Source: a virus
IMG/VR virus record: IMGVR_UViG_3300035698_031678
Location: 62,001 to 126,000 of that record
Direction: 5' to 3' (one strand)
Length of the DNA: 64,000 nucleotides
Both the position numbers and the translations under genes were made by a program. Shown piece by piece: positions 1-64,000 of this stretch; within the stretch, counting starts at the first letter, position 1, and the number at the start of each line of letters is the position of its first letter. The notes beneath the pieces were generated by a model. The model did no database searches, was not told where the DNA came from, and was given only the letters and a program-made list of their open reading frames with translations.

Positions 1-173
1 TTTGCAGACTCTATGCTAGGAAACTCTAAGACATACTTCATCATAGTACCGTTCTTAGGCTTCATACTTATTTTGTGGTATTCACTCTTAGGTAGTTTGT
101 ATGGGTCAGATACGTTATAGTCTTCACCACTAATTACCAATTCTTCTCTATCACCTTCTATTTTTAAGTTCAT
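1..173 (-). CDS. Hypothetical protein, 5' part only (window edge)
   Basis: The N-terminal 57 or so codons of a leftward gene run off the left edge. It starts with ATG at 173 and reads MNLKIEGDREELVISGED and onward without a stop. The start lies one base from the stop of the WYL-like gene upstream in the same direction, so the two are probably co-transcribed. No family recognised. Confidence 0.6.
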   Translation of the reverse strand, partial: MNLKIEGDREELVISGEDYNVSDPYKLPKSEYHKISMKPKNGTMMKYVLEFPSIESA

Positions 174-174
174 T

Positions 175-843
175 TTAGTTGGGGTTTTGTTTTATAAAAG
201 CGCTGTGGGGTATATATTCCAAGATTCTTCTTATGTTTTTATCACTACCACCTGTATATCCTTCTCTCCAGTAGCTAATTTTTCTGTTTATCGTGGTAAG
301 ATTAAGAATTCTATCAACTCTCATCATTCTCCAATAAGGCAAGTTTTCTGATTCTGATTCCGAATTAGCTCTTTTAAATCTAACACTCTTGTCTTTAACA
401 GAATCTCTTATTACAAAACACCTTAGGTAAACATCTGATGAATGTTCTTTAGAAACAACACCATCAACCATATATCCTTTGCCCACCACATAAGGTTCTA
501 CTAATCTAAATCCTTCAAATCCATCTTCATTTTGATAATACAAGCCTAAGTAAAATCTCTTCTTTATAGCAATCTTAATCTTTCTAAGGTGTAAATCTTC
601 ACGTTCTGGTTTGTTTTTCACATACATAATACTTCTAGCAGACTCGCTTAAAGAAGTTATCTTTTTAAACTCGTTATCAAAGTGTATCTCTCTGAAATTA
701 GTTTTTACTTGTTCGAATTCTCTTTTAGATATCTTATACCCGATTATTTTTTCTAGTTCAACCCAGGTTAACTTATCAAAGTCATCAAGTTGTTCTAAAA
801 ATTTTTCAGGAATAGACTCTATAATCTTATTTGCATTGTTCAT
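175..843 (-). CDS. WYL-like domain protein
   Basis: A 222-residue protein. Residues about 85-190 resemble the WYL fold: a basic helix, then strands with LGLYYQNEDGFEGFRLVEP, a central YLRCFVI strand and a late WRMMRVDRI strand, as in WYL domains where R and F/Y residues line a ligand pocket. WYL domains sense nucleic acid or nucleotide ligands in bacterial regulators. The N-terminal 80 residues carry no recognisable helix-turn-helix. The gene is preceded by a T4-late-like box only 5 bases before the ATG. The family call is by eye and moderate; the function is unknown. Confidence 0.45.
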   Translation of the reverse strand: MNNANKIIESIPEKFLEQLDDFDKLTWVELEKIIGYKISKREFEQVKTNFREIHFDNEFKKITSLSESARSIMYVKNKPEREDLHLRKIKIAIKKRFYLGLYYQNEDGFEGFRLVEPYVVGKGYMVDGVVSKEHSSDVYLRCFVIRDSVKDKSVRFKRANSESESENLPYWRMMRVDRILNLTTINRKISYWREGYTGGSDKNIRRILEYIPHSAFIKQNPN

Positions 844-848
844 CTTTC

Positions 849-856
849 TATTTATC
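849..856 (-). promoter_or_regulatory. T4-late-like promoter box GATAAATA
   Basis: GATAAATA on the minus strand, followed by GAAAG and then the ATG of the WYL-like gene. At T4-like spacing transcription would begin at or next to the ATG, so the mRNA may be leaderless. The box recurs before many virion genes in this window. Confidence 0.5.
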
Positions 857-1049
857 TTTTTGGTTGTAAAACATTTAATCTAAAGAAAAAATTCTGTAAA
901 AATGTTGAGTTAAAAAATTTTGAAAAAAATAATGAAAAAAATATGGGTAAAAAATAAAAATGTTCTAAAAAAATTCTTCATTGTATCTATAAAATTTTGT
1001 TAATATAAACTGTAATCTAAAAACTCTCTCCATTGGTAGTCTGGTGGGG

Positions 1050-1105
1050 TTATGTTGCTATTATCTTTCCTTAATAGGGGTTTGTTCTTCGTCAGAAAGC
1101 CAGTT
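1050..1105. repeat. 56-bp exact dispersed repeat, copy 1
   Basis: Identical over 56 bp and in the same orientation to 42313-42368. Both copies lie in long AT-rich non-coding gaps upstream of a leftward gene. On the minus strand both copies contain the same open end of a reading frame, NWLSDEEQTPIKER then a stop, so the repeat may be a gene-end relic or a conserved control element. The rest of this gap (844-1206) is very AT-rich and holds only the late box and the terminator. Confidence 0.85.
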
Positions 1106-1112
1106 TGGGAAT

Positions 1113-1149
1113 AAAAAAAAGGCTGATAGAATTTTACACTATCAGCCTT
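1113..1149 (-). terminator. Rho-independent terminator after the kinase gene
   Basis: An 11-bp perfect stem (arms 1119-1129 and 1139-1149, 9-base loop) is followed on the minus strand by a run of eight T. It sits about 60 bases past the stop of the guanylate-kinase-like gene and should end the leftward hub/kinase transcript. Confidence 0.85.
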
Positions 1150-1206
1150 CCAAAAAACAACCTTATTATTTTGTTACGTAAACTTAATTTCCTTGATATA
1201 AGGATT

Positions 1207-1758
1207 TTAAGTATCTAGCCAAATTTTTTCTGATAAACTCTTTAAGTTGAATTTAGGGTCAGTTATTTCAACATCAAAATCCTTGAAATCCTTGAATTGC
1301 TCCCAATCTGTAGTCATTCTTTTCTCAACATTGTCAGCGTTTTCCCTTTGCGATAATCTTTCTTCTCTTACATTGTCGCTTATGTTAATATAGACAACTA
1401 TCAATTTACTATTCCTTAAATGCATTGGTAACCTGTTAACGCCAGCTGGAGTCATTATGAAAAGGTTAGATTTATTAAACTCTTCTTTAGTCGTTCCATA
1501 AACAAAACCGTTAGGAAAGTACTTGAATTGCATGAATTTATCTTCACTTATCATTTTTAACATCATGTTTTCTGTAACAAAATGATAGGTTTTTCCTCCT
1601 ACTTCACCAGTTCTTGGTGGTCTAGTAGTATAGCTTATTTCAGTAGTAATATCGTTCAGTTGACTTAGCAAGTTCTTAGCGTAATCTTTACCACTTCCAC
1701 CTTGCCCTACTAAGATTATCTTTTTGTCTCTTAGCCTATTATCTTGTTCCTTATTCAT
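1207..1758 (-). CDS. gmk: Guanylate kinase-like (d)NMP kinase
   Basis: A 183-residue P-loop kinase. GQGGSGKD at residues 18-25 is a Walker A motif, and YTTRPPRTGE (43-52) followed by GGKTYHF is the guanylate-kinase GMP-binding signature. The length fits the family (about 180-210). It would phosphorylate GMP or dGMP to the diphosphate in the cytosol, feeding DNA synthesis; T4 gp1 is a different fold with a comparable role. Some kinases of this fold accept other purine dNMPs, so the substrate is inferred. It is the last gene of a leftward run, overlaps the upstream gene by one base, and is followed by a terminator. Confidence 0.75.
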   Translation of the reverse strand: MNKEQDNRLRDKKIILVGQGGSGKDYAKNLLSQLNDITTEISYTTRPPRTGEVGGKTYHFVTENMMLKMISEDKFMQFKYFPNGFVYGTTKEEFNKSNLFIMTPAGVNRLPMHLRNSKLIVVYINISDNVREERLSQRENADNVEKRMTTDWEQFKDFKDFDVEITDPKFNLKSLSEKIWLDT

Positions 1759-2069
1759 TATGTTAATTTTAAATGCTTTATACTTAACAAATAAGCAAAT
1801 TTCAGCACTCCAGTTCCTTCTAACTCAATGTAGGTTACAAAATCATTTTCAGAAACCAATATCTTAGGTTCATCCATCATATCTTCTGAAGCCATTACAC
1901 ATATTATTCTATATCCGTTTTTGACCAACATGATAATTTCTTCGTTTTCGTCTATCCTTATATGGTCATTATATTCTTGAGTGTATAACCAAGCGTCATC
2001 TACATAGATTTTAGTACTGCCATCAATACTAAGCTCTCGTTTCAGATTTCTTTTTTTACTAATTTTCAT
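1758..2069 (-). CDS. Hypothetical protein (103 aa)
   Basis: A small acidic protein between the hub-like gene and the kinase. It overlaps the former by 11 bases and the latter by one, so translation is probably coupled. No membrane segment and no family recognised. The predicted strand-rich pattern (YVDDAWLYTQEY, IIMLVKNGYRIICVMA) suggests a small beta domain. Confidence 0.65.
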   Translation of the reverse strand: MKISKKRNLKRELSIDGSTKIYVDDAWLYTQEYNDHIRIDENEEIIMLVKNGYRIICVMASEDMMDEPKILVSENDFVTYIELEGTGVLKFAYLLSIKHLKLT

Positions 2070-3399
2070 ATAGGTCTATTTTTTTAAACTCTCTCTTTTT
2101 TGCCAGAAATTCTTGATATATCTTTAAACCTCTGTTACCGTATCTATATTTAAGCCCAGTAACCACGTACATTCCAGAAAGACTTTGATTCACACCTTTT
2201 TCGTCTGTATCATAATCCATATCGTGGTAATTTTGATCTTGTGTCATTATTTCCACTGGTATTTTCTTAAAATTGGTCAAAGAAAAATCAGTACCTAAAT
2301 ATGTTATTGCTAGGTTAAGCTTAGATATCTCTTCCTTATTTATGCTGTTGCCTATTTTCGCCTCATAATAATTGTCGTGAACGTTGTCAGGAAAGTAAGT
2401 GCCAACTCTATTCACTCTTATGTTTGTTGTGTGATCTTCTAATTCTTCTCCTTTGAGAACTTTCATTTCAGCCCCAATGTTTTTTGTAATAGTACTTTCT
2501 ACAAACACCTCTTCGTAATCTTGTATGGATTTGTTGTACCTATTTATGACTTGCCTATAACCTGACCGATTTCTGCTTTTTCCAGCGTTGTTTATTATTT
2601 TATAGTCAAAGATGTAATTAGCGTTTGCAGCCCTGGCTTGATGGTTACTAGCATAATTTTCTTCTGCATACTTCTCATTGGCAAAAGTGATCTCATAATT
2701 CGAATCTACTGTGCTTTCTAGTTCAGCTTCTATCTCTGTTTGAAACAATGAATTAATTTCAACCAAGTTCAGGTAGTAGTGTTCGTCTACGTATATGTGA
2801 TAAAATGAGTCGAAGTCGCTGTAAACAGAGTTCATGAGTTCATTCATTATAAGTTCTTTGTAGCTGACATTAGGGCAAATATGATACATTGCATCGTTTG
2901 TGTTATCTACGTTACTTGCAAATCCAAGATTCATGTTTTTAGCTATTTGCTGTAAGTAAGAATGTATACTACCATCAAATCCTTCTATCCTGTCTACCCA
3001 AAACTCTGGTAATTCCAGCGTTGCTTCTAGGAAAAACTTGCTGCCAGTTGAAACTAGAGATGTTATCCTATAGTCTTGCCTAACTCCTTTAAAGTCGTCA
3101 TTATCACTCTTAAGAAATAGGCTTAATATGTCATCCAAAGGCAAGAATTCATTTTTCATTCCATCACTAATATCATTTAGTGTTACTTTAATTGTAGGTA
3201 AAAGTTTCTCTGTAGATAAGGTAAAGTCTGTAATGTTAGAGTCAAAAAAGGCTAAGTCATTTATGACAATGTAGGGTGAACTACTTCCAGCTTTATCTTC
3301 TCCAACGTCTGTAGCTCTACCATCAGATTCTTCCCTGTTTAGTATTTCTATTTTTTTAACTTCTATTGTTGGTTCGAAAAATTTTCTTATTATGCTCAT
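2059..3399 (-). CDS. Baseplate hub-like protein (gp27/gpD-type)
   Basis: A 446-residue virion protein. After a 35-residue low-complexity stretch, an N-terminal beta domain with LPTIKVTLND, a charged loop and VRQDYRITSL leads into ELPEFWVDRIEGFDGSIHS and the helical segment IAKNMNLGFASNVDNTNDAM. It then reads FDSFYHIYVDEHYYLNLVEIN. This order (PTI-x-VT, then LGFASN-x-x-x-T-x-D-M, then a Y-Y-x-LN-x-V strand) is typical of hub proteins of large myophages that form the top of the spike, with the VgrG/gp27 fold. It is expected to pair with the gp5-like spike encoded near 60 kb. A late box lies 3 bases before its ATG. Confidence 0.6.
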   Translation of the reverse strand: MSIIRKFFEPTIEVKKIEILNREESDGRATDVGEDKAGSSSPYIVINDLAFFDSNITDFTLSTEKLLPTIKVTLNDISDGMKNEFLPLDDILSLFLKSDNDDFKGVRQDYRITSLVSTGSKFFLEATLELPEFWVDRIEGFDGSIHSYLQQIAKNMNLGFASNVDNTNDAMYHICPNVSYKELIMNELMNSVYSDFDSFYHIYVDEHYYLNLVEINSLFQTEIEAELESTVDSNYEITFANEKYAEENYASNHQARAANANYIFDYKIINNAGKSRNRSGYRQVINRYNKSIQDYEEVFVESTITKNIGAEMKVLKGEELEDHTTNIRVNRVGTYFPDNVHDNYYEAKIGNSINKEEISKLNLAITYLGTDFSLTNFKKIPVEIMTQDQNYHDMDYDTDEKGVNQSLSGMYVVTGLKYRYGNRGLKIYQEFLAKKREFKKIDLYEN

Positions 3400-3402
3400 A
3401 CC

Positions 3403-3410
3403 TATTTATT
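3403..3410 (-). promoter_or_regulatory. T4-late-like promoter box AATAAATA
   Basis: AATAAATA on the minus strand, then GGT and the ATG of the hub gene. The three-base gap implies no room for a leader. Confidence 0.5.
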
Positions 3411-3466
3411 CTGGTAGAAACCGCTTGTTAAAACAATGATTATTTAGTCAACAAAATTCACAGACA

Positions 3467-4216
3467 ATGTACATAAACGAAAACATAAAATGGCAAGGCA
3501 CAACTTACAAAATAGTTATAAAAACCAACAGTGTAGACACTTTGGATCTTGATATAATCTTGAATAACGTCCTTCAAGAAAAGCATCATGACATCAACAT
3601 GGTTCAGGTCTTAACAATACTTTCTTTTATTGGTTATATTCCAGATTCAATGGTAAAACATTTTGGTTCTAAAATCAAACCATTCGTTCAATTAGTATCA
3701 GACGAGAATGTTATTGAGACACATTATAAAATCATTCCTAAGGTTTTATCAAAAAATTACGCTTTTTTAAACAGTGTATACTGCCCTACAACAGACAAAC
3801 ATAGATCTGCCCCAGATCTACCAGAAGATTTACTGAAAAAGTTGTTACCATCAATATCTTTTAAAGATTGGTACTACCTTTCTAATAATGAAAAAAGATT
3901 GTTCTTGTTATTTGATGGTGAACCAAAAAGCGATATTGTAAACCCAGTAAAAGTAAAGAAAGATAGTACCATAGACTACTTTAAAATACCATTGCTATAC
4001 CAGTGGATAACAATATCAACTAGAAAACTTAAACCGAAAGATTTAGTAGTCAGAGTTGAAGACATGTACTTTACGGTTGTAGCCTATGCTGATGCTAGCC
4101 ATTTTATTGACAATTCTGATAAGCGTTTTATCAATTATGGTAAAACAAACCCTATTTTTTATAAGGTAGAAGCTATAAGTGATGTAGAACCAGAACTCAA
4201 TTGCTTTCCGAACTAA
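3467..4216 (+). CDS. Hypothetical protein (249 aa)
   Basis: First gene of a rightward run of small genes, divergent from the hub gene. It has no signal peptide, membrane span or known motif. The middle contains VLTILSFIGYIPDSMVKHFG and a SFKDWYYLSNNEKRLFLLFDGEP segment; the sequence looks globular, with mixed helix and strand. The ATG follows an A-rich leader without Shine-Dalgarno. Function unknown. Confidence 0.7.
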   Translation: MYINENIKWQGTTYKIVIKTNSVDTLDLDIILNNVLQEKHHDINMVQVLTILSFIGYIPDSMVKHFGSKIKPFVQLVSDENVIETHYKIIPKVLSKNYAFLNSVYCPTTDKHRSAPDLPEDLLKKLLPSISFKDWYYLSNNEKRLFLLFDGEPKSDIVNPVKVKKDSTIDYFKIPLLYQWITISTRKLKPKDLVVRVEDMYFTVVAYADASHFIDNSDKRFINYGKTNPIFYKVEAISDVEPELNCFPN

Positions 4217-4253
4217 AACAGTTAAAAACCATTTTAAAAATAAAACTATAAAA

Positions 4254-4598
4254 ATGAATGAAATCAACGAAATAAAGCTAGACGTCACACAAGATTTAAT
4301 ATCTTTTAGAATCCACTTTGGCTTATCAGAATGTCGTAATCTACTTAACCTACACCTTTACCAAAATAGTGAGATAGATTCAGAACCTAGAAAACTAATT
4401 TTTTCTACTAATAATCAAAAACCAGCTGTAGCTCTTGTTGAATTGCTCAACTTTATAAGAATACCTTTACAAATGGTGGTAGTGTTGACAAATATGAACT
4501 TTTTCAAGAAATATGATTTCGTTCTAAGTGCATCTGGAGGTTACTATCTTACCCAACAGTTTTATGACTTACATGGTAAAGACATTTTGAAAAACTAA
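4254..4598 (+). CDS. Hypothetical protein (114 aa)
   Basis: Follows the previous gene after 37 bases with an A-rich leader (AAACTATAAAAATG). A soluble small protein with a hydrophobic core (LVELLNFIRIPLQMVVVLTN). No family recognised. Probably co-transcribed with its neighbours. Confidence 0.65.
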   Translation: MNEINEIKLDVTQDLISFRIHFGLSECRNLLNLHLYQNSEIDSEPRKLIFSTNNQKPAVALVELLNFIRIPLQMVVVLTNMNFFKKYDFVLSASGGYYLTQQFYDLHGKDILKN

Positions 4599-4615
4599 AA
4601 ATTAAATTAACCATT

Positions 4616-5197
4616 ATGAACAATTTATATAATTTCGACAAAGAAACTCTAGAGTTTAAAAAAAGAGGCTTTTGGCAATTCGACTACAAGATGTTGTTTT
4701 TAATCACTGTCTTAATAGCCAGCAATATTCATTTTTTGTTAAGATACTATAGTCAAGTTAACCTCAACAAGACTAACCTGGTAGTTATGGCAGATCAGAA
4801 ATTTGTTATAGATGATCAGTGTGAAGATTTTACAGAATTAAAATTGTTTGATTTTTTAGCACAATTAAGGATAGACCATCAAAACATTGTTTTTTCTCAA
4901 GCTTATCTAGAAACAGGTGGTTTCACTAGTGACATCTTTATAGAAAACAATAATCTATTTGGTATGAAAAGGGCTAGAGTAAGGAGTACCTTGTGCATAG
5001 GGGAAAACAGAGGTCATGCAGTCTATAATACCTGGAAAGAATCTGTTATTGATTACCTTATGTGGCAGAACGAATACGGAAAAGACAGAAACCCAGTTGA
5101 ATATTACGCATTACTCTCAAGAGTTTATGCTGAAGACAAAAACTACGTTCTAAGGCTTAAAGAAATTGATAAAAATTTAATACACCATGACAATTAA
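4616..5197 (+). CDS. Membrane-anchored glucosaminidase-like peptidoglycan hydrolase
   Basis: 193 residues. One hydrophobic segment (about 24-43) follows a short basic N-terminus, so the protein should be anchored with the enzyme outside the cytoplasm. The domain at 75-190 matches bacterial Bax/LytG-type N-acetylglucosaminidases: FSQAYLETGGF holds the likely catalytic Glu99, followed by FIENNNLFGMK, then HAVYNTWKESVIDYLMWQ and a YALLSRVYAEDKNYV end. It would cut the glycan strand of peptidoglycan. Role in lysis or cell-wall remodelling is inferred; a separate amidase is encoded at 17.5 kb. It overlaps the next gene by 11 bases. Confidence 0.72.
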   Translation: MNNLYNFDKETLEFKKRGFWQFDYKMLFLITVLIASNIHFLLRYYSQVNLNKTNLVVMADQKFVIDDQCEDFTELKLFDFLAQLRIDHQNIVFSQAYLETGGFTSDIFIENNNLFGMKRARVRSTLCIGENRGHAVYNTWKESVIDYLMWQNEYGKDRNPVEYYALLSRVYAEDKNYVLRLKEIDKNLIHHDN

Positions 5198-5810
5198 CCA
5201 AAGGCTATTACCACCAATCTGGAAAGGAAAAATAAAAACAATAGAAGAATACTTTGAAATACAGGGTGTTGAAAAATACACGATAAAAAACGATGTTGTA
5301 ACAATAGACCAGGATGCTAAATTGAAGGGTATTTACCTTAAGCTACCATTCAAGATCGACTTAGTAAAAGGCAACCTAGATGTTTCTTTTAACAGAATAG
5401 CTACACTAGAAGACTTTCCTCAAGTTTTTGGAGACTTAGACATTTCAGGCAACGTACTAGATACCATAGACTTTCCTCTAAAGGTCTCTGGGTCTATAAA
5501 CCTAAGTAACAACAAAAGACTTACATCACTAGAAGGTATTCCCGAAGAGATTAAAGGTAATCTAAATGCCTCCTTTTGTAACATAAACAGCCTGGTAATG
5601 ACCAAAGATGTTAGTATAACTGGAGACGTTTCCCTAGCTAGCAATGGGATATCTTCTTTAAATCTACCAAACAAACTAATAGTTGGTGGAACTCTTAACG
5701 TATTTGATAACCAGATAAGAGACCACAAAACAAACGTAAAAGCCGAATTCATTGAGCTTTCTGGAAACCCTTGCAACAGTGCAGAGTGGGAAAGCGATTG
5801 TATGTGGTAA
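5187..5810 (+). CDS. Leucine-rich-repeat protein
   Basis: 207 residues built from about six units of roughly 20 residues with the pattern G-x-L-x-x-S-x-N-x-x-x-L-x-x-x-P, for example KGNLDVSFNRIATLEDFP, FGDLDISGN and SGSINLSNN. This phage-type LRR resembles repeats found in T4-group and Bacteroidetes phages and usually forms a curved protein-binding solenoid. The N-terminal 50 residues are non-repeat. No secretion signal, so an intracellular partner is more likely than a surface one. The target is unknown. Confidence 0.7.
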   Translation: MTINQRLLPPIWKGKIKTIEEYFEIQGVEKYTIKNDVVTIDQDAKLKGIYLKLPFKIDLVKGNLDVSFNRIATLEDFPQVFGDLDISGNVLDTIDFPLKVSGSINLSNNKRLTSLEGIPEEIKGNLNASFCNINSLVMTKDVSITGDVSLASNGISSLNLPNKLIVGGTLNVFDNQIRDHKTNVKAEFIELSGNPCNSAEWESDCMW

Positions 5811-5841
5811 TCATTAAATAACTATTAAAATAACAAACGAT

Positions 5842-6099
5842 ATGGCTCAAGAGGTTAAAAATTACGTATTATTAGATAAAAACCAGATTTTGGTTCCAAT
5901 GTATCATGATAAAGATGATGTAGAAGTTGGTAAAACGGTATATCTACAAGTCTCCACTTCTATAATGAAAGGTAAGGTAAAGAAGAGACTAAACAAAAGC
6001 GACCATTACGAAGTTACCACAATGTTTAATGGTAAAGAGAAACCTTTTTTCAAAAGAAAATCGGAAATTATGGCTATAGGACTAAAAACGTACGTTTAA
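5842..6099 (+). CDS. Hypothetical small basic protein (85 aa)
   Basis: Lysine-rich and probably a small beta barrel: VGKTVYLQVSTSIMKGKVKKRL followed by YEVTTMFNGKEKPFFKRKSEI has the alternating pattern of SH3/KOW-like folds. Nucleic-acid or protein binding is possible but unproven. Confidence 0.6.
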   Translation: MAQEVKNYVLLDKNQILVPMYHDKDDVEVGKTVYLQVSTSIMKGKVKKRLNKSDHYEVTTMFNGKEKPFFKRKSEIMAIGLKTYV

Positions 6100-6140
6100 T
6101 AGCATTCAAACAAATTTTTTAAGATTATAATTAAGCACTC

Positions 6141-6383
6141 ATGACTGAAACCGAATTTTTACAATTGTTACATTCTGTAGCTAAAGATAGAGACATAGAA
6201 TTTGCAATAGAAGAAATAACAATGGAATCTAATTTTAAAACAGAACTCCACCTAGATAGTTTAGATCAGTTAGATCTTGTCATGGGTATGGAAAAACACT
6301 TTAACATTATGTTAGATTATGATGGTACTAATGCAATGGAAACTGTTGTAGAACTTTACGAATTAACAAAATCAAAAATATAA
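6141..6383 (+). CDS. Acyl carrier protein-like
   Basis: 80 residues, the normal ACP length. The sequence ELHLDSLDQLDLVMGMEKHF contains the DSL motif, whose Ser40 would carry 4'-phosphopantetheine, followed by the amphipathic recognition helix II. The N-terminal helix and the acidic charge also fit. In bacteria ACP carries acyl chains for fatty-acid or secondary-metabolite synthesis. In a phage it could load a host acyltransferase, act in lipid synthesis, or serve as a binding partner; no matching synthase is visible here. It sits 5 bases before the next gene. Family call is fairly strong, role unknown. Confidence 0.75.
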   Translation: MTETEFLQLLHSVAKDRDIEFAIEEITMESNFKTELHLDSLDQLDLVMGMEKHFNIMLDYDGTNAMETVVELYELTKSKI

Positions 6384-6387
6384 AGCC

Positions 6388-6798
6388 ATGTCTAAGAAAT
6401 TTAAGATTAGTAAAAACAAACTGTTTTTTAAAAATAAAAACGGTTCTTTAATGAGATTAGACAAGTATTCCCTGGACTTATACTACTTTGTCATATCTAG
6501 AATGACTACCGAAGAATTTGTTAAAAAACATAAAGCCCTAAATGATGGGGTAAAGTATGCTATGAACGTTTCGCCAGTTCTTTTACACGTTCCAGATCCT
6601 TTATCAGGCTACGTTGAAAATTCTCCAACGCAAAATCGTGTGCATGATAAAGGTAAAGTTCACCACACCATGACTATATTTACGCAAATCGATAGAGTTG
6701 CTGTTGTAAAGCTTACTACAGAAAAAAACATTCTAGAATTATCAAATGACGAAAAGATCATAAATTCTGTAGTAGAAACTGATAAAGAAAATTCTTAA
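6388..6798 (+). CDS. Hypothetical protein (136 aa)
   Basis: Starts 5 bases after the ACP-like gene. A strongly basic N-terminus (KKFKISKNKLFFKNKNGSL) precedes a mixed domain. Contains HVPDPLSGYVENSPTQNRVHD and HHTMTIFTQIDRVAVVKL. No family recognised. The tight spacing suggests co-expression with the ACP-like gene. Confidence 0.6.
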   Translation: MSKKFKISKNKLFFKNKNGSLMRLDKYSLDLYYFVISRMTTEEFVKKHKALNDGVKYAMNVSPVLLHVPDPLSGYVENSPTQNRVHDKGKVHHTMTIFTQIDRVAVVKLTTEKNILELSNDEKIINSVVETDKENS

Positions 6799-6826
6799 TT
6801 CTTCTATAGAAATCAAATAAATCACT

Positions 6827-7570
6827 ATGGAGACTGACAATAAAAAGTTTATATTAACAGAAAAAGAATTAAGAGTTGGGGCTGTTAGCTTGCACAGACA
6901 TATGTTGACTGAATCAGAGCAATTTTGCTCTTTAAAGGTTTTAGGTGGAGGTTGGTTTAGTGCAGATAATGTAAACAAAATTTTATACTTTTTTGGTACT
7001 TCTCACGAATTTGGTCAATGTTCTATAGAGCAACTTAAAGAATACAGAGCAAAAAATGAACATATTTTTGGAAAAAAAGGTAAAGATTTTAGATGGATCT
7101 TTTCAAATGAAAATTCTTTAGAAGAAGCTATCTCTGATTATCTAAATTGTAAACACCTAACTAATATGGGTTTAGGCAGCTTTACTAAAAATTTCATAGA
7201 CCCAATTGATAAGCCTTACATCTATAGTAAGCCTTATGGCACGACCTTTGAAATTTCTTTAGTAAACAATTACGAAGACGTTCCTGAAAAATACTTAGAT
7301 TTTTTGGTAGATGATATTACTGATGATGAAAGAATCTTGAAAAAGATAAGTTCTGTGATTATAATTGGCGCATTTGACCCTAAAGACATGGAACTTGAAG
7401 CGTTCAAGGTGCTACTAAGTTTAAAAGAACATTCTTTACCTTTAGATTATTTTAATGGTTCTCCTTACTTAATATTTTTGAAGAAAGCTAAGCTTGTAAA
7501 AGGTTCTAAAAGATTAAGTATTACTGAACTCGGTAAGGTGTACGTAGAAACGGTTTTACTATGCAACTAA
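6827..7570 (+). CDS. Hypothetical protein (247 aa)
   Basis: Soluble protein. The N-terminal part contains FCSLKVLGGGWFSADNVNKILYFFG and FGQCSIEQLKEY. The C-terminal 70 residues look like a winged-helix arrangement ending RLSITELGKVYVETVLL, so nucleic-acid binding is conceivable. It overlaps the next small gene by 10 bases. Function unknown. Confidence 0.6.
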   Translation: METDNKKFILTEKELRVGAVSLHRHMLTESEQFCSLKVLGGGWFSADNVNKILYFFGTSHEFGQCSIEQLKEYRAKNEHIFGKKGKDFRWIFSNENSLEEAISDYLNCKHLTNMGLGSFTKNFIDPIDKPYIYSKPYGTTFEISLVNNYEDVPEKYLDFLVDDITDDERILKKISSVIIIGAFDPKDMELEAFKVLLSLKEHSLPLDYFNGSPYLIFLKKAKLVKGSKRLSITELGKVYVETVLLCN

Positions 7571-7731
7571 AGCTACCTTGTTGGATAGTGGGTCACAAAT
7601 CACCAAATTGGTTAGTAATAAGGAAAAGAATATTTAAAAATAATGGACAAGTAAAATACATTAGTTCTAGATATTGTACCAGATGCGAGGAGATAGTGAA
7701 AGATCGAAATTATAAAAAATCTACATTATGA
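7561..7731 (+). CDS. Small CxxC protein (56 aa)
   Basis: A short gene bridging its neighbours: ATG at 7561 overlaps the upstream stop, and its TGA overlaps the ATG of the next gene (ATGA). The product is basic, with one Cys near the N-terminus (PCWIVGHK) and a YCTRCEE pair near residues 39-42, which could form a small metal-binding site. The coupled overlaps on both sides are the main evidence that it is real. Function unknown. Confidence 0.55.
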   Translation: MQLKLPCWIVGHKSPNWLVIRKRIFKNNGQVKYISSRYCTRCEEIVKDRNYKKSTL

Positions 7732-8054
7732 GTGGTAAAGTGGTAAAATTGAAAGAAATTGTTGAAAAAGAACAAATAGAAAATAAGTGCATACTGTCTG
7801 AAGACGCTTTAATTCTTATTTTTTGTTCATTCTCTAAAAGTACTAAGCTACAGATTGACATGTTTGAATTATACTTTGATTTATTAGAAATCTTAGAATT
7901 TTATAGGGAAAAAGAACATAGTAGTTTATTGTTTGAAAAATCTAAGGCTATATTCTTAAAGTATGATCAAATAGCGGTTCAGGAATTCGAGTTACTGACT
8001 AAGCACTACCATGAAAGTTACTTAGAAGTAATGGAAAAAATCAAAAATTTATAG
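7728..8054 (+). CDS. Hypothetical helical protein (108 aa)
   Basis: Mostly alpha-helical and acidic (LQIDMFELYFDLLEILEFYREKEH). Its start overlaps the preceding stop and its stop is 2 bases before the next ATG. No family recognised. Confidence 0.6.
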   Translation: MSGKVVKLKEIVEKEQIENKCILSEDALILIFCSFSKSTKLQIDMFELYFDLLEILEFYREKEHSSLLFEKSKAIFLKYDQIAVQEFELLTKHYHESYLEVMEKIKNL

Positions 8055-8056
8055 TT

Positions 8057-8329
8057 ATGGGGGAAATGTCCGAATATTACAGAAATCCAAAAGATGGTAT
8101 AGAAGAATGGAGCAACGAATTAGAAAAACTAGAGAAAGATAGAACCAGAGATACTTATTGGGTTACTAAATCTGGAAAGAAATCTAAAATAAAGGATTTG
8201 TCAGATTTGCACCTTAGAAACATAGTAAACCACACCATAAATTCTAAAAAACTAAATAAAGAAAGTAAGTTGTCTTTGCTTAGAACAATTGATTTAGAAA
8301 TGAAATTTAGAGAAGATAATGAAAAGTGA
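8057..8329 (+). CDS. Hypothetical charged protein (90 aa)
   Basis: Highly charged, helical, lysine/glutamate-rich. Contains KDLSDLHLRNIVNHTIN, a short-helix pattern seen in many small phage proteins of unknown function. Overlaps the following gene by 11 bases. Confidence 0.58.
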   Translation: MGEMSEYYRNPKDGIEEWSNELEKLEKDRTRDTYWVTKSGKKSKIKDLSDLHLRNIVNHTINSKKLNKESKLSLLRTIDLEMKFREDNEK

Positions 8330-8564
8330 TAGGTTAGATTGGAAAAGAGATTTTTTCACAATAGTAAAAAGAAATGATTACTACTATGTAATAAATATGT
8401 TTGGTATAAAGATTAAACTTTCAGATACCTTTGGTACAGTTTGCCACCCTTTAGCCCTTTGCAGTATAGCAGATGCAGAATCACTCATTAAAGTTTTGGG
8501 TATTTTTAGAAGCAGAATAAGTTATAAAAAGCTAAAAAACATAAATTACCGTTATGAATATTGA
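8319..8564 (+). CDS. Hypothetical protein (81 aa)
   Basis: Small basic protein, probably beta-rich (YYYVINMFGIKIKLSDTFG) with two cysteines in VCHPLALCSIADAESLI. It overlaps both neighbours by 11 bases, which supports coupled translation in this run. Confidence 0.58.
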   Translation: MKSDRLDWKRDFFTIVKRNDYYYVINMFGIKIKLSDTFGTVCHPLALCSIADAESLIKVLGIFRSRISYKKLKNINYRYEY

Positions 8565-8841
8565 CAACTATATTAAGAAAAATAATTTAGAAATTATAAA
8601 GTGGGCTGATGGAATCTTAAGTGATTACAGAGACTACAGTAAAGAAAGAGATAATATTTCTTGGATGGTTGGCGATAAAAGAATATACATGGTAAATTTA
8701 AGTACAGATGAATTGTTTTCTGTATTATATGAATCAAGCATTTTCCAAGGTTTTTTATTGTCTGACAAACTAGAATTAGTAAAGATATTTACTCTAGAGA
8801 TCAATATGAGAACCAGGTTTGGTTTAATTGGTAAACCTTAA
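8554..8841 (+). CDS. Hypothetical protein (95 aa)
   Basis: Last gene of the first rightward block. It ends tail-to-tail with the leftward baseplate gene, sharing the four bases TTAA so that each strand reads TAA. No motif recognised. Confidence 0.58.
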   Translation: MNIDNYIKKNNLEIIKWADGILSDYRDYSKERDNISWMVGDKRIYMVNLSTDELFSVLYESSIFQGFLLSDKLELVKIFTLEINMRTRFGLIGKP

Positions 8842-10484
8842 AAGGTACTTCCGAATAGTTTACTAGCATCTAGAGCAGTCATTGGATGACCACTAGTCTT
8901 TAGCATTTCTTGCAAATCTTCTGATTCAAGATACATTTCACCATTACCATTGTTAAATATACTTTCCACACCACTCTTTGGTCTAGGCATTGCGTCTTTA
9001 AGATTTAATGTAAAACTTATTCCTGTAGGAAAGTCGTCTGCACCTAGCTCTTCTGAAAGCCTAAATTCCCAACTTGTTGCTATGAGGTTTCCAATCATTG
9101 CTATTGGGTTATAAGGATTACCTACTGTCATGTGATATTCTCCAACGTGTTCTCCAGACAATAAAGCTTTAAAACCCATTACTTGTCGTCTGTTTCTACC
9201 TGACAATAGTTCCATACCAGCACCACCTAGTTTTTTAAAACCATCCGTTATGCTAGATAGGTTACCGCTCAATAGTCCACTTATAATGCCACCAAACATG
9301 TCTCCTATATTTCCTAAAGCTGACTTCATGTCACCCATTATACTGTCTGTATATTCAGCGCTTTTACCTTCATAAAATGCTTTTTGATCACCTAGAAAAG
9401 GATATCTAGGGCTATTAGGAAAGAATCTTATACTACCACCCCAAAAGTTACCATCTTGGTAAGCTAATGCTAAGAAGTTGCTTATTAAGTCTAACATAGC
9501 CATTTTAGGGTTTATTCCATCATAGCTTCTTAGTTGGTAGTCGAATGTAACAGAGTAATCTTTGACACCAGCCTCTATACCATTATCTCTTATGTGTGTT
9601 TTCTTTATTACGTTAACATCACCTCTAACACTGTTTTCCCAATTAAATTTCTTTGCAAATTCTATATTTCTAGCTTGCCTTTGTGAAGTGTCCCCTTTAC
9701 CAGTGAGAGCCGAAACTCCTTTAAGCAAAGTATTTGTTCTTCTACCACCCTTTAGAGGAGAATCATCAAAACCCTGGTTGTTTCCTTGTATGTCTTGAAA
9801 ATCTGCAGTTAGTTCTTTCCAAGCAACCTCACCTTTTACATTTAGTAATTTTTGTAAAGAATTTTCCGTTGGGCTTCCAAAGTAGGTAACTGCCTGGGCT
9901 AGTGGTCTAACTTTCTTTTCAGCATTGTCTAACCTAGGAAAACTTAGGTTATCATATGTTGGGTGTGGAAACCTTCTAACAGTTATTATTCTGTTTTCTG
10001 GCAACTTATTTAGGTGCTTTAGATATGCAAAATCGGAATAGTAATAAGGTTTACTTGGATAATCTGTATGGTTAAAATCTTTAACCAATTTCCCCACACT
10101 TATTTCTTCTCCATCACTAAATATTCCATTTTCTTGGTCGTAAAAATCTGTAATAACATTAGTCGGGTCTCCTTTATGGTAGCTAAATAAGGCATAAGGA
10201 TTAAATATAGATTTTACACCTGTTTTGTTAGCACCCTGACCAACATTTAAAGTACTAGTCTTTATTTCTTTATAATTTTGCGATAAGTTGTTATTGGTAA
10301 AGTTCTCAGAATTTTCGTCTCCAAATACTCTGTTGTCTATAGCTGGTGGTAAACCTACAGAAGCGGAAACATCCCTTTCTTTATTAACTACATCAATATC
10401 AGAGATAGTTGGACTCCTTTCAAAAACAGAATCAACCGCATCATTTATTTGCCCTATTATATTGTTACCTATACCGAAAGCCAT
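8838..10484 (-). CDS. Baseplate-associated structural protein
   Basis: 548 residues on the minus strand, alone among rightward genes. The central part (VKDYSVTFDYQLRSYDGINPK, then AMLDLISNFLALAYQDGNFWGG) and the C-terminal segment (LGADDFPTGISFTLNLKDAMPR then GVESIFNNGNGEMY) follow a pattern I associate with baseplate proteins of large myophages, in which a DDFPT strand precedes an IESMFN-type helix. A glycine-rich amphipathic stretch (GDMFGGIISGLLSGNLSSITDG) may contact membrane or tube. Exact position in the baseplate is not known. A late box lies 12 bases before the ATG. Confidence 0.55.
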   Translation of the reverse strand: MAFGIGNNIIGQINDAVDSVFERSPTISDIDVVNKERDVSASVGLPPAIDNRVFGDENSENFTNNNLSQNYKEIKTSTLNVGQGANKTGVKSIFNPYALFSYHKGDPTNVITDFYDQENGIFSDGEEISVGKLVKDFNHTDYPSKPYYYSDFAYLKHLNKLPENRIITVRRFPHPTYDNLSFPRLDNAEKKVRPLAQAVTYFGSPTENSLQKLLNVKGEVAWKELTADFQDIQGNNQGFDDSPLKGGRRTNTLLKGVSALTGKGDTSQRQARNIEFAKKFNWENSVRGDVNVIKKTHIRDNGIEAGVKDYSVTFDYQLRSYDGINPKMAMLDLISNFLALAYQDGNFWGGSIRFFPNSPRYPFLGDQKAFYEGKSAEYTDSIMGDMKSALGNIGDMFGGIISGLLSGNLSSITDGFKKLGGAGMELLSGRNRRQVMGFKALLSGEHVGEYHMTVGNPYNPIAMIGNLIATSWEFRLSEELGADDFPTGISFTLNLKDAMPRPKSGVESIFNNGNGEMYLESEDLQEMLKTSGHPMTALDASKLFGSTF

Positions 10485-10496
10485 CTTTGATTTAGC

Positions 10497-10504
10497 TATT
10501 TATC
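10497..10504 (-). promoter_or_regulatory. T4-late-like promoter box GATAAATA
   Basis: GATAAATA on the minus strand, 12 bases before the ATG of the baseplate gene, allowing a leader of about six bases. Confidence 0.5.
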
Positions 10505-10549
10505 TGATTTAGAGATAGTAAGAATTGTAATATATAACTAAACAGAGTA

Positions 10550-11107
10550 ATGAGTTCAATTAAGTTAGTTCCTTCTACACCCACCACTATATCTACACCT
10601 AGAGTGGGTCAGATGTCTCTGTTCATAGACTCTTCTAATAGCAATTCTCTTAGTTTGCTGGACTCTGATAGAGCTGTTTTGGTTATAGGTAGCGGTGGAG
10701 TTAGTAACGCTGTTTCTGACTACAAGATATTTGACAACATTGCTGCTAGGGATGATTTACCATCAGCGCAAAGAAAAGATGGAACACTAGTATACGTAAA
10801 AAATACTTCAGGAAGTTCTATAAATCCTAGCCCGAAATTTTATAATCTTAGAGGTGGTATAGAAAACACAAATTGGGTTGATTCTTTTGATATAAAACAA
10901 GCCACACTGACATACGGTAATGATGGTTATGCGGAATTACCTGTACCTCTAAATTTTAATAAAAGCATAGACGTTTACCACAGAGGTATTAGAGTTATTC
11001 TAGATTTACATTACAAGTTCGAAAGTAGTAGGAAACTTGTATGGCTAGATTACAATGGTGTTGCTATTGAACCAGGTGAAAATCTAATAATAAAATACTA
11101 CGAATAA
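10550..11107 (+). CDS. Tail-fibre / virion protein
   Basis: 185 residues, rich in Ser, Asn and Gly, beginning with a fibre-like segment (TPRVGQMSLFIDSSNSN) typical of phage fibre attachment modules. The C-terminal half is predicted beta-rich (SIDVYHRGIRVILDLHYKF). It opens a rightward run of fibre genes with 3-base spacing to the next. Tail-fibre identity is inferred from composition and context. Confidence 0.5.
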   Translation: MSSIKLVPSTPTTISTPRVGQMSLFIDSSNSNSLSLLDSDRAVLVIGSGGVSNAVSDYKIFDNIAARDDLPSAQRKDGTLVYVKNTSGSSINPSPKFYNLRGGIENTNWVDSFDIKQATLTYGNDGYAELPVPLNFNKSIDVYHRGIRVILDLHYKFESSRKLVWLDYNGVAIEPGENLIIKYYE

Positions 11108-11110
11108 AAG

Positions 11111-11941
11111 ATGGCTTACTTAGAAATCAAACATGTAATTGGTCTTATAGAAGCTCTAGAAATTAGAGCATTATCTGAAGACATAGTAAGGCAAGATTTA
11201 GAAGGTCTAAACGTAAGTGAATTTAGGCAAGGAATAGACGTATACAATAAGGAACAAGTTAATTCTTTAGTTGTTGGTTCTAATAAAGTCAGGAAATTTA
11301 AGACCTTTTCTATATTTGAAAACTCTAGTGGTTGGCAATCCTTAGATAAGGCTTTTGTATCAGATGATGGTGATGAAAAGTGGGCTGTATACATGGCTAC
11401 TAAGGACACTTCTGGTGTATCCGTTAGTTACGAATCTGCTGAATTTGTTAAAATCTCTGACGAAGATGCTATAGGTAATGCTCTATCTGCGACTACTGTA
11501 TTAGAAGCCTTAGAAAGAAATGGGGATGGTATCAACTCTATAGTGGGTATGAAACTAAGTGAGAGAAACAAATTAGCGTTTCTTAAAAACCTCACTTCTG
11601 ATGCAAATATGGGAAACATAGCGGTCAATACTAACGCTATTGTAACTTTAAATGAGACTTTAACAGGTATAGACGATATTTTTAACGCCATAAATGAAAC
11701 TGTAAATGGGTTTCAAAAAGTTGTAGACGATTTTGTTTCAGAACCTAATGAAAACACTACTAATATTGAATCTAATACAGGCAGAATCGAAAGCTTAGAA
11801 AGTGATTTTAGTGATATGCCATCAATCTCTTTAACATCTGATCTTGAAAATGATGGTGATGATGGTGAAAACCCTTTTATTAATAAAAATGATATAGATA
11901 TTGGTAATGCTGCTCTCGAATTTGAAAACGGTCTAGCCTAA
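11111..11941 (+). CDS. Tail-fibre-like protein
   Basis: 276 residues. The C-terminal third is a predicted coiled coil (DDIFNAINETVNGFQKVVDDF, then repeated NTTNIESNTGRIESLESDF), as in trimeric fibres. The N-terminal part contains SGWQSLDKAFVSDDGDEKW. It stands between two other fibre genes and ends just before a late-type promoter. Confidence 0.5.
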   Translation: MAYLEIKHVIGLIEALEIRALSEDIVRQDLEGLNVSEFRQGIDVYNKEQVNSLVVGSNKVRKFKTFSIFENSSGWQSLDKAFVSDDGDEKWAVYMATKDTSGVSVSYESAEFVKISDEDAIGNALSATTVLEALERNGDGINSIVGMKLSERNKLAFLKNLTSDANMGNIAVNTNAIVTLNETLTGIDDIFNAINETVNGFQKVVDDFVSEPNENTTNIESNTGRIESLESDFSDMPSISLTSDLENDGDDGENPFINKNDIDIGNAALEFENGLA

Positions 11942-11948
11942 TATCTCT

Positions 11949-11956
11949 AATAAATA
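11949..11956 (+). promoter_or_regulatory. T4-late-like promoter box AATAAATA
   Basis: AATAAATA, 33 bases before the ATG of the next fibre gene, followed by an A-rich leader. It could restart transcription for the adhesin part of the fibre operon. Confidence 0.5.
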
Positions 11957-11989
11957 TACAGAACAAAAAAAAACTTAAAAAATTAAAAA

Positions 11990-12631
11990 ATGAGCTTACA
12001 AACTAAAGTTTCGGATTTAGTAACTAGAATTGCTACCGAATTTAAAACAGTGAAAACATTGATTTCTGGTAATAATTCAGGAACTTTGTCTTCTTTAACA
12101 ACAACAAACAAATCTAGTTTATTGGCAGCAGTAAACGAAATAGTCAGCGACCTTGGTGGGAAAGAGGATAATCTTGGGTTTACTCCTGAAAACAGCTCTA
12201 ATAAGGGTTCTGCAAACGGTTATGCTTCTCTAGATGGTGGAGGAAGAGTACCAGCAGCGCAATTACCTGGTTTTCTAGATGACGTACTAGATTTTGATGA
12301 TCTTGCTTCATTTCCTAGTGGTGGTGACAGTGGTGTTTTATACGTTGCTACAGATACAAACATAGTTTACAGGTGGACAGGTAGTGCTTATGTTGCTACA
12401 AATGGTGCATTAGCTTTAGGAGAAACTTCTTCAACAGCTTATAGAGGTGATAGAGGTAAAACTGCTTACGATCACTCCCAAGCTACTGGTAATCCACACT
12501 CTACTACTTATTCTCAATTAGGTAGTAAGCCTACTACTATTTCTGGTTTTAGCATTACTGATGCTTTTACTAAATCAGAAATTGGGGATGTTACTACTAA
12601 TTTTGTAACTGCATTCGAAGCAGCATTATAA
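11990..12631 (+). CDS. Tail-fibre protein
   Basis: 213 residues. Contains two segments common in phage fibres: ASLDGGGRVPAAQLPG and LGETSSTAYRGDRGKTAYDH followed by SQATGNPH. These occur in trimeric fibre shafts next to a receptor-binding tip. The N-terminus (LVTRIATEFKTVKTLI) is shared in pattern with the next gene and may be a common docking helix. Forms a run with the adhesin downstream. Confidence 0.7.
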   Translation: MSLQTKVSDLVTRIATEFKTVKTLISGNNSGTLSSLTTTNKSSLLAAVNEIVSDLGGKEDNLGFTPENSSNKGSANGYASLDGGGRVPAAQLPGFLDDVLDFDDLASFPSGGDSGVLYVATDTNIVYRWTGSAYVATNGALALGETSSTAYRGDRGKTAYDHSQATGNPHSTTYSQLGSKPTTISGFSITDAFTKSEIGDVTTNFVTAFEAAL

Positions 12632-12640
12632 TAGAACATT

Positions 12641-13246
12641 ATGAGTTTAATAAGCGGATTAGTTTCAGCAATACAAAGAATAGCTACCGAATTTGGTTCG
12701 GTAGCTAATCTTATAAACCAAAAAGTCGATAAGGTAAACAATAAAAGTTTGCTATTAAATTCTGAAATTACCAGATTAGATACTTTGGATATACCTTTTA
12801 AGGAGTATGCAAGCGAGTCCGCTATTTTTAACGATCAATCAAACCAAAAAGTAAGCCACAGCTGTTATAATAAAGATACCGAAAACCTTTACATTTATTT
12901 AGGCACTACAAATGGGGACGAAGATGACTACCATATAATCTATTCAGGTAGGTTAGTAAAAAGTATACCTGATTCAAGCTACACATTAGAAATAAAAGAT
13001 AAAAATCGTTATTTAGAGTTTTCTAACCAATGTGTAGTAACAGTCCCTTTGGGTCTTCCAGCTAATTTAGATTTTCAAGGAGAAGCCATATCAACTAAAC
13101 CAGTAACTTTTGTTGCTGCTCAAAATGGCACTTTAAATTATCCATCACAATGTGAAAATATGATAGGAGGTCAATATGGGACATTTGGAATTAGAACCAA
13201 AGAAGATAACGTGTCTACTTTATTAGGATTCTTAAAACTTAGTTAA
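12641..13246 (+). CDS. Tail-fibre-like protein with shared N-terminal docking motif
   Basis: 201 residues. The N-terminus (LVSAIQRIATEFGSVANLI) matches the preceding fibre protein's first helix around IATEF, suggesting both attach to the same partner. The rest is distinct and beta-rich (YIYLGTTNGDEDDYHIIYSG). An 11-bp perfect hairpin lies inside its first 25 codons. It ends one base before the adhesin gene. Confidence 0.55.
   Translation: MSLISGLVSAIQRIATEFGSVANLINQKVDKVNNKSLLLNSEITRLDTLDIPFKEYASESAIFNDQSNQKVSHSCYNKDTENLYIYLGTTNGDEDDYHIIYSGRLVKSIPDSSYTLEIKDKNRYLEFSNQCVVTVPLGLPANLDFQGEAISTKPVTFVAAQNGTLNYPSQCENMIGGQYGTFGIRTKEDNVSTLLGFLKLS
12681..12707 (+). other. Perfect 11-bp hairpin within coding sequence
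   Basis: TAGCTACCGAA, loop TTTGG, TTCGGTAGCTA. It lies 40 bases past the start codon, has no T-run after it, and encodes the conserved helix residues. It may slow ribosomes or protect the mRNA, or be coincidental to codon choice. Confidence 0.6.
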
Positions 13247-13247
13247 T

Positions 13248-14651
13248 ATGGACATGCAAATAATAGCTTCTAGTAGGCTAAGAATATCTCCAGTATCTAA
13301 TTTTATCTTTAGGGTGCTTAGTAGTTCAAATAAAACCTACGAGATCCCTACAATACCAGGAGGAACATATAATTATGGAGTACTTACTTCGGATGGACAA
13401 TCATTTACTGGTCAAACGGGTAACCTTAATATAAATTTTGATGAACCAATTACAGAATACATTATTCAAATCACAGGGGTTTTCCCTAGCTTATATATAA
13501 ATAACTCAAGTACTCACAGAGATAAAATACTAGAAGTAATTACTTTTGGAATATATGGTTTAAACTCTACAACTCAAATTGGAGCATTTTTTGGGGCAAA
13601 CAACTTGATTATCACAGCTACTGATGGTAGCAATTTTGGCACAGTAAAAGACTTTAGCAGTACATGGTATAATTGTACTGGATTAACTTCTTTTCCTCTT
13701 ATAGATACTTCAGGTGGAAATAACTTTAGTAACACTTGGAGAGGTTGTCAAGCTTTAACTTCATTCCCAGCTTTAGACTTTACAGGAACACAGTCCCTAA
13801 GTCTTACTTGGGTTAACTGTACTGGACTAACTTCGTTTTCTCTTATAAGTACAGCAGGAGTGCAGAACTTTCAATACGCATGGTATAATTGCAATTCATT
13901 ACCATCATTCCCACTTATAGACATGAGTAGTGCTACTACCCTAACTTTAACATGGTATAATTGTACTGAATTAATGTCATTTCCACAAGTAGATTTATCT
14001 AACTGTGTATCACTTAGTAACACTTGGAGAAACTGTACGAGATTAACTTCATTCCCACTATTAGATACATCTAGTTGTTCTTCGTTTAGCCTTACTTGGA
14101 GCAATTGTAATAGCCTACCTTCATTTCCTCTTATAGATATTAGTAGTTGTATTAGTATGAATAGTACTTGGCAAGATTGCTCTGGACTAAAATCTTTCCC
14201 ATTAATAGATTTTAAGAACGTTACTACTCTTAATAACACTTGGAGAGGGTGTTCTGAATTAAATACATTCCCACTTATAAATACTGCTAAAGTAAGAAAT
14301 TTTCTCCATACTTGGAGAGGGTGTTCTAAATTAACTTCATTCCCTTCAATATCCTTAGCAGAAGCCACTGGCACTGGGCTTTCTGATACTTGGAGAGATT
14401 GTACATCTTTAAGTGATTTCCCTTCAGAGATTTTCGAAGGAATAGGTGTGAACAGATTTGATAGAACTTTTATGAATACTGATTTGAGCAAGAGTTCAAT
14501 AGATAAGATATTATTAGCTATTGACTCTAACGAAAATAGTAATGGCATTTTCTTTCAAAGTGGAGGTTCTGCTCCTTCAATAACAGGAACAAAAGCTATA
14601 GATAGGCTAAGGGGTAGAGATTGGGATATAACAGTAACAGGAGGTTATTAA
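13248..14651 (+). CDS. BspA-like repeat adhesin, probable receptor-binding protein
   Basis: 467 residues. After an N-terminal beta region (1-138) come eleven repeats of 24-26 residues (139 to about 405) with the pattern T-W-x-x-C-x-x-L-x-S-F-P-L-I-D, related to BspA/DUF285-type leucine-rich repeats of bacterial surface proteins. The end (SKSSIDKILLAIDSN then RGRDWDITVTGGY) matches the usual C-terminal cap of such proteins in Bacteroidetes and their phages. One Cys per repeat is conserved, so a ladder of buried cysteines is likely. Its place at the end of the fibre run suggests it is the host-range tip. Function is inferred from architecture and context. Confidence 0.75.
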   Translation: MDMQIIASSRLRISPVSNFIFRVLSSSNKTYEIPTIPGGTYNYGVLTSDGQSFTGQTGNLNINFDEPITEYIIQITGVFPSLYINNSSTHRDKILEVITFGIYGLNSTTQIGAFFGANNLIITATDGSNFGTVKDFSSTWYNCTGLTSFPLIDTSGGNNFSNTWRGCQALTSFPALDFTGTQSLSLTWVNCTGLTSFSLISTAGVQNFQYAWYNCNSLPSFPLIDMSSATTLTLTWYNCTELMSFPQVDLSNCVSLSNTWRNCTRLTSFPLLDTSSCSSFSLTWSNCNSLPSFPLIDISSCISMNSTWQDCSGLKSFPLIDFKNVTTLNNTWRGCSELNTFPLINTAKVRNFLHTWRGCSKLTSFPSISLAEATGTGLSDTWRDCTSLSDFPSEIFEGIGVNRFDRTFMNTDLSKSSIDKILLAIDSNENSNGIFFQSGGSAPSITGTKAIDRLRGRDWDITVTGGY

Positions 14652-14668
14652 TTAATAAAAAACGAGAC

Positions 14669-15298
14669 ATGAAAATAAGACATGAAGGAACAGATAAAGT
14701 AACTTACACTCAATGGGGTGAAAGACTAGCAGGCTTTATGAATAACCCAAACAGGATTACAAGTAATAACCAACCAGAAAATAAAGATAGCTACCCTAGA
14801 ATTGATATTGATATATTCAGTGTAATAGATGGTTTTGAAGCAAAAGTAAGATACTATCAAACCTTCAATCCTAATGAAGAACTTACAAAAGTTCAAAGAG
14901 ATCAACAACTTGAAATAATTTTAATAAAAGCAAACCATGAGAACGTTCTTATTAATTCTGGCATAGAGCTTACAAATGAAGCCAACCATCAAATAAATCA
15001 AGATAATCCAGGCGAAGATTCCATAGTTCCTATTAATCTTGTTGAACTGCTAACTATTGATCAAGTATCATTACCTATAGTGCCGTTTAAAACTAGATTA
15101 ATATTTAGTTATCCTTATAAATCGAATTTAGAAAAAACCCACGCAATGTTAACAGCAGAAGGGGACAACCCAGAATTAAAAGACCTTAAAGGTCTAGAAC
15201 TAGTAAGAGGTCTATTAAAAATAATGGTAATGGCAGATATATTGGAAAACAATGTATTTGGGCTAACTAAAGAAAAATGGGTTCAATCATTAATATAA
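14669..15298 (+). CDS. Hypothetical protein (209 aa), possibly virion-associated
   Basis: I use the ATG at 14669 because it follows the adhesin stop and has an A-rich leader; an in-frame ATG at 14621 would overlap the adhesin by 31 bases. The protein is soluble and mixed alpha/beta (DIDIFSVIDGFEAKVRYYQTF, ending ILENNVFGLTKEKWVQSLI). It lies between fibres and the lysis-type genes. No family recognised. Confidence 0.6.
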   Translation: MKIRHEGTDKVTYTQWGERLAGFMNNPNRITSNNQPENKDSYPRIDIDIFSVIDGFEAKVRYYQTFNPNEELTKVQRDQQLEIILIKANHENVLINSGIELTNEANHQINQDNPGEDSIVPINLVELLTIDQVSLPIVPFKTRLIFSYPYKSNLEKTHAMLTAEGDNPELKDLKGLELVRGLLKIMVMADILENNVFGLTKEKWVQSLI

Positions 15299-15302
15299 AG
15301 TT

Positions 15303-15797
15303 ATGAAATTAAAATCTACATCAAACTATTTTAAGCAATCTAAGGCTAACCTTTTGTTGTGCTATAAAGACATGTTATGGATCCTGGAAAACAGAGGATT
15401 TTCAGAGAAAGAAATTGGCTATTTTGAATCATCTTACAATTATTTTTGTCTATTTCCAGATGAATATGATGGTGCTACAGCTACTCAAGATCTTGTAGAC
15501 GTTCCAGCTAAAGAATTAGGCTATGATGGTCTAGAATTTTCTTCTATGGTTCATGACTGGATATATGTTTCCCTAAGGGCTAGATACTCTGTAATTCAAA
15601 TGAGAGCTGCTGATGAAATAATGGAAATTATTATGAAAAAAATGAATAAGAGCAAATTTGAAATAACATGGAGATTATTTAGATTAGCCATCATTAGAAG
15701 ACCATTTGCTATATGGAATACTTTAAAAACTTGGTTTAAAATTAAACCCCTAGCAGATTTGATTAATGAGATGTATATAATTTTTGTTAAAATTTAG
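15303..15797 (+). CDS. DUF1353-like protein
   Basis: 164 residues. The core MVHDWIYVSLRARYSVIQMR followed by AADEIMEIIMKKM and the tail ITWRLFRLAIIRRP resemble the DUF1353 arrangement (H-D-x-x-Y, then A-D-x-x-F/M helix, then a hydrophobic basic helix) common in phages near lysis and tail genes. The biochemical role of that family is unknown. The assignment is tentative and made by eye. Confidence 0.45.
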   Translation: MKLKSTSNYFKQSKANLLLCYKDMLWILENRGFSEKEIGYFESSYNYFCLFPDEYDGATATQDLVDVPAKELGYDGLEFSSMVHDWIYVSLRARYSVIQMRAADEIMEIIMKKMNKSKFEITWRLFRLAIIRRPFAIWNTLKTWFKIKPLADLINEMYIIFVKI

Positions 15798-15799
15798 AT

Positions 15800-16327
15800 A
15801 TGAAAACAATAAAAACAGTACTAGAAAATTTTTCAACAATAAGACCTTTTGTTGTGTTTTTGTTGTGTTTATTAGTAACAATAATATCTATAAGAAACTC
15901 TAATGACGAAACTGCAAAAACAACTAGGTCTGTAGTTTTTTGGCGTTTGATGCCTACTTCTATATTATTGTTAGGTTTTAATCAGCTCTCAAATCTTTTT
16001 CTAGAGATACCAATAATAAGCGTTTTAAGTTCAATATCTTTAACTTTGCTGATTCCAATATTATCTTATTTTATATACTCTATACAGAAAAATAGGAAAC
16101 ATTGGAACGAACTTAAAACTAGTTCGGAAGTTAGCAAAATAATTAATGACAACAATATAAAGCTTTCCGACTTTGTTTTTGAAGTTTTAAATTCAAAAAT
16201 TAGTAAAGCTGAAATTATAATTGAAATGGAACTGTTAAAAAGAAAATGTATTGAGGCTAACATAGAAGAACAAAGTTGCGATATAGCTGAGCTTATGATA
16301 AATATGCTAAATAAGAAAAATGCTTAA
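15800..16327 (+). CDS. Membrane protein with three hydrophobic segments
   Basis: 175 residues. Hydrophobic stretches at about 16-31, 45-61 and 70-93 precede a soluble helical C-terminus. Two bases after the DUF1353-like gene and overlapping the next membrane gene by 8 bases. Its place upstream of an amidase makes a lysis role (holin or antiholin) plausible but not shown. Confidence 0.6.
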   Translation: MKTIKTVLENFSTIRPFVVFLLCLLVTIISIRNSNDETAKTTRSVVFWRLMPTSILLLGFNQLSNLFLEIPIISVLSSISLTLLIPILSYFIYSIQKNRKHWNELKTSSEVSKIINDNNIKLSDFVFEVLNSKISKAEIIIEMELLKRKCIEANIEEQSCDIAELMINMLNKKNA

Positions 16328-16628
16328 TTTCTTACTGTCTTTTAATCAAGTTCCAATCGATACAGAAGGTTTTAAAGGACTGTTAACCTTAGAAGGAATA
16401 ACCGCTGCTGGTTTATTAGTTTGTGTCTGTGTTTACATGGGCTGGCAATTGAGGATTGAAAGAAAAGAGAAAAAAATTGTAGAGTTAGCTAGACAAAAAT
16501 CTGAAGAAGATAGGATTCAAGACATGAAAGATTATAACTTGAAATTTGAAGCAGTTGCTAAAGAACAGTTTAACTTTCTTAGCCAAATGAAAGAACTTTT
16601 CTTAAATGTTAATAATACAATTAAATAA
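16320..16628 (+). CDS. Holin-like single-span membrane protein
   Basis: 102 residues: one N-terminal hydrophobic segment (about 26-43), then a highly charged coiled-coil region (ERKEKKIVELARQKSEEDRI). This resembles small phage holins or spanin-like proteins with one span and a cytoplasmic coil. It overlaps the next gene by one base. Role inferred from topology and the nearby amidase. Confidence 0.5.
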   Translation: MLNFLLSFNQVPIDTEGFKGLLTLEGITAAGLLVCVCVYMGWQLRIERKEKKIVELARQKSEEDRIQDMKDYNLKFEAVAKEQFNFLSQMKELFLNVNNTIK

Positions 16629-17116
16629 TGGAAATTTTAGAGATCAGTAAGTTAGAACAACACAAAGCTAACATAGATGAAACCATGAAAAGTACATCAA
16701 TGGCTATTAACGAAGTTTTTAGTGATATGTTTTATGAGAGGTTTATAACAGGTCAAGATGTTAATTTTGACCTTCTACAATCTGTACTGTTTGACAAGGT
16801 GGTTTCTATACCAGAAGTAAAAGGTGGGTATATTTACACAAAAAGAGTTGTTGTTAAAAATCCTAATAATAACATAAGGTATTACACTGATTGGAGTCCA
16901 GGAGCAACTGCTGTTAGACACTGCCATAGTGATGCTAATGAAAAAATAACATCAATAAACGGTAGGTATAAGTGGTTTATATTGTTAGAAAACGGTACTA
17001 CTGATACAGGTTTTCTAAATCCTGGAGAGTTTTTAGAAATAAGTGCTGGAGTTTGGCATCAGATTACTGCAATTACAGGAGGAAACCTTCAAGCAGATTT
17101 CACTAAAGTAAGTTAG
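16628..17116 (+). CDS. Cupin-fold protein
   Basis: 162 residues. Cupin motif 1 fits exactly, G-(5)-H-x-H-(4)-E-(6)-G, with His98, His100 and Glu105 as metal ligands. Motif 2 (GEFLEISAGVWHQIT) supplies His144. Such single-domain cupins bind a metal and can be dioxygenases, isomerases or sugar-modifying enzymes, or may only bind a ligand. It lies within the lysis-type run, which does not reveal a substrate. Fold confidence is high, function unknown. Confidence 0.75.
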   Translation: MEILEISKLEQHKANIDETMKSTSMAINEVFSDMFYERFITGQDVNFDLLQSVLFDKVVSIPEVKGGYIYTKRVVVKNPNNNIRYYTDWSPGATAVRHCHSDANEKITSINGRYKWFILLENGTTDTGFLNPGEFLEISAGVWHQITAITGGNLQADFTKVS

Positions 17117-17159
17117 TAACTGAAACTAACTTTTGATATTCTTAAGGTAAATAGAAACA

Positions 17160-17513
17160 ATGAAAACAAAACTATTAAAAGTTTACGATGAAATTGCTGG
17201 AAGAATCTCTACTAAGAACTTAGAAGTTGATGAAATATTTGCAATTATAAAATTTCAGAAGGCTATAAAAGAAAAGATAGATGGTTCTAGAGAAGTTCAG
17301 ATCTCACTTTTTAAACATTATGAGGTAAACCGAGACGAAGCTGGAAATCACGATTGGGCTGACCACGCTGACAAAGAAGAGATTACCAGTAAATTAAAAG
17401 ACATAATGGAAATGGATCACGAGGTGTTTCTTGAAGGTGTTTCCAAAGAAAAACTAGTAGAGGCAAGCATAGGTATGAGTATAGCCCAAATAACTCTTTT
17501 GCTAGAAATTTAA
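17160..17513 (+). CDS. Hypothetical acidic protein (117 aa)
   Basis: Acidic, helical, soluble. Contains HDWADHADKEEITSKLKDIMEMDH, which has a loop rich in Asp and His. It stands between the cupin and the amidase. No family recognised. Confidence 0.6.
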   Translation: MKTKLLKVYDEIAGRISTKNLEVDEIFAIIKFQKAIKEKIDGSREVQISLFKHYEVNRDEAGNHDWADHADKEEITSKLKDIMEMDHEVFLEGVSKEKLVEASIGMSIAQITLLLEI

Positions 17514-17524
17514 AATTTAATATC

Positions 17525-18154
17525 ATGAAAATAAAAGAAACTTATTTAGCTAGTGGTGGTTTTATGCCAATGTTAGATGCTGGTCATGCTGGCATGTCAA
17601 TGGGAAGTTATGGAACACCTGGTAAACGTTCACCAGACTGGGATAAAGGTGTTTATTATGAAGGGATGGGTAACCGTTGGTTTGTCAATGACATAATCAA
17701 AGAACTAGACCTTAGGAAAATACCTTATGCAACTGTTCATGATATTTATGATGATACTTCTCTTAGTAACAGAGTTAAAAATGCAAATGGCATCTTCAAG
17801 AAAAATCCTAAGGCTTATTTACTTAGCATCCACAGTAATGCTGGTGGTGGTACAGGATTCGAAGGATTTACCAGCGTTAATGAGACAATGAGTGATGTTA
17901 TTATTGAAAAATTCTTGCAAGCGCTCAAAGACGATTTTCCTGAAATGAAGCTGAGAAGTGACACAGTTGATGGAGACCTGGATAAAGAGGCTCAATTTAC
18001 AGTACTAACCGACACTCACTGTCCAGCAATGCTTTTAGAGTTTCTTTTTATGGACAACAAGAAAGACTACGATCTTCTATGGGATATGTCTTTTAGAAAG
18101 AGAATAGTTGATAGTACAGTTTGTGTTATAGAGAAGCTGTACAGAGGTAATTAG
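17525..18154 (+). CDS. N-acetylmuramoyl-L-alanine amidase (endolysin)
   Basis: 209 residues, amidase_3 family. LDAGHAG gives zinc ligand His21, Glu47 follows at the expected place, SIHSNAGGG gives His103, and the late CPAMLLEFLFMDN strand gives catalytic Glu172. It would cleave the bond between muramic acid and the stem peptide. No signal peptide or cell-wall-binding domain is visible, so release would need a holin; candidates lie 1-2 kb upstream. Followed by an A16 tract and a strong hairpin. Confidence 0.85.
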   Translation: MKIKETYLASGGFMPMLDAGHAGMSMGSYGTPGKRSPDWDKGVYYEGMGNRWFVNDIIKELDLRKIPYATVHDIYDDTSLSNRVKNANGIFKKNPKAYLLSIHSNAGGGTGFEGFTSVNETMSDVIIEKFLQALKDDFPEMKLRSDTVDGDLDKEAQFTVLTDTHCPAMLLEFLFMDNKKDYDLLWDMSFRKRIVDSTVCVIEKLYRGN

Positions 18155-18183
18155 AAAAAAAAAAAAAAAAGAAAAATTTACTA

Positions 18184-18223
18184 TTAAGTGCCATTATTGA
18201 AAAAATTCGATAATGGCACTTAA
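18184..18223. terminator. Strong inverted repeat after the amidase, with upstream A16 tract
   Basis: Arms TTAAGTGCCATTAT and ATAATGGCACTTAA (14 bp) can extend inward to a four-base loop. Sixteen consecutive A precede it at 18155-18170, giving a T-run if read leftward. On the plus strand the hairpin is not followed by a T-run, so it may be a processing or pause site rather than a classic terminator. It ends 2 bases before the likely start of the next gene. Confidence 0.6.
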
Positions 18224-18224
18224 A

Positions 18225-18515
18225 ATGGAAGAACAAACAAAAATGAAGAGACTTAAAGATTTTAAAGATCTTTTCAAATTCTGGGGTAATTTTTCTAATA
18301 AAACCAACAATAATAGAGTTACGGTGTACCTGGTTAGTGGATTAACTATGGGTTCAATTTCTACCGTAATAAGTAGAAAAATTAGATTACTCTTAGAAGA
18401 GCTTTCCGAAACAATTATCTTACATGATAAGGTTTGCTATACGGTAAGAGAACTTTACATTAAAGAAAATAGAACAATTATAATAACTAAAAGTAAAATT
18501 AACAAAATAAAATAA
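18225..18515 (+). CDS. Hypothetical basic protein (96 aa)
   Basis: The ATG at 18225 is preferred because the in-frame ATG at 18213 lies inside the hairpin arm. Lysine-rich, with one weakly hydrophobic stretch (VTVYLVSGLTMGSIST). First gene of the second small-gene block. No family recognised. Confidence 0.55.
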   Translation: MEEQTKMKRLKDFKDLFKFWGNFSNKTNNNRVTVYLVSGLTMGSISTVISRKIRLLLEELSETIILHDKVCYTVRELYIKENRTIIITKSKINKIK

Positions 18516-18808
18516 TGGCAAATCTATCAAAACAAAAAGACCTATCTAAATCAGAATTAGGAGAGGTTCTAGACAATTACAGCACATTAATTAAATTGCA
18601 AAACAACGAAGAAAACTACCTAGATGTATCTTTGAATAAATCATGTGTAGCTGGGAAAGTAAAACTTAGCAAAGTAACTACAAATGAAATGAGGTTTTAC
18701 GATGGCAAAACTGTAAGTAGAAAAGGCGTGTTTTATGAATTTAAGATGGGTCGTTTTGGAATAATGGAATGGGTTATTATCAGAAAAATAGAAATAATAA
18801 ACCTATAA
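18515..18808 (+). CDS. Hypothetical protein (97 aa)
   Basis: Overlaps the preceding gene by one base. A helical N-terminus is followed by a beta-rich part (VAGKVKLSKVTTNEMRFYDG, FYEFKMGRFGIMEWVII). No family recognised. Confidence 0.58.
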   Translation: MANLSKQKDLSKSELGEVLDNYSTLIKLQNNEENYLDVSLNKSCVAGKVKLSKVTTNEMRFYDGKTVSRKGVFYEFKMGRFGIMEWVIIRKIEIINL

Positions 18809-18810
18809 TT

Positions 18811-19317
18811 ATGGTGCTTAAAGAAATTGAAGAATTAGCAGATTTTTTTGACCATTTTGATGATGAAACTAAAAGGGCTAGAGATAATAAGGTAACCATC
18901 TTAGAATCTGAAATTAGCAAAGTTTTATTAGAAAAAATACACCAGGTGATACTAGATGAATTCAGTATCGTCTTTTTCAAAAACAGGATTAGAATGCTAT
19001 TTCTGACAGGTACTGGGGCTTTTCACGAGAAGAGATTAGGGTACATAATGTTAAAACATAAACATGTTGGCACTAATGAAAGCGCTGAAGACAAACTTAT
19101 AAGGTTAGGCAAGAATAAACCTTATGAGAATTCCATGTACGCCATATCATTGAAATTCTTAGATACTAAGATTAAAAGACTAGAAAAAGTATTATCTCTT
19201 ACTAATTATGGGAAACAGACCGTTAGTACTGGAATTATTGAAGAGAATAAAAATCTTAAGACTAAACTGAAAGAATACAAATACAGATTAGGACTTAAAG
19301 AGCAAAAATCAAAATAA
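18811..19317 (+). CDS. Hypothetical protein (168 aa) with C-terminal coiled coil
   Basis: The ATG at 18811, right after the upstream stop, is preferred over an in-frame ATG at 18769 inside the previous gene. Helical: ELADFFDHFDDETKRARD at the start and a lysine/leucine-rich end (IIEENKNLKTKLKEYKYRL) that could form a coiled coil. Function unknown. Confidence 0.6.
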   Translation: MVLKEIEELADFFDHFDDETKRARDNKVTILESEISKVLLEKIHQVILDEFSIVFFKNRIRMLFLTGTGAFHEKRLGYIMLKHKHVGTNESAEDKLIRLGKNKPYENSMYAISLKFLDTKIKRLEKVLSLTNYGKQTVSTGIIEENKNLKTKLKEYKYRLGLKEQKSK

Positions 19318-19318
19318 C

Positions 19319-19858
19319 ATGGTAACTAACTTAGAAGAGCTAAAACGATTTTTAGAAGGAAAGGGAATAAAACTTAAAGTACTTAGGACTGATGAATTTC
19401 TTTCTATAGACGAAATAACATTCAAGTACTTTGATGGAAACAGATTTCTATCGATAAGAGGAATGGGATCTAACAAGCTGCAAGTTTTAAAAAAAGAAAG
19501 TACTGCTATAAACAAGGAAGAAGCTGAGACTAATAAAGAAAAAAAGATATTGCTGAAAGTAAAGTCTTTGTTAGAATCTGAAGTTCAAGATGGAGAACCA
19601 ACTCTAAGACATTACAACGAACTTGTGGAATCAAGAAAATTAATGTCAAATCTGGTAGAAAAATGTGAATCAATAAGAGAGCTTTATCACCAAAATTGCG
19701 TTACAGCAGTACCAGGTAGAGTTAGAATAGAGTATTTAGGTGTTTACATTTCAGTAGACACTGAAAGAAGAATATTCATAAAAAGTGATGGAAACATTAA
19801 TCTTTCAGAAAGCCTAGAAGACATAACAACAATGGTAGAAAACATAAAAAATGCTTAG
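19319..19858 (+). CDS. Hypothetical protein (179 aa)
   Basis: Starts directly after the previous stop. A beta-like N-terminal part (IKLKVLRTDEFLSIDEITF), a long central helix (KEEAETNKEKKILLKVKSLL) and a C-terminal strand region (RVRIEYLGVYISVDTERRIF). Overlaps the next gene by 8 bases. No family recognised. Confidence 0.6.
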   Translation: MVTNLEELKRFLEGKGIKLKVLRTDEFLSIDEITFKYFDGNRFLSIRGMGSNKLQVLKKESTAINKEEAETNKEKKILLKVKSLLESEVQDGEPTLRHYNELVESRKLMSNLVEKCESIRELYHQNCVTAVPGRVRIEYLGVYISVDTERRIFIKSDGNINLSESLEDITTMVENIKNA

Positions 19859-20210
19859 TGTAAAACAAGGTCAGGGGATATACCTTGGGTTTTTTAGCAA
19901 AGATTGTCATTCATTTTCTATTAAAAAAAGTTATCTTAATTACTACTTTGGTAAAGAAGAGAATGAATTGGATCTTAGCATTTACTGTTCGTGTTTACTT
20001 TCTTATGAAGGCAGTTTAATGAAAGCCTTACTAAATGCGGAAAGATGGCTATCGTATAGTGATGGATTATTTTGGGATTATGAAGAAGAAAATTATTCTT
20101 TGGAAGACCCTATAGATTCATTTAAGTCTTTAGCGTTTGCTAATGACATAAACATTGATGGAATTGACGAAGATTCTGTAGCACACATAGTGTTAATAAA
20201 AACTAATTGA
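19851..20210 (+). CDS. Hypothetical acidic protein (119 aa)
   Basis: Acidic, aromatic-rich (YYFGKEENELDLSIYCSCLL, GLFWDYEEENYSLEDP). Ends with TGA, one of several genes showing that UGA is a normal stop in this genome. No family recognised. Confidence 0.58.
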   Translation: MLSVKQGQGIYLGFFSKDCHSFSIKKSYLNYYFGKEENELDLSIYCSCLLSYEGSLMKALLNAERWLSYSDGLFWDYEEENYSLEDPIDSFKSLAFANDINIDGIDEDSVAHIVLIKTN

Positions 20211-20214
20211 AATT

Positions 20215-20562
20215 GTGACAGAATTTAGCATAAAAAGATCTTTAAAAGATCACTATTTATTTGAATATCCAATAAAACAATTGATAGAAACCTTTGTACT
20301 TTTATTCAAACAAGAAAAGCAAGAACTTGTAAGACAATTTGAAAACAGATTAGAACCTATTTATGGTGAACAAAATTTTAGTAGTACTGTCTTTAATATA
20401 AGCGATATAATTGTTTTTAAATATTTCAATGATAGATTAACCTTTGCTGATAAAGCCTTTATCAGATGTGAAAAATTCAAAGAATATCCATTTTCAAATA
20501 AAATTAATGATTTAGAAGAGGGTCAACATCATGATAGAAGAAAACGTAATAAAGGGGTATAG
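20215..20562 (+). CDS. Hypothetical protein (115 aa), GTG start
   Basis: Begins with GTG four bases after the preceding stop; no ATG is available nearby in frame. Mostly helical with a basic end (GQHHDRRKRNKGV). It overlaps the next gene by 32 bases. No family recognised. Confidence 0.5.
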   Translation: MTEFSIKRSLKDHYLFEYPIKQLIETFVLLFKQEKQELVRQFENRLEPIYGEQNFSSTVFNISDIIVFKYFNDRLTFADKAFIRCEKFKEYPFSNKINDLEEGQHHDRRKRNKGV

Positions 20563-20743
20563 ATATTTGGTGCAACTAAGTATAAAACAAGACCATTTTA
20601 TGTTAAATATGTGGGATTACATAGAAAGTATAAAAACATTAGAAGAAGCGAATTCATTATGTGATGGACTGTTTGACAAAACGGTGCATAAATTACAATT
20701 AGTTGACTTGGAGAAAGATGAAATTATTAAAACCTGGACTTAG
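20531..20743 (+). CDS. Hypothetical small protein (70 aa)
   Basis: Starts inside the previous gene in another frame. Helical and acidic (DYIESIKTLEEANSLCDGLF). No family recognised; the long overlap lowers confidence in the exact start. Confidence 0.5.
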   Translation: MIEENVIKGYRYLVQLSIKQDHFMLNMWDYIESIKTLEEANSLCDGLFDKTVHKLQLVDLEKDEIIKTWT

Positions 20744-20785
20744 CGCCTTAATTATTTATAAAATCACGAATTAAAACCAATCAGA

Positions 20786-21331
20786 ATGAGTAAAAAAGCG
20801 GTTATATTAAAAGGACATATATGGACTGTAACTAAGCTAAAGTATCTCATAAAAAATGATGAGAGAGTATTAGAAAGGGCTATGATAAAAATAGAATCTA
20901 GGCAAACAGATAGAGAATCTAAATACCATAGCACAAGTAACGCTAATGGAGTTGGTTTTTCAAAATTTGATGCAAAACCCATGGGTGACATTGTTAAAGC
21001 CATGAAAGAGGGTAGAACTAGTATGCCAGAGCAGTGGAATCATGCTAAGAACACAATGCCAAAATATGCTAGTCAGCTTTTTAAAATGATGATAGAGGAT
21101 AACAACCTGACACAATTTCCTTTACCCATAGAGGACAACATAGTAAAGTCCTTAGATTATTGTTCTGCTTTATATGATTTAGTAGAACTCTATGGTGAAG
21201 GCATAGAATTTGCGTCATTGTTAAAACAGACTTCAGCAACTAAAAGAAATTTAGACAAAGCTGTAAACTTGCTAACATTACAAGGTAAGGTGTCAAGGAT
21301 AGGCACAAAAATAGTAGCAACAACTAAGTAA
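20786..21331 (+). CDS. Conserved phage/bacterial protein of unknown function
   Basis: 181 residues. The pattern W-T-x-x-K-L-K-x-L-I-x-x-x-D-x-x-x-x-R-A, then I-x-x-R-Q-T, then NGVGFSKFDA and a KYASQL helix is one I recognise from a widespread family in phages and plasmids with no assigned function. The last 60 residues (SLLKQTSATKRNLDKAVNLL) may be a winged helix. It ends just before the regulatory region that controls the next operon. Confidence 0.6.
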   Translation: MSKKAVILKGHIWTVTKLKYLIKNDERVLERAMIKIESRQTDRESKYHSTSNANGVGFSKFDAKPMGDIVKAMKEGRTSMPEQWNHAKNTMPKYASQLFKMMIEDNNLTQFPLPIEDNIVKSLDYCSALYDLVELYGEGIEFASLLKQTSATKRNLDKAVNLLTLQGKVSRIGTKIVATTK

Positions 21332-21517
21332 TGTGACATTCAGTCATAAGAAGTCATAAAATTAATAGTGACGTCATATTCTTTTGACAAAAAGTCATAA
21401 GTAATTGTATTTATGTTCTTCTTAAAAATTTCAATTTCAATATGACGTAAATACAAAACGGAACGATTTTTGAAAAGAAAATTTTGGAGATAATTCCGAA
21501 AATTTAAACAAACAATT
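21332..21517 (+). promoter_or_regulatory. Regulatory cassette: GTCAT motif cluster plus 45-bp core, copy A
   Basis: Non-coding. The left part carries five GTCAT or TGACGTCA-type motifs (around 21343, 21353, 21370, 21393 and 21442 on one strand or the other). The core at 21432-21476 matches the reverse complement of 47141-47185 at 44 of 45 bases. GATTTTTG within the core fits the Bacteroidetes -7 element TAnnTTTG at 7 of 8 positions. A conserved ATAATTCCGA block and an A-rich leader follow, then ATGGC in both copies. Reads as an early or middle promoter with a multi-site operator. Confidence 0.7.
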
Positions 21518-21823
21518 ATGGCAACTAGAGAAATCACAAAAGTAACACTACAAAACTCGATAGGAGAAAGAGGAGTTACAATCTTTAATCAGTACAACAA
21601 TGACTCAAGTGACAACAGTTCAAAATTCTACAGAGATCCAGAAGAGGCTCTTTCTGCAGTAAGCAAAACACTAGAAGGTAGCATTTACTTTCCTTGTAAT
21701 TGCAAAGGATATAACATTATAAGTTTTTTAGAAGATGGAGAAAAATTAGAAACTTTCATGGAAAAAGATAAACTAAAAGAATTCGTTGCCATTTTCCAGA
21801 AAAATAGTAAAGATATTCTATAA
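21518..21823 (+). CDS. Hypothetical protein (101 aa)
   Basis: First gene after the shared regulatory cassette, so probably abundant early. Soluble, acidic, containing YFPCNCKGYNIISFLEDGEK. No family recognised. The operon continues to the helicase. Confidence 0.6.
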   Translation: MATREITKVTLQNSIGERGVTIFNQYNNDSSDNSSKFYRDPEEALSAVSKTLEGSIYFPCNCKGYNIISFLEDGEKLETFMEKDKLKEFVAIFQKNSKDIL

Positions 21824-21878
21824 ACTTCCTACTAATAGTAGATTTCCAAGAAACAACAAAAACATTAAAACGAACGCA

Positions 21879-22049
21879 ATGAAAACATTTGAACTTACAA
21901 TATTTAAAGGAAACGAAAGAAAACAAACAAAGACAGTTAAAGTAAGTAGTCAAGAGGATTTAAAAGCTCAAAAAAATGGGTTTTGGTTGGAGTCACCTTA
22001 TAATAAAGCGAATCCAAAAAACTGGATGGGAACAAAAAGAATAAGATAA
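21879..22049 (+). CDS. Hypothetical small basic protein (56 aa)
   Basis: The ATG at 21879 is preferred over an in-frame ATG at 21786 inside the previous gene, because it follows a purine-rich leader and starts a compact beta-type domain (MKTFELTIFKGNERKQTKTV). Lysine-rich; nucleic-acid binding is possible. No family recognised. Confidence 0.55.
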   Translation: MKTFELTIFKGNERKQTKTVKVSSQEDLKAQKNGFWLESPYNKANPKNWMGTKRIR

Positions 22050-22081
22050 AAAGATTTTAACAACCCCTTTAAAACTAAAAT

Positions 22082-24118
22082 ATGGAAATAGTAAAAACTA
22101 AAAGTTCTCTCAAGTCAAAGAAAGAAGGTTTGAGAGATTACCAAGTCGAAGATAAAAAAAGCATATTAGAAGCGTTAAAAGCGCACCAATCAATAATTTA
22201 TTCTCTGCCTACTGGTGGTGGTAAAAGCGTTGTAGCTGCTGATCTGATAGATGATTACGTAAAAGAGGGTAAAAGAATATTCTTCACAGTACACAGAAGA
22301 AAGCTTCTTAAGCAAATGCAGTCTCATTTAGACAGTAAGAACATTGAGTCTGGTTTCTTATACGGTAAAGACACAAGTGTGTTAGACAAGCAAGTTGCTA
22401 TGGGTTCTATAAACACTGCACAAAGATCTGACAGATTGTTTCTTATAGCTGACCAAAAATATGACGTACTTTTCATAGACGAAGCCCACAGAGCGATTTC
22501 TACTGGTTATAACAAACTGATAGAAGAAATGGTACTAGCAAACCCTGAAATAAAAATAATAGGTCTTACTGCTACACCATACAGACTAGATAAAAAAGAC
22601 CTTTCTAAAAACTTCCAACTGATAGTAGAGTCACAGGAAACAACAGAAACTCTTATACAGAAAGGTTACTTAGCAAACTATAGAATTTATTCAACACCTA
22701 CCCACTTATTCAATAACGAAGTAGAGACTAATTCTAATGGAGATTTTAGAATGAGTCAGATGTCTCAATACATGAGAAAGAAAGAACTCATGGATTACGC
22801 AATAGAGAGCTATAAAAGGTATGCTGACAATAAGCAAATGTTGGTGTACTGTGTTGATGTTGACCATGCTAGAGCAACTGTTAATTCTTACGTAGAAGCT
22901 GGGTATACTAGTATTGATATTATTACTGGTAAAACACCAGAAGGGAAAAGAAACCAACTATATGACAACTTTGAGTCAGGTGATCTAAGAATACTAGTTT
23001 CAGTAGAGACTATGACAGAAGGTGTAGACTTACCAATGTGTAGTGTAATTCAGTCTCTAAGACCTACCAAATCTCTTACACTTTACTTACAGATGATTGG
23101 TAGAGGAATGAGACCTTACGGTGATGAAGAGCTAATAATACTAGACAATTCCATGAACTATTCTAGGTTAGGTACACCTATTACTAAGAGAGAATGGAGT
23201 CTAAGCTCTGAAAAATCAGGTAAAACTGTTAAAGACAAGTCAAAAGTGCTGGTTAAAATAGGTGATGATGGGAAATATCACATAGCAGATGAAGCTGAAG
23301 ATGTTGATTTTGGTCAAATAATAGAAATGGATTTTGGAGCGTTATCAGAGCAAAGCAGTGCAATGATAGAATTAGCCGAAAAGAGTAACAAAAACGTAAT
23401 TAGTAAGCACCAAGGAGAAATCGCAGACTTGGTTATTTGGATTATGAAAGGTTCTGACCAATACGAAAATTGGAAAATAGATAAGGAGTACCTTAAGCAA
23501 CACCTAACATATTCTAGTGGTTACCATCTTAACAAAATAAAGTTTATTAGAGCTGACAAGAACAGTCAAAACTTGAGTAGCGCTGCATTATATTTTAATT
23601 TTAATGAGGGCTTAGCTAGGTTGGAAATAAACCTACAACAGCAATACCATCCAGAATATTCTGAAGAACTAAGAGTTACAGCAGATTATGGAAAAATTGC
23701 AGGCTTCATCTACAAAGAAAGAAAGCATATTTCCAAAAAAGTAATAAGAATAGCAGAAAAGAAAACAGAAGTTACAGACTTACAAGCTATGAAGCAAAAG
23801 ATGAGGGAAAATAAGGAAGCTATGAATGAGAAGAAAATTGCTGACGCCATAGAACAAGGCAAAAGCATAAAGCTAATGGAAAAATTCAATCCATCCTTTT
23901 ATAACTCTGCTAAGTACAACTCTAATTGGTTTACAGAGGTTATTATAAGGTTCAACAACCAATCTACCTTACTAGTGAAAAACAGGGTTTCTATATTCGG
24001 AATAGACACATCTTGGTACAATAGAGAAAGTGAAGAACAAAAGTTAATAATAGAGACTAACTACATGCCAAAAGAAAGATTAATGGAAATCATAAAATCA
24101 GGATATGAAATTATTTAG
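22082..24118 (+). CDS. DEAH-box superfamily 2 helicase
   Basis: 678 residues. The motor motifs are complete: LRDYQ (Q-like, 17-21), Walker A PTGGGKS (43-49), DEAH (133-136), GLTATP motif III (161-166), and motif VI QMIGRGMRP near residue 340. The first 360 residues resemble SSL2/UvrB-type DNA helicases; the C-terminal 300 residues are less conserved and contain AEKKTEVTDLQAMKQKM, a helical stretch. T4 has a similarly placed SF2 helicase, UvsW, that unwinds branched DNA; that role here is inferred. It lies in the operon behind the GTCAT-type cassette and overlaps the next gene by 14 bases. Confidence 0.85.
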   Translation: MEIVKTKSSLKSKKEGLRDYQVEDKKSILEALKAHQSIIYSLPTGGGKSVVAADLIDDYVKEGKRIFFTVHRRKLLKQMQSHLDSKNIESGFLYGKDTSVLDKQVAMGSINTAQRSDRLFLIADQKYDVLFIDEAHRAISTGYNKLIEEMVLANPEIKIIGLTATPYRLDKKDLSKNFQLIVESQETTETLIQKGYLANYRIYSTPTHLFNNEVETNSNGDFRMSQMSQYMRKKELMDYAIESYKRYADNKQMLVYCVDVDHARATVNSYVEAGYTSIDIITGKTPEGKRNQLYDNFESGDLRILVSVETMTEGVDLPMCSVIQSLRPTKSLTLYLQMIGRGMRPYGDEELIILDNSMNYSRLGTPITKREWSLSSEKSGKTVKDKSKVLVKIGDDGKYHIADEAEDVDFGQIIEMDFGALSEQSSAMIELAEKSNKNVISKHQGEIADLVIWIMKGSDQYENWKIDKEYLKQHLTYSSGYHLNKIKFIRADKNSQNLSSAALYFNFNEGLARLEINLQQQYHPEYSEELRVTADYGKIAGFIYKERKHISKKVIRIAEKKTEVTDLQAMKQKMRENKEAMNEKKIADAIEQGKSIKLMEKFNPSFYNSAKYNSNWFTEVIIRFNNQSTLLVKNRVSIFGIDTSWYNRESEEQKLIIETNYMPKERLMEIIKSGYEII

Positions 24119-24347
24119 AATTTTTTTAAGAGATGGAACAACAAAACTTAAGAAGTTTTTAAACTCCACAGAACTAATGTTAGAATACAAAGGAGACATA
24201 AACTACGGTTGGTATCAAACAGAGATAACCTTTAGTAAGGCAGTAGAAAACATAAAAATAAATAGACCAAATACTATTAATTATGCCGAACAAGTCGTTA
24301 AAAATAATAGCATTCTTGAACTCAGAAGGAAAGGGATGTATCAGTAG
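24105..24347 (+). CDS. Hypothetical small basic protein (80 aa)
   Basis: Overlaps the helicase end by 14 bases and the following gene by 65 bases. Basic, with FLRDGTTKLKKFLNSTELML. The overlaps suggest coupled translation. No family recognised. Confidence 0.5.
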   Translation: MKLFRIFLRDGTTKLKKFLNSTELMLEYKGDINYGWYQTEITFSKAVENIKINRPNTINYAEQVVKNNSILELRRKGMYQ

Positions 24348-24675
24348 CAAAAAATTCAGAAGTAGCGTTAATAATAGCCTTTACGTTTATGACAAACAAA
24401 AAGATCCTTTGTTGGTAAAAGAATACAGCGCTAGCGATAACCTTGGCATATCAACACCAGAAATACATGTTATGGATTCTGGTAGAGACGTATTTTCAAT
24501 GATTGGTAATGCTATCGACTTAACTTCACTAAATTCTTTTATAAGAAAAGATTCCGCTACTAAAAGACTGAAAGAAGTTTCCACTATAGCTGTAGAAGAA
24601 CCAAAAGAGGAGGTTGAAGAGAAAACCACTAAAAAGGCTTACTCTGGGAGACGAAAGAGGAGTAACAAAAAATAG
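24283..24675 (+). CDS. Hypothetical protein with basic tail (130 aa)
   Basis: A globular first part (IIAFLNSEGKGCISSKKFRS) followed by an acidic linker (EEPKEEVEEKTTKKAYS) and a strongly basic end (GRRKRSNKK), a layout typical of nucleic-acid-associated proteins. Followed by a strong hairpin. No family recognised. Confidence 0.55.
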   Translation: MPNKSLKIIAFLNSEGKGCISSKKFRSSVNNSLYVYDKQKDPLLVKEYSASDNLGISTPEIHVMDSGRDVFSMIGNAIDLTSLNSFIRKDSATKRLKEVSTIAVEEPKEEVEEKTTKKAYSGRRKRSNKK

Positions 24676-24692
24676 AAACCAGAAACCATTCT

Positions 24693-24733
24693 TTTTTTAG
24701 CGCATTTTTTATTTGCAAAAATGCGCTAAAAAA
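24693..24733. terminator. 17-bp stem hairpin, probable bidirectional terminator
   Basis: Near-symmetrical structure with a GC core (AGCGCA/TGCGCT) flanked by T-runs on one arm and A-runs on the other. It separates the helicase operon from the ligase gene, whose ATG is 8 bases past it. Confidence 0.65.
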
Positions 24734-24740
24734 TATCACA

Positions 24741-26381
24741 ATGGGAGATAATAGGTACAGACTGATAAATGAATACGTTTCCACTATAAAAGATGCTGAA
24801 ATACAGTACAGATCTGGTACGCCAACTATAACCGACAAGAGTTTTGACGACCTGGTAGATAAACTAAGAGAGTTAGACCCTGGAAACCCAACCTTAGTAA
24901 AAATCATAGGAGAAGTTGTAAAAGGTAAAAAACATAAGTTATCAGTTAGAATGGGTAGCATGGACAAAATCAAGTCCTACGAATTCCTAGAAAAATGGAT
25001 AAAAACCAAAGACTTAGGAGAAACCGAAATGATAATAATGCCTAAGTTTGATGGTATTAGCGTTTTAGGTGATTGTGGGAAATTTTTTACTAGAGGTGAT
25101 GATGGTATAGAAGGGGTAGAAATAACCTCCAGGTACATGGCTACTAAAAACAATTATCAATTTCAACCAAATGATATTTTCAGAGGAGAACTGATAATAA
25201 AAAATTCTGAAACAAAAATTCTGAAAGAGTATGCCTCATTAAGATCAGCAGTAGTTGGTTTAATGAAAGGAGATAGTCCTATTCCAAGTTTGTTAAAATC
25301 TATAGAAATAGTTCCATTTGATCTATTTAGCAGTAACAACACCCTTAAGTCAGAAGACTTAGACTTTATGAAAAAATCTTCTACTAGCAATGTAATGGAG
25401 TATGAATTGCTTAAAGGGCGTAACATAAAATCAGACCATTTAGAAGAGCTTTTTAATAGATGGAATACGGTTTCACCAATAGATGGAATAATAATAGAGG
25501 TAAACAACAAGAAAACCAAAGAAGAATTAAGCTACAGAGAATCTAATGGTAACCCTTTAGGGGCGATAGCTTTTAAAAATGATTATGGTGAAAAGCAAAA
25601 TTCTGTAGTAACAGCTATAATAAGACAAGTTACTAAAAACGGTAGAATGATACCCATAGCTATAATTGATCCAGTAACTCTTCATGGTGACGTGGTTACT
25701 AGAGCCAACTTAGACAATGACAGATACGCTAAGAAAATAGGTATTGGTGTGGGTTCTAAGGTAGTTGTTAAGAAGAGTGGTAGTATAGTACCAAGGATAA
25801 GCCATATAGAAGGTGTTGATGTAGAAGATATAAAATCTGGCAAAGAAATTAATTCTTTTTGCAAATATGTAACTCCAGAACAGTTTAATAATGGTAGTTG
25901 GGTTTATGACAAAGAAAATATATTCTTTAATCAAAAGGTAGCTACAGAAGGTATGTTAAAAAAACAGCTACTACACTCTTTTAAGATTCTTAAGATAAAA
26001 CATATTGGGGATGCTAAAGTGGAGGAACTATTTAAAATAGGCATCAATAGCTTGGATAAAGTTTTAGAAGCTGACATTAATAAAATTAGAACTATTGATA
26101 GTTGGAAAAACAAAACCATAACCAGGTATTTTGATGAACTAGAAGAAAAATTATCAAAAGCTAATCTAGCTCAATTTATGCATTCTACTGGAATGTTCGA
26201 AGGTATAGGAGAACATGCATTGTCTAAGATAATTAACAAAAAGGTTGATGAGGAGATAATTGACGTGGTGGGGGTTGGTGAACATGCCAGCCAAATTTAT
26301 AAAGAAAACATTGGTAGGTTCAATGAAGTTTACCTTGAGCATATAGCAAGAATCAACAATTTTGTTAAAGGCGGTTCTTGA
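24741..26381 (+). CDS. ligA: NAD-dependent DNA ligase, catalytic part
   Basis: 546 residues. KFDG (adenylated Lys102) and TRGDDG followed by GVEIT are the NAD-ligase nucleotidyltransferase motifs. An N-terminal Ia-type region precedes them. An OB-fold (LGAIAFKNDYGEKQNSVV and onward to IVPRI) follows. The four-Cys zinc finger of bacterial LigA is missing: only one Cys is seen there. Helix-hairpin-helix repeats follow (LKIKHIGDAKVEELFKIGI; HSTGMFEGIGEHALSKII). It seals nicks using NAD+. The frame stops at UGA (26379-26381), after which the same frame encodes a BRCT domain. With it the protein would be about 634 residues, near the bacterial length. Confidence 0.88.
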   Translation: MGDNRYRLINEYVSTIKDAEIQYRSGTPTITDKSFDDLVDKLRELDPGNPTLVKIIGEVVKGKKHKLSVRMGSMDKIKSYEFLEKWIKTKDLGETEMIIMPKFDGISVLGDCGKFFTRGDDGIEGVEITSRYMATKNNYQFQPNDIFRGELIIKNSETKILKEYASLRSAVVGLMKGDSPIPSLLKSIEIVPFDLFSSNNTLKSEDLDFMKKSSTSNVMEYELLKGRNIKSDHLEELFNRWNTVSPIDGIIIEVNNKKTKEELSYRESNGNPLGAIAFKNDYGEKQNSVVTAIIRQVTKNGRMIPIAIIDPVTLHGDVVTRANLDNDRYAKKIGIGVGSKVVVKKSGSIVPRISHIEGVDVEDIKSGKEINSFCKYVTPEQFNNGSWVYDKENIFFNQKVATEGMLKKQLLHSFKILKIKHIGDAKVEELFKIGINSLDKVLEADINKIRTIDSWKNKTITRYFDELEEKLSKANLAQFMHSTGMFEGIGEHALSKIINKKVDEEIIDVVGVGEHASQIYKENIGRFNEVYLEHIARINNFVKGGS

Positions 26382-26645
26382 GAAGGCAAAGTTTACTGTT
26401 TTACTAATTTTAGAGACGAAAAAATAGTAGCCTGGATAGAGGAAAACGGTGGGGAATACAAAAGTTCTATGAGTTCTAAAGTAACCCATCTTGTAACACC
26501 AAATGATTCCATGAGTAAAAAAGTGGAATCAGCAAAAAACAAAGGTATAGAAATAGTAAATAGGTTTAGTCTAGAGTATTACAAAGATACAAAGATAGAG
26601 ACCAAAACGATTGATGTATCTAACAGCGCTAACATGTTATTTTAA
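26382..26645 (+). other. BRCT-domain extension of the ligase behind an in-frame UGA
   Basis: The ligase frame continues without shift for 87 codons to TAA. It encodes a recognisable LigA-type BRCT domain: GKVYCFTNFRDEKIVAWIEE, then GGEYKSSMSSKVTHLVTP, then KVESAKNKGIEIVNRF. No ATG precedes the first strand, so separate translation would lose it. Either the UGA is read through, or the gene has taken a recent nonsense mutation, or the base is a sequencing error. UGA is a true stop elsewhere in the window. Confidence 0.75.
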
Positions 26646-26654
26646 AACAAAAAG

Positions 26655-27032
26655 ATGGTATCATTTAGAGAGTACTTAGAAAGTAAAGTAAGGGAATGCA
26701 ATTCTAATGTTGGACAGGAAAGAGAAAGCTGGCTTTACAAAGATGTATTGGAAAAATATAACAAGGAGTTTCTTGTTTTGAAAAATCCAGAAGAAGGTGT
26801 ATCTTTCTTAAGATCTGTATATGGAGTAGGAGACAAACTTATTTTAGATGGAATACACGAAGTAAACTTAGTTAGCCAAACTTCTGGTAGATTGTATTCA
26901 GAGGTTAGAGGTAAGAGTGATACAGTTTGGTCTGTAATGACAGTAAGGCTTAGACCAAAATTCCTCAAAAATTATAGTATAAAAGAAACTGAAAAAAGTT
27001 TAATAGATTATTATATTGTTAATAAAAACTAA
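26655..27032 (+). CDS. Hypothetical protein (125 aa)
   Basis: Follows the BRCT extension by 9 bases. A helical N-terminus (FREYLESKVRECNSNVGQ) and a strand-rich second half (DKLILDGIHEVNLVSQTSG). No family recognised. Confidence 0.6.
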   Translation: MVSFREYLESKVRECNSNVGQERESWLYKDVLEKYNKEFLVLKNPEEGVSFLRSVYGVGDKLILDGIHEVNLVSQTSGRLYSEVRGKSDTVWSVMTVRLRPKFLKNYSIKETEKSLIDYYIVNKN

Positions 27033-27035
27033 AAA

Positions 27036-27386
27036 ATGAAAACAGAAATTCAATTATCAGATGAAGACAAAACTTTACTACTTAATGTTAGGTGGGGCAA
27101 TAACATCTATATCAACAACAACATATCTTCTAAAGGGATAGCAGAACATGTAACCGTTGGAACTATAGCTAGAATAGAAGGCAGTATTAAGTTTGCACTC
27201 ACTCAATTTGGAGAATATATTTTTAGTCTATTGGTGCTAAAAATGTGTGAAGAGATAAGAAAAGAATCATACTGCAGTATGATGTCTGCTAATAGCATGT
27301 TGGTAAAATACAATTATCGTTACAATGCTGCTTTGAGAGGAGTACTTAAAAAAGAATACCTAAAAACAGGGTCACTTGCTAAGTAG
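27036..27386 (+). CDS. Hypothetical protein (116 aa)
   Basis: Starts 3 bases after the previous stop. Contains SMMSANSMLVKYNYRYNAALRG. Mixed fold, no membrane span; no family recognised. Confidence 0.6.
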   Translation: MKTEIQLSDEDKTLLLNVRWGNNIYINNNISSKGIAEHVTVGTIARIEGSIKFALTQFGEYIFSLLVLKMCEEIRKESYCSMMSANSMLVKYNYRYNAALRGVLKKEYLKTGSLAK

Positions 27387-27405
27387 TGTCAAAAAGAAAC
27401 ATCTA

Positions 27406-27870
27406 ATGGTAATTACTAAAAAACAAGAAAACAAGATAATAGACGACATTTTAAATCTTATACTTATAGAATTCAAAGGTAGAACTGATAAAGGTGGAAC
27501 ACATTACCTGGTACACATTTTACACGTTGCCTCTAAAGTACACAGGTTTGGTTGGGAGTACTATGCAGCTGCATTACTGCACGATCTAATTGAAGATACT
27601 GATTGGACTATTAGCTTGTTAAGAAAAGAATACCCCAGAATACCTATTAGCATAATATCTGCAGTAGAACTTCTCACCAAATGTGATGGAGTTGATTACG
27701 AAGAATACATAGATTCTATAACTTACAACAGAATTGCTAGAAAAGTTAAAGAGGCAGATCTAACTCACAATATGAACGTAATGAGGTTAAAGCAACTAAA
27801 ACCGAAAGATATTGTAAACCTGGAAAAATATAGGGTGGCGCTAGACAGAATAATAAAATTTAACCCATGA
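27406..27870 (+). CDS. HD-domain hydrolase, SpoT/MESH1-like
   Basis: 154 residues from the ATG at 27406; a TTG 30 bases upstream is in frame but overlaps the previous gene. THYLVHILHVA and ALLHDLIEDT give the H...HD...ED arrangement (His33 or His37, His59-Asp60), and EADLTHNMNVMR supplies the last Asp. This layout is that of metal-dependent (p)ppGpp hydrolases of the SpoT/MESH1 group, which remove the 3'-pyrophosphate of ppGpp or release phosphate from NADPH. In a phage it could blunt a host stringent response; that is inferred. It overlaps the next start (ATGA). Confidence 0.7.
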   Translation: MVITKKQENKIIDDILNLILIEFKGRTDKGGTHYLVHILHVASKVHRFGWEYYAAALLHDLIEDTDWTISLLRKEYPRIPISIISAVELLTKCDGVDYEEYIDSITYNRIARKVKEADLTHNMNVMRLKQLKPKDIVNLEKYRVALDRIIKFNP

Positions 27871-28046
27871 TTTTAGGAGATAACGTATACCACAGATTCA
27901 GAATTGATAATGACAATAAAGTTATGGCTGGCTACAGCGGTATTGTTAGAGTTATAGAAAGCGGTATAAACGGTAGAATTGGAGTAGAAATAAATGGAGA
28001 AATTAGATTCTTCAGCAAAATAGATCTAGCAATAAAAAATAAATAA
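27867..28046 (+). CDS. Small beta-barrel-like protein (59 aa)
   Basis: ATG overlaps the upstream TGA (ATGA), and the stop is one base before the next ATG, a tight fit on both sides. The sequence GDNVYHRFRIDNDNKVMAG, then GIVRVIESGINGRIGVEI, has the strand-turn pattern of SH3/KOW-type barrels. Function unknown. Confidence 0.55.
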   Translation: MILGDNVYHRFRIDNDNKVMAGYSGIVRVIESGINGRIGVEINGEIRFFSKIDLAIKNK

Positions 28047-28047
28047 T

Positions 28048-28392
28048 ATGAGCAACTTTCCAGAAAACCATAAAGAAACAATACTTTGTGCTGCAATATG
28101 GTATAAAGATTTAGTATTAGAAAGACCAGAAGTATTAGAACCCAAAAATTATAGACCAAACAATTGTGATAGAGGCATAGTTTTTTCTGGATGGAGACAT
28201 GCAAATTGTTTATACCAAATGGTAGCAATTAAAGGAATTAAGGACTTTGAAGCTGGGGAAAGTGTTCAAGGATTTTTGACCAATAAAAATAGATTTGTTG
28301 ATCGTAAAGAAGCTGCTAAAATAGCTATGGAACATGGGCAAATAACAAAACTTCACTATGGTAATAAGCTTTATAGCGAAGACCTTTACTAA
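28048..28392 (+). CDS. Conserved phage protein of unknown function
   Basis: 114 residues. The end QGFLTNKNRFVDRKEAAKI followed by HGQITKL and LYSEDLY is a pattern I recognise in many phage proteins with the ordering I-x-x-AAIWY, G-x-RH, QGFLT, RFVDR-x-EA, SEDLY. No function is assigned to that family. The RH pair and aromatic residues suggest a ligand-binding fold. Confidence 0.65.
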   Translation: MSNFPENHKETILCAAIWYKDLVLERPEVLEPKNYRPNNCDRGIVFSGWRHANCLYQMVAIKGIKDFEAGESVQGFLTNKNRFVDRKEAAKIAMEHGQITKLHYGNKLYSEDLY

Positions 28393-28403
28393 TAATTAAA
28401 ATT

Positions 28404-28682
28404 ATGGAAATTTTACAAGTAGCATTAGAAATACTAATAGAACTATTGTTAGTCTTAGTAATTCTAAGTTGTTTTTACGCTGTCATTATAGTAAGATTCA
28501 AAAAGAATGAATTAGATAAAGACATGTGGGATAGCAAAAGGGAAAAATTTTGTAGTATGAATCGACTTGAGTACGTAGAAGAAATAAACAAAATTGAAAA
28601 AAAGAAAAAGTTGGCTTTCAAAATAATAGATGCAACATTTTTTACTATAACAATATTAGCAATAATAAGATTATCCATATAA
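28404..28682 (+). CDS. Two-span membrane protein (92 aa)
   Basis: Hydrophobic segments near both ends (about residues 8-30 and 75-91) with a charged middle, predicting a hairpin in the inner membrane with a soluble loop. No family recognised. Lies away from the lysis-type genes. Confidence 0.6.
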   Translation: MEILQVALEILIELLLVLVILSCFYAVIIVRFKKNELDKDMWDSKREKFCSMNRLEYVEEINKIEKKKKLAFKIIDATFFTITILAIIRLSI

Positions 28683-28691
28683 CAGAAAGAA

Positions 28692-28982
28692 ATGGCAAGA
28701 CCAGTAGGTTACAAAGAAATGAAAAATTATGGTGGAATGCTCGACAAAGATAGCAACGTAGAACTTATCGTTAGGAACTTACCTTTAAGGTTGTTTTACT
28801 ACAACAATTACCTAAGAGAAACGTTAGAAATAGCATGTTCTTCGTACTTTACAACAATAGAAGGAACAGAACTCTACATTTACAGTGTTAACGAAAACGT
28901 TTACGGAACAAGTAATACTTTTTTGGATAAAAAAAGGTTAAAGCCCTTTGACCAGACTAAGTATGTTAGGATTAAGGATTAG
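28692..28982 (+). CDS. Hypothetical protein (96 aa)
   Basis: Last gene of the long rightward block; its end overlaps the resolvase-like gene on the other strand by 11 bases. Basic and aromatic (NLPLRLFYYNNYLRETLEI). No family recognised. Confidence 0.58.
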   Translation: MARPVGYKEMKNYGGMLDKDSNVELIVRNLPLRLFYYNNYLRETLEIACSSYFTTIEGTELYIYSVNENVYGTSNTFLDKKRLKPFDQTKYVRIKD

Positions 28983-29658
28983 TCTTTACAAATTCGATCA
29001 AGGTTTTTAGTCCAAAATAAGAATCAACTATGTCTTCTACAGGATGATTTACATTTTTAGTACCACTCTTGTAGAATTCAGCGTTTTTCCCTATAACTTG
29101 AGCTAGTGGATATTTAGCATCTTTAATGTAAGCCTCTAACATTTGTTGTTTGTTCCAATTGCCGTTACCAGCCATTTTTTTGAGGTCTTGGGGTTGAAAC
29201 CAGTACATGTGTTCTAAAGGAAATTCTTGAACTAGTAAATTTTTTAAACTAGTAGCTGAAGAAACTAACTTTATAGTACTGTTACTTTTGACACTTACAG
29301 GAAAATCTTCCCAACCTAATAAGGTAGTGCTAAAGTCTAAGTCATCTAAAAAAGTAGTAATTGCTTGTATAAACACATCAGCTATTCTCAAATCAGAATC
29401 GGTTTCTATCCTATTGTATTCGCTAGGATTACCCTTTGGTCTAGAAATTGGGCTTCTTCTGAAAATGTTAACATCTATTAAGTCATATATGCCTTTGAAA
29501 CAATTGTGTTTAGAGACATCAAATTCTTCTAATTTAGAAATAGAGTAATGGTTAAGCAAAACCATGTGTTCTGTGCGCTTAGTGAGCACGTTGTATTTTG
29601 CTACTGAAATGCAAGTAGTGCTTGAATCTATAAATACGTAATCTTCTATACCTTTCAT
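28972..29658 (-). CDS. RuvC-like Holliday-junction resolvase / RNase H-fold nuclease
   Basis: 228 residues. VFIDSSTTCISVA begins with Asp11 as the first metal ligand, LGWEDF holds Glu117, and HPVEDIVDSYFGLKTL gives Glu208/Asp209 and Asp212, the RNase H-fold order used by RuvC-type resolvases. The basic QPQDLKKMAGNGNWNKQQM segment fits the junction-binding helix. It would resolve branched DNA before packaging. The motif reading is by eye, so other RNase H-fold nucleases are possible. First of a leftward run that continues with baseplate genes. Confidence 0.6.
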   Translation of the reverse strand: MKGIEDYVFIDSSTTCISVAKYNVLTKRTEHMVLLNHYSISKLEEFDVSKHNCFKGIYDLIDVNIFRRSPISRPKGNPSEYNRIETDSDLRIADVFIQAITTFLDDLDFSTTLLGWEDFPVSVKSNSTIKLVSSATSLKNLLVQEFPLEHMYWFQPQDLKKMAGNGNWNKQQMLEAYIKDAKYPLAQVIGKNAEFYKSGTKNVNHPVEDIVDSYFGLKTLIEFVKTNP

Positions 29659-29852
29659 TACCTTGATTTTGCCCTGTTTGATTCCATTTTACTTCTCATT
29701 CTATCATTTTCTTGCTTCTGTTCATCAGCATTCTTTTTCCTTTGCTTAAGTTCTTCAATATAGTCATTTAAATAAATGCAAAATTCATTGAAGGGTAAGG
29801 ACTCTATTACGGAAGGTGGAATGCTTTTGTCTAGTAAGAAGTTACTAGTCAT
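29658..29852 (-). CDS. Small helical protein (64 aa)
   Basis: A one-base overlap with the resolvase gene and 8 bases with the gp26-like gene upstream. Helical with a charged coil (KQRKKNADEQKQENDRMRSK). Its position after a gp26-like gene recalls small baseplate-assembly proteins such as T4 gp51, but no similarity is visible. Confidence 0.55.
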   Translation of the reverse strand: MTSNFLLDKSIPPSVIESLPFNEFCIYLNDYIEELKQRKKNADEQKQENDRMRSKMESNRAKSR

Positions 29853-30798
29853 CTGAAAGTAACTCGACAGCTCTATTTGAAAAAGAGAAAATAGATTTGT
29901 AGTCTCGAAACCGAATAGGTACGGAAACCTCCTCGATTCCGAACTTTACCTTAATATTCGTTTTTATTCCTAAAGAGATACCATCTATAACTGCCACTAA
30001 TACTTCATGAGATTCTTGACCAAGGTTTCTATACCAGTCTAATTTCTCATCATAGTAATTTTCTGATTCTAACATTCTATAATCAGAAACAACGTATTGA
30101 AGTACTTTTAAAAAGTACTCATCATAAGTTCCATCTTCTCCTTGCTGAGATTGTACTGTTTTAGCGGATATAAAATCTTTTATCCATCTTATAGTACCAA
30201 CAGTAGGTATGTAGAACTTTAGATCTATTATTTCATCACTAGAATCGCTTTGGACATGGTAGCAAAGACCATCCTCTGAATAGTGCTTAGCTATACCTTT
30301 TCTGATTCTGTAGTAATCAAATATGGTGTGATTTATTTCAATTTCAACTTCTTTAGATGGGTCTTTAGGATTCTTTATTCTTTGAGTTAGTTTCCTTTTG
30401 GCATCATAATTAAGCATTGTTTTTTCTCTAAGTAAGAAAAGAAAGTGTAACTTATCGAAATTAGTAAGATGTTTACTATCTCTTTCTTCTTTACCAGCCC
30501 AGACTATTCTAATGTTTCTATACATTATTTCATCTATGTGTCTTTCTATACTTACATAAGATTTAACGTCCATAGTAGAATAGTGCTTTATTTCACTAGC
30601 CTTAGGAGATTTTATTTTTACGTAAGTATTTTTGGGGTAATATTTCCCTTCACTAGGGGCTTCAGAAACAGATAATTCAGTCCAACCTTCAGAAGATGCT
30701 GAATCTGGCAAGTGTGGTCTTTCTTGCTTTGGTTCTACAGTGGAAGCAACTTCTTGCTTGCTGAAGTTGTCTTTTAATTTGTCTTCGATATCACTCAT
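29845..30798 (-). CDS. gp26-like baseplate assembly protein
   Basis: 317 residues. After a disordered N-terminus, APSEGKYYPKNTYVKIKSP followed by ASEIKHYS and a helix ending DKLHFLFLLREKTM resembles the T4 gp26-type baseplate family (G-x-x-Y strand, positions charged toward E-I/L-K, then a D-x-x-F-L-L-x-x-R helix). The rest, with LCYHVQSDSSDEIIDLKFY, fits the second strand region. T4 gp26 is needed for hub assembly. The identification is moderate. Confidence 0.45.
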   Translation of the reverse strand: MSDIEDKLKDNFSKQEVASTVEPKQERPHLPDSASSEGWTELSVSEAPSEGKYYPKNTYVKIKSPKASEIKHYSTMDVKSYVSIERHIDEIMYRNIRIVWAGKEERDSKHLTNFDKLHFLFLLREKTMLNYDAKRKLTQRIKNPKDPSKEVEIEINHTIFDYYRIRKGIAKHYSEDGLCYHVQSDSSDEIIDLKFYIPTVGTIRWIKDFISAKTVQSQQGEDGTYDEYFLKVLQYVVSDYRMLESENYYDEKLDWYRNLGQESHEVLVAVIDGISLGIKTNIKVKFGIEEVSVPIRFRDYKSIFSFSNRAVELLSDD

Positions 30799-30800
30799 AT

Positions 30801-31628
30801 TTAAAATCCTTTCTTATCTAAAATAAGTAATTTGAAATTGTTAGGTTCTATAGCCATGTACAATAGTTTCAAATATGCTCCAGCCGAATTATCATGGGTA
30901 GGTTCATCGTCATGTGGCACTACGGCAAATCCTTCGGTAGTCATTTTGGCAAAGTATTCGGCAGTATCCGTACCGTTATACATTTTCAATGTGTCTCCAG
31001 AATTCTTTTTAGCTATGTATATCTCTATTTCTTGACCTTCTATGAGGTTAGTATTGTTTATTTTCAGCAAGGCTTCACCACTTCCAGTCAAAGTTTGACC
31101 ATTGTTTGAAAGATCTAAAAATATTTTAGTACCAAGCAATTTTACGTTTAGTGGCGTAGATGCTGTAGCGCCAATATTGGTTTGGCTAATCGCTACGTTA
31201 CTGTGCTTATTGACAAGAACGTTATTGGCATGGTTGAGATTTATTACACCTTTAAAAGAAGCAAGTCCTGTAAAATCTGCTACTTCACTAATAGTCATTT
31301 TCTTGTAAGTAGAGGCATCATCACCGTTAACTATTATTTTGTTTGATATAATGTTACCAGCAGCATCAATAGACAATTTAGAAGATCCACCAGCTGGTCT
31401 AACGTCTAATATTTTCCCAGATGAAGCAACAGCTATAATAGCAGAACAAGCAATTTCACCATTACCTGGATCTATTACATCTACCAACTTTAACTTTCTG
31501 GTATCAGGATTCAAATTCTTCAATAAAGAATTAATAGCTTCCTGTATTATACCATAGTTTTCATTGAAAATTTCTGGGGCGTTTTGTATTGCATTGCTAG
31601 AGTCAATGCTTGTTAATGAAATTGCCAT
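30801..31628 (-). CDS. Virion-type protein (275 aa)
   Basis: A beta-rich, Asn/Ala/Gly-rich protein with no membrane segment: SIDAAGNIISNKIIVNGD and GSGEALLKINNTNLIEGQEI. It looks like an outer tail or head decoration module. It has its own late box 26 bases before its ATG, back-to-back with that of the large gene on the other strand. Role inferred. Confidence 0.5.
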   Translation of the reverse strand: MAISLTSIDSSNAIQNAPEIFNENYGIIQEAINSLLKNLNPDTRKLKLVDVIDPGNGEIACSAIIAVASSGKILDVRPAGGSSKLSIDAAGNIISNKIIVNGDDASTYKKMTISEVADFTGLASFKGVINLNHANNVLVNKHSNVAISQTNIGATASTPLNVKLLGTKIFLDLSNNGQTLTGSGEALLKINNTNLIEGQEIEIYIAKKNSGDTLKMYNGTDTAEYFAKMTTEGFAVVPHDDEPTHDNSAGAYLKLLYMAIEPNNFKLLILDKKGF

Positions 31629-31654
31629 TTTACGATTTTTAAATGTGTTCTATA

Positions 31655-31674
31655 TATTTATCTGATAATAAATA
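31655..31674. promoter_or_regulatory. Back-to-back pair of T4-late-like promoter boxes
   Basis: GATAAATA on the minus strand (31655-31662) and AATAAATA on the plus strand (31667-31674) are four bases apart. Each lies 26 bases from its start codon (ATG at 31628, TTG at 31701). The symmetry supports both being real promoters. Confidence 0.65.
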
Positions 31675-31700
31675 ACTAACAAACAAGAAATTTTTTTAAA

Positions 31701-34700
31701 TTGGATATCAAGAAAATACTTAAGGAGATAGGGAGAACAGACAGCAATGCTGTTTCACTAATTAACGCATTATTACAAATGCAAAGTACTAGTTCTAAAA
31801 GCGTTAGTATAAATTGGGAGTCTGTAGATGGTTCTTTAAGCACGATACAAATTCCTAGTATTACAAAATTATTAGGAGAAATATCCTTGTTGAAAGACAC
31901 CCTAAAAGAAATAACCAAGCCGAATCTTAAAAAGATAACCTTGGTAGGTAATGGTAACAATGTATCCACACTGATATTGCAAGAACCAATGCAAGAACCA
32001 GAATCATTTAGCTTTCCTAAAATCATAACAAAACATTCTTTAGAGCTTAACCTTGACAGTCAATTAAAGAATGAAGAACACTACGCTTTAGTAGAAAACG
32101 CTACTTTGTACAAAGGCTTTGAATTTAAGAAGTACATCATATCCAATTCAGACTACTTCAGAGAGAATTTATTACAAAAGAATTTTAGCGAATTAGAACT
32201 TTTAAGTCTGATACAGGATTCCAATTCTCCTTACACTGTAGAAAAAGGTAGAGTATTAACTGGTATTAGCGAATTTAAAGATAGTGGTAGTTTTATAGTT
32301 ACCTCAATTAGCGGTAGTAAAGTAAAACTAAGTACCACTTCTTACAGAAATTATGAAAATAGAGAACTGAACCTTCAAGAAGGTCAAAACCTAATTCTTA
32401 ATAGAGACACCTTATTCAAAATAGAAACTATAAACACCTTGGAAAATCAGGTGGTGTTGTCTAAAACTAGCGGTAATAGTATATTGACATCATCTTCTAA
32501 CCTTAAGTTGCAAGGAGAAGTTACTACACCAAACATAAAGATTCCAATTGGCAAAGAAAGTAATTTTTTTGTATTCCTTAGAGCTATAGACTTAGAAAAA
32601 AACGTTGTTAGCATAGATTGGGGTAAAGGTCAGGGTGTTATTCCATCTTTACTATTAGATAGTGCTAACGTTCCTTTAGACCAAACTACTATTGTAGATT
32701 ACATAAGCTCTATAAAAGCCATATCTGAAGACAGTATCTTGTCTAATGTAAACATAGAGATTCCTAACATACCAGTTATTTCTTTAGATAATTTTACTGT
32801 TTCTACATTAAATCTGCACAAGAAACAAGACTCTAGGATAGTAGAATTACAAAATCTAAAGAGTAAAAGAATAGAAATAACAGAGAAGGTAAACGCTAAT
32901 AACGAAAGTTTAGGTGAAATACAGTCTGAATTGTCTTTGTTAGATAGTTCCAAAGTAGAAGATCAAAAAGGTATAAACATACTAAAAGAAGAAGAACTTA
33001 AGTATGTAAGAGAAAATGAAAAACTAAATTCCCAAGTAACTAGCATAAGTAACCAATTGTTACAAAACTTCGAAGGTACGGAAGAATTTAAAGCTAAGTT
33101 TGGTATAGTAGGTGTTGTAGAATATCCGCAATCAAAAAATGGTCAGCTAATAAGAGGACTAGAATTAGAATACAGGTATTTAACGGTAGAAGGCTTAGCG
33201 GTAGAGCTTAACAGTAAAGAGGTTATAAAGTCAGGTAAGAAAGCAAGATTAGCCCCAAGTAAGTGGATAAAATATCCTAAGACTTTCAGAAAAAAGAACT
33301 TGTTAGGAAATTTTGATGAAGAAGATTTAGAAAACATTGACGTAAACACACCTAACCAATTTATAGTTCCAATAACAAGAAACGAAATTGTAGAAGTTAG
33401 AGTTAGAAGTATTAGTGATGCTGGTTATCCTTTAAAAGAAATATCTAGCGACTGGTCAGAAAGCGTTAAGTTTAATTTCCCAGAAAGCCTTATAGAAAAC
33501 AGTAATTCTATAGTTAAAGAGATAGAAAAAGAGAAAAACAATAAGGAATTTCAAGAAGAATTTGGTAGAAGGAAATTAAACGGTCACACTAATGACACAT
33601 TTAATGAGAAAGATAAAACCTTTGCACATAAACTTGAAAATTTAGCTACCACCTATAAAACGCCTGAAGAAGCCACACAAGATGCCCAAAGTGCTATGGA
33701 CGAGTTAAAACTCAGAATAAACACTTTAGAAAAAATGTTGAATTCTACTAAGGGTAAGATCTCAATGAGGATATTAGATTCTAACGATAGAGAAGTAGCC
33801 ATAGTTAAGAACAATGAAGTAGTTAAAATAGATGGTGGTCTTTATTCAGAACTTGTAAAGGATTTGGAAACGAAGAAAGGTGGTCTAATTAACCAAGATT
33901 ACAAGATAGAAATAACGAATACAGCTGATGGAGACATTGAAATACTAAGTTACGTACCTGGTAATAAGGAAAGTGGTCTTAGTGAGAATTACGATGGCTA
34001 CATATTCAATAGAGAAGAATATTCTCAATTTAGAAAACAGTACCTAGTACCAATAGCTATGGGTACAGAAGTTTTAGGTGACGAATTTACAAGTTCTTCT
34101 TCTTTTCAAAGTAAACAAGTTCAAGGACAAAACCTCTACGGTAGACACAGAGATATATCTCTTAACAAAGAATTGTATTCAGAACCACTTAATAATATAA
34201 AAGGTGTTGATGTTACAGGAAATACACAAGAGACATTTGTTTGGAATGTAGGTTCTAACCCAACTTCAGCTAGTGGTAATTTAAGCGATTTTTGTGTTCA
34301 CTTGGATCATCCTTTGATAGCTACGGTTGCAAGCAACATAAGCGATTATAACGTAGACCTTACTAAGAAAATAAATTATGATAATGCTTTGAGTCAGAAG
34401 GTTTACAGCCATTTTACTCATTCTGGATTAGCTAGTTTAAGAGAAAAAGAAGCTGGTAGTATCAAGCAATTGTCTTACAGAAACTTCGTGCAGAAAACAT
34501 CTTTAGCAAATATTAATGATGTTATTGTTAAAAGTAGATTTGAAGACTTCGATCAATTTTTGATAGGAAGAGACACTTGTGGTCTTTATCTAAATTTAAA
34601 ACCGTCTAATAGAGAAAACAACCAAGTAAACAGTAGTTCTTACAATAAAGGAGAAATACTTGTTAAGGGAGAAAAGTTGATAATACCATTTTCAGCTTCT

Positions 34701-34889
34701 TCAAGACTGACAGACTACTTTGGTGATGGTTCTATAGGTTTGGGTAGAATTGGGGGAGACAATGATTTGTTAAACGTAAAATATACTAAAAGAATAGGGT
34801 TAGATATACTAATCAAGAATAGGGCTGAAACAGAACTACATTCTTTTGATATAGAGTATTCAATTAAGTATCAAGACAACGACTTATAA
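31701..34889 (+). CDS. Large baseplate/tail structural protein, TTG start
   Basis: 1062 residues. The frame opens with TTG; the next in-frame ATG is 26 codons later, and the stretch in between looks coding (DIKKILKEIGRTDSNAVSLI). A coiled-coil region lies around 385-475 (RIEITEKVNANNESLGEIQS). It is followed by fibronectin-III-like strands (FIVPITRNEIVEVRVRSISD, then AGYPLKEISSDWSESV) of a kind found in tail proteins of large myophages. A second coil region follows near 600-690. Exact position in the tail unknown. Ends before a palindromic terminator shared with the convergent gene. Confidence 0.6.
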   Translation: MDIKKILKEIGRTDSNAVSLINALLQMQSTSSKSVSINWESVDGSLSTIQIPSITKLLGEISLLKDTLKEITKPNLKKITLVGNGNNVSTLILQEPMQEPESFSFPKIITKHSLELNLDSQLKNEEHYALVENATLYKGFEFKKYIISNSDYFRENLLQKNFSELELLSLIQDSNSPYTVEKGRVLTGISEFKDSGSFIVTSISGSKVKLSTTSYRNYENRELNLQEGQNLILNRDTLFKIETINTLENQVVLSKTSGNSILTSSSNLKLQGEVTTPNIKIPIGKESNFFVFLRAIDLEKNVVSIDWGKGQGVIPSLLLDSANVPLDQTTIVDYISSIKAISEDSILSNVNIEIPNIPVISLDNFTVSTLNLHKKQDSRIVELQNLKSKRIEITEKVNANNESLGEIQSELSLLDSSKVEDQKGINILKEEELKYVRENEKLNSQVTSISNQLLQNFEGTEEFKAKFGIVGVVEYPQSKNGQLIRGLELEYRYLTVEGLAVELNSKEVIKSGKKARLAPSKWIKYPKTFRKKNLLGNFDEEDLENIDVNTPNQFIVPITRNEIVEVRVRSISDAGYPLKEISSDWSESVKFNFPESLIENSNSIVKEIEKEKNNKEFQEEFGRRKLNGHTNDTFNEKDKTFAHKLENLATTYKTPEEATQDAQSAMDELKLRINTLEKMLNSTKGKISMRILDSNDREVAIVKNNEVVKIDGGLYSELVKDLETKKGGLINQDYKIEITNTADGDIEILSYVPGNKESGLSENYDGYIFNREEYSQFRKQYLVPIAMGTEVLGDEFTSSSSFQSKQVQGQNLYGRHRDISLNKELYSEPLNNIKGVDVTGNTQETFVWNVGSNPTSASGNLSDFCVHLDHPLIATVASNISDYNVDLTKKINYDNALSQKVYSHFTHSGLASLREKEAGSIKQLSYRNFVQKTSLANINDVIVKSRFEDFDQFLIGRDTCGLYLNLKPSNRENNQVNSSSYNKGEILVKGEKLIIPFSASSRLTDYFGDGSIGLGRIGGDNDLLNVKYTKRIGLDILIKNRAETELHSFDIEYSIKYQDNDL

Positions 34890-34921
34890 TACTTAAATAT
34901 TCTAGAAATTATCTAATAATA

Positions 34922-34952
34922 AAAGAGCGCACCTATTATAGGTGCGCTCTTT
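34922..34952. terminator. Perfect 15-bp palindromic bidirectional terminator
   Basis: AAAGAGCGCACCTAT, one-base centre, ATAGGTGCGCTCTTT. It separates the convergent 1062-residue gene and the repeat-tailed gene, with A/T runs on either side suiting termination in both directions. Confidence 0.8.
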
Positions 34953-34975
34953 AAATAAAAGTTATCTCCTTTAAA

Positions 34976-35692
34976 TTACTTCTTAGGAGTTGTTCTGCCA
35001 CCTGTGTTAGGCTTGTTACCAGCAACTTTTGATGCTTCCAATTTATCAGCAGCGATTTTGTCTGCAGCCTCCTTTTCTGCAGCTTCCTTATCAGCTATTA
35101 ATTTGTCAGCAACTTCTTTGTCTGCAGCCTCCTTATCAGCTATTAATTTGTCAGCAACTTCTTTGTCTGCAGCAACAGCCTTATCTGCAGCAACTTTATA
35201 AGCAGCTTCATTATCTGCAGCAAATTTGTCCGCAACAATTTTGTCTGCAGCTTCCTTCTCAGCAGCTTCCTTATCAGCAGCCTCCTTATCAGCAGCAACT
35301 TTATCAGCACCATCTTGTGCAGAACCTTTTGATTCAGAAATAAATTTCATTGGTTCACCATAGCTAAGTCTTCTTAGCACTACAGTAGATCCATTAGTAA
35401 GTTTAAAGCAAGGTTTATCATCAGCACCTAAAGTTTGACTCAATAAAAACATAACCTTAATATCAGAAATACCATCGTCCTTAATGAACTGTTGGTTTAT
35501 AAACTGCTTTCTATGAGCAGAACCAGTACTGTTCTTCAATGAATTGATATCAGATTTTTTGTACCAACTTTGTATTTCTTTTAGGTCACCATCATTATTT
35601 AGCGGTTCTTTTAGCGATAAGCAATAATTACCTAGTGTAACACCATCTCTAGATGCACCTATTTTTACCTTAACTTTCTTTAATATTTTCAT
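34976..35692 (-). CDS. Protein with Ala-Asp-Lys-Glu repeat tail (238 aa)
   Basis: A globular N-terminal domain of about 120 residues is followed by about 100 residues made of the five-residue unit AADKE and variants (KEAADKEVADKLIADKEAAD), predicted to form a single long charged helix. The end is basic (NTGGRTTPKK). It includes two near-exact copies of a 16-residue block. Helical charged tails like this occur in phage head-internal and scaffold proteins; role not known. Overlaps the next gene upstream by 23 bases. Confidence 0.6.
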   Translation of the reverse strand: MKILKKVKVKIGASRDGVTLGNYCLSLKEPLNNDGDLKEIQSWYKKSDINSLKNSTGSAHRKQFINQQFIKDDGISDIKVMFLLSQTLGADDKPCFKLTNGSTVVLRRLSYGEPMKFISESKGSAQDGADKVAADKEAADKEAAEKEAADKIVADKFAADNEAAYKVAADKAVAADKEVADKLIADKEAADKEVADKLIADKEAAEKEAADKIAADKLEASKVAGNKPNTGGRTTPKK

Positions 35693-36092
35693 CTTTATCT
35701 AAATTAATTGTTTGTTTTAATATTGTAGCAATAAATTCCGCATTATTTATTGTTATGAATTGACTAAAGGCGGATACAACTTGGTCTGGGTCTTTAGAAT
35801 TTTCTTTAAGATTTATTACCGCATTTAAATTTGGTAAAGACAACTTAACCTCTACGTTAATCAATAATTCTTCTTCTTTGAATCCATCCATAACGTTTTT
35901 TAAAGAAGCCTGGATAGCACTAATAAAACTGTCCTTATTCCCATCATCTTTAAAAACTAACGGTTCGGATTTAGGGGCATCACTTTCTACTTCTGTTACG
36001 TATTCTTGTGTTTCATCCACTTTCGTTTCAAAGCCTTCCTTTTTGAGTTCTTCATTCTCAAATTCGTTCATTCTTAGCAATTTATCAGCCAT
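35670..36092 (-). CDS. Acidic hypothetical protein (140 aa)
   Basis: An acidic disordered N-terminus (EYVTEVESDAPKSEP) and a beta-rich C-terminal half (LLINVEVKLSLPNLNAVINL). Forms a pair with the repeat-tailed gene. The acidity would suit a head or tail assembly chaperone, but there is no direct evidence. Confidence 0.55.
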   Translation of the reverse strand: MADKLLRMNEFENEELKKEGFETKVDETQEYVTEVESDAPKSEPLVFKDDGNKDSFISAIQASLKNVMDGFKEEELLINVEVKLSLPNLNAVINLKENSKDPDQVVSAFSQFITINNAEFIATILKQTINLDKDENIKES

Positions 36093-36136
36093 CTTGTATA
36101 ATTTAGTAATTAAAAGGTTAAAACATACACAGTTTC

Positions 36137-36144
36137 AATAAATA
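36137..36144 (+). promoter_or_regulatory. T4-late-like promoter box AATAAATA
   Basis: AATAAATA, four bases (TTAC) before the ATG of the gp53-like gene; almost no leader is possible. Confidence 0.5.
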
Positions 36145-36148
36145 TTAC

Positions 36149-36670
36149 ATGAAATTAATCTTTTTAAAAACTTTAGAAGACTCTACCTCTATAGTAATAG
36201 ATGGTGAAAAATCGTTAGACTTGGTAGAATATGAAAAACCCAATTCCTATGATAGGTCTGGTGATACTAGATACATTATAGAAAACGATTTAGCAAGTAA
36301 ACCAGCATCTATAGCACAATTTGTTTATCAAGATGAAGGTAAGCTAGACATTTTGTGTAGGTACAACGGTTACGACAATCCATTCAACATACATCCAGAA
36401 GATAGTTTTTTTGTACCTGACGTGCAAAATGCTGAGAGAGTATTTAGAAAGAAAATTAAAGACGTAAATTTAGCACAACAAATACTAAACACTAAAAATT
36501 CTGTGATAGATCCCAGGAGAAAAATGGTTCCAACCAATATAAACGAATCCAACAAACAGATTAGTAGGGAAGGGAATTTTGTAGTACTAGGGTCATTTTC
36601 TAATAACAAAGAAAGCGATAAGAAAATAGAGTACAATGGCAATTTGTTAGAAGAATTTAAGCCATTTTAG
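36149..36670 (+). CDS. gp53-like baseplate wedge protein with LysM-like fold
   Basis: 173 residues. ASIAQFVYQDEGKLDILCRY followed by NGYDNPFNIHPEDSFFVPD has the LysM arrangement (helix, NG-x-x-NPF-x-I, then a hydrophobic strand ending IPD/VPD) seen in T4 gp53-type wedge proteins. A single rightward gene flanked by leftward ones, with its own late box. Ends tail-to-tail with the lipoprotein gene, sharing TTAG. Confidence 0.5.
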   Translation: MKLIFLKTLEDSTSIVIDGEKSLDLVEYEKPNSYDRSGDTRYIIENDLASKPASIAQFVYQDEGKLDILCRYNGYDNPFNIHPEDSFFVPDVQNAERVFRKKIKDVNLAQQILNTKNSVIDPRRKMVPTNINESNKQISREGNFVVLGSFSNNKESDKKIEYNGNLLEEFKPF

Positions 36671-37440
36671 AAAGCAAACAATATTCTACTTAATCCTACC
36701 GTTCCAGAAAAACCATGGTGAACTTCAGAATCTTGACCTAAAATAAACCCATAACCCAATTGAGCGGTTATTCCCCATCTAGAGGGTTTTCTTTCATCAT
36801 TTACATTAAAAACTCTTAAGTCCTCTATATCAGAGTAAGGTGACAATGAAGTAACGTCAGCATATGGAGTTCTAGAGCCAAAATTACGTTTAAAGAATCC
36901 ACCTTTTTCTGGTTTTTGGTCTCCAATAGTGATGTTATAGCTGTCTTTGTATGAAAATCTTAGGTCTATATTAGAAGAGCTTGCTTTTATAGAGTATTCT
37001 ATCCAATCGTCTGAAAAATCAGTACTGTATATTGTTTCTTTAATTTCACCTTCTAATGTATCAATTACTGTAACTACTGTTCCTGTAGTGCTTTCTACTG
37101 CACCCCTGGTGTCTAGTATTATAGCAGAACCATTTCTCTTTATTTCTTTATTATTATCTTTTACCAACTTCTGTAACCTTAGCATTTGAGGATCAGTAAA
37201 GACAGCATTTACAAAGTCTTTAGGGTCTCTGGTCTCGTTTACTTTTATTCTACCTACTGTTTGACCTAAATCATTTACAGATTTTTCCATTTTGGAATTA
37301 GAACTTTCAATAAGTTTTTTTAGTTCTTTAATGTCTTTATTCTTGTCGCAGCTGTTTGTTAGAATAATTATGCAAATAATGCCTAACAGTATGGTGAGCA
37401 AGTTTACTTCTTTAATTTGATTTAGTAGGTAAGTTTTCAT
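36667..37440 (-). CDS. Lipoprotein-like membrane protein (257 aa)
   Basis: A hydrophobic N-terminus (LLTILLGIICIIILTNS) ends at Cys31 in TNSC, a plausible lipobox, followed by CDKNKD. A coiled coil follows (IKELKKLIESSNSKMEKSVN). The C-terminal part is beta-rich and glycine-containing (TAQLGYGFILGQ). This could be an outer-membrane spanin-like lysis protein of Gram-negative phages, or another envelope protein. Overlaps purB by 29 bases. Confidence 0.55.
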   Translation of the reverse strand: MKTYLLNQIKEVNLLTILLGIICIIILTNSCDKNKDIKELKKLIESSNSKMEKSVNDLGQTVGRIKVNETRDPKDFVNAVFTDPQMLRLQKLVKDNNKEIKRNGSAIILDTRGAVESTTGTVVTVIDTLEGEIKETIYSTDFSDDWIEYSIKASSSNIDLRFSYKDSYNITIGDQKPEKGGFFKRNFGSRTPYADVTSLSPYSDIEDLRVFNVNDERKPSRWGITAQLGYGFILGQDSEVHHGFSGTVGLSRILFAF

Positions 37441-38812
37441 GTTCTCTAGTTATTAATTCGGATAATACGTTATTTGAAAAGTAATTATCAAAGTTCTCTT
37501 TTAAATACTCTAAATCCCATTGTACGTTATCTTTGCTCATTAGCTTCATGGAAAGATAAGATTCAGGCTCGTTAGACATAATTCCATACAACTGACCCAC
37601 TTCACTAGCAAATTGGTAGTTACTATTGAGATCTTCTGAGATTGCTTTAGAATTAAATTCATACTGCTCTAAACCTTGATTAAGAGAGCATAATGCTTGA
37701 TTAAAGTAGCATAGTAGCAAAGGTAAATTTCTAACAACGGTTAAATCACTTAAATCTCTTTGCAATCTACTCAAAGATAAAGATGATCTCAATGTATCTA
37801 ACATTCCTATAGCTAGTTTTAAATTACCTTCAGCGTTTTCTAAACTTATGGGATTAATTTTTTGGGGCATAGTACTACTACCAAACTCATTATCACCAGT
37901 TTTCCTAACCAGGTAATTTATAGAACAATAATACCACATGTCTTGAGTGAAATTTAATAGCTGGTACATTATTTTGGATAAATCATTGAAAGAATCTAAA
38001 ATGCCTTCGTACTTATTGCTTTGGAAATGGGGTTTTATTTGGAAGTCTTTAGTTGAGGTATTGTAAAAGTATTGTATTAATGTGTCCTTTGAAACCTCAT
38101 ATCCATTGAAACCTAGTAGTTTTGCAGAGTAATTGTTACCGATAGTACCATTTCCAAATTGAATTTTAGTATTACCGAAGTTTTCAAAATATTCTTCTAG
38201 ACCATTAGTGGTAAGATATCTACTCATAAGATCTTTTATCTTAATAGGGACAGCAACCTGACCATGGGTTCTACCCAACATGTATTCATCTTTGGACATG
38301 CTTTCTACAGATTCGTGAACCTTTGACATGTTAGTGTTTATAATGTCATAAAGAGTATCTTTGAACATTTTAGTTTGAACCACTCCAACTATGTCTTGGC
38401 TAGTCAGATTGAAATGTACTAGGTCACAAATAGAATAGATTCTAGAGGAGTCTAATTTAATAGACAAGAAGTCAGATATTTTTTGTTTTAGTAGCGTTTT
38501 TACTGCTGCAATATCGTGTTTGGTTTCTCTTTCTATAATCTTTACAAGACTTAAATCGTAAGCATCAAGAATCTTGTACATTTCTTTTTGGTTATCTTTG
38601 TCTTCTAATAGTAACTTAGTAATTCCAAGAGATTTTTTGATGTCAGGATTTAATAGATCTTGGTCAAAGGCTGTCTTATAGTTTTTTATTAGATTTACCC
38701 AATACAAAAACTCTAAGAAATAGCAATTTTTGTAGTACTCGTTCTCACTATAAGCACTATTTACAATTTCGGCATTTTTAGCGTATCTACCATTGTTATC
38801 AAATAAGTTCAT
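37412..38812 (-). CDS. purB: Adenylosuccinate lyase (PurB)
   Basis: 466 residues, full family length. The fumarase/aspartase-superfamily signature GSSTMPQKINP holds the catalytic Ser312/313; KHDIAAVK, HFNLTSQD and GRTHGQ are the other active-site blocks (His99, His133, Thr137-Ser138, His183). In bacteria PurB splits adenylosuccinate to AMP and SAICAR to AICAR, both with release of fumarate. A phage copy would raise purine supply. It could also process an N6-succinyl purine deoxynucleotide if a PurZ-like partner exists outside the window; none is visible here. It lies between the portal and the lipoprotein gene, among virion genes. Confidence 0.85.
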   Translation of the reverse strand: MNLFDNNGRYAKNAEIVNSAYSENEYYKNCYFLEFLYWVNLIKNYKTAFDQDLLNPDIKKSLGITKLLLEDKDNQKEMYKILDAYDLSLVKIIERETKHDIAAVKTLLKQKISDFLSIKLDSSRIYSICDLVHFNLTSQDIVGVVQTKMFKDTLYDIINTNMSKVHESVESMSKDEYMLGRTHGQVAVPIKIKDLMSRYLTTNGLEEYFENFGNTKIQFGNGTIGNNYSAKLLGFNGYEVSKDTLIQYFYNTSTKDFQIKPHFQSNKYEGILDSFNDLSKIMYQLLNFTQDMWYYCSINYLVRKTGDNEFGSSTMPQKINPISLENAEGNLKLAIGMLDTLRSSLSLSRLQRDLSDLTVVRNLPLLLCYFNQALCSLNQGLEQYEFNSKAISEDLNSNYQFASEVGQLYGIMSNEPESYLSMKLMSKDNVQWDLEYLKENFDNYFSNNVLSELITREHENLPTKSN

Positions 38813-38853
38813 TCTAAGGTTTCCTCAAGAATAATACACCTAACTATCAGTTT

Positions 38854-40731
38854 CTATAGTTCAGGGTTTTTATCCTTTGCTAGCATATTTTTATTAATTT
38901 CCCAATCTTCTTCTGTCATGATGGATAATTTGTTAACCATAAGAAACTTGGGTGAAAATATTGGTTCTCTATTAGCATCCTGGAGTCTTTCATAAATACT
39001 GTAATTCTCCATTTTAGCCTTTTCAAGTTCATACTCTTTAGCTAGCGTAAAGTATCCTTCTGTGTTAAAAACTATCTTAATAGAATTGTAAAACCCATTG
39101 TCTAAAGAAAGACTTGGGTCTAAAAGAACTGTATTTATGAATACTGTATTTTTTATAATTCTGGAAAATTCACTAGTGATTCTTCTACACCTTTTATGGT
39201 AAGATATTTCGTCATGTGGTATTCCATCATTCTTGAACAATATCAAAGAACCACCACCATTAGAACCATCAAATCTATTACTAGGTCTAGTACTGTTTCT
39301 TTGAAGTCTCTTCTCAAAGTATTCTACCACTTCCATTTTACTCAAGTCTACTCCATTGTAGGAAACACTGTCTATTTGGGTTGTATTACCACTTCTGGAA
39401 GGCAGTGCGATGTTTCTACCAAATTTATAGTCAGCCTCACCATTTATAGTAACCTGACCACTCTTGGAATCTATAGCAACTTTTTCTTTGTACTGACCAA
39501 CCAATTTAGCTACTGCTTCTTTAGATTTAGTACCTAGTTTACTACCTGTAGGCACTACCATTTTAAGCCTGAATTGACCTACCATAATATTCCAAGCAAC
39601 TCTAGACTCTTCTAGGCTTCTTTTCAGATTATAGTCTCTTTTAAGTGAATCTAAGTAACTAGAGTTGTTGTACTTACTATTACCAGAAACATTTCTCCAT
39701 TCTATTAAACCAAATGAATTTTCTGGATAGTATTTGTATTTTCCTCTCTCATCAAGAGTTTTGTACATTAATACTATAGAACCATCTTCGTGAACACCAT
39801 CAACCTTAGCTATTCTATAAGCGTTTACTCTTTTCATACCAATAATCTTGACTGGTATGTCGGTAACTTCTCGCTTTGGCAAATTTACCGTTTCTCTAAT
39901 TTTGCTTTTTCTATTTCTTGATCCTTGTGATTCATTTAAATCTTCCAATTCGTCTTCCAGATCATTAAATCCTTCTTCACCATCAACAGCGTCTTCTTCA
40001 AGACCTTGCAAGGTTTTAGCAAACGCAAGTCTATTTTCACTTATTTTTTCTAAACCACTAAGTTTTTCATTTTCTTTTATAAGTGTTTTAGCAACGATTT
40101 GATTAGACTCGCTTAGGTCTCTCATATTGTTCTTACCGTTAGGTAATATTTCGTTCAATTTAGATTCGTTTAGTCTAATCTTTTTGATGATTTTGTTTCT
40201 CTTATCGTCAAAATCTTTTCTATTTTGAGTTTCATATATGTTTTCATATGCAACTCTACCAATCAGCATAAAACTGTAAAAAACCATCCAAGCTGTTTGT
40301 TCCTTGTCAAATTCAAGAAAAGATAAAGTGGAATTAAATTCTGACCTTATTGTTTCTTTCATTTTATCACTGAAAGTAAATTTCTTTTCATTAAATTCTA
40401 TGTCACAAAATTCGTGATCGGTATCGTATACTATACAATCATCAACTATACCTTCTATGATGTTTTTTAATTCAACGTTTTCGTCTAGATAAAGTTTTAT
40501 CTCTTCTTCATCAAACCATTGTTGTTCTCTAAGTTGTTGATTAGCTTCTTCTTCGTAAAAGGCTTCGTAGTGATTTAACTCGTCTGTAGTTTGAGAAAAT
40601 TTTTTGGTCTTTTTAGAAAGTATTTGTTTATCTATGCCTACTTTAAAAATACCTCTAACGGAATCAGGTACTATAGATGTGTTGACTCTTCTTCCATGAA
40701 GTCTTCTTCTATAATTATATCGATTGGTCAT
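38854..40731 (-). CDS. gp20-like portal protein
   Basis: 625 residues. A long charged N-terminal region precedes the core: LEESRVAWNIMVGQFRLKM and VEYFEKRLQRNSTRPSNRF correspond to the T4 gp20 order (crown/wing helices, then the helix ending V-x-Y-F-x-x-K-L-x-x-x-x-x-x-P). RRITSEFSRIIKNTVF fits the following helix. The length is near T4's 524, with an enlarged N-terminal domain. It forms the dodecameric gate for DNA packaging and the site of procapsid initiation. A late box is 10 bases before its ATG. Confidence 0.75.
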   Translation of the reverse strand: MTNRYNYRRRLHGRRVNTSIVPDSVRGIFKVGIDKQILSKKTKKFSQTTDELNHYEAFYEEEANQQLREQQWFDEEEIKLYLDENVELKNIIEGIVDDCIVYDTDHEFCDIEFNEKKFTFSDKMKETIRSEFNSTLSFLEFDKEQTAWMVFYSFMLIGRVAYENIYETQNRKDFDDKRNKIIKKIRLNESKLNEILPNGKNNMRDLSESNQIVAKTLIKENEKLSGLEKISENRLAFAKTLQGLEEDAVDGEEGFNDLEDELEDLNESQGSRNRKSKIRETVNLPKREVTDIPVKIIGMKRVNAYRIAKVDGVHEDGSIVLMYKTLDERGKYKYYPENSFGLIEWRNVSGNSKYNNSSYLDSLKRDYNLKRSLEESRVAWNIMVGQFRLKMVVPTGSKLGTKSKEAVAKLVGQYKEKVAIDSKSGQVTINGEADYKFGRNIALPSRSGNTTQIDSVSYNGVDLSKMEVVEYFEKRLQRNSTRPSNRFDGSNGGGSLILFKNDGIPHDEISYHKRCRRITSEFSRIIKNTVFINTVLLDPSLSLDNGFYNSIKIVFNTEGYFTLAKEYELEKAKMENYSIYERLQDANREPIFSPKFLMVNKLSIMTEEDWEINKNMLAKDKNPEL

Positions 40732-40741
40732 GGGTTTTACC

Positions 40742-40749
40742 TATTTATT
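40742..40749 (-). promoter_or_regulatory. T4-late-like promoter box AATAAATA
   Basis: AATAAATA on the minus strand, 10 bases before the portal ATG; a leader of about four or five bases would fit. Confidence 0.55.
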
Positions 40750-40758
40750 ATGATTTGT

Positions 40759-41142
40759 CTAAATATTGCCTGAAGGAACAAAGACTCTTTTGAAGTTAAC
40801 AAGCACTATGTCAAATTGTTTATCGCTCAAACCTTTGGTGTTAGTGTTTACCTGGTTTAAAAATGACTTCAGAGTACCACTTAGTTCCGACTCCTCATCC
40901 ATTGTGTTTAACAAACTTTTAGCATTCATTCTGGTATTTTTCAGATCTAGCTCTTTGTCTATCAAGTCAGAATTCCAGTTTTCTAAAAAAACGTCTTGGT
41001 AACTAGAATGACTTTTTGGTTTATAACACTTTTTAGAATTAGGCATGTTTATCATAGCATTTTTCTTAAATTTTAGAAAACATATTTTAATGCCACCATC
41101 TGCTAAACAACCTTCGCAACTTGTTACTTTTTTAATCTTCAT
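40759..41142 (-). CDS. Hypothetical protein with cysteine-rich N-terminus (127 aa)
   Basis: SCEGCLADGGIKICFLKF and a KKCY further on give four cysteines, possibly a zinc site. The rest is helical. Overlaps the next gene upstream by 11 bases. No family recognised. Confidence 0.58.
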   Translation of the reverse strand: MKIKKVTSCEGCLADGGIKICFLKFKKNAMINMPNSKKCYKPKSHSSYQDVFLENWNSDLIDKELDLKNTRMNAKSLLNTMDEESELSGTLKSFLNQVNTNTKGLSDKQFDIVLVNFKRVFVPSGNI

Positions 41143-41632
41143 GGGTTAAGACTTCATAATTATATATAAAAGCTTTACCATCAGCTAATAGAAACTCGAA
41201 ATAATTTGCTCTAGGAAATTCTTTCTCTACCGTTTTTATTTGTTTTGTTAGTGATCTAAATTCTCTAATGTTTCTTTTCTCAAAATCTAGTAAATCCATT
41301 TTAGGAAATTCTGTTAAGCCGAAAAAAATGGGGTCTTTGGTCTTATCAAAAACACCAGACATTTCAAATTGATGGCATTCAGGTAATACTTCTACAGTAA
41401 TACTGCTTTTAAAATCAACAAAATTTTCTATCCCAATACCTAAAGCTTCTAGCAAATCATAAGCAAATCTATCATGATTACCATGATATTTTTTAGGTGC
41501 AAAAATACTTTCTGGAGGATTTAAATGATTGAGGGTAACGTAAACCACCTCTTCTTTTCCTATAAGATTTACAGATTTTAAAAAACCATCTGAGGTGTTA
41601 AAATCTAGACCTAATTTTTCTAATTTTCTCAT
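41132..41632 (-). CDS. Hypothetical protein (166 aa)
   Basis: Soluble. LNPPESIFAPKKYHGNHDRF followed by a helix (AYDLLEALGIGIENF) is the most distinctive part. Member of a three-gene leftward run that ends before the portal. No family recognised. Confidence 0.6.
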   Translation of the reverse strand: MRKLEKLGLDFNTSDGFLKSVNLIGKEEVVYVTLNHLNPPESIFAPKKYHGNHDRFAYDLLEALGIGIENFVDFKSSITVEVLPECHQFEMSGVFDKTKDPIFFGLTEFPKMDLLDFEKRNIREFRSLTKQIKTVEKEFPRANYFEFLLADGKAFIYNYEVLTHED

Positions 41633-41634
41633 TG

Positions 41635-41994
41635 TTAATCTCTTTTAATATCGTTTAAATCCATTAATCTTTTCATCAAGTCAACGTTTGATTTTACCAT
41701 TTTAAACCTGTGACCACTAACAAAATATCCCCAACTTTCGTCAGCCAAACAAATAGTTATTGGATCATTCACTTTATCTTCCCATTTTACATCTATGAAA
41801 AAAGTTCTACCAGCAAAATACTGATTTAATGTTCTAAGAACAATACCTAGTTTTATTGTTCTTTTAAGCCTATGCAAAAAATCACCATTGTGATATTCTG
41901 TTATGCTTTTGTCTTTTCCACTAACCATAATAGCATTTTCTAGGAAAGCTTTTATGTACATGGTTGGTTCGGATTCTATTTTTGATTTTGTCAT
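41635..41994 (-). CDS. Hypothetical protein (119 aa)
   Basis: First gene of the three-gene leftward run, 2 bases before the next. Strand-rich C-terminal half (TFFIDVKWEDKVNDPITICL). Upstream lies a 448-base non-coding gap with repeats. No family recognised. Confidence 0.6.
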   Translation of the reverse strand: MTKSKIESEPTMYIKAFLENAIMVSGKDKSITEYHNGDFLHRLKRTIKLGIVLRTLNQYFAGRTFFIDVKWEDKVNDPITICLADESWGYFVSGHRFKMVKSNVDLMKRLMDLNDIKRD

Positions 41995-42152
41995 AGACTA
42001 TTAATAATAATTGAACAAAGTGGTTTCTAAACATACTAAACATATTTAAGATATAGGATTATTTAAAAAAAGAGTATATTTTTTGATAAAAAGAGAAACT
42101 GTTGGTATGTTAATACTAGAAAAATAAAAGGTATTAAAAAGACATATATTTT

Positions 42153-42251
42153 TGTAAAAATGTGTGTATAGAGAATAAAAAGAAAATTGTGGGAAAAATA
42201 TTGTGTAAAAATGTGTGTATAGAGAATAAAAAGAAGATTGTGAGAAAATGT
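42153..42251. repeat. Tandem 51-bp repeat in the non-coding gap (two copies)
   Basis: Two direct copies beginning at 42153 and 42204 share a core of TGTAAAAATGTGTGTATAGA plus AATAAAAAGAA; differences lie near the end of the unit. The motif GTAAAAATGT also appears near 897 and around 47300. The gap (41995-42442) has no convincing gene; the open stretch on the minus strand through the repeat is low-complexity. It may bind a regulator or open easily as an origin, untested. Confidence 0.75.
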
Positions 42252-42312
42252 AAGAAAAAATGTGGGTATGAATTGTAATGAGAAAATTCTGGTAGTTGGA
42301 TTAGGGAATCTA

Positions 42313-42368
42313 TTATGTTGCTATTATCTTTCCTTAATAGGGGTTTGTTCTTCGTCAGAAAGCCAGTT
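42313..42368. repeat. 56-bp exact dispersed repeat, copy 2
   Basis: Identical to 1050-1105 in the same orientation. On the minus strand the frame continues further upstream here than in copy 1: ILKCLNFDRPFSQFNNWLSD and on to EEQTPIKER, then stop. That resembles the end of a gene whose start is missing. Confidence 0.85.
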
Positions 42369-42442
42369 ATTAAATTGAGAGAATGGTCTATCAAAATTTA
42401 GGCATTTTAAAATTCCTTAATATATAAAGTTTAAACCGAAAG

Positions 42443-43090
42443 ATGAGGTTTCCGAGCATACAATTAGAAATAGAGCTGAAAGAAAGAAGTATAACTACAA
42501 TAAGGTATCACAACTTAGAGTGGTTCAAGCAAATATATGTAGACGAAAAGATCCAACCAAGAGATATGCAAAAACCAGAACCGTTTATAGTTGGTAGATG
42601 TTACTCTTTTTTCTATCCAAATCCTAAATATGCTGAAGAATTAGATTTCTATACTACTTTCCCTATAAGTATTTTTATGGGATACAAAAACGACTCTGTC
42701 GGTAACCCCATGATGTTGAATCTACATTTTATACCACCTAAAATAAGAGCTGCAGTACTTGACAAGATATTCGAAATAAACATGAATGACATTGACAGGA
42801 TAGAGTCTGTAATAGTAAAGAACAATGTTTCAGTAAGAAATATTAAAACAGGCTATTCAGACTTAATGAGATATTTGAATACTAGTGGATTTCAATTTGC
42901 CATAAGAAGCTACATACCGACTTTGATAGCCACAGAACCTAAAATTATATCTCATGCAGACCTTTGGAGAGTTCTTACTTATGCTAACCAATTCATGCAA
43001 AAGAAAGATGTTAGAGAGGTTTATAGGCTTTACAAGAATAAACTAGAAGGATATAAAACCTTTAAAAAAGAACCAACTTTAAAACTTTGA
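42443..43090 (+). CDS. Conserved virion protein of large myophages (neck/tail, tentative)
   Basis: 215 residues. VGRCYSFFYPNPKYAEELDF then YTTFPISIFMGY and MMLNLHFIPPKIRAAVLDK follow a pattern (G-R-M/C-Y-x-F-x-Y-x-P-K, Y-x-x-FP, LNLH-x-x-PP-x-x-R) I recall from a structural family in T4-group and other large myophages, often next to tail genes. Exact role is uncertain. An AATATATA box (42419-42426) stands 16 bases before its ATG. Confidence 0.5.
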   Translation: MRFPSIQLEIELKERSITTIRYHNLEWFKQIYVDEKIQPRDMQKPEPFIVGRCYSFFYPNPKYAEELDFYTTFPISIFMGYKNDSVGNPMMLNLHFIPPKIRAAVLDKIFEINMNDIDRIESVIVKNNVSVRNIKTGYSDLMRYLNTSGFQFAIRSYIPTLIATEPKIISHADLWRVLTYANQFMQKKDVREVYRLYKNKLEGYKTFKKEPTLKL

Positions 43091-43096
43091 TAAATA
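43089..43096 (+). promoter_or_regulatory. T4-late-like promoter box GATAAATA
   Basis: GATAAATA overlaps the TGA of the preceding gene and stands three bases (AGT) before the next ATG, the same three-base spacing as at the hub gene. Confidence 0.5.
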
Positions 43097-43099
43097 AGT

Positions 43100-43714
43100 A
43101 TGTTACATTCTCCAAAATCTGATAGTTTCGTATTAATCTTACCAGACAATTTCATATATCCTTCTATCATAGAGAGATATAAGCCTATATTTGATGCTAA
43201 AAATTTTATGTTCAGTAACATCCACGATTTTTTGAACGCAACAGTTACTGGAGTCAATTTTACTGGAATAAAAACCAAAGTTCAAGAACAAACACTTGGT
43301 AAGGAATCTAGAAAGCAAAGATACAGAAGTGGTATAAATGCTAAAGAACAAACAAACAAAGAATTGGTAGTAAATTTTAAAATGACTACAGGTTTTTTGA
43401 ATTACTTCATAATGTTAGATCAGTTGGTACAGTACAATGATAGCACAAATGAAGGTGGTAACCCTAGTCTTGTTGGTAATGACACTTTTCTAAATTCTAT
43501 AACTCTATTGATACTAGGTAATGATGGCAATATATGGTTTGAAAGAATATATGATGGTATAGTAATTAACAGTATAGATGACCTAAATCTTAGTAAAGAA
43601 GCTGTAAAATACAAGAGCTTAGATTTTACTGTTAGATTTGCTTACAATGATTACCAAATAAAGAACAATATCTCTGAAAAAGTTAATAAAATACAAAAAG
43701 AATATAGATACTAA
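43100..43714 (+). CDS. Tail-tube-fold protein
   Basis: 204 residues. The C-terminal half (SITLLILGNDGNIWFERIYD, then SKEAVKYKSLDFTVRFAYND) follows the gp19-type tube fold: strand, D-x-x-G turn, W strand, then a final S-x-D-x-x-V-x-F-x-Y strand. It could be the tube itself, a tube initiator, or a terminator; another tube-fold gene lies at 47.4 kb. It overlaps the gp25-like gene by one base. Confidence 0.5.
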   Translation: MLHSPKSDSFVLILPDNFIYPSIIERYKPIFDAKNFMFSNIHDFLNATVTGVNFTGIKTKVQEQTLGKESRKQRYRSGINAKEQTNKELVVNFKMTTGFLNYFIMLDQLVQYNDSTNEGGNPSLVGNDTFLNSITLLILGNDGNIWFERIYDGIVINSIDDLNLSKEAVKYKSLDFTVRFAYNDYQIKNNISEKVNKIQKEYRY

Positions 43715-44088
43715 TGACTTTTAACTTAGACAATCCAGAAGACTACAATTATGATCCTAAGCAGATCTACACCTCTAACGAGATAGATGAATTTGCTGAA
43801 GAAATTAAAATGATCTTAAATACCCCCAAAGGAAGTGTTTTAGGAGCTGTTAATATGGATGGAGATCTGGAAGAATATATTTGGAAGAATAAAATTAATA
43901 CAAGCATTAGTAGAGATAAAATACTTTCAAATATTGGTGAGTTTTCTAGTAGCTCTGTTGAATTTAATTACTCTGTTACCATACAATTTGCGAAAGGAGT
44001 AAAAAGCGATGTTTGTATAATTAGTATACCTATAAGTCACAGAAAAATACCAGAATTCACTAAAACTCTTAGAATAAGCCTTACTTAG
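43714..44088 (+). CDS. gp25-like baseplate wedge protein
   Basis: 124 residues. EIKMILNTPKGSVLGAVNMD followed by DLEEYIWKNKIN has the gp25/GpW pattern (I-x-x-I-L-x-T-x-x-G-x-x-x-x-x-x-x-x-G-x-D-L-x-x-Y-I). In T4 this protein helps start sheath assembly. The usual lysozyme-like EPR motif is not seen. Ends tail-to-tail with the next gene, sharing TTAG. Confidence 0.6.
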   Translation: MTFNLDNPEDYNYDPKQIYTSNEIDEFAEEIKMILNTPKGSVLGAVNMDGDLEEYIWKNKINTSISRDKILSNIGEFSSSSVEFNYSVTIQFAKGVKSDVCIISIPISHRKIPEFTKTLRISLT

Positions 44089-44462
44089 AATATGTTAACT
44101 TCTATTCTAAGACTATTGTGAGTACTTCCTACAGTAAAACCTTTACTTCTTATATACTCTTTTATTTTAGTTATACTTCCCAAATCATTAGTATTTATAA
44201 AGTGTAATACGTTTCCAACTCTTTTTACTTCTATGTCGAAGTTGAATTTCTCAGCCACTTGATCTCTCAATTTTCTATGAGCCGAAGTCATAAGCTTGTA
44301 TGGCATATTGTAAAATTCTACCACTTTCAAAGCCTTGTCGTATGTTTCCTTGTTGTTGGTAACAAACTTGCCATCTATGGAATCCCATTCAAGACCAATA
44401 TTCTTAATCTCTGCTTGCTCTGTGAATGGGTTTTCTCCACTAACTTTTATAGTGTAATCCAT
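44085..44462 (-). CDS. Hypothetical protein (125 aa)
   Basis: Last gene of the leftward operon that starts with the sigma-factor region. Mixed fold with KEYIRSKGFTVGSTHNSLRI at the end. Overlaps the upstream gene by one base. No family recognised. Confidence 0.6.
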   Translation of the reverse strand: MDYTIKVSGENPFTEQAEIKNIGLEWDSIDGKFVTNNKETYDKALKVVEFYNMPYKLMTSAHRKLRDQVAEKFNFDIEVKRVGNVLHFINTNDLGSITKIKEYIRSKGFTVGSTHNSLRIEVNIF

Positions 44463-44944
44463 TATAGTTTTACCCCTGAAAGATACTTTCTTAGAACTCT
44501 AAGTTGTATTGTGTTGAGATCTGTTGGGATAACTGAAATAGTACATTTCAAATCAAAAGGTATCATAAACAGCTCCTTCTTTAGACTTTTACTTTGTTCT
44601 AAGGTTTCTACTGCTTCTGGAAATTCTGTTTGAACCTCTTTGAACCTTTTCTCAAACATTGGTAAGTCGTTGTAAACCAATTCTTGCTTATCGTTTTTTA
44701 AATAAGTTCCATCTTGATTCTTTGCTGCAAATTCAGAGTTGAGTTCTTTTAGTTTGGCATCATAATCCATCATGGATGGTTCTGACAATACCAATTTGTT
44801 CATATCTTCTCTGAACCTATTTTGCGCTTTGATAATGGATTCTTCCATAACTAAAACACCTTCAGCAATTTTAGTGTTTTCTATATCAGCAAGAACGTTA
44901 AGGTCTTCTAATATCTCGTTTAAATTCTTAAAAAATACTTTCAT
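44462..44944 (-). CDS. Hypothetical coiled-coil protein (160 aa)
   Basis: Mainly helical, with heptad-like stretches (SIIKAQNRFREDMNKLVL and FEKRFKEVQTEFPEAVETLE). Located two bases after the preceding gene in the sigma-factor operon. No family recognised. Confidence 0.6.
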   Translation of the reverse strand: MKVFFKNLNEILEDLNVLADIENTKIAEGVLVMEESIIKAQNRFREDMNKLVLSEPSMMDYDAKLKELNSEFAAKNQDGTYLKNDKQELVYNDLPMFEKRFKEVQTEFPEAVETLEQSKSLKKELFMIPFDLKCTISVIPTDLNTIQLRVLRKYLSGVKL

Positions 44945-44946
44945 AA

Positions 44947-45609
44947 TTATAGTCTTAATCTTTTTTTCGTCAATTCCATTAAACCTACAAACATTGTAAG
45001 TTCTTCTCTATGGATAATATTGTTTTGCAAGTTGTTTTGCATTTCTTCTGAAGTCATTGTTTTAGAATAATACATTTCTTCCTGGTGGTGTTTCCAACCA
45101 TTTACTGTTACTCCCATTCTATGTAACAGTACCGCTTTTTCCATAGTAGTATTAAACTTATTTGCTATAGATTCTATGGGTCTTTCTTTTATGGCTTTTC
45201 TCTGAACTTTGATATTCAAATCTAATTTCCTAATATGGGCTTTCATATTGTCCACTACATCTTCATCATACTCCTTAAGTAGACTACTATTGTAATCGTT
45301 TAAACTAAAAAATACGTTTTTCAGCTTGTCATTGTCAGTTTCATAAGTAGAAAACCATATCCTGGATTCTCTGGATTTTACCAGAGGTAGTGACACTATG
45401 TGTTCTACTACTAAAGACCTAAGCATAAAAGGTGGTTCTATTTCTCCTTTGAATTTGACTACCAGGTCTATATTGTAAAGATCATTTATTTCTAATCTTA
45501 GTATTTCTCCAGTTGCTCCAGATTGCTTAAATATAGAGGAACTAACATCGTAAGTGATGTTAGACCCTATAGCTCTTTTTATTTTTCTAATTCTTTCGTG
45601 AATCTTCAT
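44947..45609 (-). CDS. Hypothetical protein (220 aa)
   Basis: Directly abuts the sigma-factor gene (start at 45609 next to its stop). Basic N-terminus (KIHERIRKIKRAIGSN), strand-rich centre, helical end (MTSEEMQNNLQNNIIHREEL). Possible regulator partner by position only. Confidence 0.6.
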   Translation of the reverse strand: MKIHERIRKIKRAIGSNITYDVSSSIFKQSGATGEILRLEINDLYNIDLVVKFKGEIEPPFMLRSLVVEHIVSLPLVKSRESRIWFSTYETDNDKLKNVFFSLNDYNSSLLKEYDEDVVDNMKAHIRKLDLNIKVQRKAIKERPIESIANKFNTTMEKAVLLHRMGVTVNGWKHHQEEMYYSKTMTSEEMQNNLQNNIIHREELTMFVGLMELTKKRLRL

Positions 45610-46545
45610 TTATACCAGTTCTGTTTCCATTATCTCTCCAAATCTATCAAAATGGTATTTTTTGATTGTTTCTTCGTAATGGGTTTGTGTTGTTAGTATT
45701 CCCAGTTCATTCTTCTCTTGCCAAACACCAACTCTAGTACCATTTTCGTATAGACCTTTTTCCAGGATTACTCCATTGTTGTGTGTTTTGGTGTACTCTC
45801 CATTTAATTTTCCAGAGGTTCTAGAACACATTACCAAACAGTCGCTGCTTATTGTTTCTACTTTACCGTTTATGGTTTTGTCTTCTTGTCTTTTTGATTT
45901 CTCTATTTCGCTTTCTAGTAGTGCTTTGATTTTGGTTCTGGCTCTTCTGTTTCTGCTTGTAATTGTTACTCTACTGTTGATGTTATACTCTTTAGCGATT
46001 TCTTCTGGAGATATTCTTAGTATGATTGCTTTTCTTAGAATCTCGTATTCTTCTCCTTGGTATAGTTCCTTAAGTTTTTCTTCTATGAATTGAGATTGCA
46101 TCACTATATCGCTGTGAAAACATCCTTGTTCTGGTTCTAGCTCTTCTTGCTCGTGATTAGGAATTAGGTTTTCAAATACCTCTGCGCTAGTTTTAGAGTC
46201 TTCGAAGAACATTTCACCTTCTAGGATTTCGTGTCTGTTTTTCTTTTTTCTGTAGGATTGTATTGCTTGGTTTCTAGCGGTAACGAATATCCATGATAGG
46301 AAGCTCTTTTCTGGGTCGAAGATGCTCTCTTCTTTTTTGTTCTTTGTACCTATCCAGATTTTCATTCCTATCTCACTTTTTATGGTGTGGAATATCTCTT
46401 CGTCATTCTTTGTGATAGAACCTATTGCGCTTCTAACTATTGCGCTTAGCTCTTCAAATATTGGAGCGAAGTTCTTCTCGTTCTTGTCGTTGAAGAAAGT
46501 TTCTGCTAGTAATTGAATTTTGTTTTGTTCGTGTTTCTTTGCCAT
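45610..46545 (-). CDS. ECF-like RNA polymerase sigma factor with MORN-like C-terminus
   Basis: 311 residues. Region 2 is at about 24-105 (FDPEKSFLSWIFVTARNQAI then SYRKKKNR), the -10-recognising part of sigma-70 proteins. Region 4 is at about 150-210 (YEILRKAIILRISPEEIAKE followed by a basic helix SRNRRARTKIKALL). Sigma 1 and 3 are missing, as in ECF factors. The last 70 residues hold a MORN/YwqK-like unit (SGKLNGEYTKTHNNG, then GLYENGTRVGVWQEKNELG), unusual on a sigma factor. It could direct host polymerase to the late boxes, as gp55 does in T4; that link is inferred. Transcribed from the GTCAT cassette together with the gene before it. Confidence 0.78.
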   Translation of the reverse strand: MAKKHEQNKIQLLAETFFNDKNEKNFAPIFEELSAIVRSAIGSITKNDEEIFHTIKSEIGMKIWIGTKNKKEESIFDPEKSFLSWIFVTARNQAIQSYRKKKNRHEILEGEMFFEDSKTSAEVFENLIPNHEQEELEPEQGCFHSDIVMQSQFIEEKLKELYQGEEYEILRKAIILRISPEEIAKEYNINSRVTITSRNRRARTKIKALLESEIEKSKRQEDKTINGKVETISSDCLVMCSRTSGKLNGEYTKTHNNGVILEKGLYENGTRVGVWQEKNELGILTTQTHYEETIKKYHFDRFGEIMETELV

Positions 46546-46592
46546 GCCGATTTTTGTTATCTGTTATTAATTGTTACTTTTTCAGTAGGTTT

Positions 46593-47099
46593 CTAGCAAT
46601 AGTTTTTGCTTAGTATTATTTCTTTGTTTTTTGTTCCTTCTATGTAGGCTGTTGTTATGACCGACTTTTCTATTAGAGTCGTTACTAATGCCCCAATTGT
46701 GAAACTGTTCATTTTTTTGGTTACTAGGTGCTTAGCTCTTATTGGCTTAACCCCTTTGTTAACCAGGTTTCTAATTCTTTTAACAAGTATTGTTTGTTTT
46801 GGTGATAACCCAGTAACGTTCTTTTTTACTGTTTTTTTCTTCTTTTCTTCTTTTTTTATCCCACCAAATATTAGTGAACACATCTTAGGGTTTTCTTGGT
46901 TTACTGCTTCTACTACCTTTTCTAATTTACCCTTTTCATCTAGTGTTTCTAGGTATTGCTCAAGGTCTTCTCTAACCTCTGATTCTAACAGTTCGTCAGT
47001 ATCTTCTTTTTTGAATTCCTTCATGTCAATCCAACATCTGAACCACCAAAGTTCAAGAACGTTAAGATTACTTAAATCGTGATTTTTTTGATTTGCCAT
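46593..47099 (-). CDS. Probable DNA-binding protein (168 aa)
   Basis: First gene after regulatory cassette B and upstream of the sigma factor. N-terminal 80 residues acidic and helical; then a lysine-rich linker (KKEEKKKKTVKKN) and a C-terminal part (SPKQTILVKRIRNLVNKGVK, then TIGALVTTLIEKSVI) that looks like a winged helix. It could bind its own operator, an inference from position and fold. Confidence 0.55.
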   Translation of the reverse strand: MANQKNHDLSNLNVLELWWFRCWIDMKEFKKEDTDELLESEVREDLEQYLETLDEKGKLEKVVEAVNQENPKMCSLIFGGIKKEEKKKKTVKKNVTGLSPKQTILVKRIRNLVNKGVKPIRAKHLVTKKMNSFTIGALVTTLIEKSVITTAYIEGTKNKEIILSKNYC

Positions 47100-47300
47100 T
47101 TTCTTGTTTGTTAATTATCGGAATTATTTCCACTTTTATTTTTTCAAAAATCGTTCCGTTTTGTATTTGCGTCATATTGAAATTGCATTTTTTAAGAACG
47201 ACATATATTCAGTATATTATGACGTCAAGTCATGAGCATATGACGTCAAGATTATGACATATTCTTTTTACGACTCGATGTCATGTTATGACATGTCACA
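47100..47300 (-). promoter_or_regulatory. Regulatory cassette: GTCAT motif cluster plus 45-bp core, copy B
   Basis: Leftward copy of the cassette at 21332-21517. The core is 47141-47185. Further from the gene come repeated ATGAC/GTCAT motifs, including the palindrome TGACGTCA twice (around 47219-47226 and 47241-47248). The cassette-to-ATGGC spacing and the ATAATTCCGA block are kept. It drives the sigma-factor operon. The rest of this gap, to 47387, faces the tail-tube gene and contains the box described separately. Confidence 0.7.
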
Positions 47301-47350
47301 CATTTTTACATATTCTTCTTTTTAAAGAAAGTGGAATATATGACTCCAGA

Positions 47351-47358
47351 GCTAAATA
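47351..47358 (+). promoter_or_regulatory. Late-promoter-like variant GCTAAATA
   Basis: GCTAAATA, 29 bases before the tail-tube ATG. The major capsid gene has TCTAAATA at 28 bases, so the two genes expected to need most transcript share an NCTAAATA variant and the same spacing. Confidence 0.35.
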
Positions 47359-47387
47359 CATACATTGTATAAAGTTTTTTTACAATT

Positions 47388-47960
47388 ATGGCAAAGCAAA
47401 ACAAATATCATTTTTCTGGCAGTAAGACTAGCACTGGACTCGATCAACCGCTACATCTTACCAAATGGGTAACAACTTGGATTTTACCTGAAGCTTTAAG
47501 AAAAAAATACGGAAACATCCAAGTAATAGATGAACAAATGCTTAATTTAAGCGGACTTGATCTAGACAAGTTACCTAGTGCATTAGAGCAATTTTACAAA
47601 GGTACTAAAAGGAAATTCATAGGAACTATAGTTGATACTTCTGTAGATCTTACAATGGACTTTGAGTGTAATGTTGATAAAACTACAGGAGAAATTTATC
47701 CTTATGCCTTATTTCGTGATTGGAGTAAGATTTGTTATGATGCAGAAACTGGAACTCAACTTCCCAAAGAAGATTATGTTGGTCAGATAGTAATAGAAGT
47801 TCACAACCTAAAAGGTACTGTTCTCAGAAAAACTGAATTCCCAATAATTTTTCCCCAAGACAAACCCAATGAGTGGAGTCTTAATCGTGTCTCAGATGAG
47901 ATATACAAGTTATCTATGAAATTTCATGCTGAAAATGGGGAACAGAAATTTTCTAAGTAA
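47388..47960 (+). CDS. Tail tube protein (gp19-like)
   Basis: 190 residues. The segment DKTTGEIYPYALFRDWSKIC, then a DYVGQIVIEVHN strand and GTVLRKTEFPIIFP, followed by SDEIYKLSMKFHAENG, fits the gp19 fold (F-x-x-D, helix with DW, yxG strand, D-x-x-G turn, final strands). T4 gp19 is 163 residues. It is the better candidate for the main tube because of the promoter and isolated position; the 43.1 kb gene is the alternative. Confidence 0.6.
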   Translation: MAKQNKYHFSGSKTSTGLDQPLHLTKWVTTWILPEALRKKYGNIQVIDEQMLNLSGLDLDKLPSALEQFYKGTKRKFIGTIVDTSVDLTMDFECNVDKTTGEIYPYALFRDWSKICYDAETGTQLPKEDYVGQIVIEVHNLKGTVLRKTEFPIIFPQDKPNEWSLNRVSDEIYKLSMKFHAENGEQKFSK

Positions 47961-48006
47961 TTAATTTTATTTAACTTATTGTTTAACAGTCTATAAATGT
48001 AAAAAT

Positions 48007-49020
48007 ATGAATGATAGTCGTTATAAGCTATTCACCCCACGTGTAGCTTACAAACCCTTTGAATACCCCCAATTTTACGAAGAAGGTTGGTTACCTCAAT
48101 CTTTAGCTTTTTGGTTACACACTAAGATTCCAATGGCAGAAGATGTAAAAGATTGGAATGAAAATTTAATTCCAGCTGAAAAAAACCTTGTTGGTAAAAT
48201 ATTGCTAGGTTTTGCACAGTCAGAATGCGAAATTGGTGACTATTGGACAACAATGGTAGCACCCTGGTTTCCAAAACACGAGATTAAACACATGGCTATG
48301 GCTTTTGGTTACTTTGAAACCATTCACGCTGCAGCATACTTTTATCTAAATGAAACTTTAGGTTTAGATAAAGACTTCGAATCTTTCATGGAAGATGAAG
48401 CTACTGCTGCTAAAGTCAATAATTTGATAATGGTTAAAGCCGATAAAAAAGGTGACATTAGCAAATTTGACATGGCTCTTTCCTTAGCAACTTTTAGCGC
48501 TTTTGCTGAAGGTGTTTCTTTGTTTAGTTCTTTTGCAATATTGTTATCATTTTCAGACAGAAATCTTCTTTCTGGTATTTGCCAACAAATAACTTGGAGC
48601 GTTAGGGATGAAAGCTTACACTCTAACAAAGGTTGTGATCTTTTTAATTTAATGGTAGAAGAAATACCAGAATTGAGAGAAAACAAGGAATTAGAAGATA
48701 AGATTTACGCTGCTGCTAGAAACACAATGTTACTAGAAACAAATTTTATCGACAAAGCTTTTGGTGAAAGTTCTTTACCGAACTTAACTAAAGAGCAACT
48801 TATTAACTTTATGAAATACAGAGTTAATAATAGATTAATGAAGTTAAATCTTAAGTCTATTTATGACATAGACAAAGATTTGCTAAATGACATGGTTTGG
48901 TTTGATATGGCTATAGGAGGCGTACAGAAACCAGATTTTTTTGCGGTAAGACCTACAGCATATTCTGATTCAAAAGAGAATTGGGATGATATGGATGGGT
49001 TTGATTTAGGAATGGACTAA
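48007..49020 (+). CDS. nrdB: Class I ribonucleotide reductase small subunit
   Basis: 337 residues. The di-iron ligands are all present: Glu73/Glu75 region, Glu104 and His107 in YFETIHAAAY, Glu168 in FAEGVSL, Glu202 and His205 in RDESLHS. Tyr111, four residues after His107, is at the radical position. It generates the tyrosyl radical that NrdA uses to reduce ribonucleotides. A TATAAATG sequence stands about 15 bases before the ATG. nrdA follows after 9 bases. Confidence 0.9.
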   Translation: MNDSRYKLFTPRVAYKPFEYPQFYEEGWLPQSLAFWLHTKIPMAEDVKDWNENLIPAEKNLVGKILLGFAQSECEIGDYWTTMVAPWFPKHEIKHMAMAFGYFETIHAAAYFYLNETLGLDKDFESFMEDEATAAKVNNLIMVKADKKGDISKFDMALSLATFSAFAEGVSLFSSFAILLSFSDRNLLSGICQQITWSVRDESLHSNKGCDLFNLMVEEIPELRENKELEDKIYAAARNTMLLETNFIDKAFGESSLPNLTKEQLINFMKYRVNNRLMKLNLKSIYDIDKDLLNDMVWFDMAIGGVQKPDFFAVRPTAYSDSKENWDDMDGFDLGMD

Positions 49021-49029
49021 TAAAATTTT

Positions 49030-50709
49030 ATGAAAGATTGGAAAATGGGTATCGATTGTCCTAATTGGGCAAACGACGATTATAAATTGATGATTCAAGA
49101 TTATCTCTTAGAAGGCGAAACACCAGCTTTAGCGTATATCAGGGTAGCTGATTCTGCTGCTAATGAATTAGGTAAACCAGAAATGGCTAAAGATTTCTTG
49201 GAAGACATATGGAAAGGTTGGCTTTGCTTATCTAGTCCAGTCTTAGCTAATTCGGGTACAATAAGAGGTTTACCTATCAGTTGTTTTGGAATACACTATC
49301 CTGATAGTACTAGTGGAATTGGCTTAAAATATCATGAGCTGATGATGATGAGTAAAGTTGGAGGTGGAGTTGGTCAAAAATTTACACCTATTAGACCTGC
49401 TGGAACTCCTATTTCAGATATCGGTACTGCAGATGGGTCAATACCTTTTATGAAGATATCTGACACCATTGTTGAAAAAATGAAACAAGGTAAGGTCAGA
49501 AAAGCTGCTGGTTCTGCTAACCTTAACATAGAACACCCAGATTTTTTCAATGGATTCTTAGATGCTAGAAGAGGTAAAGGAGACATTTCTCTTCAATTTC
49601 AAAAGATACATCAGTGTGCCGTAATAGATGATACTTTTATGGAAAAAGTTGCTGATACTAAATCTAATGAATTCAGAGACTTTGCTAGAGTTGTAAGAAC
49701 AAGAATAGAGACTGGTGAGCCATTTATTTTATACGCAGATAATGCTAATAAAACTCTTCCAGCATGGTACAAAAATCGTGGTTTTAAAATAGACATGACC
49801 AACATTTGTACAGAGATAATGCTTATGTGTGATGAAGACCACAGTTTTGTTTGCTGTTTAAGTAGTGTGAACTTATCAAAATACCACGAATGGAAAGACA
49901 CTGGCTTTATTAAGAGAGCAATATACTTCTTAGATGGTGTCATGAGTGAGTTCATTAGAAAGGCTAAAAACTATAGAGGGTTAGAAGCTGCCACAAGGTT
50001 TGCTGAAAAAAGTAGGGCTTTAGGTCTTGGTGTTTTAGGATGGCACACTTTTCTAATACAAGAAAACTTACCTTTTACTCATTACTTAGCTAAAAGTTGG
50101 ACTAATGAAATATTTGGTTATATTAAAGAACAAGCAGAAGAAGCTTCAGTTGAATTGGCTAAAATATTTGGTGAACCAGAATGGATGTATGGTTATGGTA
50201 GAAGAAACAGCCATTTATTGGCTATAGCCCCTACTACTTCTAATGCCATTCTAAGTGGTGGTAAGTCTCCTAACCATGAACCTTACAAAGCGGTTTATTG
50301 GGCAGAGAGATCAGCTAAGGGATTGATCTACAGAAAGATTCCTATGTTTGAGAAATTGCTAGACGATTTAGGTGAAAACAAACCAGAAGTTTGGAGCAGC
50401 ATCTTAAAATACAATGGTAGTGTTCAGCACTTGAAATTTTTAAATGCAGATCAGAAAAAACTCTACCTATCTTTTGTGGAAATAGATCAAAAAGAGCTTC
50501 TAATAGCAGCTGGTATAAGACAAACTTACATAGACCAAGGTATGAGTCTTAACCTTGCTTTTCCTTTAGATACTAAAGCTGTTGAGCTTATAAAGATTCA
50601 TTATCTAGCCTGGAAATTGGGTCTAAAAACTTTGTATTACTTACATAGTAACAGCGCTTTATCTGCAGATTTAATTGATATTGATAATTGCGGTAGCTGT
50701 GATGGATAG
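49030..50709 (+). CDS. nrdA: Class I ribonucleotide reductase large subunit, short form
   Basis: 559 residues, shorter than bacterial NrdA (about 750). The N-terminal ATP-cone is absent, so the usual dATP shut-off is likely missing. Catalytic elements: Cys85 in ISCFG, the NICTE motif (Asn258, Cys260, Glu262), the second redox Cys in VCCLSS (275-276), the radical-transfer Tyr pair near 536-537, and the C-terminal CGSC shuttle (554, 557). It makes dNDPs from NDPs with NrdB. Followed by a terminator. Confidence 0.9.
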   Translation: MKDWKMGIDCPNWANDDYKLMIQDYLLEGETPALAYIRVADSAANELGKPEMAKDFLEDIWKGWLCLSSPVLANSGTIRGLPISCFGIHYPDSTSGIGLKYHELMMMSKVGGGVGQKFTPIRPAGTPISDIGTADGSIPFMKISDTIVEKMKQGKVRKAAGSANLNIEHPDFFNGFLDARRGKGDISLQFQKIHQCAVIDDTFMEKVADTKSNEFRDFARVVRTRIETGEPFILYADNANKTLPAWYKNRGFKIDMTNICTEIMLMCDEDHSFVCCLSSVNLSKYHEWKDTGFIKRAIYFLDGVMSEFIRKAKNYRGLEAATRFAEKSRALGLGVLGWHTFLIQENLPFTHYLAKSWTNEIFGYIKEQAEEASVELAKIFGEPEWMYGYGRRNSHLLAIAPTTSNAILSGGKSPNHEPYKAVYWAERSAKGLIYRKIPMFEKLLDDLGENKPEVWSSILKYNGSVQHLKFLNADQKKLYLSFVEIDQKELLIAAGIRQTYIDQGMSLNLAFPLDTKAVELIKIHYLAWKLGLKTLYYLHSNSALSADLIDIDNCGSCDG

Positions 50710-50772
50710 AAACTGGCAAGGCTGTTAAGAATTTTTTATTTGCAGTTGCCAACTGTGTTTTGTTATTTAATT

Positions 50773-50807
50773 AAGGGTCAGGGTATTAAAGCTTTGACCC
50801 TTTTTTT
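50773..50807 (+). terminator. Rho-independent terminator after nrdA
   Basis: Arms AAGGGTCA and TGACCCTT enclose a loop; T-run TTTTTTT follows. It ends the tail-tube/nrdBA transcript about 65 bases past the stop. Confidence 0.8.
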
Positions 50808-50881
50808 ATATTCCAATAAAATCAGCTTTTGGCAAAAGATAATATTTTTTAATAACTTAATAACTTTATAATATAGTAATA

Positions 50882-51127
50882 ATGATAGGTAGCGAAATTC
50901 AAGAAGATAATACCAAAAGCAGCATAATTTACGTAAATAACGTATCAATTTTAAAGATGAAATTTACTGAAAAGTTTAAAGACATTTCTATGACTGTAGG
51001 TAAAAACGAGAAAGGTGTGGGAGTGTTGGTTTTAACCAGGGCTAACGAATACAATAAAGATCAAATAGGCAAACTCTTAAAGTTGGTTGGTAAAATAAAT
51101 GATGAAATAGACGACAAAGGTATTTAA
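50882..51127 (+). CDS. Hypothetical protein (81 aa)
   Basis: A lone small gene between two terminators. Predicted alpha/beta: SIIYVNNVSILKMKFTEKF, then GVGVLVLTRANEYN and a C-terminal helix. No family recognised. Confidence 0.58.
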   Translation: MIGSEIQEDNTKSSIIYVNNVSILKMKFTEKFKDISMTVGKNEKGVGVLVLTRANEYNKDQIGKLLKLVGKINDEIDDKGI

Positions 51128-51129
51128 TA

Positions 51130-51162
51130 AAAAAGCCTGATACTAATAGTATCAGGCTTTTT
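51130..51162. terminator. Palindromic bidirectional terminator
   Basis: A perfect 15-bp stem (AAAAAGCCTGATACT/AGTATCAGGCTTTTT, three-base loop) between the convergent small gene and the major capsid gene. A-run on one side and T-run on the other allow use from both directions. Confidence 0.85.
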
Positions 51163-51187
51163 AATGTAATTATTTTAAAATCTAAAA

Positions 51188-52846
51188 TTAGATAATGCTC
51201 TGACCAGAACCTTCTGTAACTGTAAACGTTAAATAGTTAAATCCAGGATTAGTACCCACTGAAGCTACTTGCGCTCTAGACTTAAGTACAGAAACTTCGC
51301 TCATAGTACCTTCGGCAATAGTAGAGATAGTTTCACCCATGATGTAATTTATCATCTTGATTCCAGGCTCTTGATCAGTTCCCTTACGAGAAACCGAGAT
51401 TCTAGCATCAGTAAGACCCATCATTGGATCTTCAAAAACATCCATTTTACGTAAAGTTCCAACCTGGTAAAGGTTATCGTTTTCGCTCAAGTTGTTCTCA
51501 AAAGGAGCATCTTGGAATCCACGAGTGTCTTGTAAAGCAGAACTTAGTCTACCATTGGTAGCAACCTTGTTAGCTTTACCTCTACGGTTTCTGTGACCTA
51601 CAACAGCAGAAGCGTATGTAAGACGTGAAACAATTCTACGTTGCATTGATGGCAAATTGTCACCATTTGTAGTAGAAATTAAAGCACCTGAAGCTTTTGG
51701 TAAACTTCTTTGAACATCATCCTCATCAAGATAAGTAGTTGTTGCTCCTTGCTCTGTTGCAGAAATGTGCAAGTTCAAGTTATCACCTGTAATAGCGTGA
51801 AAGTTTGCGTGATGTCCCCAACCTGTGTTGAATACCTTTGTGATAATTTCATCATTGAAAGATTGCTCTAACTCATTTGAAATTGCATCAAAAGCTAACT
51901 GTGCACCATCAATTCCTTCTTCCATAGCTAAGTCTTGTAACATCTCAACTGTATAACCAATTTTAACTTGGTAAGTACGCATTGAGAAGTTTTCACTCCA
52001 CTTAGTAAGACCCATTGAACGGTAACGTCCTGATTCTCCAGTTTCTCTAGAATTTCCAGTGCTTGACATACTACCATCACTACGATTAGCAGTAAACGCA
52101 TCTGTATCATCAAGACCAGCTCCAGAATATCCTTTGATAAAGTTAGTGTAAGCACCAACATAGTCTACTGTACTTGGATTGAAACCAATAAAGTTTCCAG
52201 CATCAGTAAAAATAGCAGCATCATTTACAGGAGTGTTAAGCAATGAAGCCAAAGCACCATTTCCTGTTACTGTTCCTACTCTAAAAATAGCGTGACCTTT
52301 TGCTCTATCCTTACCTACGTAAGTAATCTTTAAAAGTTCATCACCATCATTGGCATCTTTTACAGTATATTCAGTACCAGCTGTTAATGCAGCATTAGTA
52401 CCAGTTTGAACGATAGCTACCTTAAACACATTAGGCATGTTATCAGCATCTGTTGCAGATAATTTACCGCCAGCGTAAATTGGCTCTACTACATTTACTA
52501 CCATGTTTGACTTGGTAGATTGGATAGTAGGAATAAGATCCAAACCAACTGTGTTAGCGAATGAATCGATAAACACACCAAAAAGGCTGTCAAACTGACC
52601 TTCACTACCTTTAGTGCTGTCTCCAGCTGCAGAAGGGTTATTACCAAGACTAAATGCTCCACGACCAGGTGTGTTAGCGGTTGTAGCTGCATTTTCATAC
52701 ATTCTACGAACTTGTGCTGCTTCACATAGTCTTTGCATCTTAGACTTAGAGATTTTACTTATACCCTTAGCTGCTAAGTGCTTTGAAATCTTTTTGTTCC
52801 AAGATTCAAATATTTTTTGTTTTACTAATTTATTTTTGAGATTCAT
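51188..52846 (-). CDS. gp23-like major capsid protein precursor
   Basis: 552 residues (T4 gp23: 521). GRYRSMGLTKWSENFSMRTY followed by QVKIGYTVEMLQDLAMEEG and a helix ending LEQSFNDEIITKV is the T4-type capsid core (E-x-x-x-L-x-x-x-Y-x-x-E-x-x-Q-D-L, then E-L-x-x-x-x-N-x-E). The basic N-terminus ends with QRLCEAAQVRRMYENAATT; LCE (residue 42) and MYE (residue 51) both fit the phage protease target [LIM]-x-E and would give removal of a 42- or 51-residue propeptide. TCTAAATA stands 28 bases before its ATG. Confidence 0.85.
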   Translation of the reverse strand: MNLKNKLVKQKIFESWNKKISKHLAAKGISKISKSKMQRLCEAAQVRRMYENAATTANTPGRGAFSLGNNPSAAGDSTKGSEGQFDSLFGVFIDSFANTVGLDLIPTIQSTKSNMVVNVVEPIYAGGKLSATDADNMPNVFKVAIVQTGTNAALTAGTEYTVKDANDGDELLKITYVGKDRAKGHAIFRVGTVTGNGALASLLNTPVNDAAIFTDAGNFIGFNPSTVDYVGAYTNFIKGYSGAGLDDTDAFTANRSDGSMSSTGNSRETGESGRYRSMGLTKWSENFSMRTYQVKIGYTVEMLQDLAMEEGIDGAQLAFDAISNELEQSFNDEIITKVFNTGWGHHANFHAITGDNLNLHISATEQGATTTYLDEDDVQRSLPKASGALISTTNGDNLPSMQRRIVSRLTYASAVVGHRNRRGKANKVATNGRLSSALQDTRGFQDAPFENNLSENDNLYQVGTLRKMDVFEDPMMGLTDARISVSRKGTDQEPGIKMINYIMGETISTIAEGTMSEVSVLKSRAQVASVGTNPGFNYLTFTVTEGSGQSII

Positions 52847-52874
52847 GATTATATTATTATTGTTAAACTTTATC

Positions 52875-52882
52875 TATTTAGA
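52875..52882 (-). promoter_or_regulatory. Late-promoter-like variant TCTAAATA
   Basis: On the minus strand, 28 bases before the major capsid ATG. It deviates at the second base from the (G/A)ATAAATA form seen at other virion genes. Confidence 0.35.
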
Positions 52883-52902
52883 CTTTCTAAAACTTTCAAT
52901 TT

Positions 52903-55900
52903 TTAAATTGAAAGAAGTGAATGTAGGTTAGGATTAACCATTTTCACCATTTCCATTAGGTCTTCTTTGGGCATTGATTCCATCATCTTATCACCTAAAA
53001 CGATCTCTATCTCCTCTATCTCATCATCATCCGCACTCATGTAAGCCTCTAATTCTTCATCTGAAAGTTCACCTGTGTAGGGCTTATCGCTTACAAATTC
53101 TTTTTTCTCTGAATCTTCCACCTCTGAAATTCTAGCTTCAGGGCTTTCCATTTTAGATTTAGCTGCTTCAATAACATCTTGATTTTCCATCATGGTGTTA
53201 TCCATTTCCATCATTTTATTAGCGTAAGTTTCCATAATATTCTTCATTTGCTTACTTTCTTCTTTCATTGATTCAGTCAACTCTACAAGCTTTCTTTTAA
53301 TCAATTGATTTTCTTCAAACAAACCTCTTAGATTATGTTCGTTAGCATAGATAGATTTAGCAACATTTCTGTCTATGAATTTTTTCTTAGACTCACTAAG
53401 TACAACTCTTGCAGAAACAATATTACCTTTTACATCATAATGGGTAGATTCCATCAAACCTTTCAATATACGGTTTTGTTTAATCTTGCTATCAGTAATT
53501 TTAGAAATTTTGCTTTTACACTCTTGCAATAAAACTTTTCCAAAAATATCTTTAGCTTTATCTAGTCCACCTTTAGCTCTCACTCTTTTAGCAAGCTTGT
53601 AAGCAGATTCCATTAAGCTAGTTTTATAAACTTTCTTACTTTCATTAATGCTTAGAATAGTCTTTGTGTCTGTTGCAAAAGCACCCTTCTTACGAAATTT
53701 TACCACTCTTTTAGATTCCGACATTACTACCAGGTTCTTTTGAGCCATAGCTACTTTAGAGTAATTTGACTTAGAAGCTTCGTTAAGCCCCATTGCAGTA
53801 GTGTTTATCATGCTTTTAGCATTTTCTAGGAATTCATCAACTAATTCTTCGCTAGAACGTATCTCAACATGCTCTGTTACAGTAGGCTCAAGTGTGCCAT
53901 CCTGGTTTTCAGGTTTCATATCTTCGTTTAAACCTTTAGCACCACTTCTTAAATGAACTTTGAATTTGTCTTTGAATTCAGCATCCATTTTAGATTGACT
54001 TGGCATTATAGCTTTAGATTCAGAAATATCTTGTAAAACTTCTTCACCTTTCTCTTCAGCTATGTCTTCCTCGTTAGTTTCATCTATCATGCAGCCTTTC
54101 TCTTCTGCCATCTTTTTAGCCTTTTTCTCATCGTAGTATAAGCCCATTTCCTCGCCTTTGTCGCTGTAAAGTGAATAAACTTTTCTATTCTCATTTAGAC
54201 CCATTTCCTCTCTGTCAATGTTTGCATCCATGTCTTCTTTAAACATTTTAACAATATCATCTTGGCTTGGCATTACCGCCTTAGATTCGTCAAGATCCGC
54301 ACCACCTTGGTAAGATCCATACTCATCTAAAGAGACCATTGAATCAACATCTTCGGAATTAACTTCTATCATTATTCCAGAATTATCAAAAACGTGCTTC
54401 TCGTCAACAATACCTTTATATTGCGCATAAGCTTCAACATCACCTTTTTTAACCATGTAAGTTTGGTCTAGCTCTAGATCAATAGATTCATTCAACTTTC
54501 CAGAAACTTCGTATCCGTCTTCTTGTGCAGCTGTATGTGCAGCATTTTCGCTAGGGTAACCATCATCTATTAAAACTCCTTTAGAACCATATATTGCCCA
54601 ATTGTCTCCTGAACCTTCAATGGTAACTTTGCCACCAGCGTCTTCGTTAAGAATCCCTTTTTCCATTGCCACAATTTTGGCAATCATTTCTGGTATAACA
54701 TCAGAACCAAAGTCGTAATTTATTAGTAAGTGTTCTACACCACTATCTCCTATTTCTGCATAACCACCATTGGATTTTACATCCTTAAGAACTTTTTTAA
54801 TATCTTCTTCTGTGTAAGCTTTTTTATAATAATCTCCTAAACCACTGGCATCTTCATTCATCTTACCATCTTCCATCTTCTTTCTTTGTGCTATCATTTC
54901 TGGAGATTCAACGTCTTCGGAAACATCATGAATTTTAGCATACCTTTCGTATTCTTGACTGTATCCTTTTGCTAATAAAGTATCTTTAAGATCTTTTAAA
55001 CTAAAATCTGAACCCAATTCTGTATTAAGCCATTTAAAGTTTTTGTTACCTTTTATAATATCTTTAAGCATTTTGTTCTGAACACCTTCGGAAACATCTT
55101 TTAGTTTATCTTCTACCATTTTAGTGTACTCGCTTAGTAGACCATATTCTTCTAAATCTTCCACTCCAAGATTAATATCACCAACTACTCCAGCAGATGT
55201 TATGGTCACTTTACCTGAATCATCTACGGTATAATTCACTTCTACGTCTCCATCAGGTGTGTCCTTGAGAATTGTTTTAGATTCATTTAGGTTTTTGTTA
55301 CCTTCTAGTTTATCTTCTACCATTTTAGTGTACTCGCTTAGTAGACCATATTCTTCTAAATCTTCTACTCCAAGATTAATGTCACCAACTACTCCAGCAG
55401 ATGTTATGGTCACTTTACCTGAATCATCTACGGTATAATTCACTTCTACGTCTCCATCAGGTGTGTCCTTGAGAATTGTTTTAGCTTCATTTAGGTTTTT
55501 CTTCTTTCTAAAAGTAGTGTTAGATTCATTGAGCATTGTAACTTCTAAATAATTGTAGTCAATATAATCAGCAATCCATTCTCTAACATCTTCCATTTCA
55601 TCACCTATTTCACCATCGTCATAATGATCATCACTAATAGGCGCACCTTCAAATACGATTGTACCCTTTTTAAACTCTAATGTAACATCACCAAACTTTT
55701 GACCATCTTCATCTTCGTTAGTTATTTCTGATGTCACGTAGTCTCCTAATTTGTTGACAGCATCTTCAAACGCTGCATCTGAATCAATAATTTTAGACTC
55801 ATTTAAATTTTTTCTTCTCATAACTGATTCGCTTAAATCACCTTTAATTTTATCAAAGTCGCTTTTTAAAAGCCATATTGCCATAGGGCTAGCATCTTGT

Positions 55901-58797
55901 TGTGTAATAGCTTTTACACCATTAACTTCACCAATTGTTATTCCAGCCATAGTGTACTTGTCGTTGTCTATAGATTTGGTTTCTTTCCAATTAAGACCAA
56001 ATTCTCTGGCGTTTTCTATATTCCAAATTTCGTCTAAATCTCCAATTTCATAAATCATTATAAAATCTTTTGACCCAAGTTCTTTTTCTAGAAATGATTT
56101 AAAATCGTTATAATCGCTATTATCAGCAAAAGCATCATTCCAATCTCCTGTTTTTAATCTGCTTTCGTTTAGATTTTTTCTGTTCATAACTGATTTGTTT
56201 TCTTTCAAACTAATATTTTCTTTTTTAGCATATTCTATTAAAGCTTTAGTTACTTTAGCAACATCATGACTTATATCTAGACCGTTGTTTTCGAATTTAT
56301 TAAGATTACCAAATTTTTCTATTTGGTATTTTACTCTAGAAACATTTTCCCCATTGTAATAATCATGAGCAATTTTTTCAGCAAAATTTTTATCAATCTT
56401 AAATTGAGATAAGATATGACCCAATTTTTTCATCTTTTCATCAGACTCTAATTGTATATCTTCATTTAAGTTCCTTTTTCTAAGTTTACTCACTTTTTTT
56501 GCTTCGTGCATTTTTACTAGAGTTTTATTACCACTCATCTTTACAGCCTTAATAACATCTTCTACTTGTTTAGGCGTCATTTTTTCTAGGAAGTTTCCAG
56601 CAGTGTTTGATCCACCACCTGTAGCCATCATATCATCCCACTTTAAATTGGACATTTTTTCGATTTGCTCAACTAAGATATTAGCTTCACTATTACCTAA
56701 ACCAATTTCATCTAGAACGTCTTGGTTTTCTAGGTTGTTTATAATGTTAGAAAATTCTTTTGACTCGTTCATTCTGATTTTGTTTTTAGATATAGACTTT
56801 CTTTTGTTTTCATCAAGATCTCTAAGTTTTCTCGATTTTATTCCAATGGCTTCTGCATCCGATTTTTTCATAATTATTTCTGAATGATAATCTGCAACTT
56901 CTATTGCGCTTCTATTATCAACCTTTACCATCTTGTAACTAATGTCGTACTCATCCCCATTCCAAGTTAAGTATTCTGTGTTATTATTAACAGGAATACC
57001 ATTTTTTGCCATTTCTTCAAAATCTAAACCAGATTCTGGGTCGCTTCCCAAAGAATATATTACAACAAATTCATTTCCTCCTAGAGTATTTTTAATCATT
57101 TTTATGAACTCTGGAGCTTCTTGTATGGTGTGAAAAGTTTCTAATTTACCTGATTGTCCGTAAATCTTTAAGTTCCCTGATTGTATTTCCTCGTTCATTC
57201 TAATTTTGTTTTTAATATTTTTTGACTCGTTCAGTAAGCCCTTAGTATAACCATGTTCAAAGGCTGTTTCACCAAATTTTTTAAAATAAGGTAATTCTTG
57301 GGTAAGAGTTTTCTCAAATGACATTCCTAAATCAAGGTTTTTCATCGTTTTTTTAATAGATGAAATAACACTTTCTGGTGTTAAATTGTCAAAGGTGTCA
57401 AAGGTGTCTTGGCTAATGCTATTTTTAACTAATGCTAGGTTGTTTTTATTAGCAGATTCATTTAATGCAGCTATCTTTGATTCGTTTAATTCGTAGTCAA
57501 AACCAAATTTTTTCTTAAGCTGTTCTATTGCATGAGATCTACCTTCTATGTGATCTTTATGACCTGGGCTTGTTTCTAAATCAGAATTATATTCTTCTAT
57601 AGTGTCAATAAGCTCTCTACCTTCTTTGTCAGCTAATACTTGTTTGAAAGTAGAATCTTCTGACATGTTGGTTTTTTTACTTTCTGAAAGTCCCATAATT
57701 GCTTCAATTTCGTTTTCGTTTAATTTTACTTTATTACTAACCTCTAAACTATAGTTACTTCTGTTAGGCACGTGGTTATCTATGTCGAAGTATTTCGATT
57801 GATTGTACACTTTCAAAATTTCTAAGTCTGGAAACTTCTCTAAAACTTTACGTTTTAGCAAATCATCAGGTATCATGTCTAATGTCTTAAGGGCATGCTT
57901 TCTAGTAAGTATGGATGTTTTTACTGTTACTGATTTATCAGATATGGATACCTCTACTTCTATGGGTTTTCTTAGGTAACCACTAATAACATCTTCGAAT
58001 ACTTCGCCTAAATCTTTTGCGCTATTAACTAGTTTGTTAAATTTTGTTATTGCTAATTTGTTGTTGTTATAAGCTTCTTTTGCTGATGGTGTTATTAAAG
58101 TAGAAACGCTTTCATTAAGATTGAATTTTACCAATTTTTTGTTGTGATCCATTCTTTTCTTAACGTTCTTAAGTTCGCTTTCATTAACCTCAACTATTGC
58201 TGTGTTTCCTCTTTCCTCTATAGGGTTTAATTTAGCAAAAGTAAATCCTGGTGTAGAAACTATGTCTATTGTAAAAATTGTGTCTATAGTAGCTTTTTCC
58301 GTATCTTCATCAAAATATCCTATAGCTCTAGTGCTAACGCTTAGAGTACCACCATTATTGATTATGGCTAATGCGTCTATTCCACCACCTATAACTGTTG
58401 GTATTATTTTTATTCTTACGTAAACACGATTCTCATCTTCTTTGTACCACAACTTGGTGATTATGTGAGAAACCTCTTTCATAGAGATTTCGTAATTATC
58501 ATCATGGTTTAATGCACCAAATAACCTTCTTTCTTCAATCCAAGGTTGCAAATACTCTACTTGTTCTAGGTATTCTTCTTTGCTATACCATCTGCCATTC
58601 TCATTAGTACCATCTTCTGCTGACTCACCAAATACGGCTAGTGGTGCTTCCAGTGTGATAGACTGATCATTTACAGGAGAAAGATCTAGTCCAGCATTTT
58701 CATAGAGCTTTACATTTTGTAATTTTTCTGTCTTAATCCTTTTTAAAGGAGAAGAAGATTGCTCAAATAACCAAACTAATTTTTTATTTTCAGGCAT
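52903..58797 (-). CDS. Prohead protease fused to a 1750-residue scaffold/core region
   Basis: 1964 residues. Residues 1-205 are a T4 gp21-like protease: NENGRWYSKEEY, GALNHDDN with candidate catalytic His98, SVSTRAIG with candidate Ser155, then IVSTPGFTFAKLNP. T4 gp21 is about 212 residues and separate from its core protein. Here it runs on into a helical, acidic, repetitive region of many short modules joined by LNES, LNEN, LNED and similar (more than 15), which fit the [LIM]-x-E cleavage rule of such proteases. One 68-residue module is tandemly duplicated, and another about 75-residue module occurs at least twice in diverged form. It ends in helical scaffold-like sequence. Late box 16 bases before the ATG. 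Confidence 0.8.
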   Translation of the reverse strand: MPENKKLVWLFEQSSSPLKRIKTEKLQNVKLYENAGLDLSPVNDQSITLEAPLAVFGESAEDGTNENGRWYSKEEYLEQVEYLQPWIEERRLFGALNHDDNYEISMKEVSHIITKLWYKEDENRVYVRIKIIPTVIGGGIDALAIINNGGTLSVSTRAIGYFDEDTEKATIDTIFTIDIVSTPGFTFAKLNPIEERGNTAIVEVNESELKNVKKRMDHNKKLVKFNLNESVSTLITPSAKEAYNNNKLAITKFNKLVNSAKDLGEVFEDVISGYLRKPIEVEVSISDKSVTVKTSILTRKHALKTLDMIPDDLLKRKVLEKFPDLEILKVYNQSKYFDIDNHVPNRSNYSLEVSNKVKLNENEIEAIMGLSESKKTNMSEDSTFKQVLADKEGRELIDTIEEYNSDLETSPGHKDHIEGRSHAIEQLKKKFGFDYELNESKIAALNESANKNNLALVKNSISQDTFDTFDNLTPESVISSIKKTMKNLDLGMSFEKTLTQELPYFKKFGETAFEHGYTKGLLNESKNIKNKIRMNEEIQSGNLKIYGQSGKLETFHTIQEAPEFIKMIKNTLGGNEFVVIYSLGSDPESGLDFEEMAKNGIPVNNNTEYLTWNGDEYDISYKMVKVDNRSAIEVADYHSEIIMKKSDAEAIGIKSRKLRDLDENKRKSISKNKIRMNESKEFSNIINNLENQDVLDEIGLGNSEANILVEQIEKMSNLKWDDMMATGGGSNTAGNFLEKMTPKQVEDVIKAVKMSGNKTLVKMHEAKKVSKLRKRNLNEDIQLESDEKMKKLGHILSQFKIDKNFAEKIAHDYYNGENVSRVKYQIEKFGNLNKFENNGLDISHDVAKVTKALIEYAKKENISLKENKSVMNRKNLNESRLKTGDWNDAFADNSDYNDFKSFLEKELGSKDFIMIYEIGDLDEIWNIENAREFGLNWKETKSIDNDKYTMAGITIGEVNGVKAITQQDASPMAIWLLKSDFDKIKGDLSESVMRRKNLNESKIIDSDAAFEDAVNKLGDYVTSEITNEDEDGQKFGDVTLEFKKGTIVFEGAPISDDHYDDGEIGDEMEDVREWIADYIDYNYLEVTMLNESNTTFRKKKNLNEAKTILKDTPDGDVEVNYTVDDSGKVTITSAGVVGDINLGVEDLEEYGLLSEYTKMVEDKLEGNKNLNESKTILKDTPDGDVEVNYTVDDSGKVTITSAGVVGDINLGVEDLEEYGLLSEYTKMVEDKLKDVSEGVQNKMLKDIIKGNKNFKWLNTELGSDFSLKDLKDTLLAKGYSQEYERYAKIHDVSEDVESPEMIAQRKKMEDGKMNEDASGLGDYYKKAYTEEDIKKVLKDVKSNGGYAEIGDSGVEHLLINYDFGSDVIPEMIAKIVAMEKGILNEDAGGKVTIEGSGDNWAIYGSKGVLIDDGYPSENAAHTAAQEDGYEVSGKLNESIDLELDQTYMVKKGDVEAYAQYKGIVDEKHVFDNSGIMIEVNSEDVDSMVSLDEYGSYQGGADLDESKAVMPSQDDIVKMFKEDMDANIDREEMGLNENRKVYSLYSDKGEEMGLYYDEKKAKKMAEEKGCMIDETNEEDIAEEKGEEVLQDISESKAIMPSQSKMDAEFKDKFKVHLRSGAKGLNEDMKPENQDGTLEPTVTEHVEIRSSEELVDEFLENAKSMINTTAMGLNEASKSNYSKVAMAQKNLVVMSESKRVVKFRKKGAFATDTKTILSINESKKVYKTSLMESAYKLAKRVRAKGGLDKAKDIFGKVLLQECKSKISKITDSKIKQNRILKGLMESTHYDVKGNIVSARVVLSESKKKFIDRNVAKSIYANEHNLRGLFEENQLIKRKLVELTESMKEESKQMKNIMETYANKMMEMDNTMMENQDVIEAAKSKMESPEARISEVEDSEKKEFVSDKPYTGELSDEELEAYMSADDDEIEEIEIVLGDKMMESMPKEDLMEMVKMVNPNLHSLLSI
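55102..55500. repeat. 204-bp tandem duplication inside the scaffold region
   Basis: Period 204 bp (68 codons): the second copy matches the first to about 195 bp with only three differences seen. It encodes the TILKDTPDGDVEVNYTVDD module ending with an LNES joint. The near-identity points to a recent event or ongoing conversion. Confidence 0.85.
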
Positions 58798-58813
58798 TAG
58801 TGAATAATTGACT

Positions 58814-58821
58814 TATTTATT
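58814..58821 (-). promoter_or_regulatory. T4-late-like promoter box AATAAATA
   Basis: AATAAATA on the minus strand, 16 bases before the ATG of the protease-scaffold gene. The remainder of the 131-base gap up to 58928 has no gene. Confidence 0.5.
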
Positions 58822-58928
58822 AGAATAATTTAACGGTACAAAGATGTGTTTACTCTATTTAGTTATATGACCTTACAGCTAGAAACGTAGTAATAGCATA
58901 GACTTTAATTTACAATAATACTTAAATT

Positions 58929-59852
58929 ATGAATGAAATAAAGATTGGTAGGTTGAAAGGCTTAAGAAATACTAACGAAGATTATTGCAAAGAAGGGGTA
59001 ATAATAGCTAACAACGAGTTTGTTTACAATGCGCTAGACCTTAAGCCATCTGATGTAAATAAGGATTTTATCATTAACACTTTATCTAAAATCTGTAGAT
59101 ACACTGGTCATTTTGGTCAGCAAAATAGCAGTACCGCTGGCGCTATATATTCTGTCGCTCAACATTCTGTAAAAATGGCTGAAGCCTGCTTGTTGGTAAC
59201 TGGTGACCCTAAAAAAGCTATGGAATGCCTTTGGCATGATGCTGCAGAAGCTTATTTTGGTGATATCATATCACCCATAAAGCTAAAATTTAAAGACCAA
59301 ATTAAACCTCTTGAGATAAAATTAGAAATTGTTATTTTCAAAGTTCTTGGCATAGATTTTCCTTTGGGAGATCATGTTAAACACATTGATCTAAACATTA
59401 CAGAGTATGAAATGGACACCATGATTTTTAATGACATGAACGTAGCTGATCCAGGTTACTACTGGAGTCCACACATATCTTTTATTAGATTTATAAACAT
59501 GGACAATAAACTCAATTCATTATTAAGGCATTCTGAAAAAGATTTGGTTGTAGGAAGAATGACTCACGCATCTTTAGAAACCATATCAAAAAAACCATTA
59601 GATAATTTAATTAAAGAAGACGCTTCTAGATCAAATGAGTGTTACATGTTAACATCATTAAAACTTACAATGTGTTTAGAAGAATTAGGGTATTCACACT
59701 CACAGTCTGGTAATTCTTCTGGAGTTTTAAGGAATTGGCTTCACATAGACAGAAAAGAAAAAACCTACACTAACGTACATAAATTCAAAGTTGATGAAGA
59801 TAAACCTTCACTAGGTTCTGTAGAAGAACTTACTGATTGGGATCTTGGTTAG
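58929..59852 (+). CDS. YfbR-like HD phosphohydrolase with extra C-terminal domain
   Basis: 307 residues. The first 200 carry an HD domain: AQHS (His79), LWHDAAEAYFGDIISPIK (His103-Asp104) and a last Asp near residue 154 in the HIDLNITEYEMD segment. This form, with E-A-x-x-G-D after the HD pair, is that of 5'-deoxynucleotidases (YfbR) and of phage dATP hydrolases (DatZ). The last 100 residues (ECYMLTSLKLTMCLEELGY and so on) are not seen in YfbR. It would trim a dNMP or dNTP pool; substrate not known. Its 3' end overlaps the next gene on the other strand by 23 bases. Confidence 0.75.
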   Translation: MNEIKIGRLKGLRNTNEDYCKEGVIIANNEFVYNALDLKPSDVNKDFIINTLSKICRYTGHFGQQNSSTAGAIYSVAQHSVKMAEACLLVTGDPKKAMECLWHDAAEAYFGDIISPIKLKFKDQIKPLEIKLEIVIFKVLGIDFPLGDHVKHIDLNITEYEMDTMIFNDMNVADPGYYWSPHISFIRFINMDNKLNSLLRHSEKDLVVGRMTHASLETISKKPLDNLIKEDASRSNECYMLTSLKLTMCLEELGYSHSQSGNSSGVLRNWLHIDRKEKTYTNVHKFKVDEDKPSLGSVEELTDWDLG

Positions 59853-60048
59853 GTAATTCGTTTTTAAATTTTTCTAGACTTTCTTCAACAACTCTATTAG
59901 TTTCTTCTGCCAATTTTTCGGAAAGTTCTGAGGCTAATTCACTAATAGAGTCGTTTACCGTTATATTATCCGTAGCATTAAAACCAAAAACTACTTTGTA
60001 TATTTCGGTAAGATTTTCTTTATGTTTTACTTTATCAAAATATTCCAT
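59830..60048 (-). CDS. Small helical protein (72 aa)
   Basis: Overlaps the stop of the gp5-like gene by one base (translation coupling). Helical and acidic (SELASELSEKLAEETNRVVE), so likely a small coiled coil. Position after the spike gene suggests a baseplate accessory, without direct evidence. Confidence 0.55.
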   Translation of the reverse strand: MEYFDKVKHKENLTEIYKVVFGFNATDNITVNDSISELASELSEKLAEETNRVVEESLEKFKNELPNQDPNQ

Positions 60049-60863
60049 TAGTCTATTGTGTTTACTTTACTTTTCGTCTTTGGCACTTTACTAGAAAAAA
60101 CTTTGTTGCTTATAGGGTTAGCTTTTGCTGACAGTTCTGATAAAGCAAACCCTGGTGACAATGGCGCTAATATTGCTACCTTTGAAGTTATTTCTTTTTG
60201 AATTTTTGAAGATGTTTCTATATCTTTATTTATCTTTTCTATGGCTTTCCATAATTCTTTAAGTTGTTCTTCATTTTTATCACCTAACACTGAAGGCTCA
60301 GAACTACCATCTAAACTACCTAGAGATATCTTGTCAGAAACTACACTTACAGAGTTTTCGTTCATTACAACTTTTCTCTGACCTTCATTAAAATTTAATG
60401 TAATTTTTTGCTCTTCTTTAGATATGTTAATTGTTTCTTTACCTAAGTTTATTACAATTCCTTTTTTTCTACTGTAGCTAATATTTACTTCTTCCTCTTT
60501 ATCATAAAGAACGCTCTTATATCCTTCATAATCTTCTTTTAGTAGTTCTATTAAATCATCACTAACACTTTCCCAACTTCTGTATCTGCCATGATTAATG
60601 TCTTTACTAAACCATACTAAGACTTTTTCCCCTAATTTAGGAGTATGAAATGTGTCGTGGTGTGGAAATTCTGGGTATATCCAAGGTAATTTTTCTGGGT
60701 CTAAAGAGAATGTTCCATCAATGTTACCAAAAACGCCTTTTATGTTTACCTTTATTCTTCCTTCCTTGTTAGGATCATCTATGTTTATTATCTCAGCTTC
60801 GTGATCTCTGTTTACTATTTCTGTCATAGATTGACCACTTCTTGATTCCAGAACTTTGCTCAT
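60048..60863 (-). CDS. gp5-like baseplate spike protein
   Basis: 271 residues. The OB-fold (about 20-100) reads EAEIINIDDPNKEGRIKVNI, then KLPWIYPEFP and GEKVLVWFSKDI, the pattern of T4 gp5 N-terminal and VgrG OB-domains. The stretch 125-195 has short alternating strands (KGIVINLGKETINISKEEQK) as expected for a trimeric beta-helix. The lysozyme domain of T4 gp5 is missing. A coiled-coil/low-complexity end follows. It would sit under the hub-like protein as the membrane-piercing tip. Confidence 0.7.
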   Translation of the reverse strand: MSKVLESRSGQSMTEIVNRDHEAEIINIDDPNKEGRIKVNIKGVFGNIDGTFSLDPEKLPWIYPEFPHHDTFHTPKLGEKVLVWFSKDINHGRYRSWESVSDDLIELLKEDYEGYKSVLYDKEEEVNISYSRKKGIVINLGKETINISKEEQKITLNFNEGQRKVVMNENSVSVVSDKISLGSLDGSSEPSVLGDKNEEQLKELWKAIEKINKDIETSSKIQKEITSKVAILAPLSPGFALSELSAKANPISNKVFSSKVPKTKSKVNTID

Positions 60864-60867
60864 AAAA

Positions 60868-60875
60868 TATATATC
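60868..60875 (-). promoter_or_regulatory. Promoter-like box GATATATA
   Basis: GATATATA on the minus strand, four bases (TTTT) before the ATG of the spike gene. It differs at one position from GATAAATA. The same AT block read rightward is AATATATA, 13 bases before the gene at 60887. Confidence 0.4.
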
Positions 60876-60886
60876 AAAACACTAGA

Positions 60887-62749
60887 ATGAACTCTACAAA
60901 GAACTACATTAGATTAGGAGAATATTTTTTACTAGAGTTTACTGGGAAAGAAAAGGAATTAAATACTTCTAACAATCAAATTATTTCTTATGCTGGTAAA
61001 GATGGTAGTATTTATATACTTAACGAACCCGATTCTTTAGACAATACCAGGAACACAGAACACAATCTTGTTTTTGACATGCCTGTCACAGACGTTATAT
61101 CAGACATAAATGAAGGTAGATCATTTTCTAGGCTAAACCCTGATGAATTTGTAAAAACGACAAATACCTTAAGCGGATTACTGTCTTACGACCAAATAAA
61201 ACTACACATTAGGACTGGATACAACTTTCAGGATTCAGAAGGATTTAGACTAAGCTTATTTTTGGAATCAGCTTTAGGGCACAGAGTTAATCTTCTTTCT
61301 CAATCTTTTCTTAAAGGTAATATTAATGAATACGGTTACAACGAATTCCCACTAAGCATTTCGGAACAAACTTATGATAAATTTATAGAATTTAACACTA
61401 TAAGTATATCTAAATTACTCTTAGAAACTTCTTCAGAAAGAACTATAGTTAATAGCATATCTAGCTACAATAGTAATCCTTTTTTATTTATGGAATTTAG
61501 GGTTATAGAGAGCGTAGTTGATCTTGGAGGATACAGAGGGATAGATTACTCCAACACAATAGAAAACTTTATACCAGCTGGAGACCCTTTTGAAAATTTA
61601 ACTGCAGACATATTAGAAAAAGAAAGCTATTTCCAATACAAAGCTAGTTTCGAAGGTTCAAGCGTAGAGGATTTCATATTTTCTTTAAATTCTAATCCTT
61701 CTAACAATTATGCTCTTGAACATGAGATAAATGTCTTTGAGCAAAGAGGAACTATATTTGAACACGTAGAAAGAGTTATACAATTACAGTACACGAATTT
61801 TGACAGGGTTTATAAATACAGACCAGTACTTTCCAATTTTGTTGATGGTTCTATGCAAGTTGAATACACTCTTAGATTGGTCAATAGAAACGATGGATTA
61901 AGCGTGGTTAAAACAGCTTCCATAAACAGCACTAATACACAATTATATCTAGAAACTCCTTTTAGAATAAGTGTAGAAGGGGTAACCCAATTTAGTGTTT
62001 ACAACAAAGTTTTTAAGAACGAAATAAATGTCGGTAGTTCTGTAAAGCAATTTGATAACCAGGTTTTGATACCAATGTATTTGGATAAAAAGACCATAGT
62101 TATGAAAAGTGAACCTTTTGCTTTAGATGTTTCTCCATTTACAAATATTTACGAGATAAATCTTCTAGAAGAGATAAATGGTCAAGAAATACCATACTTT
62201 CCTGAAAACCTTGTTAGTCATGAAATGGTTTTTGTAATCAATGGAGTAGAAGAAATTTCTATAGTAGAAAATAAAGATCAAGAAAACAATGGTTTACTGT
62301 ATTTTAAGATTACTGAAGATAAAGCTAAGGTAATAACTTCTAAGAACAAAGGTATAGTTTACATAAATTCAGTAAAAAATGGTGTTAGGACTAATCTTAC
62401 TAGTGGAGAGTGGGCTAAAGAAGGTTATGAAGTTAAAATACCAGTAATATTAGATCTAGTTAAGCAAATAAAGACTATGGAAGAGGTTATATTGCCTATA
62501 GAACCTATAACCGCTTCATTTACTCAAGAAAGCGCTGACGTAATATTACCTACAAACGCAACTATAGAAACAAACATTCAAGAAATTCAGAATAATCAAA
62601 TAACCGCTACTGTAATAGAAAATAAAATTATTAAAGAGAATAATGAAAAAATAATTAAGGTAGTTAACGATGGCAACAACTTATTCCTTGAAAGAATTAA
62701 AAAACAACTGTTAAGAAACAATATGAAATTTATAGAAGACGTTAGTTAA
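60887..62749 (+). CDS. Baseplate/tail structural protein (620 aa)
   Basis: Beta-rich throughout. The start (NYIRLGEYFLLEFTGKEKEL) and a mid-part (LQYTNFDRVYKYRPVL, then GSMQVEYTLRLVNRNDG) suggest a virion protein; a late helical stretch (TATVIENKIIKENNEKIIKV) may be a trimeric coil. Role inferred from context between spike and another baseplate gene. It ends tail-to-tail with the next small gene, sharing TTAA. Confidence 0.55.
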   Translation: MNSTKNYIRLGEYFLLEFTGKEKELNTSNNQIISYAGKDGSIYILNEPDSLDNTRNTEHNLVFDMPVTDVISDINEGRSFSRLNPDEFVKTTNTLSGLLSYDQIKLHIRTGYNFQDSEGFRLSLFLESALGHRVNLLSQSFLKGNINEYGYNEFPLSISEQTYDKFIEFNTISISKLLLETSSERTIVNSISSYNSNPFLFMEFRVIESVVDLGGYRGIDYSNTIENFIPAGDPFENLTADILEKESYFQYKASFEGSSVEDFIFSLNSNPSNNYALEHEINVFEQRGTIFEHVERVIQLQYTNFDRVYKYRPVLSNFVDGSMQVEYTLRLVNRNDGLSVVKTASINSTNTQLYLETPFRISVEGVTQFSVYNKVFKNEINVGSSVKQFDNQVLIPMYLDKKTIVMKSEPFALDVSPFTNIYEINLLEEINGQEIPYFPENLVSHEMVFVINGVEEISIVENKDQENNGLLYFKITEDKAKVITSKNKGIVYINSVKNGVRTNLTSGEWAKEGYEVKIPVILDLVKQIKTMEEVILPIEPITASFTQESADVILPTNATIETNIQEIQNNQITATVIENKIIKENNEKIIKVVNDGNNLFLERIKKQLLRNNMKFIEDVS

Positions 62750-62973
62750 CGTTCTATATCTTCAACGTTTTTTGACCTGTAGTTTAAACTAAGCTTGATT
62801 TTTGTAACTTCATCTATCCAAGACTGTATTATATTCTCTAATTTAATTATAAAACCACTCATTCTAGAATTATTTAATATTCTAGGTGATAAAGAATTAG
62901 ACAATATTCTGCCTCTGTAATTATCTTTTTTCCCACTAAATCTTACTATATGTCTTTCGTATTTTGTACTCAT
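62746..62973 (-). CDS. Hypothetical small basic protein (75 aa)
   Basis: Strongly basic with SGKKDNYRGRILSNSLSPRI. It is divergent from the next gene; both start codons lie four bases from a shared AT block. No family recognised. Confidence 0.55.
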   Translation of the reverse strand: MSTKYERHIVRFSGKKDNYRGRILSNSLSPRILNNSRMSGFIIKLENIIQSWIDEVTKIKLSLNYRSKNVEDIER

Positions 62974-62975
62974 TT

Positions 62976-62985
62976 AATATATATT
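62976..62985. promoter_or_regulatory. Shared symmetrical AT box serving two divergent starts
   Basis: AATATATATT is palindromic: AATATATA reads in both directions, each followed by four bases and an ATG (62973 leftward, 62988 rightward). A single box may therefore direct both genes. Confidence 0.4.
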
Positions 62986-62987
62986 TT

Positions 62988-64000
62988 ATGGCGTTAGATA
63001 AACATAAAGAAGCTTTTAAGTCAATTTCGACTAGCACATTCGATAAAGAAAATGGTTTTAGTTCTAAGTTCTTTATGGAGGATCCTAGTTATTTACACTA
63101 TTCTCTGTTTATTGACATGTCTTCGCCTTTACTAAATCCAGTAAACGCCAAAGGGGAAAGCGCAGAAAGATATTTTAAAAGAAGAGGAGATAAAGATAGA
63201 GTTAACGCTGTTATAGATTTCAGAGATAGGCTAATAAATTTACTAGAAAAAACGCCCTACCTTATGCGTTCTATAAACGGTCTTGAGAACATTCTTGATT
63301 ACAATGCAGAACAATTTCATTTAGAAAGAGAACTAGAAATAGAAACCTACGAAACTACTGATCAGAGGATTAATTCACTTGCTAAATTATACACATTTAT
63401 AGTGTATGATTGGAAGTATAACAGGAAAATGCTACCAGATAATCTAGAGTGGATAAACATACAAATAATAATCAACGATTGTAGAAATCTTGTAAAATTT
63501 GTTGATTCTGGTGAACAAGGTGAATTAGTTTCCATAGATTCCTTTATACCTACCACAGTTTTAGATTTTTATCACAGCGCATTTGATTTTACCAAGTCTT
63601 TTAAAGGGTTAAATGGTATAAACAATTCAGAACCAACTGTTTTAGATAATTCTTTTAGAATAAAAACTGGTAAATTTACCATGAAATCTAGTAACATTAA
63701 AATAAATTCCGAAGAACTATCTAAAAGCATAGTTGATTATTCCAATCCAGCCCCATTAGCTGGTAAGAAAACCCTTATTCAAAAAGGTGTGGATGCCGCT
63801 ATAGAACTTGGTAAGAAAGAGGCAATAAGATTAAGACAAGAGCCAGGAAGATTAAGAGATGATGCTACCACTGCTGCTACTGATAGAATAAAGGCAAAAG
63901 CGTTTGAACTGGCTAATTATAACGTTCATTACAGGGGTCAAGCTCCAGAGCCATTCAGGTTAATTACAGGTCAGCAGTCTTCTGGGCAGATTTCACCAGA
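62988..64000 (+). CDS. Baseplate structural protein, 5' part (runs off the window)
   Basis: Open from ATG at 62988 to the right edge (337 codons without a stop). SLFIDMSSPLLNPV, then a helix with GLENILDYN and ELEIETYETTDQRINSLAKL, YTFIVYDWKYNRKMLPDNLE and WINIQIIINDCRN follow the pattern of a conserved baseplate family in large myophages (F-D-x-x-SPLL, GL-x-x-I-x-x-Y, T-x-x-x-x-S/A-L-x-x-L-Y, RxxLPxNL). The function in the baseplate is not specified. Confidence 0.55.
   Translation, partial: MALDKHKEAFKSISTSTFDKENGFSSKFFMEDPSYLHYSLFIDMSSPLLNPVNAKGESAERYFKRRGDKDRVNAVIDFRDRLINLLEKTPYLMRSINGLENILDYNAEQFHLERELEIETYETTDQRINSLAKLYTFIVYDWKYNRKMLPDNLEWINIQIIINDCRNLVKFVDSGEQGELVSIDSFIPTTVLDFYHSAFDFTKSFKGLNGINNSEPTVLDNSFRIKTGKFTMKSSNIKINSEELSKSIVDYSNPAPLAGKKTLIQKGVDAAIELGKKEAIRLRQEPGRLRDDATTAATDRIKAKAFELANYNVHYRGQAPEPFRLITGQQSSGQISP

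Follow-up and report, generated by a model that had tools for sequence, protein, structure and literature searches.

The sigma factor gene and its nearest relative

The window analyzed here, a stretch of 64,000 nucleotides, covers positions 62001–126000 of a 129,295-bp virus record. An open reading frame of 311 codons lies exactly at 45610–46545 on the minus strand (the preliminary description gave no strand). The features assigned to this gene, in window positions, are the following.

45610–46545, minus strand: 311-aa ECF-like sigma factor with a C-terminal YwqK/MORN_2 tail, orthologue of MaF61 ORF93 (open reading frame, PHROG 1740, TIGR02937, alignment with MaF61)
46200–46480, minus strand: sigma region 2, about aa 22–115 (Pfam Sigma70_r2 core at aa 76–103, hhalign alignment from aa 20; approximate edges)
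45910–46075, minus strand: helix-turn-helix of sigma region 4, about aa 157–212 (hhalign alignment to aa 211, PHROG 1740 match to aa 222; approximate edges)
45613–45834, minus strand: last 74 aa, a YwqK/MORN_2 module that MaF61 lacks (MORN_2 at E = 0.011 with the tail alone, matches in Flavobacteriales)

Among annotated phages, the closest is Flavobacterium phage MaF61 (PQ858689.1, 167,814 bp), described as a cultured myovirus originating from a Finnish lake (PMC13269007). Its ORF93 (67710–68411) aligns with aa 1–237 of the window sigma factor at 36% identity (E = 8e-37). The record and MaF61 share 69 protein pairs at E ≤ 1e-4 (another comparison of the two phages used E ≤ 1e-3), and the sigma factors and promoter classes were compared in these two phages (n = 2). 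Scans of viral contigs with the sigma factor alone, the two-phage alignment, the capsid, and the portal returned no relatives; the terminase scan returned 14 distant loci, and no sigma factor was found in the ten of these 14 records that were searched. The scan of genome contigs with the sigma factor likewise gave no relative, and, among the 80 ribonucleotide-reductase relatives returned from genome contigs, none of the six examined has a relative of the sigma factor. A distantly related virus record of 246 kb carries one gp55-type and two ECF-type sigma factors, hence, mixed sets of sigma factors may be more common.

Sigma regions 2 and 4

Profile searches of the sigma part agree with the preliminary description, which had claimed an ECF-like factor with regions 2 and 4 of sigma-70. 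PHROG 1740 (RNA polymerase sigma factor) matches aa 76–222 at E = 3.1e-9, and this is the sole PHROG 1740 match in each of the two phage genomes at E ≤ 1. The NCBIfam family TIGR02937 (sigma70-ECF) matches aa 74–208 at E = 9.4e-10, with 38.4 bits, under the curated cut-off of 42.9 bits. The profile of the two phage sigma factors aligns with four ECF sigma factors over aa 20–211 (hhalign, 98.5%). Pfam Sigma70_r2 is matched at E = 0.0012 with the whole protein and at E = 2.3e-4 with the N-terminal 105 aa, both under the Pfam cut-off; Pfam gives no stand-alone match for region 4 with the whole protein or its parts, and region 4 lies within the spans of both the PHROG 1740 and the TIGR02937 matches. 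Homology to the ECF family (TIGR02937) is thus found for region 2 as well as for region 4.

The AlphaFold model of the full-length protein, built from a single sequence, has pLDDT 38. The sigma profile also matches clostridial neurotoxin light chains in PDB (E = 0.005); this match, over 53 residues and with no shared function, was judged to be due to chance.

The YwqK/MORN_2 tail

The tail begins where MaF61 ORF93 ends, so that the MaF61 orthologue has the sigma part without the tail, and tblastn of the tail against MaF61 gives no match. Pfam MORN_2 is matched at E = 1.9 with the whole protein and at E = 0.011 with the tail alone, the score of 16.3 bits being under the cut-off of 29.6. At E ≤ 0.1, the tail has matches in 120 of 196 Flavobacteriales genomes (the best at E = 1.2e-8, 40% identity), and the partners examined are repeat proteins resembling YwqK, most of them about 220 aa long. 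Since this many genomes match and the partners are YwqK-like, the tail is, by sequence similarity, a YwqK/MORN_2 module of approximately two repeats that one of the two phages carries. The segment reported in the preliminary description as MORN/YwqK-like is therefore confirmed, the Flavobacteriales matches being decisive. An internal repeat with an offset of 24 residues is seen in the tail, but it is not significant alone, as 2966 of 20,000 shuffles score as high.

The tail may be the functional point of the protein, regulating or tethering the sigma factor through partner binding, self-inhibition, or contact with the envelope; this would imply a regulated sigma factor, unlike that of MaF61. 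In the preliminary description, ties to DNA, clamp, or membrane were considered possible for the extra domain. A role of the tail agrees with its being a clear two-repeat module of the YwqK type, for which a run of beta strands is predicted (pLDDT 65), and with the top row of the Foldseek search with the tail structure, SET7/9, which has N-terminal MORN repeats. However, this fold match is not significant (E = 0.97), and the tail is missing from the MaF61 orthologue, so that we regard a regulatory role as unlikely. VIA structural alignment gives the best Z of 5.1, to KhtT, and no MORN structure stands out. Judging from the tailless orthologue in MaF61, the tail is dispensable for the core function of the sigma factor; it was probably acquired from proteins of the Flavobacteriales type, as a protein-binding addition specific to this lineage. 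No other fusion of a YwqK/MORN module with a sigma factor was found in the open-licence literature searched.

Promoter classes in MaF61

The middle-like (M) class of MaF61 is the dyad GCAAC-N16-CATT, with 49 sites and at most three at any other tested spacing. For GCAA-N17-CATT, 27 sites are observed vs. 0.5 expected from the other spacings (10^-36), the best of 40 shuffled sets reaching 10^-7. The late (L) class, (G/A)ATAAATA, has 36 sites. With the deposited annotation and a distance of 200 nt, 39 of the 49 M sites are close to the start of a same-strand annotated gene (base rate 0.116), and 32 of the 36 L sites have a gene start within this distance; with crude ORF starts and 150 nt, upstream sites number 27 of 49 for M and 27 of 36 for L. 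M precedes mostly replication and nucleotide genes, and also the gp55-like gene considered below, while L precedes virion genes: among annotated genes, sorted into classes by eye, virion or packaging functions are seen for none of 12 genes with M vs. 8 of 11 with L (p = 3.4e-4).

The early-like (E) class consists of tandem GATGTTAAA repeats, with eight sites, all upstream of genes. The sigma gene ORF93 lies behind an E-type promoter, and ORF75, the gp55-like gene, behind an M promoter. Host-type promoters TTG-N-TANNTTTG are rare upstream of genes (2/24 and 3/39 sites in the two genomes), so that the assignment of the tandem-repeat class to host sigma A is tentative, judged by eye from its –7 element.

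At MaF61 positions 3838, 50483, 52615, 68494, 95538, 161400, and 166458, tandem GATGTTAAA repeats together with AAGCTTCGTA/AAGCTTCCTA blocks stand before early-type genes; these arrays may possibly be an early enhancer or activator array. At 61020/61021, 63291/63292, and 109032/109033 of MaF61, pairs of late boxes between divergent genes overlap head to head in the palindrome GATAAATATTTATC, so that a single element of 14 bp may act in two late promoters.

Middle-type promoters of the window phage

The MaF61 dyad GCAAC-N16-CATT is all but absent from the window genome (one site). The version of M seen there is GAAAC(C/T)-N16-ATT, weaker than that of MaF61. The sub-pattern AAC-N17-ATT of the MaF61 dyad, with homologous spacing, occurs 30 times vs. 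12.7 expected (10^-4.6), and AAAC-N16-CATT eight times vs. 0.94. GAAAC-ATT pairs are upstream of genes in 13 of 18 cases at gap 17 and in 35 of 170 at other gaps (p = 1.5e-5), the G of GAAAC having been picked after looking at the data. In a blind dyad search of the window genome, M is not significant: block-shuffled sets are equally strong, and another dyad ranks first. For this reason, the motif of the window genome can serve only to test the one found in MaF61. Moreover, composition-naive p-values are inflated, block-shuffled sets reaching 10^-7 to 10^-10.65, and hence we rely on the spacing tests.

Orthologous genes provide evidence for M that is independent of the spacing tests in the window genome. 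The MaF61 orthologue has M in 7 of 13 pairs with an own M in the window phage, vs. 8 of 56 pairs without (p = 0.005). M and L are nearly exclusive: none of the 16 genes with an own L box has M in MaF61 (p = 0.015), and one of the 13 with an own M has L in MaF61. Of the 15 pairs with M in MaF61, eight have none in the window phage, the gp55-like gene among them. The middle-type promoters considered in the window are the following.

46569–46593, minus strand: GAAACC-N16-ATT, 23 nt before the ATG of the sigma gene, putative autoregulation (PWM 16.6, threshold 8.4)
3417–3441, plus strand: before the ORF 3467–4216 (PWM 17.8)
17116–17140, plus strand: before 17160–17513 (PWM 11.2; the MaF61 orthologue also has the M dyad)
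24682–24706, plus strand: before the DNA ligase gene 24741–26381 (PWM 17.9; the MaF61 orthologue also has the M dyad)
38830–38854, minus strand: before the adenylosuccinate lyase-like gene 37412–38812 (PWM 14.3; the MaF61 orthologue also has the M dyad)

In a region like that upstream of the sigma gene, GAAAC-N17-ATT is expected by chance 0.006 times. The promoter of the sigma gene itself differs between the phages, being early-like in MaF61 and M in the window phage. The adenylosuccinate lyase-like gene (37412–38812) and a synthetase-like gene (L008:8229–9587), both named after the MaF61 annotation, are behind M in both phages; given these genes, a modified purine in the phage DNA is worth checking.

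Late boxes and the gp55-like protein

The (G/A)ATAAATA boxes, described previously as numerous, are indeed so: 27 are present in the 129,295-bp record, of which 23 precede an ORF on the same strand by at most 110 nt (base rate 6.6%, p = 1e-23). The box of T4 itself, TATAAATA, is not in use, having nine sites in the window genome, one of them upstream. The window holds 14 late boxes preceding an ORF, including the first of the two given here.

31667–31674, plus strand: late box (G/A)ATAAATA before the ORF 31701–34889 (the MaF61 orthologue also has the box)
58814–58821, minus strand: late box (G/A)ATAAATA before 52903–58797, a prohead scaffold-like orthologue (box search)

The preliminary description assigned the window sigma factor a role comparable to that of T4 gp55, directing late transcription from these boxes. 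The boxes are real and conserved between the window phage and MaF61, and the sigma factor is the only clear one in each genome by PHROG 1740, both of which speak for this assignment. However, the protein does not match gp55 profiles. When a profile of ten gp55 sequences was compared by hhalign with 69 profiles of the genes shared with MaF61, the window sigma factor scored E = 0.16, about tenth of the 69, and the best match, from residue 1, was the ORF at record positions 3210–3929 (outside the window), the counterpart of MaF61 ORF75 (E = 7.8e-4, the next one being 0.04). Under T4-like logic, a sigma factor lacking region 4 reads (G/A)ATAAATA as a box of one element; such a box does not require the region 4 that the window protein has. 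Further, in both phages the sigma genes follow early-type or M-type sequences rather than L boxes, and the separate bipartite class would be left without a reader. The gp55-like match of the other gene is itself weak, and this favors the late assignment of the window sigma factor; on balance, we find that assignment improbable. From the preliminary description, then, the ECF-like sigma factor with its MORN/YwqK tail and the late-type boxes are retained, and the gp55-type role is not.

For the gene at 3210–3929, PHROG 234 (gp55) gives no match in the window record at E ≤ 10 (T4 control, 2.5e-70), and MaF61 ORF75 is matched at E = 0.0018 in one search and 0.029 in another. By eye, about 110 residues separate a part resembling region 2.2 from an end resembling region 2.4; the C-terminal end alone scores no better than some random fragments do, 4 of 201 being as good. 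The record ORF 3210–3929 and MaF61 ORF75 are likely, with moderate confidence from these profile comparisons, to be gp55 orthologues. The gp55 protein consists of a sigma-2 domain and a clamp-binding end (PMC2988020), and the C-terminus of the window sigma factor is the YwqK tail. The search for a sliding clamp, proposed along with the gp55-type role, identified no convincing gp45-like clamp in either phage by PHROG or by hhalign over the 69 pairs and 101 unpaired ORFs. MaF61 ORF136 is annotated as a putative sliding clamp; its orthologue L009:6838–7815 is a gp44-like clamp loader (PHROG 168, E = 9.1e-36; AAA, E = 2.5e-11).

Proposed assignment of sigma factors to promoters

From the type of the sigma factor, the homology of its tail, the promoter classes with their gene sets, and the separate gp55-like gene, all taken from sequence comparison, we infer that the ECF-type protein is a middle sigma factor reading the bipartite M class, and that the gp55-like protein reads the late promoters, with a probability of roughly two in three. 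The names middle and late, as well as the proposed timing, follow gene content and the logic of T4. M is assigned to the window sigma factor and L to the gp55-like protein because a sigma factor with region 4 would require two promoter elements, and one without it a single element. Such a relation is described for phage sigma factors: that of 7-11, with region 4, reads GTAAtg-(16)-aCTA, while gp36 of phiEco32, without region 4, reads one element (PMC8948821). ECF sigma factors are generally reported to read an AAC motif at –35 (PMC4153023).

The window sigma factor would bind the host core RNA polymerase and direct it to phage middle promoters, GAAAC(C/T)-N16-ATT in the window phage and GCAAC-N16-CATT in MaF61, with region 4 reading the –35 element, which contains AAC, and region 2 the –10 element, which contains ATT. 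In the proposed order, host sigma A would act first, followed by the window-type sigma factor, which would serve the middle genes, including that of the gp55-like sigma factor; the latter would then read (G/A)ATAAATA in front of the late genes. The sigma gene of MaF61 would be early, as the tandem-repeat promoter in front of it has a host-like –7 element. As the sigma gene of the window phage has its own M promoter, positive feedback is suggested, in which the protein would raise its own expression; it is probably self-activating.

Alternatively, M could be read by a sigma factor of the host, be it an ECF sigma factor or sigma A assisted by an activator from the phage, and the window protein would then be an ancillary or minor one. 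Host ECF sigma factors also use AAC-type –35 elements (PMC4153023), and the middle class of T4 is transcribed by the host polymerase with MotA and AsiA (PMC6024815). However, neither MotA nor AsiA was found in either phage, while the T4 positive control was matched; the M motif is unlike the host –7 element TANNTTTG, as given in PMC6847099; and, unlike the late box, the –35 element differs between the phages (GAAAC vs. GCAAC), which is easier to reconcile with a rapidly diverging reader encoded by the phage than with one from the host. We consider reading by a host factor quite unlikely. With the ECF-type protein as the reader of M, the window-type sigma factor would replace MotA/AsiA in the middle slot.

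Tentatively, these phages may represent a T4-related lineage of Bacteroidetes phages with a three-tier cascade, having its own ECF-type middle sigma factor (bipartite promoters, self-activated) and a gp55-like late sigma factor (an apparent insert of about 110 residues in sigma-2, one-element promoters), with the middle sigma factor regulated by YwqK in one branch. In T4, the middle class is the textbook case of an activator acting with an anti-sigma factor, and phage sigma factors, including ECF-like ones, are already known; a T4-like phage with two sigma factors and a bipartite middle class was not found in the open-licence literature searched. The lineage appears to use a dedicated sigma factor for the middle step. 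Since the promoter is sharply defined (49 near-identical sites) in the cultured MaF61, the idea is directly testable; the two phages form a natural pair, in which the sigma factor and the –35 element seem to diverge together while the late box is fixed. Consensus sequences of middle and late promoters would be added for the annotation of phages whose genes mostly lack a named function.

Comparison with known systems

T4 MotA/AsiA occupy the same middle slot as that proposed for the window sigma factor; they are, however, an activator and an anti-sigma factor acting on the host polymerase, with no homologue in either phage. Like the window sigma factor, T4 gp55 is a phage sigma factor from a T4-like genome with the ATAAATA late box; unlike gp55, the window protein has region 4 and no match to gp55.

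Similar to what is proposed here, 7-11 gp47 and phiEco32 gp36 are phage-encoded sigma factors redirecting the host core, and the region-4-bearing sigma factor of 7-11 uses a bipartite promoter with a 16-nt spacer. These two are enterobacterial podophages, unlike the window phage; the 7-11 sigma factor is a late one, and 7-11 is presented as having no middle class. In the passages of PMC8948821 considered here, neither a second phage sigma factor nor a YwqK tail is reported for 7-11 or phiEco32, and neither phage is among the 13 tblastn matches of the window sigma factor at E ≤ 10.

ECF (group 4) sigma factors, i.e., TIGR02937 and Bacteroidetes TIGR02985, align end to end with the window sigma factor in regions 2 and 4, and share with it, as far as its own promoters are predicted, the AAC-type –35 element and the 16-nt spacer. 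The window protein differs from them in scores under the curated cut-offs, a long linker, its location in a phage genome, and the YwqK tail. The alignment of this tail with Flavobacteriales MORN_2 proteins of the YwqK type covers two repeats, the best match having about 40% identity; those proteins are mostly stand-alone and of about 220 aa, whereas in the window phage two repeats are fused to a sigma factor.

Follow-up and report, generated by a model that had tools for sequence, protein, structure and literature searches.

Polyproteins are a hallmark of RNA viruses, and the head components of tailed phages are, to our knowledge, thought to be encoded on separate genes. In T4, the prohead protease gp21, gp22, and the internal proteins IPI–III and Alt each have a gene of their own, one or two cuts are made per cargo protein, and gp22, gp67, and gp68 make up core material that is broken down and lost from the head. 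The T4 protease cleaves C-terminal to Glu, after L/I-x-E, and itself carries LIE-9 (PMC9026906); it removes 65 N-terminal residues of gp23 (PMC9958956), Alt is cut at ITE-6 and LTE-619 (PMC5694885), and the internal proteins bear a capsid targeting sequence, that is, a short N-terminal propeptide released by one cut (PMC9026906). The phages phiKZ and SPN3US resemble the present case in that a single prohead protease processes numerous internal head proteins at a short x-E motif, some propeptides more than once, and differ from it in using separate genes with propeptides and the motif A/S-x-E; we found no protease-led multi-module polyprotein described for them.

A protease fused to a scaffold is already annotated in Tenacibaculum phage PTm1 (564 aa) and is present in other Bacteroidota phages, namely pT24 (527 aa), Lak-A1 (584 aa), and LR756500 (632 aa), so that the fusion itself is not new, a point on which the initial annotation of the present DNA needs correcting. 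Across PTm1, pT24, Lak, and metagenomic huge phages, such proteins span 527–807 aa. Like the protein described here (hereafter designated polyprotein A), those of PTm1, pT24, Lak, and LR756500 have an N-terminal protease and are rich in [LIM]xE, and in PTm1 and pT24 they lie beside the capsid gene, whereas polyprotein A is about three times longer and they lack its long joint-bounded module array. Polyvalent proteins of phages and conjugative elements share with polyprotein A the many unrelated domains per chain; their injection is presumed, and zincin-like metallopeptidases have been proposed to release the domains by proteolysis (Iyer et al. 2017, PMC5512222). Polyprotein A differs from them in its head-maturation serine protease, its short motif at each module boundary, and the putative scaffold in the chain, and no zincin-like peptidase was detected in it, the sole Pfam match at E ≤ 0.01 being S77. 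Protease–scaffold fusion, multi-site processing, and injected polyvalent proteins with proposed processing are thus already known.

The 64-kb stretch of DNA analyzed here (the window) is part of a virus record totaling 129,295 bases, whose nearest named relative is Flavobacterium phage MaF61 (capsid identity, 53%), a myovirus with a contractile tail and a head of ~110 nm (PMC13269007). The host is likely to be found among the flavobacteria, as judged from relatives that mostly infect Bacteroidota. Polyprotein A is encoded by an intact ORF on the minus strand; the major capsid gene adjoins it, polyprotein A lying directly upstream, and the portal gene runs in the same direction 12 kb off. With a probability of about 0.72, we read polyprotein A as a head-assembly polyprotein whose joints are cut and whose modules are kept as internal proteins. 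The principal features of the locus are as follows.

52903–58797, minus strand: polyprotein A, protease plus module array plus putative scaffold, 1964 aa (ORF, PF03420, PHROG 207)
51188–52846, minus strand: major capsid protein, gp23 type (PF07068, E 1.5e-15), with LCE-42 and MYE-51 in the presumed N-terminal propeptide, positions conserved
38854–40731, minus strand: portal protein, gp20 type (PF07230, E 7e-42), with LNES at 187 and 265 and LSES/ISEN between
58111–58797, minus strand: N-terminal S77 (gp21-type) prohead protease domain, aa 1–229 (PF03420; PHROG 207; 5JBL profile match)
58504–58506, minus strand: candidate catalytic His98, invariant in nine relatives
58333–58335, minus strand: candidate catalytic Ser155, invariant, aligning with the SRG Ser of T4 gp21
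58264–58266, minus strand: candidate third catalytic residue Asp178, invariant, aligning with an Asp of T4 gp21
58699–58707, minus strand: LYE-33, candidate N-terminal autocleavage site, LYE kept in the three closest relatives
58762–58770, minus strand: LFE-12, second candidate N-terminal autocleavage site
52906–53562, minus strand: conserved C-terminal region, aa 1746–1964, putative scaffold core, conserved in L017 and partly in MaF61

Given the protease domain and the capsid neighbor, we rejected a reading of the long region as a tail or tape-measure protein.

The initial annotation, made from the DNA letters, had recognized a gp21-like protease in the first ~200 of the 1964 residues, with His98 and Ser155 as candidate catalytic residues, and both points were borne out. 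PF03420 (Peptidase_S77) matched aa 63–167 (E 7e-7; 29.3 bits versus a cut-off of 27), PHROG 207 (head maturation protease) matched aa 64–254 (E 2e-25), and a profile of seven relatives matched the T4 gp21 crystal structure 5JBL (E 9e-11). In an alignment of nine relatives, H98, S155, and D178 are among 17 invariant columns, by which Asp178 is added as the third member of a candidate catalytic triad; the triad assigned in SPN3US gp245 is H77/S153/D178 (PMC5694885). The domain is placed in family S77 by a profile score over the curated cut-off, the His/Ser/Asp residues, and the T4-like capsid and portal genes nearby. With T4, the locus has in common the S77 protease family, the candidate triad, an [L/I]xE-type motif, and the gp20/gp23-type genes; it differs in carrying the protease, many modules, and a putative scaffold in one chain with some 25 strict joints, and in having further polyproteins.

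Beyond the protease domain, polyprotein A is divided by recurring short motifs (joints), which would set the module bounds as [L/I/M]-[N/S]-E followed by [S/N/D/A] and are often paired 8–15 residues apart.

58108–58119, minus strand: joint 1, LNES 227–230, at the protease domain end, conserved in L017
57454–57489, minus strand: double joint, LNES 437–440 and LNES 445–448
57223–57234, minus strand: joint LNES 522–525
56761–56772, minus strand: joint MNES 676–679
56458–56469, minus strand: joint LNED 777–780
56161–56172, minus strand: joint LNES 876–879
55795–55836, minus strand: double joint, LSES 988 and LNES 998, basic spacer SVMRRKN
55483–55533, minus strand: double joint, LNES 1089 and LNEA 1102, basic spacer, predicted disorder up to the second joint
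55279–55290, minus strand: joint LNES 1170–1173
54850–54861, minus strand: joint MNED 1313–1316
54640–54651, minus strand: joint LNED 1383–1386
54484–54495, minus strand: joint LNES 1435–1438
54187–54198, minus strand: joint LNEN 1534–1537
53920–53931, minus strand: joint LNED 1623–1626
53776–53787, minus strand: joint LNEA 1671–1674
53638–53649, minus strand: joint INES 1717–1720

The count of more than fifteen LNE-type motifs given at the outset was upheld: LNE occurs 16 times in polyprotein A versus 1.2 in shuffled sequences (maximum, 7 in 2000), LNE[SNDA] 16 times versus 0.35 (maximum, 3), and [LIM][NS]E[SNDA] 25 times versus 1.7 (maximum, 8). An unbiased scan of all tripeptides returned LNE as the most over-represented one in polyprotein A and likewise in L017 (a relative from IMG/VR), MaF61 ORF140, and another protein encoded by the window's genome; in the Chryseobacterium phages MA9V, NES and INE take the top places instead of LNE. 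Among 108 joints pooled from seven proteins, which were picked with the motif [LIM][NS]E[SNDA] itself, position P3 is L in 72, I in 21, and M in 15, P2 is N in 82 and S in 26, and P1' is S in 64. Over the whole genome of the window's phage, polyproteins A–D (see below for B–D) plus the portal contain LNE[SNDA] 31 times versus 0.9 expected, and the other 143 called ORFs contain it 0 times versus 4.8 expected. In MaF61, which serves as a replicate since orthologous proteins are enriched there too, the figures are 15 versus 0.3 in its multi-module proteins plus portal and 3 versus 4.6 elsewhere. The multi-module class was set after the counts had been seen, and these contrasts describe the distribution rather than provide an independent test. 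It might be supposed that the LNE-rich linkers arose merely by duplication and composition and are functionally meaningless; one recent duplication and short DNA similarities near some joints could be cited in favor. Yet the enrichment recurs in MaF61, L017, and MA9V, beside modules mostly without detectable homology, and the genome-wide confinement of the motif to polyproteins A–D and the portal largely refutes this explanation, to which we attach almost no weight.

The joint motif fits the L/I-x-E rule of the enzyme family and also the motif of the capsid propeptide, in line with the proposal that the joints resemble cleavage sites. The capsid N-termini of the window, MaF61, and L017 carry [LI]CE↓A at 41–42 and [LMI][YF]E↓[NS] at 50–51 (the arrow marks the presumed cut), the second site reading MYE51↓N in the window and IYE50↓S or LFE51↓S in the other two; LCE-42 and MYE-51, reported previously near the capsid N-terminus, are present, and two relatives keep them in the forms [LI]CE and [LMI][YF]E. 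The corresponding sites are INE24↓A and LNE62↓S in MA9V and LNE23↓S and LME64↓N in Sphingomonas phage PAU, and I-x-E-S motifs occur in this part of the PTm1 and pT24 capsid proteins (INES near residue 50 in PTm1). The ORF chosen for a row labeled LR500 proved not to encode a capsid protein and was left out of the comparison. Lineage by lineage, the joint motif thus resembles the presumed capsid processing motif. The portal of MaF61 has LNES at 190 and 228, and residues 187–268 of the window's portal contain two LNES, an LSES, and an ISEN; judging from these motifs, the portal may be internally processed, in contrast to T4 gp20.

Double joints enclose basic spacers of 8–15 residues (K+R, 0.18–0.31 versus 0.09–0.12 in modules; five proteins), which are not seen in MA9V, and their spacing is partly non-random (p 0.007–0.04 in two proteins; not significant in the others). 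The spacers are, speculatively, remains of capsid targeting sequences, or else plain spacers. A binding function of such basic spacers, found in several proteins, could agree with joints that stay uncut and act as LNES-type linkers or docking motifs (for capsid, portal, or a protease exosite), the chain remaining intact or serving as a beads-on-a-string ruler. We regard this as improbable, because the motif follows the rule by which the fused enzyme's own family cleaves and sits at the capsid propeptide position, and because the modules vary while the joint is kept. The chain carries a protease together with the motif of that protease's family rule at its product boundaries, recognition being deduced from the rule. 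Collectively, the motif, the capsid control, and the modularity make cutting of the joints by the attached protease very probable.

The modules between the joints behave as cassettes, and those with recognizable similarities are the following.

56809–57117, minus strand: module aa 561–663, weakly similar to module 879–990
55828–56163, minus strand: module aa 879–990, weakly similar to polyprotein B module aa 681–804 (E 5e-4)
55282–55485, minus strand: module copy 1, aa 1105–1172, DTPDGDVEVNY module plus the next joint (202-nt repeat)
55078–55281, minus strand: module copy 2, aa 1173–1240, single copy in L017 at 54–55% identity
54286–54486, minus strand: module aa 1438–1504, found twice in L017 (E 1e-12 and 2e-8)

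The tandem 202-nt repeat is 98% identical at the DNA level, and its spacing of 204 nt corresponds to exactly one joint plus one module; in L017, the duplicated module is present once and the joint is conserved. Moreover, the MA9V-1 and MA9V-2 proteins, identical at 1120 of 1207 aligned residues (93%), differ by a single large indel of 133 aa with both ends within joints (...ELINE[SATK...YTLNE]AAEDL...), an outcome found for 10 of 1214 placements of random 133-aa intervals and for 0.3% over lengths of 60–200. This close pair is a better boundary test than local alignment, in which free-alignment boundaries were modestly closer to joints than random (p about 0.01–0.03; loose motif). A module following a KTF joint is shared by polyprotein A of MaF61, polyprotein A of L017 (two copies), and the window phage's polyprotein B; modules are thus reordered between phages and exchanged between polyproteins A and B. 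Within polyprotein A itself, few module homologies are detectable, with short DNA similarities around some joints, and a tblastn search of 50,697 phage records with aa 233–1964 gave no match, not even at E ≤ 1. In MA9V, a joint-bounded stretch corresponds to DUF5856/PHROG 858, a separate 128-aa gene in T4, and the final module in polyprotein B of MaF61 matches PHROG 11458 (85 aa) over 74 positions. The DUF5856 module in the protease polyprotein of MA9V-1/MA9V-2 is related to T4 mobD.7 (T2 rI.-1).

An AF2 model of the duplicated module with its flanks, built from three sequences and hence moderate evidence, predicts a domain of β-strands and helix (core pLDDT, 84–90) with segments containing the outer joints below 50, that is, disordered. 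A fold search with it gave no significant PDB match, and the best viral match, an uncharacterized myovirus fragment (E 0.006), was left unused; the model of an 896-aa multi-module stretch (five rows) was uninformative (pLDDT, 38.9) and discarded. The description of the remainder as repetitive and helical consequently holds for the joints and a few modules; most modules are not repetitive, and the one modeled is predicted to be mixed α/β. That one ORF encodes separately folding products is indicated by the cassettes, one predicted fold, and matches to stand-alone families in relatives. The middle of polyprotein A is best read as mostly unrelated small domains, concatenated counterparts of T4-type internal (cargo) proteins, although the modules are fused in one chain and are not separate small genes as T4-type internal proteins are.

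At the other end of the chain, the last ~220 residues show conservation among relatives, as does the protease end, with the middle rearranged and not collinear. The last ~220 residues are likely the scaffold, by their position in analogous fused protease–scaffold proteins, and a Pfam/PHROG scan outside the protease domain gave nothing but a weak match to PHROG 6844. The proposed protease–scaffold fusion would apply to this putative scaffold end and not to the middle, which consists mostly of small folded domains.

We found three further LNE-jointed chains in the same genome. Polyprotein B (genome 56316–60389, minus strand, 1357 aa; window −5684 to −1611, i.e., outside the window) contains modules duplicated in tandem and separated by LNES joints, together with a NUDIX domain (E 1e-17) whose NUDIX box is intact and which has LSE and LNE joints on its flanks; in its MaF61 counterpart, ORF123 (924 aa), the NUDIX box is intact too. 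Polyprotein C (genome 1035–3092, plus strand, 685 aa) corresponds to MaF61 ORF76 beside a DnaB-type helicase, and polyprotein D (genome 128000–128938, plus strand, 312 aa) has one LNES and one MSES; neither C nor D has recognizable domains. No protease was detected in B, C, or D in the scans made, and they would therefore need cleavage in trans. The initial annotation had envisaged a single chain that cuts itself; given three protease-free companions, cleavage would be partly in trans. Polyproteins B and C are sited away from the head genes, so that the motif is what suggests their packaging.

These chains also bear on whether the pieces are cargo at all. If polyprotein A were an expanded scaffold, the joints would be cut and all pieces would belong to the core, to be degraded and to exit the head. 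Such a fate has precedents in the fused protease–scaffold proteins of relatives (527–807 aa), likewise enriched in [LIM]xE, and in the T4 core proteins, which are cut into many fragments, mostly exiting (PMC9958956, PMC9026906). We consider it unlikely, since the modules look like diverse folded domains rather than a single helical repeat, size changes by whole cassettes, and the matches to stand-alone families and the intact NUDIX enzyme on a second chain would be pointless in disposable material. The foldedness, the non-scaffold homologies, and the NUDIX domain instead favor, with reasonable likelihood, folded modules that stay in the head as internal proteins. Their delivery into the host, suggested by analogy with the T4 internal proteins and Alt, is an evenly balanced question.

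The ORF, the protease homology, the enrichment and distribution of the motif, the joint-exact indel and duplication, the modularity, and the NUDIX motif are direct observations. For the reading of polyprotein A as a cut, cargo-bearing head polyprotein, we infer the following course of cleavage, packaging, retention, and ejection. The S77 protease and the C-terminal scaffold would co-assemble in the prohead, bringing along the small, independently folding modules. On completion of the prohead, the protease would free itself at the candidate sites LYE-33 and LNE-229 and then cut the capsid propeptide at LCE-42/MYE-51. The joints of polyprotein A would be cut in cis or in trans, and the same protease would cut polyproteins B, C, and D and perhaps the portal. 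Scaffold pieces and spacers would exit, and the folded modules would remain in the head as equivalents of T4 IPI–III/Alt, probably to be ejected together with the DNA. Cargo would be gained, duplicated, or swapped in joint–module cassettes.

The same architecture and joints were found in MaF61 ORF140 (1404 aa), L017 (1667 aa), and MA9V-1/MA9V-2 (1347/1207 aa), whose annotations go no further than putative prohead scaffold or prohead core serine protease; module-rich chains of the MaF61/window/L017 group and MA9V thus span 1207–1964 aa. Module content and order differ from those of the window, and the MA9V joints prefer INES over LNES. MaF61 and MA9V-1/2 are cultured phages. In IMG/VR, a single-sequence protease query, a two-row capsid alignment, and the MA9V protease gave no match, and other queries gave one relative, on two overlapping contigs; no relative was found among GTDB genomes. 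The freely licensed literature yielded no description of a head protease leading a joint-separated module array, nor of protease-free companions sharing its joints. On the simplest reading, internal-protein cassettes may have been added to a fused protease–scaffold gene, lengthening the chain by joint-bounded modules. PAU has the protease on a gene of its own (246 aa), with small genes on either side; in the region 599–8283, gp150, gp152, gp153, and gp154 share an MKTxxxL[YF]E start, some followed by AKLNEA, and the N-terminus of gp142 is similar. These small PAU proteins (MKTxxxLYEAKLNEA) are candidates for counterparts of T4 internal proteins with a capsid targeting sequence, which they resemble, and their shared start is a candidate targeting sequence by which packaged PAU proteins might be found.

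What the initial annotation observed is confirmed, and its polyprotein interpretation is supported in part. If the reading is true, each packaged protein would be held in a fixed ratio to the scaffold with its release signal built in, and the joints would reveal from sequence which proteins the phage carries into its host. Injected phage proteins, which are hard to find, would then become testable by motif search. The cassette design could also double as a protein-packaging platform. For Bacteroidota T4-like phages, the odds stand roughly level that a protease–cargo–scaffold chain and its companions load tens of cargo proteins at fixed stoichiometry, release them at LNE joints, and inject them, the cargo evolving by cassette exchange.

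Several other genes of this virus were recorded. A GroEL-like chaperonin of 543 aa is encoded at genome 12402–14565 (minus strand), with a small protein in the GroES position; two chaperonin genes are present in MaF61. A folding chamber encoded by the phage itself may accompany head precursors of unusually large size. An adenylosuccinate-synthetase-like protein (genome 28229–29587, plus strand) has PurZ (NCBIfam) as its best match (E 1e-38, below cut-off), an adenylosuccinate lyase lies at window 37412–38812, and an HD-domain protein (PF13023) at window 58929–59852. Together, these three give a hint of 2-aminoadenine (Z) DNA, or of some other modification of purines, perhaps in MaF61 too. Finally, a small HD-domain protein at window 27376–27870 resembles the hydrolase portion of RelA/SpoT (E 4e-9) and, by this similarity, is possibly a phage (p)ppGpp hydrolase.
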